From Gemmatimonadota bacterium (GTDB taxonomy: Bacteria; 4572-55; J002): a stretch of DNA of 22,896 bases. The translations under genes were made by a program, and so were the position numbers. This document shows positions 1-22,896 of the stretch, one piece after another; the first letter of the stretch is position 1, and each line of letters opens with the position of its first letter. The stretch lies in assembly GCA_003697105.1 (NCBI GenBank), contig RFFQ01000076.1:1-22896 (forward strand). Reading direction: 5' to 3'. Below the pieces are notes generated by a model. It did not search any database. It worked only from the letters and a program-made list of their open reading frames with translations, and was not told the DNA's origin.

Positions 1-120
1 CGCATTGCAACGTCTCTACGGAATTCCACCGCATTGCAACGTCTCTACGGAATTCCACCGCATTGCAACGTCTCTACGGAATCCCACCGCATTGCAACGT
101 CTCTACGGAATCCCACCGCA
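1..120. repeat. 29-bp tandem repeat array, four copies, truncated by window edge
   Basis: Four head-to-tail copies begin at 1, 30, 59 and 88, with a 4-base start of a fifth at 117. The unit begins CGCATTGCAACGTCTCTACG and ends in GGAATTCCAC or GGAATCCCAC. Copies 1 and 2 have GAATTCC and copies 3 and 4 have GAATCCC; the rest is identical. There are no spacers between copies, so this is not a CRISPR array. The array may continue to the left. An ORF that crosses it is only a by-product of the 29-bp period and is not called as a gene. Confidence 0.95.
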
Positions 121-337
121 AGGTGCGGGAGCGAATTTTTGAAATGGTATATCGGGATTTGCTGGAGAAATCAAATTGATCTGTTGACCAAAGGCAGGTT
201 CAAAAAATATCTTTTAAATTTACCTTGACGAACCTTGTCATTTCGTTATTTTACGCCTACCCATTTTCCTTCCCCTGAAACCCCCTTGTACCCCGATTCT
301 CTTTTTGTTCCCGTTTTCAGATTGATGGAGGTTTTCT
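121..337. other. Intergenic leader between the repeat array and the C25 peptidase gene
   Basis: No gene is supported here. The stretch opens with a small inverted repeat (CCGCA-AGG-TGCGG, 116-128) next to the last repeat unit. It becomes AT-rich from about 160 and holds a plausible promoter at 225-252. The ribosome binding site TGGAGGT (326-332) belongs to the gene starting at 338. Confidence 0.6.
225..252 (+). promoter_or_regulatory. Putative sigma-70 promoter of the C25 peptidase gene
   Basis: TTGACG (225-230) is followed by a 16-bp spacer and TATTTT (247-252). It lies about 85 bp upstream of the ATG at 338. The -10 box is weaker than those of the other promoters in this window. Confidence 0.5.
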
Positions 338-3300
338 ATGCGCTCGCGGCATTTTTTGGCGTTTTTTTTGCTGATTATCCCTAGCCTTGCCCTCGCGGAT
401 TGGTTGCCCATTTACAGTGAAACACCAGCGCCACCGGTGACACTTGTTCCGCATTCGGATTTGGATAGCACCCGCATCGAAGTTGATATGAGCGGGGTGG
501 AGATCGGTGAATTTAATTTTTTTGGAGAGATTTACACCACCTTGACCATTCCTCAAACGGCGCGGCTTGCCCAAACCGGTGCCCCAGATGTTCCGATGAT
601 CTCCTTTTGGGTGGTGTTGCCCCCCCGTGCGGAGTACACCGTGACGGTTTCTCCCGGCGATTACCAATCCCTTGACGAGGTGAACATTCTGCCCTATTCC
701 GCCGATCCAGACTTCCGCTTTGAAGATTTTACCATCTACAACACCAATGCGTTTTTCCCGGATAATATACTGCGGGTGGGTGCTCCGGTGGTTTTTCGTG
801 ATGTACGCTATCTACCGGTGCAACTCATACCCATCCAAGCCAACCCCGTGACCGAGGAAGCGCGAATTTATGAGAATATCACCTTGCACGTGCAGACCAG
901 CGGCACCAATGGACTCAATCCCAAAACGCTCGCCTCCATACCCAATCGATTGTATGACGCGTATTACCAGCGACGTTTTATCAACTACAACGAAATTCGC
1001 GATGACCTTTTCCCCGATTTAATCGATCCCGATCCGGTTACCCGGCTATTGATCATCACGCCAGATGATCTTGCCCCCGCCCTGACCGATCTGGTGACAT
1101 GGAAAAACCGCAAAGGAATCCGTACGGAAGTTGCCACCCTTTCTGAAACCGGCACGATGGGCATTCAGATTAAAGGATACATTCAGGGATTGTATGATAA
1201 TATAGAAACGCGCCCAGATTATCTCCTGCTTATCGGCGATCACAATGTCCTCAATGGGTGGTACACCCCTGCCGGAGATGGGCAAGCCTATCTCTCGGAC
1301 AATCCGTATGCCTATTTAGAAGGGCAGGATGACCGCATGGATATGTTTGTGGGACGGTTGCCGGCGTTACCGTCGGTGTTGTCGGTACGTAATATGGTCA
1401 ATCGGGTATTACTTTACGAGCAAGTACCCGTCATTGATGAAAGTGATTGGCAAAAAAGTGCGACCCTCATCTGCTATCAGGAATCGTCAATGCCCACCAA
1501 AAATTACATTGCTGATGAACTGTGGGCAGACATCGGGCAATTTGATCAGATTGATCGCTTTTATGAGTCCTTTCAGGGTAATGAGGTGATCGCTTTGCTC
1601 AATACGGAGGGGCGGAATTTTCTTAATTACCGGGGTATTATTGATGATTATGATCTCTACCCGGAACTCATTAACCCGCAAGGGAAATTTCCCTTTTTAA
1701 GTTGGATTACCTGCGGTACATGCGATTACGCTACGGGGGATTTTTGCGTGCAATGGTTACGCGATGGCAGTGCCAATGATCCGGAAGGCGCGATTGGGGT
1801 CATTGGCGGTTCGCAACTCACATTTCCGCCGGAATATGCCCGCCGCCGCGATGCTCTGGACAAAGGCGTTTACGAAGGATTGTTTTTAGCAGAGCGGCAC
1901 ACGATGGGAGAAATGATCCTGTGGGGCAAAGATAACGTCCTGCTGGAATATCCGTTGCCGAATGATTTCTATACTCGTGATACCTATGATCATTTCTCGC
2001 TCATGGGTGACCCGACGGTCTCCCTTTGGACGGATGTTCCACAAGTGCTCACGGTTGAACACGAAACCGGCATTCCATTTGGGGTCTATGATGTGCCGGT
2101 AACGGTGACCAATTCCGAGGGGGAACCTGTGCCGGGTGCCCGGGTGACCATCTCCGGTTTGGAATTTGATGATGAAGCCCACTTCACCGCCTTTACGGAT
2201 GAGAGCGGTACGGCAATTGTGCAGACGAATTTGCGGGAGGTGGGGTATTATCATCTGGTAGTGACCGCGCCAAATGCGATACCGTATCAATTTGATGAAC
2301 TGGACGCGGTGCCCGGCATGGCTATTGAGGGGACCGTCATCCACGCGGAGAGTGGTGACCCTTTGGCGGCAACCGTCTATGTGACGGAGGGATTTTCCAC
2401 CACCGCAGACCCCGAAACCGGTTTTTACCGCTTGTTTATTGCAGAACCGGGCACTTACCGGGTTCATGCCGAATTGTGGGGATACACCCCGGCAGTGTCT
2501 GAGGAATTTACCATTGCCGAGGATGAGACGCTGACCGTCGATCTTACGTTGGAATCCTTCCCTACCGGCACGTTGCGGGGCTATGTCACGGATATGAACG
2601 ATTTTCCCATCGAGGGAGCGACAGTGCACATTTTACAAGAAGTTGAATTGCCTGACCTCATCACCGATGAAAATGGTTACTACGAAGTTGATCTACCCGG
2701 TTCCTATGCTTATTTGATAACGATTGAAGCGGAAAACCGGCTGCCCCGGGTGACCCTCATTGAATTGCCTATCGGAGAGACCGTTGATCTCAATGTTCAA
2801 CTGGCGGTCTATCAGGATTTTGAAGCGGGTGACGGTGGTTTTTACGAAACGCCCAATCGGGATTGGGAATACGGCGAACCGACCGCTGAATTTGGTCCAG
2901 AAGCGGCGCACTCGGGGCAACAGGTGTGGGGCACTGTGCTGGACGGTCCCTACAATCGAAGCCGGCAGTCCCTGCTATATACCCCCAATTATTATTTCCC
3001 CGATGATGATCAGATAGAATTTCATCTTTTATTTTATCAGTGGTATCTGACCAACGCCGGTTGGGACGGCGGGCAGATGCAAATCAGCACAGACGCCGGC
3101 GAAACGTGGGAACTTATTTATCCTGAAGGTGGGTACCCGGATGAGACGGTGGTGGGGCTTTCTGCGCAGGCAGGCTACACCGGCACCAGTGACGGTTGGG
3201 AAGAGGCTCGGTTTAATTTGGCAGATTATGTGGAACAATGGGTGACACTCCGTTTTCGGTTTGGGGCGACGAACAGCCAGCAACGGTTCCCCGGTTGGTA

Positions 3301-3658
3301 TATTGATGATGTGGTGATTTACGGGCGTGATTTTGAAGTCAGTGCCGACCTTTCCGGTTACCAACCGGAAATCCCCGCCAAGGTGGTATTGGCTCAAAAC
3401 GCGCCCAATCCGTTTAATCCGTTCACGACGATCCAGTACCAGCTACCAGACCGTCAGGCCGTCCGTTTGAATATTTACGATGTGCAAGGACGGCTCATCA
3501 CCACATTAGTTGACCAGACACAACCCGCCGGAACGTACCAGCTTGTTTGGAATGGCACCGATGCCCAAGGTCAGGCGGTTCGTTCGGGAGTCTATTTTTA
3601 CCGGTTGGATACCTCATCCGGTTTCCGCGCGAGGAAATCGATGGTTTTGCTCAAATAA
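338..3658 (+). CDS. Secreted C25 (gingipain-like) peptidase-family protein with type IX-type C-terminal domain
   Basis: A 1106-residue exported protein. The order is a signal peptide (1-20, cut after ALA), a propeptide-like beta region (about 40-220), a C25 peptidase-type region (about 230-570, ending with the family-typical HFSLMGDPTVSLW), and an Ig-like domain (about 573-655). Two carboxypeptidase-regulatory-like domains follow (about 660-740 and 745-820), then a jelly-roll-like domain (about 825-1000) and a FlgD-like sorting domain with NPFNP at 1024-1028. The nucleophile region is ITCGTC...TGDFC (Cys459, Cys462, Cys470). The Gly-His-Gly normally preceding it is replaced by YRGII (431-435), so classical gingipain catalysis is doubtful. 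The start is set by TGGAGGT six bases before the ATG. Likely role: a cell-surface or secreted protein, proteolytic or a degenerate relative. The family call is firm; activity is uncertain. Confidence 0.85.
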   Translation: MRSRHFLAFFLLIIPSLALADWLPIYSETPAPPVTLVPHSDLDSTRIEVDMSGVEIGEFNFFGEIYTTLTIPQTARLAQTGAPDVPMISFWVVLPPRAEYTVTVSPGDYQSLDEVNILPYSADPDFRFEDFTIYNTNAFFPDNILRVGAPVVFRDVRYLPVQLIPIQANPVTEEARIYENITLHVQTSGTNGLNPKTLASIPNRLYDAYYQRRFINYNEIRDDLFPDLIDPDPVTRLLIITPDDLAPALTDLVTWKNRKGIRTEVATLSETGTMGIQIKGYIQGLYDNIETRPDYLLLIGDHNVLNGWYTPAGDGQAYLSDNPYAYLEGQDDRMDMFVGRLPALPSVLSVRNMVNRVLLYEQVPVIDESDWQKSATLICYQESSMPTKNYIADELWADIGQFDQIDRFYESFQGNEVIALLNTEGRNFLNYRGIIDDYDLYPELINPQGKFPFLSWITCGTCDYATGDFCVQWLRDGSANDPEGAIGVIGGSQLTFPPEYARRRDALDKGVYEGLFLAERHTMGEMILWGKDNVLLEYPLPNDFYTRDTYDHFSLMGDPTVSLWTDVPQVLTVEHETGIPFGVYDVPVTVTNSEGEPVPGARVTISGLEFDDEAHFTAFTDESGTAIVQTNLREVGYYHLVVTAPNAIPYQFDELDAVPGMAIEGTVIHAESGDPLAATVYVTEGFSTTADPETGFYRLFIAEPGTYRVHAELWGYTPAVSEEFTIAEDETLTVDLTLESFPTGTLRGYVTDMNDFPIEGATVHILQEVELPDLITDENGYYEVDLPGSYAYLITIEAENRLPRVTLIELPIGETVDLNVQLAVYQDFEAGDGGFYETPNRDWEYGEPTAEFGPEAAHSGQQVWGTVLDGPYNRSRQSLLYTPNYYFPDDDQIEFHLLFYQWYLTNAGWDGGQMQISTDAGETWELIYPEGGYPDETVVGLSAQAGYTGTSDGWEEARFNLADYVEQWVTLRFRFGATNSQQRFPGWYIDDVVIYGRDFEVSADLSGYQPEIPAKVVLAQNAPNPFNPFTTIQYQLPDRQAVRLNIYDVQGRLITTLVDQTQPAGTYQLVWNGTDAQGQAVRSGVYFYRLDTSSGFRARKSMVLLK

Positions 3659-3684
3659 CTCTTGTTGGTGTTTATCTGAATCTT

Positions 3685-3722
3685 GCCTGTGAGCGATTTT
3701 TGGTGGCTCGCAGGCTTTTTTT
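3685..3722 (+). terminator. Rho-independent terminator of the C25 peptidase gene
   Basis: A 10-bp stem, GCCTGTGAGC (3685-3694) with GCTCGCAGGC (3706-3715), contains one G-U pair. It is followed by seven T (3716-3722), 27 bp after the stop codon. Confidence 0.92.
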
Positions 3723-3735
3723 GTATTGAGAGGGG

Positions 3736-4803
3736 TTAATCTGGGAAAAGTGATAGCTGATATGGCGTCACGCGGCGAAAGGCGGCGGTGGAGAGCGTGG
3801 ATGAGCCGTTTTGTACGGTGTTTTTGATACCGTGTTTTTTGCACGTGGTGTCAAACAACTGCTGGATTTGGCTGGCAAAAATACCGCTTCCCTTAAAACG
3901 CTCCCCAAATTCCGAACGGTTCAACTGCCCCTTCTTCATGGCACGAATCCGGTTGAGTACTTTTTCCCTCCGTTCCGGGAAATGTTCCGCTAACCACTGG
4001 CTGAATAACGTTTTCATACTAAACGGCAACCGCACGAGGATGTAAAAAGCGGATGTTGCACCCGCGTTGCTGGCGGCTTCAAGGATGCGGGGGATTTCAT
4101 GGTCGTTAATCGCCGGAATGATGGGCGCCACGGAGACACCCACCGGGATGCCGACTTGCGCTAATTTCGAGATGGTTTCCAGCTTTTTGTGCGGGGCTGT
4201 GGTACGTGGTTCTAGGATTTTAACCACGTGCGGGTCGAGGGTAGTGATGGATATTTTGACCGATACCGCATGGTATTTTGCTAGTTCTTGTAACAAGTCT
4301 ATGTCGCGGGTGATGAGTTGGTTTTTCGTGATCAAGGCGACCGGATTACGAAACTCCGCCAATACTTCCAAACACTGTCGAGTCAGTTTCAATTGGCGTT
4401 CAATGGGTTGGTAGGGGTCTGTTGCGCCGCTGAACAAGACCGGTTGGGGTTGCCATGTTTTGCGGCTGAGTTCCTGCCATAGCAGTTTTGGTGCGTCTTC
4501 TTTGACCAGAATTTTGGTCTCAAAGTCCAAACCGGGCGATAGTTCCAGATATTCATGGAAAGGGCGAGCGTAGCAATAAGCACAACCGTGTTCGCACCCC
4601 CGGTACGGGTTCACCGATGCACGAAATGGGATATCAGGACTATCATTCCAACTGATAATGGACCGGGTCTGATCCCGGAAATAGCGTGTGGGAGGTCGAT
4701 GTTCTTCATTTTTTACCCATTCCAGATATTCCGGATCGGGTTCGTATGTGATCTCTGTAAACCGGTGTGCTGGATTTTGAGAGAGTCCTCGTCCGGGAAT
4801 CAT
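3736..4803 (-). CDS. PA0069-family radical SAM protein (SplB-like)
   Basis: A 355-residue cytosolic iron-sulfur protein of the spore-photolyase-like radical SAM group (COG1533). The cluster-binding motif is C70-EHG-C74-AY-C77 in the context NPYRGCEHGCAYCYAR. The start MIPGRG, the segment VLFSGATDPYQPIER and the segment PVGVSVAPIIPAIND all match the PA0069 subfamily, whose substrate is unknown. It lacks any sign of being a true spore photolyase, and no sporulation genes are present. AGGAG stands just before the ATG on this strand. It starts 26 bp after the ABC permease stop, so the two are probably co-transcribed, although no functional link is obvious. Confidence 0.9.
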   Translation of the reverse strand: MIPGRGLSQNPAHRFTEITYEPDPEYLEWVKNEEHRPPTRYFRDQTRSIISWNDSPDIPFRASVNPYRGCEHGCAYCYARPFHEYLELSPGLDFETKILVKEDAPKLLWQELSRKTWQPQPVLFSGATDPYQPIERQLKLTRQCLEVLAEFRNPVALITKNQLITRDIDLLQELAKYHAVSVKISITTLDPHVVKILEPRTTAPHKKLETISKLAQVGIPVGVSVAPIIPAINDHEIPRILEAASNAGATSAFYILVRLPFSMKTLFSQWLAEHFPERREKVLNRIRAMKKGQLNRSEFGERFKGSGIFASQIQQLFDTTCKKHGIKNTVQNGSSTLSTAAFRRVTPYQLSLFPD

Positions 4804-4829
4804 GGTATTTCTCCTATCGTGTCGTTGTG

Positions 4830-6263
4830 CTAAAGCCCGCTCGGACGCTCCTTACCCTCTTTGAGCTCGATTTTTTCGCTTCTGAGTTTTATGACACGGA
4901 TAATCCCCGCAAAACAAAGGGTAAAGATGACTCCCGGCAGCCATAATTCTGGTGTTGTTTTTTCTTCGATCAGAATCAATAGGAGTGAATTTGCGGGGTT
5001 TAATTGGCTTAGGTAACTCAGAGCGGGTCCGGCAGTCAGCACGATTTTGAACCCTAGGATAAATAGGGTTGCCGCACAAACAAGACCTAGGGTAGCGGCG
5101 TAAAGTTGGCGGTGCCATGTTTTACGGGGGAGTTTTTTAAAAATCAACCCGGCGAGTTCACCGATGGTTTTCAACCACAGAAATAGGATGAGATGAATCA
5201 GGAAGATAATCGCCACCTGCGGTGGCGTTATGTCGTTTTCCCGAAGGGTGATCAGGTAAGCCGGTATGGTTGTGACCAACATGGCGATTTGAATCCATTG
5301 TAAGCCATAATTAAAGGAATCCGAAGGCGGGGACTTGGGCTTGAATATTTGTTCTAACCGGCTCATTTCACCCCATGGCGGACGGTAATATCCTAAATCA
5401 ATCAACGTTAATATGTTCAGTAAAAAGCTCCCGCCGATGGTGATTATCAGTAAGATTATTCCCTCAACATTTGGTCCTAAGGTGATTTGGAGGGCGATTA
5501 GGAAAAGCACGGAGGTAACGAGCGTTTGGATATACGAGAGGTACGGTTTTTCGCGATTATAAAATTTATTGGCGGCAATTGTGAGGAATAATCCTGTACC
5601 GGAAACGGCAATCAGTGGGGTTATCACGTAAAATGTGAGTATCTCGTTATAGGTACTCTGGTATATCATAATAAGCCAATACATGAAGAATGAAAGGAAC
5701 ATGCTCAAACCGATGGCATTACCATTTGCCTTTGTGGTTTGTACCGTCAAAACGGAGGCAAATAGCCCTAAACTGGTAAATAGGCTTGTGATGAGCAACA
5801 GTCCAAGCAGAGCTTGAGCGATATCCGCCGGCGAGATTCCCCCCATCATCACGCTCAAAAACATCAGGGGTAAGGTGGTGAGTACCATCAATAGGGTAAA
5901 TGCGGTTTGTCCGGTTAAATGCCCCAGCATGAATTGAAGTGGGGTCAACGGGGTGAGTTGTAACATCTCCAGAGTTTGTTTTTCCCGTTCGGCGGTGACG
6001 GAACTGGCGGTGGAGAGGGGAGAGAGCACTAACACCAGCAGACCTTCTGTGACCATCAATGCAAAAAAAGTTAATTGTCCCAGTTCCGTCATTTGGTAGT
6101 GGGGCTGGTTCCCTTTCCAATTGGGGTGATTGAGGGCAAAGACGATCATCCAGATGGCACAGATGATACTTAGAAATGTCAGGAGTGTCCAGAGAGACTT
6201 TGCGCCCCGTAGTCGAGAGCGGATGAGGTGCTGGTAAACCGGATTTTCTAACCAGAATTTCAT
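4830..6263 (-). CDS. ABC-2 type transporter permease
   Basis: An inner-membrane protein of 478 residues with roughly 12 hydrophobic segments. The N-terminus MKFWLENPVYQHLIRSRLRG is the usual cytoplasmic opening (NP...R.R.R) of ABC-2 permeases. The motif TAEREKQTLEMLQLTPLTP is the conserved cytoplasmic helix thought to touch the ATPase. I chose the ATG at 6263, with AAGGA about 9 bases upstream; an in-frame start at 6314 would add 17 residues without a good ribosome site. No ATPase gene lies beside it: rpsT is divergent on one side and a radical SAM gene follows on the other. The partner ATPase must be elsewhere, and the substrate is unknown. Confidence 0.85.
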   Translation of the reverse strand: MKFWLENPVYQHLIRSRLRGAKSLWTLLTFLSIICAIWMIVFALNHPNWKGNQPHYQMTELGQLTFFALMVTEGLLVLVLSPLSTASSVTAEREKQTLEMLQLTPLTPLQFMLGHLTGQTAFTLLMVLTTLPLMFLSVMMGGISPADIAQALLGLLLITSLFTSLGLFASVLTVQTTKANGNAIGLSMFLSFFMYWLIMIYQSTYNEILTFYVITPLIAVSGTGLFLTIAANKFYNREKPYLSYIQTLVTSVLFLIALQITLGPNVEGIILLIITIGGSFLLNILTLIDLGYYRPPWGEMSRLEQIFKPKSPPSDSFNYGLQWIQIAMLVTTIPAYLITLRENDITPPQVAIIFLIHLILFLWLKTIGELAGLIFKKLPRKTWHRQLYAATLGLVCAATLFILGFKIVLTAGPALSYLSQLNPANSLLLILIEEKTTPELWLPGVIFTLCFAGIIRVIKLRSEKIELKEGKERPSGL

Positions 6264-6276
6264 AGGGAAAAAGTCC

Positions 6277-6305
6277 TTGACAGGGGTTTTGATTCGCGTT
6301 ATTAT
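6277..6305 (+). promoter_or_regulatory. Sigma-70 promoter of rpsT
   Basis: TTGACA (6277-6282), a 17-bp spacer, then TATTAT (6300-6305). Transcription would start near 6312, giving a leader of about 54 nt. The -35 box lies just inside the leader of the divergent permease gene. Confidence 0.8.
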
Positions 6306-6365
6306 TAGCGCCAATTTTGGCTGAATCAGTATTTTAAGTTACTTATCGCAGGAGTTCAGACGGCT

Positions 6366-6620
6366 ATGCCTCACCACAAATCCGCAATTAAACGTGTTCG
6401 TCAAAGTAAGAAGCGCCGGGAGCGTAACCGGATGGAGCGTTCCGCTGTTCGCACGGCGATTAAAGCTGTGCGCAAGGCGACCACCAAAGAAGATGCTCTG
6501 AACGCGCTACCGCGAGCATATTCCGTTTTGGATAAAGCGGTCAAGCGCAATTTGATCCATGCTAATACGGCGGCGCGGCATAAATCTCGCCTGACGCGGT
6601 ATGTCGAAAAGCTTGGTTAG
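6366..6620 (+). CDS. rpsT: 30S ribosomal protein S20
   Basis: An 84-residue, very basic protein of normal bS20 length. The start MPHHKSAIKRVRQSKKRRER and the later segment VLDKAVKRNLIHANTAARHKSRL are family hallmarks. It binds 16S rRNA as a primary assembly protein of the small subunit. AGGAG (6350-6354) lies 11 bases before the ATG, a somewhat long spacing. The gene is monocistronic, with its own promoter and a strong terminator. Confidence 0.98.
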   Translation: MPHHKSAIKRVRQSKKRRERNRMERSAVRTAIKAVRKATTKEDALNALPRAYSVLDKAVKRNLIHANTAARHKSRLTRYVEKLG

Positions 6621-6646
6621 CTCCCTATGTGTTATTGATTGGCTTC

Positions 6647-6679
6647 AAATCCGGTTTCGTATCCGAAATCGGATTTTTT
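6647..6679 (+). terminator. Rho-independent terminator of rpsT
   Basis: AAATCCGGTTTCG (6647-6659) pairs with CGAAATCGGATTT (6664-6676) around a TATC loop. The 13-bp stem has one G-U pair and runs into six T. Confidence 0.93.
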
Positions 6680-6754
6680 ATTGGCATGGGCTAACTTAGT
6701 ATTTCCTTTCGGGGGAATCAACCCCTTTTCGGGTTTGTCGTGTCAAAAAATAGC

Positions 6755-6783
6755 TTGACAGTGCCTTGGATTTCGGATAGTAT
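6755..6783 (+). promoter_or_regulatory. Sigma-70 promoter of the TPR lipoprotein gene
   Basis: TTGACA (6755-6760), a 17-bp spacer, then TAGTAT (6778-6783). The start point would be near 6790, about 64 nt before the ATG at 6854. TGTCAA at 6741-6746 makes an inverted repeat with the -35 box. Confidence 0.78.
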
Positions 6784-6853
6784 CGTCACTGTCTTTGTCT
6801 AATTTTATTATTTTTCGTTGTTTCCTATTTTTATCGATTCAAAGGAGGTTTCA

Positions 6854-8113
6854 ATGAAACGCCATGTGGTCGTGTTTTCCGGTTTAGTTTTTGTTATGGC
6901 GGTTTTTTGGGCGTGTGGCGGCTCTGCTTTTCTGACCGGAGCTAAAGTCGCTTTGCAGGAAAATCCACCAAATTATGAACGGGCGCTGAAGAATCTGGAA
7001 AAGGCGGAACAGCAGACCCCTGATGATTATGAAGTGCATAAACTGTTGGCAGAGGTCTATTTCCGGCGTCCGGCAGTGGGAGATGCCGGTAAAACCGCGG
7101 ATTATGAAAAGGCAGAACAAGCGTTTGCTCGGGCAGCAGAACTTGCACCGCCGGAAAAGAAAACGGATATTGCCAAAGCTCGTTTTGCCGTTGCCCAGCG
7201 GTTATTGGCGGCACAAAATTTTGAAGCCGCTTTGCGCGTCATTGAAAATGTTGATGTCACGTGGGAAGCCGATCCGGGTGAGTATTATAATGTCGGCTTG
7301 TTGTATCTGAGTTTAGCCCAAGAACAAGATGATGACGCCGTTAAGCAAAGTTATATTGATAAATCTTGTGGGGCATTCCAAAAGGGTGTCGATCAGGTTG
7401 AGCCTAAGGTACAAGCATTTATGAAGAACGCCCAGCGCGATCCGGATGCAGAAAAAGAGCTAAAGGATATGGCAGCTCAACTGTGGAGCGGGTTGGGTCA
7501 ATGTAAAATTGCGAAAGGTGAACTCGATAATGCTATCGCTGCTTATGAAAAAGCCATTGCCTATTCCCCAGATAATGAGATGTATGGGAAGACCATGAAG
7601 AGTTTACAAGCCAATAAAGGTGATGAGCTTATTGAAGCCGGTAAGTGCGATGAAGCTATTGCGTTTTATGATGGTCTCCTTGCCGAAGACCCGCAAAATG
7701 TGGATATTCTTTATTATAAGGGGAAAGCGCATTTGTGTGCCGATGACTTTCCGAGTGCCAAAGCGGCGTTTGATCAGGCGGTGGCGTTGGCTCCGGATGA
7801 TTTAATGCTTTTGGGCGACCTCTCTAATATTTATATTCAGGAAAAGAAGTATGAAGCCGCCCGCGATGTGACACTCAAATTAAAAGAGCAGAAGCCCGAT
7901 GAACCGGCAATTATCTTCAATTTGGGGCTTATTTGCAGTTATGCAAAAGATTGGCAATGCGTTGTAGATAACATGAGCCAATATTTAAGCATGATTGATA
8001 AGGATGATTGCGATGCGCATGATTTTATGGCGGCGGCTTACCGCCAATTAGGTCAGGATGATGAAGCCGTAACTGCCGCCCAAAAAGCGGCAGATTGCCG
8101 TGAAGCACAATAG
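6854..8113 (+). CDS. Cysteine-rich TPR-repeat lipoprotein
   Basis: A 419-residue probable lipoprotein. The start is the ATG at 6854, preceded by AAAGGAGG (6841-6848); an upstream in-frame codon at 6818 lies inside the leader and has no ribosome site. The N-terminus is a hydrophobic segment followed by WAC with Cys21 as the likely lipidation site; Phe at -3 and Trp at -2 are unusual for a lipobox. The rest is helical, with TPR-type units such as ALKNLEKAEQQTPDDYEVHK, ELDNAIAAYEKAIAYSPDN and AKAAFDQAVALAPDDLMLLG. Eight further cysteines are spread over the protein, which is high for an exported TPR protein. It is probably a scaffold in the cell envelope; partners are unknown. It has its own promoter and terminator. 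Confidence 0.85.
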   Translation: MKRHVVVFSGLVFVMAVFWACGGSAFLTGAKVALQENPPNYERALKNLEKAEQQTPDDYEVHKLLAEVYFRRPAVGDAGKTADYEKAEQAFARAAELAPPEKKTDIAKARFAVAQRLLAAQNFEAALRVIENVDVTWEADPGEYYNVGLLYLSLAQEQDDDAVKQSYIDKSCGAFQKGVDQVEPKVQAFMKNAQRDPDAEKELKDMAAQLWSGLGQCKIAKGELDNAIAAYEKAIAYSPDNEMYGKTMKSLQANKGDELIEAGKCDEAIAFYDGLLAEDPQNVDILYYKGKAHLCADDFPSAKAAFDQAVALAPDDLMLLGDLSNIYIQEKKYEAARDVTLKLKEQKPDEPAIIFNLGLICSYAKDWQCVVDNMSQYLSMIDKDDCDAHDFMAAAYRQLGQDDEAVTAAQKAADCREAQ

Positions 8114-8144
8114 ATTAATGTTGAAACCGGTTTGTTCAAATGGG

Positions 8145-8182
8145 ACAGAGGTTTATCCGTGAGGGTAAACCTCTGTTTTTTT
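8145..8182 (+). terminator. Rho-independent terminator of the TPR lipoprotein gene
   Basis: A 14-bp stem, ACAGAGGTTTATCC (8145-8158) with GGGTAAACCTCTGT (8163-8176), is closed by a GTGA tetraloop of the GNRA type and followed by T to 8182. One G-U pair. Confidence 0.95.
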
Positions 8183-8249
8183 GGCAAAACCTCTGATTAA
8201 TAGCGCTTTTCCTGAGCGTTTTACTGCTTCCAACGTCTCAAAAAAACAG

Positions 8250-8278
8250 TTGACAAGCATTCACCTTTATTGTACAAT
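8250..8278 (+). promoter_or_regulatory. Sigma-70 promoter of the TonB-dependent receptor operon
   Basis: TTGACA (8250-8255), a 17-bp spacer, then TACAAT (8273-8278), with TG directly before the -10 box. The leader to the ATG at 8395 would be about 110 nt; I recognise no riboswitch in it. Confidence 0.85.
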
Positions 8279-8394
8279 GCAAAACGCTTCTGGTTGATAT
8301 TGTTAGGTTTGGAAACAGAACGGTATATCATTTTCTGAAAAATCAACGTCATTATTTAAAGCTTTTACTGCCTTCAAGGGAAAGGGGATACTTC

Positions 8395-11300
8395 ATGAGA
8401 ACCAAATCGTTGCTATTCGTTTTGGTTGTGAGTGTAGCACTCATTTTCGTATCAACGCCAATCGTTTTTGCCCAAACGGGGAAGATTACCGGGAGGGTGA
8501 TTGATAAAGATACCGGTGAGCCGCTCTGGGGTGCCAATGTGACCGTTGTAGGTACCGGAAAAGGAGCAATGGTTAACGAGGATGGGTTATATACCATCTT
8601 TATTCGCCCGGGCACGTATGATGTTCAAGTCAGTTTCATCGGTTATTCACCTCAAACCAAAACCGGTGTGCTGGTTAAACTGGACTTGACGACAGAACTC
8701 AATTTTGAAATGAGTCAAGGCGCGATTGACTTGGATATTGTGATCGACGTGAGTGGGCAACGGGATATGATCCAAAAAGATATTACCAGTAGCGAATCTC
8801 GTATTGGTGCCGAAGAGATTACCAATATGCCGGTGGCAAATTTCCAAGATATTTTAGCGTTGACCGCCGGTGCAAAGGAAGATGCTAGTGGAGACCTTCA
8901 CTTTCGGGGTGGGCGTACCGGCGAAGTCCTCTACAATGTAGATGGAATGTCTGTGCGGGATGTCCAAAGTAACGATGCGGGTTTGCAACCCAGTAACAAT
9001 GCCATTGCGGAAGTCGTGGTGATTTCCGGAGGGTTCCCCGCAGAGTTTGGAAATGCCCAATCTGCCGTGGTGAACGTCGTCACCAAAGAAGGGAGTGTGA
9101 AGCGGTATACCGGAGGTTTGGAGTATCGCACGGATGATTTTGGTAATCCAAATGCGGACTATTCCTGGAATTCCGATGTGGTGAATTTTAACTTTGGGGG
9201 TCCGGAGCCACTAACCCAGCAAATTTTGCCCTCCTTGGGTTTTGATCTACCCGGCGATGTGACGTTTTTCCTCTCCGGCGAGGGGCAGTTTACCAATGGT
9301 TATGTGGAGTATGATAATTACCCCTACGCTTCCCAAAATATTTTCGGTATTGATTTTACGGATCGCCGCCAAAACTTCTTCAATTTAAGTTCTAAGCTTG
9401 CTTACCAGATTACCCCCAAACACAAACTCACATACAGTTATAACTCGCAACGTCAAAAATATTATGGGTTTGACCGTCCTTGGAATTGGATTTCCTACCT
9501 TCAAGAAAACGGTGACGGCGTTGATGGAAATGCCGGGGGTCTTTCTGGCGGTGTGGGTGGTACGACGATATTCGGACCCACATTGGGCTATCCCCGCGAT
9601 AATGATGGCGAGGATGATGATGGTAATCCCAATACCCCGGCGCGGGCGGACGGAATTGATAATGACGGTGATGGCCTGATTGATGAAGGTATTGATGAAG
9701 AATTACCCAATGGTATCGATGATGACGGGGATTGGGTGCCGTTTAGTGATTGGAATGGGAACGGAGTCCTCGATTATGTGGACTACAACGGGAACGGTAT
9801 TTTTGATAATGGCATCGACCGGCAATTAGAACCGTTAAATTCGGATTGGAATGGAAACGGTGTCCCCGATTATGATTGGGATGGTTATGGTACCGCCTAT
9901 GAAAATCGGGTTTTGTATGATGCCAATAGCGATCAGGATATGTTCTGGGATCCGGAACCCGGTATTGATGAGGACTTGAATAGCTATTATATGTTCGACC
10001 CTTATACCGGTGAACAGTACAATCCCACGATCCATAACAATTATGTGCATACAAACAGCAATCTTCATACGTTGGAATGGAGCCATACCCTAAGTTCCAA
10101 TACGTTCTATAAAATTCGGGCTTCCCGGTTCAACAAAGTGACGTGGAGCGATACCCAAGGTAAAGAACCGTGGCAGTATGTGGCGCGTCAGCCGTTTAGT
10201 AGTAGTGAAGGTTATCGTTTTGCTGGTGATGACTTGTTCTGGACACGAGATGGACAAACTACCTATACCTTCAAAGCGGATATCACGAGCCAAGTTGTGC
10301 CCAAATATCATCAAATGAAAAGCGGAATTGAAATCGAATATTTTGATATTTGGGATAATCAAATTCAATATCCGTATGATTATCACTTTGGGCAAGAAGA
10401 CCCTGGTGCCCCGTACCAGTATTGGGGAAATTACCGGTATTTCTGGCATGTTTATTCGTGGGCAGGTGCAGCGTATGTCCAGGATAAAATGGAATTTGAG
10501 GGCATGATCGTCAATGTGGGTATCCGTTATGACTTTTGGGATGTGGGTAAACAAGCTGCTCGTGAAACGACCGCCAGAGATGTTGATGGGGATGGTCGCC
10601 AAGATTCCGCATATGATTTTGATGGCGATGGTATTGACGACCCTATTTACGCTTTGGATCGAAATCTTGATGGTGAAGTCAGTTTTAGTGAACGTATTCA
10701 CGACCAAATTAGTCCCCGAATTGGTATCTCCCATCCCATTACGGATAAAGATAAATTGTTCTTCTCTTACGGTCACTTTTCGCAACGTCCGAAAATGCGG
10801 CAAGTTTACACCAAACCGAGCAATACGGGAGATATTCCATTGCGCGGTAATCCGCAACTTGGCCCGGAAAAGACCGTGCTGTATGAGCTAGGTGTTGAAC
10901 ATGCTTTTAATGACCGCGTGTTAATGAAAATCACGGGCTTTTACAAAGATATTACCGATTTGGTGAATACCCAGCAAGTTATTGTGCCGCCATTTACGTA
11001 TAGTGAATATGTCAATTCGGCATATGGTGGCGTACGGGGGTTTGAGCTCTCATTCACCAAGCGTTACAGTAATTACACGGCGGGATTCTTCAATTATACC
11101 TATTCCATTGCCAGTGGGAATGCCTCCAGTGACCGTCAGGGGTATGACTTCCAGAATCGCGGTGTTGAATTGCCTTTGAGCGAGAGCGCCTTGGATTGGG
11201 ATGAACGGCATACGATTACCACAAATTTTGATTTTCGGGTACCGAAAGATGAGCCGCCGACGGTTTTTGGGGTGACACTCCCGGATGATTGGGGAATGAA

Positions 11301-11712
11301 CCTTGTGTGGCGGTACGGTAGTGGTTTACCTTATACGCCTTCCGCGGAATTGTCCGGCGAGAATGTGGAAACCAAACGATTGAACGCGTATCGTCTTCCT
11401 TGGACGATGAGTACAGATTTGCGATTCAATAAGAATTTTACATATGCCGGTTTAGATTATGAATTTTTCCTCTGGGTCGAAAACTTATTTGACCGGAAGA
11501 ATGTCACCGGTGTCTATTCGTCAAGTGGAAAACCGGATTATAATGGTTCGCCGATTTTCAATGCGGATGGCGAGATCGTTGGTTATGAAGAAGAACCGGG
11601 CGGTTTCTATACGTTCAAAGACCCCGCCTACGGTGAAACCTCGTATTGGAGAAACCCAACCAATTATGATCCCGGCCGGCGGGTGCAAGCGGGTTTCCGT
11701 GTTCAATTTTAA
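8395..11712 (+). CDS. TonB-dependent receptor with Asp-rich calcium-binding-type insertions
   Basis: A 1105-residue outer-membrane receptor. A signal peptide (1-26, cut before QTGKITGRV) is followed by a carboxypeptidase-regulatory-like domain (about 27-110, with GRVIDKDTGEPLWGANVTVV) and a plug domain (about 120-235, with DLHFRGGRTGEVLYNVDGMS and NVVTKEG). The beta-barrel runs to the C-terminal Phe (QAGFRVQF). Two Asp-rich stretches, about 400-530 and 727-765, carry D-x-D-x-D-G repeats such as GIDNDGDGLIDEG and DVDGDGRQD, like thrombospondin type 3 or EF-hand loops; they probably sit in extracellular loops. I see no clear TonB box. Ribosome site AAAGGGGA precedes the ATG by six bases. The energy genes follow directly, so this receptor is probably their client. 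The ligand is unknown. Confidence 0.9.
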   Translation: MRTKSLLFVLVVSVALIFVSTPIVFAQTGKITGRVIDKDTGEPLWGANVTVVGTGKGAMVNEDGLYTIFIRPGTYDVQVSFIGYSPQTKTGVLVKLDLTTELNFEMSQGAIDLDIVIDVSGQRDMIQKDITSSESRIGAEEITNMPVANFQDILALTAGAKEDASGDLHFRGGRTGEVLYNVDGMSVRDVQSNDAGLQPSNNAIAEVVVISGGFPAEFGNAQSAVVNVVTKEGSVKRYTGGLEYRTDDFGNPNADYSWNSDVVNFNFGGPEPLTQQILPSLGFDLPGDVTFFLSGEGQFTNGYVEYDNYPYASQNIFGIDFTDRRQNFFNLSSKLAYQITPKHKLTYSYNSQRQKYYGFDRPWNWISYLQENGDGVDGNAGGLSGGVGGTTIFGPTLGYPRDNDGEDDDGNPNTPARADGIDNDGDGLIDEGIDEELPNGIDDDGDWVPFSDWNGNGVLDYVDYNGNGIFDNGIDRQLEPLNSDWNGNGVPDYDWDGYGTAYENRVLYDANSDQDMFWDPEPGIDEDLNSYYMFDPYTGEQYNPTIHNNYVHTNSNLHTLEWSHTLSSNTFYKIRASRFNKVTWSDTQGKEPWQYVARQPFSSSEGYRFAGDDLFWTRDGQTTYTFKADITSQVVPKYHQMKSGIEIEYFDIWDNQIQYPYDYHFGQEDPGAPYQYWGNYRYFWHVYSWAGAAYVQDKMEFEGMIVNVGIRYDFWDVGKQAARETTARDVDGDGRQDSAYDFDGDGIDDPIYALDRNLDGEVSFSERIHDQISPRIGISHPITDKDKLFFSYGHFSQRPKMRQVYTKPSNTGDIPLRGNPQLGPEKTVLYELGVEHAFNDRVLMKITGFYKDITDLVNTQQVIVPPFTYSEYVNSAYGGVRGFELSFTKRYSNYTAGFFNYTYSIASGNASSDRQGYDFQNRGVELPLSESALDWDERHTITTNFDFRVPKDEPPTVFGVTLPDDWGMNLVWRYGSGLPYTPSAELSGENVETKRLNAYRLPWTMSTDLRFNKNFTYAGLDYEFFLWVENLFDRKNVTGVYSSSGKPDYNGSPIFNADGEIVGYEEEPGGFYTFKDPAYGETSYWRNPTNYDPGRRVQAGFRVQF

Positions 11713-11734
11713 GTATGCAAATTAAAAACGGCGA

Positions 11735-11763
11735 ACGCACGTAACCTCGCTAACGTGCGTTTT
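11735..11763 (+). terminator. Hairpin between the receptor gene and exbB, possible weak terminator or attenuator
   Basis: ACGCACGT (11735-11742) pairs perfectly with ACGTGCGT (11753-11760), followed by only four T in a row. The stem is good but the T tract is short, so partial termination is more likely than a full stop. It could also act as a 3' stabiliser that lowers expression of the downstream genes relative to the receptor. Confidence 0.55.
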
Positions 11764-11807
11764 GCCGGTTTAACTATTTAGGACCTTTTTATGAGGAGGG
11801 TTGTACG

Positions 11808-12602
11808 TTGGAACTCTTAGATCTTTTCATTTCTCCGGCTTTTGCAGATACAATGCAGGCAATCGCAGATACGGCGGACACGATGATGCAAGCGGCGCCA
11901 CCCCCACCGCCACCCCCACCTATGCCGGTGGAAGAACCAAATTTCCTTGCCAATTTCATCGCAGGTTTTGTCACCAAGTTCAAACAAGGCGGCCCGATGA
12001 TGTGGGTCTTGCTGGTTTTTTCCATTTTTGGTTTGGCCGTGATTGTGGCAAAATTCATCTCATTGGCTTTGGCAAAGAAAAATGCAAAGAAGTTTATGGC
12101 TGAGGTGGTCGATAAACTTCACAATGACGATGTTGATGGTGCGCTTGAGTATTGCCAACGTACCCGAGGTCCTGTGGCGTCGATTGTTGCGGCAGGTCTG
12201 GATAAATATAAACGGGGTGCCAGTTCCGAACTCGTTGAAAAAGCAATAGAACGCGCGGGTGTGATCGAGTTATCAATTTTGGAACGGGGTTTAGTTTGGA
12301 TTTCTACGGTCGCTAACGTGGCGCCGGTTGTCGGTTTCTTGGGAACGGTGACCGGGATGATCAACGCCTTTAATGCGATTGCCGCGGCAGGTGAAATTGA
12401 TCCCAGTGTCGTGGCAAGTGGTATCTCGGAAGCGCTTATTACGACGGCAAGTGGTCTGATCATCGCTTTCCCGACCCAAACCGTACATAACTATTTTGCG
12501 ACTCAGATTGATAAGTTCATTGTGGATATGGAAGATAGTGCGGCTAAATTAATGGATGCTCTGGAAGTTCTCAATGTGAAAAAGGAAAATGGCAACGCCT
12601 AA
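11808..12602 (+). CDS. exbB: MotA/TolQ/ExbB-family proton channel protein
   Basis: A 264-residue inner-membrane protein that, with ExbD and TonB, couples proton flow to outer-membrane transport. Transmembrane segments are near 61-89, 162-188 and 204-228. The second and third carry the family motif VAPVVGFLGTVTGMINAF and the segment ISEALITTASGLIIAFP. The start is a TTG at 11808, eight bases after GGAGG (11795-11799); the ATG at 11791 is in another frame. The N-terminus is unusual: about 60 residues precede the first standard helix, including AFADTMQAIADTADT and eight consecutive prolines (31-38). It is the first gene of a tight cluster with 18-38 bp gaps. The family call is safe; naming it exbB rather than tolQ rests on the adjacent TonB and receptor. 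Confidence 0.92.
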   Translation: MELLDLFISPAFADTMQAIADTADTMMQAAPPPPPPPPMPVEEPNFLANFIAGFVTKFKQGGPMMWVLLVFSIFGLAVIVAKFISLALAKKNAKKFMAEVVDKLHNDDVDGALEYCQRTRGPVASIVAAGLDKYKRGASSELVEKAIERAGVIELSILERGLVWISTVANVAPVVGFLGTVTGMINAFNAIAAAGEIDPSVVASGISEALITTASGLIIAFPTQTVHNYFATQIDKFIVDMEDSAAKLMDALEVLNVKKENGNA

Positions 12603-12640
12603 ACCCGACGTTTCGTCGATTATTATCAGGAGATTCTCTC

Positions 12641-13078
12641 ATGAATAAAATGAATCGCCGTTCTAAGGTTAGTGGGGAAATCCCAAGTTCTGCAATGGGA
12701 GATATTGCCTTCTTGTTGCTGGTTTTCTTTTTGGTGACTACGGCTTTCAGTACGGAAAAAGGGTTGCAATTGCAATTACCGGAACTTGCCCAAGACCAAC
12801 CGGAAACAAAAGTCAAAGTGAAATCAAAAGACATGTTGAAGGTGGAAGTTCAAGCCAACGGCGCTATTTTGGTTGGGTTTGGCACCAATCGCCAACCCCT
12901 GCCCTTGGATATGCTCTCGGCACGGGTGCGGGCAGAATTGGATGACAATCCAGAAAAGCTAATTGTTCAAGTTAAATTGGATGATGACGCCCGGTATGAC
13001 TTCATGATTCAAGTTCTGGACGAATTGAAAAAAGCGCGAGCACCACGTATTCACATTGTTAATCCATTGCGATCCTAA
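12641..13078 (+). CDS. exbD: ExbD/TolR-family biopolymer transport protein, first copy
   Basis: A 145-residue protein with one N-terminal membrane helix and a periplasmic domain. The helix begins IPSSAMGDIAFLLLVFFLVT; Asp21 matches the essential membrane aspartate of ExbD/TolR. The periplasmic part (about 45-145) shows the usual strand pattern, with a late LIVQVKLDDDARYDFMIQVL segment. AGGAG precedes the ATG; a second ATG three codons on is possible. It lies 38 bp after exbB and 18 bp before the second copy. Confidence 0.93.
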   Translation: MNKMNRRSKVSGEIPSSAMGDIAFLLLVFFLVTTAFSTEKGLQLQLPELAQDQPETKVKVKSKDMLKVEVQANGAILVGFGTNRQPLPLDMLSARVRAELDDNPEKLIVQVKLDDDARYDFMIQVLDELKKARAPRIHIVNPLRS

Positions 13079-13096
13079 GTCAAGAAAGGGAGTATT

Positions 13097-13504
13097 ATGG
13101 CATTTGGTCGTCGTGCAAAAGTTGATAGTTCAATTCCCTCGTCCGCAATGGGCGATATTGCCTTCCTGCTGTTGATCTTTTTTATGGTAAGCACGGTTTT
13201 TGATACCGAGAAAGGGTTGCCTATTCAAGAACCTCGTGCAGAAGAGGCAAAAAAGGTTCCGAAAAGCGGCGTGATGCATATTTGGATGGATGCTCGCGGT
13301 ACCGTTGTTATCGATGATATGCGGTATAATATGGATGTCGTGCATCAGGCAATGCAACTGAAAATGGCGGCAGACCCAAGTTTGATTGCGTCTCTGAAAG
13401 TTGATAAAGATGCGCCGTACCGCAATGTCTCCGATTTGATGATTGAGTTGCGAAAAGCAAGAGCGTTGCGAGTAAACTTCTCAACACGCCCGGATAAGCG
13501 TTAA
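13097..13504 (+). CDS. exbD: ExbD/TolR-family biopolymer transport protein, second copy
   Basis: A 135-residue paralogue of the preceding protein. The region around the membrane aspartate (Asp20) is almost the same in both (IPSSAMGDIAFLLL), but the periplasmic domains differ strongly: this one has short EEAKKVPKSG linkers and lacks the Gln-rich stretch. Tandem ExbD genes beside one ExbB occur in other FCB bacteria and probably form a mixed ExbD pair inside one ExbB pore. Ribosome site AAAGGGAG lies just before the ATG. Confidence 0.93.
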   Translation: MAFGRRAKVDSSIPSSAMGDIAFLLLIFFMVSTVFDTEKGLPIQEPRAEEAKKVPKSGVMHIWMDARGTVVIDDMRYNMDVVHQAMQLKMAADPSLIASLKVDKDAPYRNVSDLMIELRKARALRVNFSTRPDKR

Positions 13505-13525
13505 TTTCTTTGGAGGAGACTTTTC

Positions 13526-14179
13526 ATGGTTACGAAAACTATACCTGATGTGATCGATGTTTATCCTTTAGTGATGAAATTGGGAGTGTTGATCGCATTG
13601 CTGGTTCATTTGGTTATTTTTGTGACGTTTACTAACCACGTGCCGGTATTGTATGAGCCGCAAAAGGAATTTATTCCGGAAGCCGTCAATATTGATGTGG
13701 CAATCACGGCGGAAGTGCCCCCTCCTCCGAAAATTGAACGTCCCGCGGTACCGGTTGAGGTGAGTAATGATGAGGCGATAGATGAAGATGTGACCATTAT
13801 GAGTACTGAATTTGACTTTTTCGCACCTCCTCCGCCTCCACCCCCACCCGGTGGAAATGAAGAGCCTCCTCCCGTAGAAGACGAAATTTTTGTAGCATTT
13901 GATAGTCCACCCCAACCGGTACGGCTGGTCAAGCCAGAGTATCCTGAAATCGCCCGGAAATCCGGTTTGGAAGGGATGGTGTTGCTGGAGGTTGTGGTGG
14001 AAAAAGATGGTACCGTCAGTGATGCGAAAGTGCTTCGTTCGCTTCAACCCGGTCCTGGGGGATGTGATGAAGCGGCAATTGCGGCCGCCTTGAAATCCGT
14101 TTTTACACCTGCTAAACAACGGGATAAACCGGTGCGTGTAAAAATTACTTTGCCATTCCGTTTTACATTGAATGAATAA
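13526..14179 (+). CDS. tonB: TonB-family energy transducer
   Basis: A 217-residue protein that links the inner-membrane motor to the outer-membrane receptor. The single membrane helix (about 15-37) contains His28, matching the conserved TonB membrane histidine. It is followed by a short periplasmic stretch with PPPPK and a run of eight prolines, then a TonB C-terminal domain (about 130-217) with PEYPEIARKSGLEGMVLLEV and the end VKITLPFRFTLNE. The proline linker is short compared with E. coli TonB, about 90 residues. GGAGGAG lies just before the ATG, 21 bp after the second ExbD gene. Confidence 0.93.
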   Translation: MVTKTIPDVIDVYPLVMKLGVLIALLVHLVIFVTFTNHVPVLYEPQKEFIPEAVNIDVAITAEVPPPPKIERPAVPVEVSNDEAIDEDVTIMSTEFDFFAPPPPPPPPGGNEEPPPVEDEIFVAFDSPPQPVRLVKPEYPEIARKSGLEGMVLLEVVVEKDGTVSDAKVLRSLQPGPGGCDEAAIAAALKSVFTPAKQRDKPVRVKITLPFRFTLNE

Positions 14180-14298
14180 TTAAATGATAATAATTGGATG
14201 ATCGTAACGGTACGAAAACGTTGTTCGTTCGTGTTGCGTTGGTTTGTGATAGTGAATGTAACTTTGGTTTTGAAAGACCTTGATGAGGAGGTGCGTAC
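14180..14298. other. 119-bp gap between tonB and the Asp-rich secreted protein gene
   Basis: This is the widest gap inside the cluster. I see no hairpin with a T tract and no convincing -35/-10 pair. It ends in GAGGAGG, the ribosome site for the ATG at 14299. A separate promoter here is possible but not visible. Confidence 0.5.
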
Positions 14299-17127
14299 AT
14301 GCGCTTAAAGCTAGTGAGTTTTGCTCTATTGCTAGTCTTTGCTGTGGCTACTCTGGCCGGAGCTAATACCGCCCCTAAGCAAGAGGATGTGAATCTGAGC
14401 AGTCGATTCCCGCTAATCCCTCTGGCGAGTGACCCGGTATTAGACTACCAATATCATGATGTGGGTAAAGTATGGTTGACGGTGAGCAACTGGGGGTTTA
14501 TTGGGAATCCAGACCATTCTAACATGCCCACATATCCCTCTGCCATGTATCCCGGAGGCTCGAATATTGACTTTTTGTTCCAAGGTGCGGTTTGGTTCGG
14601 CGCCATTGTGGGAAGTTCGACCGACCCGGATACGATTACAACTGTCGGCGTTGATGGTTGGTTAAATGATAATGAAAATGATATGTTCCCGGGGACCCAA
14701 CCCTGGGATACCCTTTTTGTTCGGGGATTGAATGAGTCCGGTATGCGTGGCATTGATGATGATGGTGATTGGAGTGCGTATCCTGAAAATGACATTAATA
14801 AAAATGGTGCCGCCGACGCCGATTTCGACGGTATTCCGGTTGACGTCTTTTTAAATCGAGGCTTTTCAGAAGAGAAAGCCTGCCAAAATGCCGATGATGA
14901 CGGGGACGGCCAATGCGATGAGGAAACGCTGGATGGCCGGGATAACGACGGAGATGGCTTGGTCGATGAAGATTGTGCCGGGGGGGATGCCAACGGCGAC
15001 GGAAACCCCGGTTACGACCCTGAAGGACATTTTTATACCGGTGATATTAAAGGACATGCTGCAGAAACCTATGATGAAGAACTGTTTTCTTTTGGTAATC
15101 CATGGGAAAATCGGTCGTATTCGTATTTAGCCGCATTTGATGAAGACCCGAAAGGCGATCCGTACCGCCGCCGGGTCGGCGCAAGTTCTGACCCCAACTA
15201 CAATTGGACGGAACCTTACGACGATGACCAAGATGGCTGGATCGATGAAGACGGGGAAGCCATCGGAGAACAAGATTTTGTGGGTTCGTATAGTGATATT
15301 CATGATGTGTCTGTCTCAGATTTGTACCCCTTGGGGATCACGATCACGCAAAAAAGCTATGCTTGGAGCTATTCCTACAGCGATGACTATGTGTTGGTGG
15401 ATTACGTCATTGAAAATACAGGCGGCTTACCCCCGGGTGGCGCTGTTGATGCGGATGGATTTTACCGGCTGAAGGATTGCTGGCTTGGAATGTACATCGA
15501 TGGCGATGTGGGTCCAAATTGGAATACCGCTTATAGTGGAATTGCTCAAGATGACTTAACCGGTTTTATTATGGAAGACCCTAATTTTAATGGAACGGAT
15601 GATAATGGGAATCCGATCTATCAAAATCTATTTTTAGGCTACATTTTTGATGGACCCAATAACTATGAGAATCATGGCGATAACGCTATTTGGGATGGGT
15701 TTTTAGGGGTTCGAGTGGTGGATGTGTATAAAACCACCTTGGATTTTACGGACCCCGATAATCCGAAATATGTACGGCAAGTGGATCCCAATACCGGTAA
15801 GCCCTTTTCTATCAATGATCTGGATTTCTCTTTCAATTGGTGGTTGTCGGATTCTAATAATGCGGTTTTAGATGAAACACCGATGGGAGATGCCCCGAAA
15901 TATGCTCGGATGTCGAATCTTCAAGATGATTATCATGCCGTTGCAAACACTGCGGCACGTCGAACAGGCGAGCTTGATTACAAAGACCCCACTACTTTTG
16001 GAACCGCGAGTCAAAATGATTTAACCAACTGGCCCCAGCCGACTCGGGAAGCCGCTATTGCCCGAGGTATCACTGACCTTCCGCCCGCGGGCCCACGGCG
16101 GGTAGATGACCCCGGTACGGAAGATACTCGTTTCTTGGTCTCTTATGGCGGGGGTCCGTTCACAGAGCTCAATCCCCGAGAACGGTTACATATTACGGTT
16201 GGGGTGATTATGGGCTTTACCTTCAAAAATCTGTTGCAAAATGCTTATTGGGCAAAAACGGTTTATGATAACTACTACAAAGGTCCAACACCGCCACCGT
16301 CTCCAAACCTCACCGTGGAACCGTACGGGGATGGCCGGGTAAAACTGACTTGGGATAACAGCCCAGAATCAACCGTTGACCCGATTAGTGGTCAACGTGA
16401 CTTTGAGGGCTATCGAGTCTGGCGCAGCCGAAGCCGTATTCTGGATAGCTTCCAGATGATTGCTGAATTTGATATTATTGATGGGGACTCCGGTGTCGAA
16501 GGTGACCTCCGGTTTGATGTCGGTTTACCGGGTGAAAATCCAGACCATTTTGCATGTCAAGCATTTGCAACCGATAGCGGGTATGTCTTTATCGACCGGA
16601 ATGTGACGGAAAACTTCACCTATTTTTATGCGGTGACTTCTTTTGACCGGGGCGAACCGGCAAATGGTGTGGCGTCCTTGGAAAGCAGTATCAACAACAA
16701 TATGACACTGATCGTACCGTCAACTCCTGCTGGTAAAAAATTGGTTGCTGTTAATGATGATTGCGAAGAGACCAAACCGGTTGCCAATGGGTATTCGTTG
16801 GATGATATTCTTGTGATTCCAAATCCGTATCGTGGCGATAGGGATTATAGTTCTTATGATTATTCCGGTTGGGAAGATGCACGTTCGGAATATAGCCGTG
16901 TGATCGCCTTCACGAATCTTCCGGATGGTGATGTTACGATTCGAATTTATACGGTTGCCGGTGATTTGGTTCAAACCTTGACCGAAACCTTATCACCGAC
17001 CGGTACGAGTACGATTTACTGGGATATGCTCACGCGAAGTCAACAACGCATCGTGAGTGGGGTATATATCTACTCGGTGGAATCGAAATACGGCACCAAA
17101 GTTGGTAAATTTGCGGTGATTCGCTAA
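14299..17127 (+). CDS. Large secreted protein with Asp-rich repeats, Fn3-like domain and type IX-type C-terminal domain
   Basis: A 942-residue exported protein with a signal peptide (about 1-22). Residues about 150-237 and 305-320 hold D-x-D-x-D-G calcium-binding-type loops (GIDDDGDW, DADFDGIP, DDDGDGQCDEE, DNDGDGLVDED). The middle (about 330-650) is a conserved-looking domain I cannot name. An Fn3-like domain (about 664-795) contains GRVKLTWDNSPES and FEGYRVWRSRS. The end (about 832-942) is a FlgD-like sorting domain with VIPNPYRGD, VTIRIYTVAGDLV and SGVYIYSVES. GGAGG precedes the ATG. It follows TonB and precedes the PorV-like gene by 19 bp. I infer a surface partner of the receptor at 8395, based on shared repeat type and gene order; its biochemical role is unknown. 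Confidence 0.82.
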   Translation: MRLKLVSFALLLVFAVATLAGANTAPKQEDVNLSSRFPLIPLASDPVLDYQYHDVGKVWLTVSNWGFIGNPDHSNMPTYPSAMYPGGSNIDFLFQGAVWFGAIVGSSTDPDTITTVGVDGWLNDNENDMFPGTQPWDTLFVRGLNESGMRGIDDDGDWSAYPENDINKNGAADADFDGIPVDVFLNRGFSEEKACQNADDDGDGQCDEETLDGRDNDGDGLVDEDCAGGDANGDGNPGYDPEGHFYTGDIKGHAAETYDEELFSFGNPWENRSYSYLAAFDEDPKGDPYRRRVGASSDPNYNWTEPYDDDQDGWIDEDGEAIGEQDFVGSYSDIHDVSVSDLYPLGITITQKSYAWSYSYSDDYVLVDYVIENTGGLPPGGAVDADGFYRLKDCWLGMYIDGDVGPNWNTAYSGIAQDDLTGFIMEDPNFNGTDDNGNPIYQNLFLGYIFDGPNNYENHGDNAIWDGFLGVRVVDVYKTTLDFTDPDNPKYVRQVDPNTGKPFSINDLDFSFNWWLSDSNNAVLDETPMGDAPKYARMSNLQDDYHAVANTAARRTGELDYKDPTTFGTASQNDLTNWPQPTREAAIARGITDLPPAGPRRVDDPGTEDTRFLVSYGGGPFTELNPRERLHITVGVIMGFTFKNLLQNAYWAKTVYDNYYKGPTPPPSPNLTVEPYGDGRVKLTWDNSPESTVDPISGQRDFEGYRVWRSRSRILDSFQMIAEFDIIDGDSGVEGDLRFDVGLPGENPDHFACQAFATDSGYVFIDRNVTENFTYFYAVTSFDRGEPANGVASLESSINNNMTLIVPSTPAGKKLVAVNDDCEETKPVANGYSLDDILVIPNPYRGDRDYSSYDYSGWEDARSEYSRVIAFTNLPDGDVTIRIYTVAGDLVQTLTETLSPTGTSTIYWDMLTRSQQRIVSGVYIYSVESKYGTKVGKFAVIR

Positions 17128-17146
17128 GAAAGGAAGGTGATGACAC

Positions 17147-18094
17147 ATGAAAAAAGGAATAATGCTACTCAGCCTGCTGTTGACCCTCATGTTTCTCTTC
17201 CCGACATCCGCTCTCGCGTTGGATAAAGTCGCTCAGTCCGGCGTTCAGTTTTTGAAGATTGGTGTCGGTGCCCGTGCCGTGGGGATGGGAGAAGCATTTG
17301 TGGCTGTCGCGGATGACCCAACGGCACTGTATTGGAATCCGGCGGGTTTAGTCAACGTTGAAGGAAAAGCGTTTACGGTAAGTTATAACAAGTGGATTGC
17401 AGAAACCACGCATTCCTTTGTGGGGTATGCTCAATACTTTCCCGGCTTAGGGACTTTTGGTATCAGCTTTGTGAATTTCTCTGTTGGGGAAATTGATGAA
17501 ACCGAGCCCGGTATCGGTCTGACCGGTCGAACCTATGGGGCGAGTGATTTTATGGCGGGTCTTTCTTACTCGCGCCGGTTAACAGACAAATTCTCCGTCG
17601 GTGGGACCCTCAAAATGATCAATTCGTATATCGCGGATGAATCGGCGGCTGGTTGGGCGGCGGATGTCGGTACGTTGTATGATACCGGTTTCCGTACTAT
17701 CCGGCTGGGAATGGTGATTCAGAACTTTGGTGGGGATATTAAATATATCGGGGAAGATACGCCGTTACCCATTACGTTCAAAGCTGGCGTCGCGATGGAT
17801 TTGCTGAATCGGGATGCCCATGCGGTTACCGGTTCCATTGAAATGCGTCACCCCAATGACAATGCTGAAACCGTGCAAATGGGGGGTGAATATTGGTTCA
17901 ATAATATGGTTGCAACCCGCTTAGGTTACCGATATAATTACGATGCGGGAGGTCTGACCGCCGGTTTTGGCGTGAGATTAGACATCGGCGGTTCCCAATT
18001 TGAATTGGATTATTCCTATACCGATATGGGTGAGTATCTCGGACCCAATTTTGGAGATAATCCGCAGCGGATTGGAGCTACTCTGAAATTCTAA
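17147..18094 (+). CDS. PorV/PorQ-family outer-membrane beta-barrel protein
   Basis: A 315-residue outer-membrane protein related to the FadL-type barrels of the PorV/PorQ (UPF0164) family. A signal peptide (1-24, SALA) is followed by the hallmark FLKIGVGARAVGMGEAFVAV and DDPTALYWNPAGL. Alternating strands continue to the C-terminal Phe (IGATLKF). PorV in type IX secretion receives exported proteins and passes them to the attachment machinery, so a role in exporting or holding the protein encoded just upstream is plausible. This is inference; the family also includes members of unknown role. The ribosome site is AGGAAGG upstream of the ATG. Confidence 0.88.
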   Translation: MKKGIMLLSLLLTLMFLFPTSALALDKVAQSGVQFLKIGVGARAVGMGEAFVAVADDPTALYWNPAGLVNVEGKAFTVSYNKWIAETTHSFVGYAQYFPGLGTFGISFVNFSVGEIDETEPGIGLTGRTYGASDFMAGLSYSRRLTDKFSVGGTLKMINSYIADESAAGWAADVGTLYDTGFRTIRLGMVIQNFGGDIKYIGEDTPLPITFKAGVAMDLLNRDAHAVTGSIEMRHPNDNAETVQMGGEYWFNNMVATRLGYRYNYDAGGLTAGFGVRLDIGGSQFELDYSYTDMGEYLGPNFGDNPQRIGATLKF

Positions 18095-18120
18095 GGTCGT
18101 TATCGACTTTTACGCCCTAT

Positions 18121-18157
18121 GAAAACCCGGATCCACACTGGATTCGGGTTTTCTTTA
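18121..18157 (+). terminator. Terminator hairpin after the PorV-like gene
   Basis: GAAAACCCGGATCC (18121-18134) pairs with GGATTCGGGTTTTC (18140-18153) around ACACT; a 14-bp stem with one G-U pair. The T tract is interrupted by C, so some read-through into the carbamoyltransferase gene, which starts 20 bp later, is likely. Confidence 0.82.
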
Positions 18158-18177
18158 TCCCCATTTGGAGACATTTG

Positions 18178-19875
18178 ATGATTTTAGGGTTTTCCTCGTT
18201 TTGGCATGATTCTGCCGCCGCACTGATTGATGATTCGGGACAGTTGGTTGCCGCTATCGAAGAAGAACGCTTGAGCCGCATCAAACATGATGGCGCCTTT
18301 CCGGTAAAGGCTATCCAGTTTTGCCTTGATTTTGCCGGTATTCAAGAATCTGATCTGGATGCGGTGAGTTATTACCGCTTACCTCGCTTAAATGTTCACC
18401 ACCAACTCGTACATTTTCTACGATGCTTTCCGCGTTCTCTTCAGTCCCTCCGGGATCAATCGGAATGGATCTCTGAATGGCGGAAAATGCTACGAGTTCG
18501 GTCCAACCTTAAACGCCATTTTCCCGTTTTGGCTCACCAACCATTTATACCGGTTGACCATCCGACGGCTCACGCCGCTAGCGCCTTTTTTCCATCTCCC
18601 TTTACGGAGGCGGTGGTTCTGGTTCATGATGCCATGGGAGAGTGGGCTGCAACGACCGTTTTTGAGGGACGTCATGGAAACCTAACCCGCTTGCTTCAAA
18701 TTAATTTTCCACATTCCTTAGGTGTGTTTTACCAAACACTTACCATGTTTTTGGGATTTAACATCCGAAATGATGAATATAAAGTTATGGGATTATCCGC
18801 ATATGGAAAACCGCGTTATTTAGATACGTTTCAGGAGATGATCCGGCTAACCGGTGAACCGGGATACCGTTTAAACCTTCGGTTTTTTCAATTTCAGTAC
18901 GGTACAAAACCTTATTGGTCACCGCTATTAGAAGAAAAATTAGGACCCCCCCGTCTTCCGGGAGAAGAATTGACTGAACGTCATGCCGATATTGCCTGTA
19001 GCCTCCAAACCCGTTTGCAGGAAGTGGTGTTACATTTGGTGACCGCTATTTTTTCCCGGACAAAAACCCGGAATCTCTGTATTGCCGGTGGAGTAGGATT
19101 GAATAGTGTGCTAAATGGGGTCTTGCTTGAAAAATCGCCGGTCAGCCATCTCTACGTTCCGTCTGTGGCGGGTGATGCGGGGGCTTCTTGGGGTTCTGCT
19201 TTGATGGCACACCGCCGGTTGCAAAAATGCACATCGTTCCGCCCAGTTTATCGCGCCGATTGGGGACCCTCGTTTTCAGATGAGGCGATTGAGCGTATTC
19301 TTCAAGAACGCCACATCTCCTATCAGCGTGTGGAACATGTGCCTCGATTTTGTGCGTCCAAATTAGCAGAGGGATGGACCCTTGGATGGTTTCAGGGTCG
19401 GATGGAATGGGGACCTCGTGCGCTGGGTCAACGCAGTATCTTAGCCGACCCGCGTCGTGCCGAAATGAAAGACATCATCAATAAAAAGGTAAAAGGACGT
19501 GAACCGTTCCGCCCATTTGCCCCGTCCGTGTTGGAATCCCATTTTGCCGACTATTTTATCGCCCCCAATGCGGATCCCTTCCCCTTTATGACGACAGTCT
19601 TCCGGGTTAAACCCGAAAAACAATCGGAAATTCCGGCGGTGGTTCATGTAGATGGTACGGCACGGGTGCAAACTGTATCTGCGAATCTCCAACCTCTCTA
19701 TGCCGGTTTGATTCATGAATTTTACCAACTCACAGGCGTTCCGCTTATTTTAAATACCTCGTTTAATGATAACGGCGTCCCCATCGTATGTACCCCTCAG
19801 GAGGCACTGGACGTGTTCCAACGCACCGGTTTAGATGGGCTAATGATTGGTGCGTTTTGGATTGCAAAACCCTGA
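18178..19875 (+). CDS. NodU/TobZ-family carbamoyltransferase
   Basis: A 565-residue cytosolic enzyme that, by family, uses carbamoyl phosphate and ATP to O-carbamoylate a substrate hydroxyl through a carbamoyl-adenylate. The N-terminal Kae1-like half shows FSSFWHDSAAALIDD, EEERLSRIKHDGAFP, the metal-site pair His128/His132 (DHPTAHAAS), Asp151 (VHDAMGEW) and NDEYKVMGLSAYGKP. Further on come IAGGVGLNSVLNG and VAGDAGASWGSAL. The C-terminal half has GRMEWGPRALGQRSILADPR, EPFRPFAPSVL and GVPLILNTSFNDNG. The start is the ATG at 18178 after TTGGAG; a TTG one codon earlier is less likely. No glycosyltransferase, polyketide or aminoglycoside genes are nearby, so the substrate cannot be read from context. 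I see no promoter of its own. Confidence 0.95.
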   Translation: MILGFSSFWHDSAAALIDDSGQLVAAIEEERLSRIKHDGAFPVKAIQFCLDFAGIQESDLDAVSYYRLPRLNVHHQLVHFLRCFPRSLQSLRDQSEWISEWRKMLRVRSNLKRHFPVLAHQPFIPVDHPTAHAASAFFPSPFTEAVVLVHDAMGEWAATTVFEGRHGNLTRLLQINFPHSLGVFYQTLTMFLGFNIRNDEYKVMGLSAYGKPRYLDTFQEMIRLTGEPGYRLNLRFFQFQYGTKPYWSPLLEEKLGPPRLPGEELTERHADIACSLQTRLQEVVLHLVTAIFSRTKTRNLCIAGGVGLNSVLNGVLLEKSPVSHLYVPSVAGDAGASWGSALMAHRRLQKCTSFRPVYRADWGPSFSDEAIERILQERHISYQRVEHVPRFCASKLAEGWTLGWFQGRMEWGPRALGQRSILADPRRAEMKDIINKKVKGREPFRPFAPSVLESHFADYFIAPNADPFPFMTTVFRVKPEKQSEIPAVVHVDGTARVQTVSANLQPLYAGLIHEFYQLTGVPLILNTSFNDNGVPIVCTPQEALDVFQRTGLDGLMIGAFWIAKP

Positions 19876-19905
19876 TTTTACCCCATCTACCCTAAACAAA
19901 ACTGC

Positions 19906-19934
19906 TTGACAAGCCGAAATCGATCTGGTATACT
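19906..19934 (+). promoter_or_regulatory. Sigma-70 promoter of the propeller-like secreted protein gene
   Basis: TTGACA (19906-19911), a 17-bp spacer, then TATACT (19929-19934). The start point would be near 19941, about 78 nt before the ATG at 20019. Confidence 0.85.
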
Positions 19935-19946
19935 GATTCCTGCTTT

Positions 19947-19968
19947 TTCAAACCGGTTGTGGTTTGAA
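19947..19968 (+). promoter_or_regulatory. Perfect inverted repeat at the start of the leader
   Basis: TTCAAACC (19947-19954) and GGTTTGAA (19961-19968) are exact inverted copies around GGTTGT. The position, a few bases after the predicted start point, fits either a 5' mRNA stabilising hairpin or an operator. No T tract follows. Confidence 0.55.
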
Positions 19969-20018
19969 CGCTTCTTTAATCCGTTATTTCATTCATCTTA
20001 TTCAAGGAGGTTACCCTC

Positions 20019-22016
20019 ATGAATAAACTGGTATGTTTAGTTTTGGTTGTGGGTCTTTCTTTGTTGGCGATCCCGCTGTATGCGGCATCAAATGTCAGCG
20101 TGTCGGTCGATGAGGAAGGCAATATAACATCTGTTCAAACGATTGGGCATCTGGTTCCACTCCGAAGTTCTAGTGGAGAGCTACGCTTGCCCCCTTCCGA
20201 TCCCGAAACCCCGGCGGCTCCGAATATTCGGTATGGAAGCAGTTCCCATAATCCACTGACGACATCCTTTGAACGTCAAGTGGTTCGTGTACCCGGTACT
20301 GAAGATATGATGTTTATTTATGAAAGTGATGATAATGATGCTGACAACACCGCAACGGAGTTAAAATACGGGTTGTATATCAATGATTTTTTGTTCTGGG
20401 ATGTGCAAAGTATTACGGCCTCTATGGATCCAGAAGTCAATGCCGTACGCCGTAAAGCCCTAACCGCAACCTCTGATGGAGCGCTTCATGCTGTTTTTGG
20501 GTATTCGACCATTGCAGGTGACCGGGGGGGATTGCGTATGGGTTACGCCACTTATGACCCAATTTCTCAATCTTGGGCATACCAACGAGACCTGAATCCG
20601 GGTCCCGTACGGGGATTTTCATATCCCGTTATTGTAACGAATAGCCATGATGAACTCTATGTCGCATTGCAGCGATATACCTCGAATGGGGTAAACCATG
20701 ACGGTCATTACTATTTTGTGCATACGGTGGGTGGTGATTGGTCATCCTTGGATCAAGTGGTCGATGAACCTGTTGGTCAATATGGTTGGGGAGTATGTAA
20801 TATCGCGGCTGACCCCGTTACCGATGATTTGTATATCTTTTGGCCCGGTGAAGCGGATAGTGAAGGTGACATTGGCTATGAATGGCCCGATATTCGGGTG
20901 AAGAAGTGGAGCTACGACACCCAAACGTGGGACCCTGAAGACCCTGAAATTGGCTATACCGCGGTTGCAGGAGGTCCAGAGTATATGTACTATCCGTATG
21001 AATCTCCAGAAGATGTCCGCCCGGACGCCCATTTTGCGTGGGCACATTGGCCCATGGTTACCGTGGATAGTGAAGGTTACATCCATGTAATCACCCTCGG
21101 AAACCAAGTTGACCAACCCACCGGTATTTCCGGTAGTTTGTCGTTTTATTACAGCATTGGGGTGGCAGGTGTTCCGTATTATTCCCGCAGTGTGAATCCA
21201 CGTGACCCCTCTGAATTTACGCCTCCGCAACGTATCTTCCAAACCCGTTTTGAGGATGAAGACGGTAACGTCTTTGATAATGATGTGGTTTCGGGAGGAC
21301 AAATTGCCATTGATGAAGATGACAATCTTTATTTTATCTTTGGTCAATGGGAAGGTTGTTTCTTCAGTGCCCCCGATGCGGATTCTCTGTTGATTTATAC
21401 CGGTCCGCAGCACATTCGGATGACATACTTTGATCGAGACCACGAAAGTGGCTGGTGGTCCCAATTAACAGAAGATGTGTTCACCGCACCATACGACACC
21501 ACCAATGGTATTGAAGCCGGTCTGCAACATCCAACATGTGCCGCTCATGTGGAAGGTCCCTCAGATTTTCCGGATGAACCGGATAAATGGGGACTCCCAG
21601 TGTTGGCGAATGTCCATTATGACCTTGGCGGCGCTACGCCACCATATGACATTTTCTACATCAAAGCGCCGTACCAACCAGAGTGGCTATATGATATTGA
21701 TTCGGTTGAACCGGAGCAAACCAGTGTGGCTGTTCCTGCTGTGGCAAAATTACACCAAAACTACCCCAATCCGTTCAACCCTCGCACAACCATTACTTAT
21801 GATGTGATTCAGGCGGGCCATATCCGGTTGGCGATTTACAACATGAAAGGTGAATTGGTCAAGGAATTGGTGAATCACAACGTGGCAGAAGGTTCTTATA
21901 GTGTGACATGGGATGGCATGGATACCACCAATCAACCCGTGCCCAGCGGTATGTACACCTACCGTTTGGAAACCGATGATCACATTCTGACCAGAACCAT
22001 GGTGTTGATGAAGTAA
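20019..22016 (+). CDS. Secreted propeller-like protein with type IX-type sorting domain
   Basis: A 665-residue exported protein with a signal peptide (about 1-22, LYAAS). The body (about 50-560) repeats a strand-turn pattern seen in BNR/sialidase-like propellers: DGALHAVFG near 151, HDELYVALQ near 210, TDDLYIFWPG near 269, EGYIHVITLG near 350 and DDNLYFIFGQW near 434. No sialidase Asp-box or catalytic set is clear, so the enzyme or binding role is unknown. The C-terminus (about 576-665) is a FlgD-like sorting domain with NYPNPFNPRTTITY and a MVLMK end. AAGGAGG sits just before the ATG. The gene stands alone between its own promoter and terminator. Confidence 0.82.
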   Translation: MNKLVCLVLVVGLSLLAIPLYAASNVSVSVDEEGNITSVQTIGHLVPLRSSSGELRLPPSDPETPAAPNIRYGSSSHNPLTTSFERQVVRVPGTEDMMFIYESDDNDADNTATELKYGLYINDFLFWDVQSITASMDPEVNAVRRKALTATSDGALHAVFGYSTIAGDRGGLRMGYATYDPISQSWAYQRDLNPGPVRGFSYPVIVTNSHDELYVALQRYTSNGVNHDGHYYFVHTVGGDWSSLDQVVDEPVGQYGWGVCNIAADPVTDDLYIFWPGEADSEGDIGYEWPDIRVKKWSYDTQTWDPEDPEIGYTAVAGGPEYMYYPYESPEDVRPDAHFAWAHWPMVTVDSEGYIHVITLGNQVDQPTGISGSLSFYYSIGVAGVPYYSRSVNPRDPSEFTPPQRIFQTRFEDEDGNVFDNDVVSGGQIAIDEDDNLYFIFGQWEGCFFSAPDADSLLIYTGPQHIRMTYFDRDHESGWWSQLTEDVFTAPYDTTNGIEAGLQHPTCAAHVEGPSDFPDEPDKWGLPVLANVHYDLGGATPPYDIFYIKAPYQPEWLYDIDSVEPEQTSVAVPAVAKLHQNYPNPFNPRTTITYDVIQAGHIRLAIYNMKGELVKELVNHNVAEGSYSVTWDGMDTTNQPVPSGMYTYRLETDDHILTRTMVLMK

Positions 22017-22045
22017 GATCGCCGCTTACCATGACCTCGTAACGT

Positions 22046-22083
22046 AAAAAGACCTCCGGTAGTGAAACTGGAGGTCTTTTTTT
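22046..22083 (+). terminator. Bidirectional terminator between convergent genes
   Basis: AAAAAGACCTCCGGT (22046-22060) pairs with ACTGGAGGTCTTTTT (22067-22081) around AGTGAA. The A-rich 5' arm and T-rich 3' arm let it act in both directions; a T tract extends to 22083. Confidence 0.93.
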
Positions 22084-22086
22084 GGA

Positions 22087-22129
22087 CAAAAGAAAACCCC
22101 GTTGCCGAGAGAAGACTGCAACGGGGTTT
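22087..22129 (-). terminator. Terminator of the cold shock gene
   Basis: AAACCCCGTTGC (22094-22105) pairs with GCAACGGGGTTT (22118-22129). Read on the minus strand it runs into TTTTCTTTT, and it lies 22 bp after the cold shock gene stop codon. Confidence 0.88.
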
Positions 22130-22151
22130 GTTTTACGGGGTTAACGATGTG

Positions 22152-22355
22152 CTAGGATGTTACCTGGACGTTTTTAGCGGTCAAGCCTTTCGGACCACTT
22201 TCCACGTTAAATTCCACTTTATCGCCTTCATTCAACGTCCGGAAACCCGCACCGTCGATGGAAGAATAGTGGACGAAAACATCATCGCCCCCATCATCCG
22301 TAATAAAGCCATAACCCTTTTTCTCGTTAAACCACTTGACAGTTCCGCTATTCAT
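22152..22355 (-). CDS. Cold shock protein, CspA family
   Basis: A 67-residue single-stranded nucleic-acid-binding protein of standard length. RNP1 is KGYGFIT (13-19) and RNP2 is VFVHY (26-30), with the aromatic surface residues Trp8, Phe9, Phe17, Phe27 and His29 in place. It acts as an RNA chaperone in the cytosol. The ATG at 22355 follows GGAGG by about 9 bases; the in-frame TTG at 22370 overlaps that ribosome site and is not the start. A promoter-like pair about 145 nt upstream gives a long leader, as in cspA-type genes. Confidence 0.96.
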
Positions 22356-22500
22356 TATAGGAACCTCCAAATTAAAATATGAAAAAATCGTACTGTGTCT
22401 GTGTACCTGGCATCAATACACTATCGACCTTACGCAGAACATTTCGGAGATACCTCAAACTGCCAAATGGGTTTCGGTGACTACCAACGTTCTATCCAAA

Positions 22501-22529
22501 ATCTTAATGCTACAGATAAGCCTGGTCAA
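22501..22529 (-). promoter_or_regulatory. Putative promoter of the cold shock gene
   Basis: On the minus strand TTGACC (22529-22524), a 17-bp spacer, then TAAGAT (22506-22501). The start point would be near 22494, leaving a leader of about 139 nt. Confidence 0.6.
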
Positions 22530-22601
22530 TACAAAGAACACAACGTACTACAATTGACGGGTTCAATATACGACCTTTTTCAGATGTACGCAAGCTTTTA
22601 T

Positions 22602-22896
22602 TTACCATTTTACCCGCACTTCCGTCCATTTTTGCGGATTTTTTTGGTAGGTACGTTCGATCAGGGTTAGCCGGTGGTGGGTATCGAGTGTTAGCACGGT
22701 TGAACTACGTGTTCCATACGATTCGCTTTGAATGAAAAGGGGGGATAACGTCCGTTCCCGATCTATGCCAACACCGGTATGGGGGAGTTGATCGTCTGGA
22801 AAACATGCCGTTTCTGTTAATAGCTCAAAAATCTGCTCCCGATCGACTCCTTCCTGAAGTATTTCCACTAACCGGGTTTTGCCCCGTACTACTTTA
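22602..22896 (-). CDS. NRDE-family (TANGO2-like) protein, C-terminal part, cut by window edge
   Basis: The frame is open from the right window edge (about 98 residues) to a TAA at 22604-22602. The C-terminal block ESYGTRSSTVLTLDTHHRL and LIERTYQK is typical of the NRDE family (PF05742, TANGO2-like); the function of bacterial members is not settled. The upstream part KVVRGKTRLVEILQEG is in frame, so the GTG at 22868 is not a real start and the true N-terminus lies beyond the window. The match rests on one conserved block only. Confidence 0.7.
   Translation of the reverse strand, partial: KVVRGKTRLVEILQEGVDREQIFELLTETACFPDDQLPHTGVGIDRERTLSPLFIQSESYGTRSSTVLTLDTHHRLTLIERTYQKNPQKWTEVRVKW

Follow-up and report, generated by a model that had tools for sequence, protein, structure and literature searches.

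A TonB-dependent receptor, a type IX-type secreted partner and a PorV-family barrel are encoded as a recurrent gene module that may serve outer-membrane uptake

This work reports that a TonB-dependent receptor, a secreted partner protein carrying a C-terminal domain (CTD) of the type IX secretion system (T9SS), and a PorV-family outer-membrane barrel are encoded together in a module that is real and widespread, for which the genomic case is strong, and which was followed up from one window, a 22,896-nucleotide stretch of Gemmatimonadota DNA (contig RFFQ01000076.1). Based on gene content and gene order, the best explanation appears to be that the three core proteins, with a motor of their own, constitute a TonB-driven outer-membrane uptake module. 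We propose that the T9SS exports the partner, that the partner's own PorV paralogue holds its CTD, and that the partner serves the adjacent TonB receptor in uptake, a reading that we rate at slightly better than even (probability about 0.55).

The seven colinear genes named in the original prediction hold in their coordinates, strand and Pfam/NCBIfam assignments: all seven ORFs lie on the plus strand between 8395 and 18094, in the order receptor (REC), ExbB, ExbD, ExbD, TonB, the 942-residue partner (P942) and the barrel (PORV), with operon-like gaps of 95, 38, 18, 21, 119 and 19 nt between them (Table 1). REC matched PF13620, PF13715, PF07715 and PF00593 above cut-off, and no SusC/RagA family model was among its NCBIfam matches at E values up to 0.1. 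The STN signalling domain was missing from its Pfam matches, and the identity of an STN-type signalling receptor was rejected on this ground. The TonB-ExbB-ExbD energiser is complete at the locus (PF01618, PF02472 twice and PF03544); the true start of ExbB may be the ATG at 11853. PORV is a member of the PorV family and matched the solved PorV structure 6h3i in sequence (E 3e-13), while scoring below the cut-offs of the PorV equivalog (105.9 bits vs 250) and of PorQ (118 vs 220), and the PorV2 equivalog was also unmatched.

Table 1. Features of the module in the window.
Feature	Position	Strand	Description
Promoter-like TTGACA-17-TACAAT	8250..8278	+	11/12 consensus positions; consensus only; 117 nt 5' of the REC gene
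REC, TonB-dependent receptor, 1105 aa	8395..11712	+	CarboxypepD_reg N-terminal, Plug, barrel; Asp-rich insert ~402-530
ExbB, MotA/TolQ/ExbB family	11808..12602	+	PF01618, 112.9 bits
ExbD 1	12641..13078	+	PF02472, 88 bits
ExbD 2	13097..13504	+	PF02472, 78 bits
TonB, 217 aa	13526..14179	+	PF03544 70.5 bits; TIGR01352 56.6 bits
P942, secreted partner, 942 aa	14299..17127	+	Signal peptide without lipobox; insert 148-316; T9SS CTD 830-942
T9SS-type CTD of P942	16780..17124	+	Seven-strand beta-sandwich; class PNPYR...GDLV...GKF[AV]I[IV]; model and class profile
PORV, PorV/PorQ-family outer-membrane barrel, 315 aa	17147..18094	+	NF033709 (PorV_fam) 233.6 bits, cut-off 90

The linkage of the three core genes was counted across genomes. 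Relatives of P942 occurred in 15/60 related genomes, and a profile of its N-domain, which excludes the CTD, matched 77 of the 386 genomes sampled; no further relatives were found among viral contigs. Sixty further loci were chosen by the score of this profile alone, and the 32 of them with at least 6.5 kb on each flank were counted: a same-strand receptor lay within 7 kb at 28/32 and an opposite-strand receptor at none, and a receptor together with a PorV-family gene was present at 26/32. Therefore, the 942-residue protein, which the original prediction had paired with the receptor, is not mostly found without one. The four exceptions that lack a nearby receptor are L102, L104, L118 and L125, and no receptor was found within 10 kb of the Zixiibacteriota partner loci L037-L039; the three records with partner homologues that are assigned to a taxon are all Zixiibacteriota. 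Altogether, receptor-partner-PorV triples were recovered from 36 genomes in 30 families (families as codes), and full-length homologues of P942 occur within them. The window's own genome holds three loci with all three genes, namely the window itself and one each on contigs C76 (L041) and C183 (L040), and on the latter a partner-like gene precedes the receptor.

Two genomes that each consist of a single contig show for which receptors this linkage holds. In G345 (4,978,541 bases), 30 Plug-domain receptors, 24 clear PorV-family genes and 12 N-domain partners are encoded. When SusC-like receptors are defined by a cut of our own (at least 840 aa and Plug below 60 bits), a PorV gene lies within 12 kb downstream of 16/23 SusC-like receptors versus 0/7 conventional ones, with 3% expected for a random place, and in 15/15 fetched loci one CTD-bearing partner is situated between the receptor and the PorV gene. 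By the same cut, G059 has a PorV gene at 5/11 SusC-like versus 1/12 conventional receptors (random, 1.3%).

As a seven-gene unit, the TonB module of the original prediction stands in part. L090 (genome G313) and L108 (G105) have exactly the window's order, REC-ExbB-ExbD-ExbD-TonB-partner-PorV, and L053 (G031) holds six of the seven genes in the same order before its contig ends; the L108 module is bordered on each side by opposite-strand genes (guanylate kinase and an ABC transporter), and its limits are therefore the seven genes. The ExbB-ExbD-ExbD-TonB cassette, however, lies inside the module in a minority of loci only, and about 1.6 kb 3' of the triple in L124, L126, L131 and L132. Some clusters contain several partners or a partner 5' of the receptor, and some modules carry extra CTD proteins. 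The loci offered no clue to the substrate, as no flanking gene is common to L090, L108 and the window, and no riboswitch was found in eight loci.

The partner itself carries a Sec-type N-terminal signal without a lipobox, and a lipobox pattern was found in 0/55 partners. By Pfam, the only recognised domain of P942 is the C-terminal T9SS-like Ig domain; its residues 1-870 are covered by no family, SusD was not matched, and the N-regions of 14 members (P942 and 13 relatives) likewise gave no Pfam family. The full-length model, built with few relatives, was unusable at a pLDDT of 34 and shows no lid-like fold. The CTD alone was modelled confidently as a seven-stranded Ig-like fold (pLDDT 76, pTM 0.72), whose best fold match in the PDB was PorZ (5m11; E 2e-3, TM 0.61). 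Against TIGR04183, with a cut-off of 23, P942 scored below threshold at 18.0 bits as a whole protein and 21.9 bits for the CTD alone; the neighbouring C25 and 665-aa proteins scored 31-33.

The CTDs of the partners are a distinct class that is tied to the adjacent PorV paralogues. Their pattern, V-x-PNPY...F-x-NLP...I-x-I[YF]T-x-x-G[DE]LV...W[DN]L...SG-x-Y...GKF-[AV]I[IV][KR], differs from that of the ordinary cargo CTDs encoded at these loci, QNYPNPFNP...WDG...SG[IV]YFY...KM-x-L-x-K, and a CTD tree separates partners from ordinary cargo with 5 label changes versus a shuffle mean of 25. In G345, the CTD scores are bimodal, with 21 places at 85-130 bits and the remainder at 55 bits or below, and a PorV gene follows within 400 nt after 14/21 partner-class CTDs versus 1/49 ordinary ones (Fisher p 8e-9). 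Searched against the PDB, the class profile (A5) matched only PorU (23.8 bits) and PorZ (22.6 bits), whereas a control profile of ordinary CTDs matched FlgD first, and then PorU (22.8 bits), RemZ-type substrate CTDs and PorZ (13.8 bits). Since PorU is matched by both profiles, only the shift to PorZ (22.6 vs 13.8 bits) is specific to the partners.

The machinery for type IX export is encoded in these genomes: the translocon protein SprA was present in 15/15 genomes checked, above cut-off in 14, and PorU in 7/7, and the window's own genome holds both SprA (on C74) and the PorU sortase (on C113, 650 bits). PorV-family copies number 6 to 39 per genome. SusD models were missing from 13/14 genomes, the exception being one gene in G055, and the window's genome has no place matching PF07980 or PF14322.

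Based on these findings, a path from synthesis to uptake can be proposed. First, P942 would be made with its Sec signal and then pass the outer membrane via the type IX translocon SprA. Upon arrival, its CTD could be retained uncut by the product of the neighbouring gene, the PorV-family barrel, which would keep P942 on the outside of the cell, either next to the receptor or above it. There is precedent for the retention of CTDs, as PorU and PorZ keep theirs and remain bound on PorV and PorQ, and it has been suggested in review that cognate PorV-like barrels may shield CTDs from cleavage (PMC10202324). P942 could then capture or gate the substrate, in the role that SusD has for SusC or TbpB for TbpA, and the ExbB, ExbD and TonB proteins encoded between receptor and partner would energise the transport, presumably in the direction of import.

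The PorV paralogue could instead be an export shuttle only. P942 would then be an ordinary T9SS cargo such as an adhesin, a binding protein or an enzyme and would later lose its CTD to cleavage by PorU; without joining P942 in a complex, the receptor would import material that becomes available through P942 and other secreted proteins. This we regard as rather unlikely, although the PorV of Bacteroidota does collect type A cargo (PMC5562754, PMC12618676), the window's genome encodes the sortase, and the additional CTD proteins of some modules would fit a shuttle. Against it, each partner has a dedicated PorV paralogue, whereas in Flavobacterium johnsoniae one PorV is common to the type A cargo and it is the type B cargo genes that are each followed directly by a PorP/SprF barrel gene of their own (PMC12618676). 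The partner CTDs, moreover, are separate in class from the ordinary cargo of the same genome, and the receptor and partner trees co-vary. Retention of the partner by its own barrel, in the service of the receptor, is the reading we prefer.

The co-variation was measured both within and across genomes. Among 15 modules of G345, correlations of r 0.72-0.87 (permutation p 0.0005) link the patristic distances of the receptor, the body and the CTD of the partner, and PorV, and as the comparison is made inside one genome, the species tree is removed from this correlation; across 55 triples, the same comparison of receptor, partner and PorV gave r 0.61-0.80. What such mirrored trees show is co-inheritance and not contact, since the joint duplication of a block would give the same signal. 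The same expectation lends some weight to the view that the module is just a co-inherited block, co-regulated under one condition, whose products (the receptor, a protein of surface-layer or adhesive function, and its shuttle) act on different substrates, and the receptor's absence from 4/32 unbiased loci points the same way; however, the linkage has been retained across the 36 genomes and 30 families and is specific to SusC-like receptors, with none of the conventional ones of G345 sharing it, so that we consider independent action of the three proteins improbable. A receptor used for export, release or signalling, in which the force of TonB displays, releases or repositions the T9SS partner, is very improbable, for although export-type genes adjoin the receptor and the partner could conceivably be its client, the plug and barrel of REC are typical of import receptors, its Pfam matches are without STN, and we know of no precedent for a TonB receptor acting in the export or release direction.

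One element of the original prediction, the shared Asp-rich core, survives as an observation and fails as a general link. GIDDDGDW does occur in both the REC insert (~402-530) and the P942 insert (~148-316). Among 55 triples, however, the receptor is Asp-rich in 17 and the partner in 4, and both are so in this window only; at the DNA level the two inserts share 65-85% identity over short stretches only, which does not amount to a duplication. Because 1/55 triples has them in both proteins, the Asp-rich repeats were rejected as what links receptor and partner, and their sharing is a coincidence specific to the window. Asp-rich inserts recur as a feature of one subset of the receptors. The P942 insert, which is nearly unique in an alignment of 16 partners and may bind calcium, is an independent addition, given the unequal counts and the weak DNA similarity. 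Thus, the receptor/partner system without SusD that was originally predicted is supported by the linkage at 28/32 and 26/32 loci, the co-varying trees and the missing SusD, and is to be shorn of the Asp-rich link and of the cassette as a general component.

If the proposed reading is true, the type IX system would also build nutrient importers, beyond secreting enzymes and adhesins, and the partner CTD class would be a simple genomic marker of such importers. It would further offer an explanation for two puzzles outside Bacteroidota: the dozen to dozens of PorV paralogues in some of these genomes, where type A cargo of Bacteroidota share one, and the working of amplified SusC-like receptors without SusD. 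A search of open-access papers, with subscription journals and preprints outside its scope, found none on a TonB receptor with a T9SS/PorV partner.

The module resembles several known systems, each in part. Like the SusC/SusD (RagA/RagB) importers of glycans and peptides in Bacteroidota, it has a TonB receptor with an N-terminal carboxypeptidase-like domain, a large surface partner co-transcribed with it, and many copies per genome; however, its partner, which bears a T9SS CTD and has a PorV paralogue alongside, is unrelated to SusD and lacks a lipid anchor, and its receptor is unrecognised by SusC family models in a setting where 13/14 genomes are without SusD. The transferrin receptors TbpA/TbpB, with Slam, combine a TonB receptor, a surface co-receptor and a dedicated outer-membrane exporter, and the module likewise pairs a TonB receptor with a surface partner and a dedicated outer-membrane protein, although TbpB differs from the partner in being a lipoprotein, and Slam and PorV are unrelated. 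With the T9SS attachment complex, in its PorU-PorV and PorZ-PorQ pairs, it shares a surface protein with a PorV/PorQ-type barrel and, as proposed, its non-covalent hold by a retained CTD, and PorU and PorZ are the nearest to the partner CTDs among solved structures; unlike these two, the partner is neither a sortase nor an LPS delivery protein, and it is paired with a TonB receptor. The gene arrangement is that of the type B pairs (SprB-SprF, PG1035-PorP-PorE), in which a CTD gene is directly followed by that of its own barrel, which secures and anchors the cargo (PMC12618676, PMC9143113), but the module combines an Ig-like CTD of type A with a barrel of the PorV and not the PorP family. The module looks as if type A parts had been put together in the type B arrangement, with a TonB receptor added. 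What is new is a variant on the theme of a TonB receptor with a surface partner.

The neighbours of the module in the window include genes for ordinary T9SS cargo, as shown by the gingipain-type peptidase and the 665-aa CTD protein genes that adjoin it. The carbamoyltransferase gene is not kept beside the other module copies examined, and the TPR lipoprotein-like gene is no fixed neighbour there.

Flanking genes in the window, and longer PorU-like proteins in genomes G000 and G345
Feature	Position	Remarks
C25 (gingipain-type) peptidase	338-3658	C25 propeptide, repeated carboxypeptidase-regulatory domains, ordinary type A CTD
TPR lipoprotein-like gene (VFWACGG)	6818-8113	281 nt upstream of receptor gene
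Carbamoyltransferase, NodU/CmcH type	18175-19875	Immediately downstream of module
665-aa CTD protein	20019-22016	Ordinary T9SS cargo
Second, longer PorU-like protein	G000:C46:6460-11752	Adjoins own PorV-family gene
Second, longer PorU-like protein	G345:C1:4422599-4427973	Adjoins own PorV-family gene

At loci L109-L116, L120 and L121, the module parts stand in a second order, seen in many genomes, wherein the partner is followed by one or two genes and then by the receptor and PorV genes. Just 3′ of the L155 module in G345, three more partner-class CTD proteins are encoded in tandem (G345:C1:990170-997388), and a single receptor may have several alternative partners. The longer PorU-like protein of G000 and G345 (frame of 1661-1688 aa) scores below the PorU cut-off, and together with its PorV-family barrel it possibly represents another dedicated CTD-protein/barrel pair.
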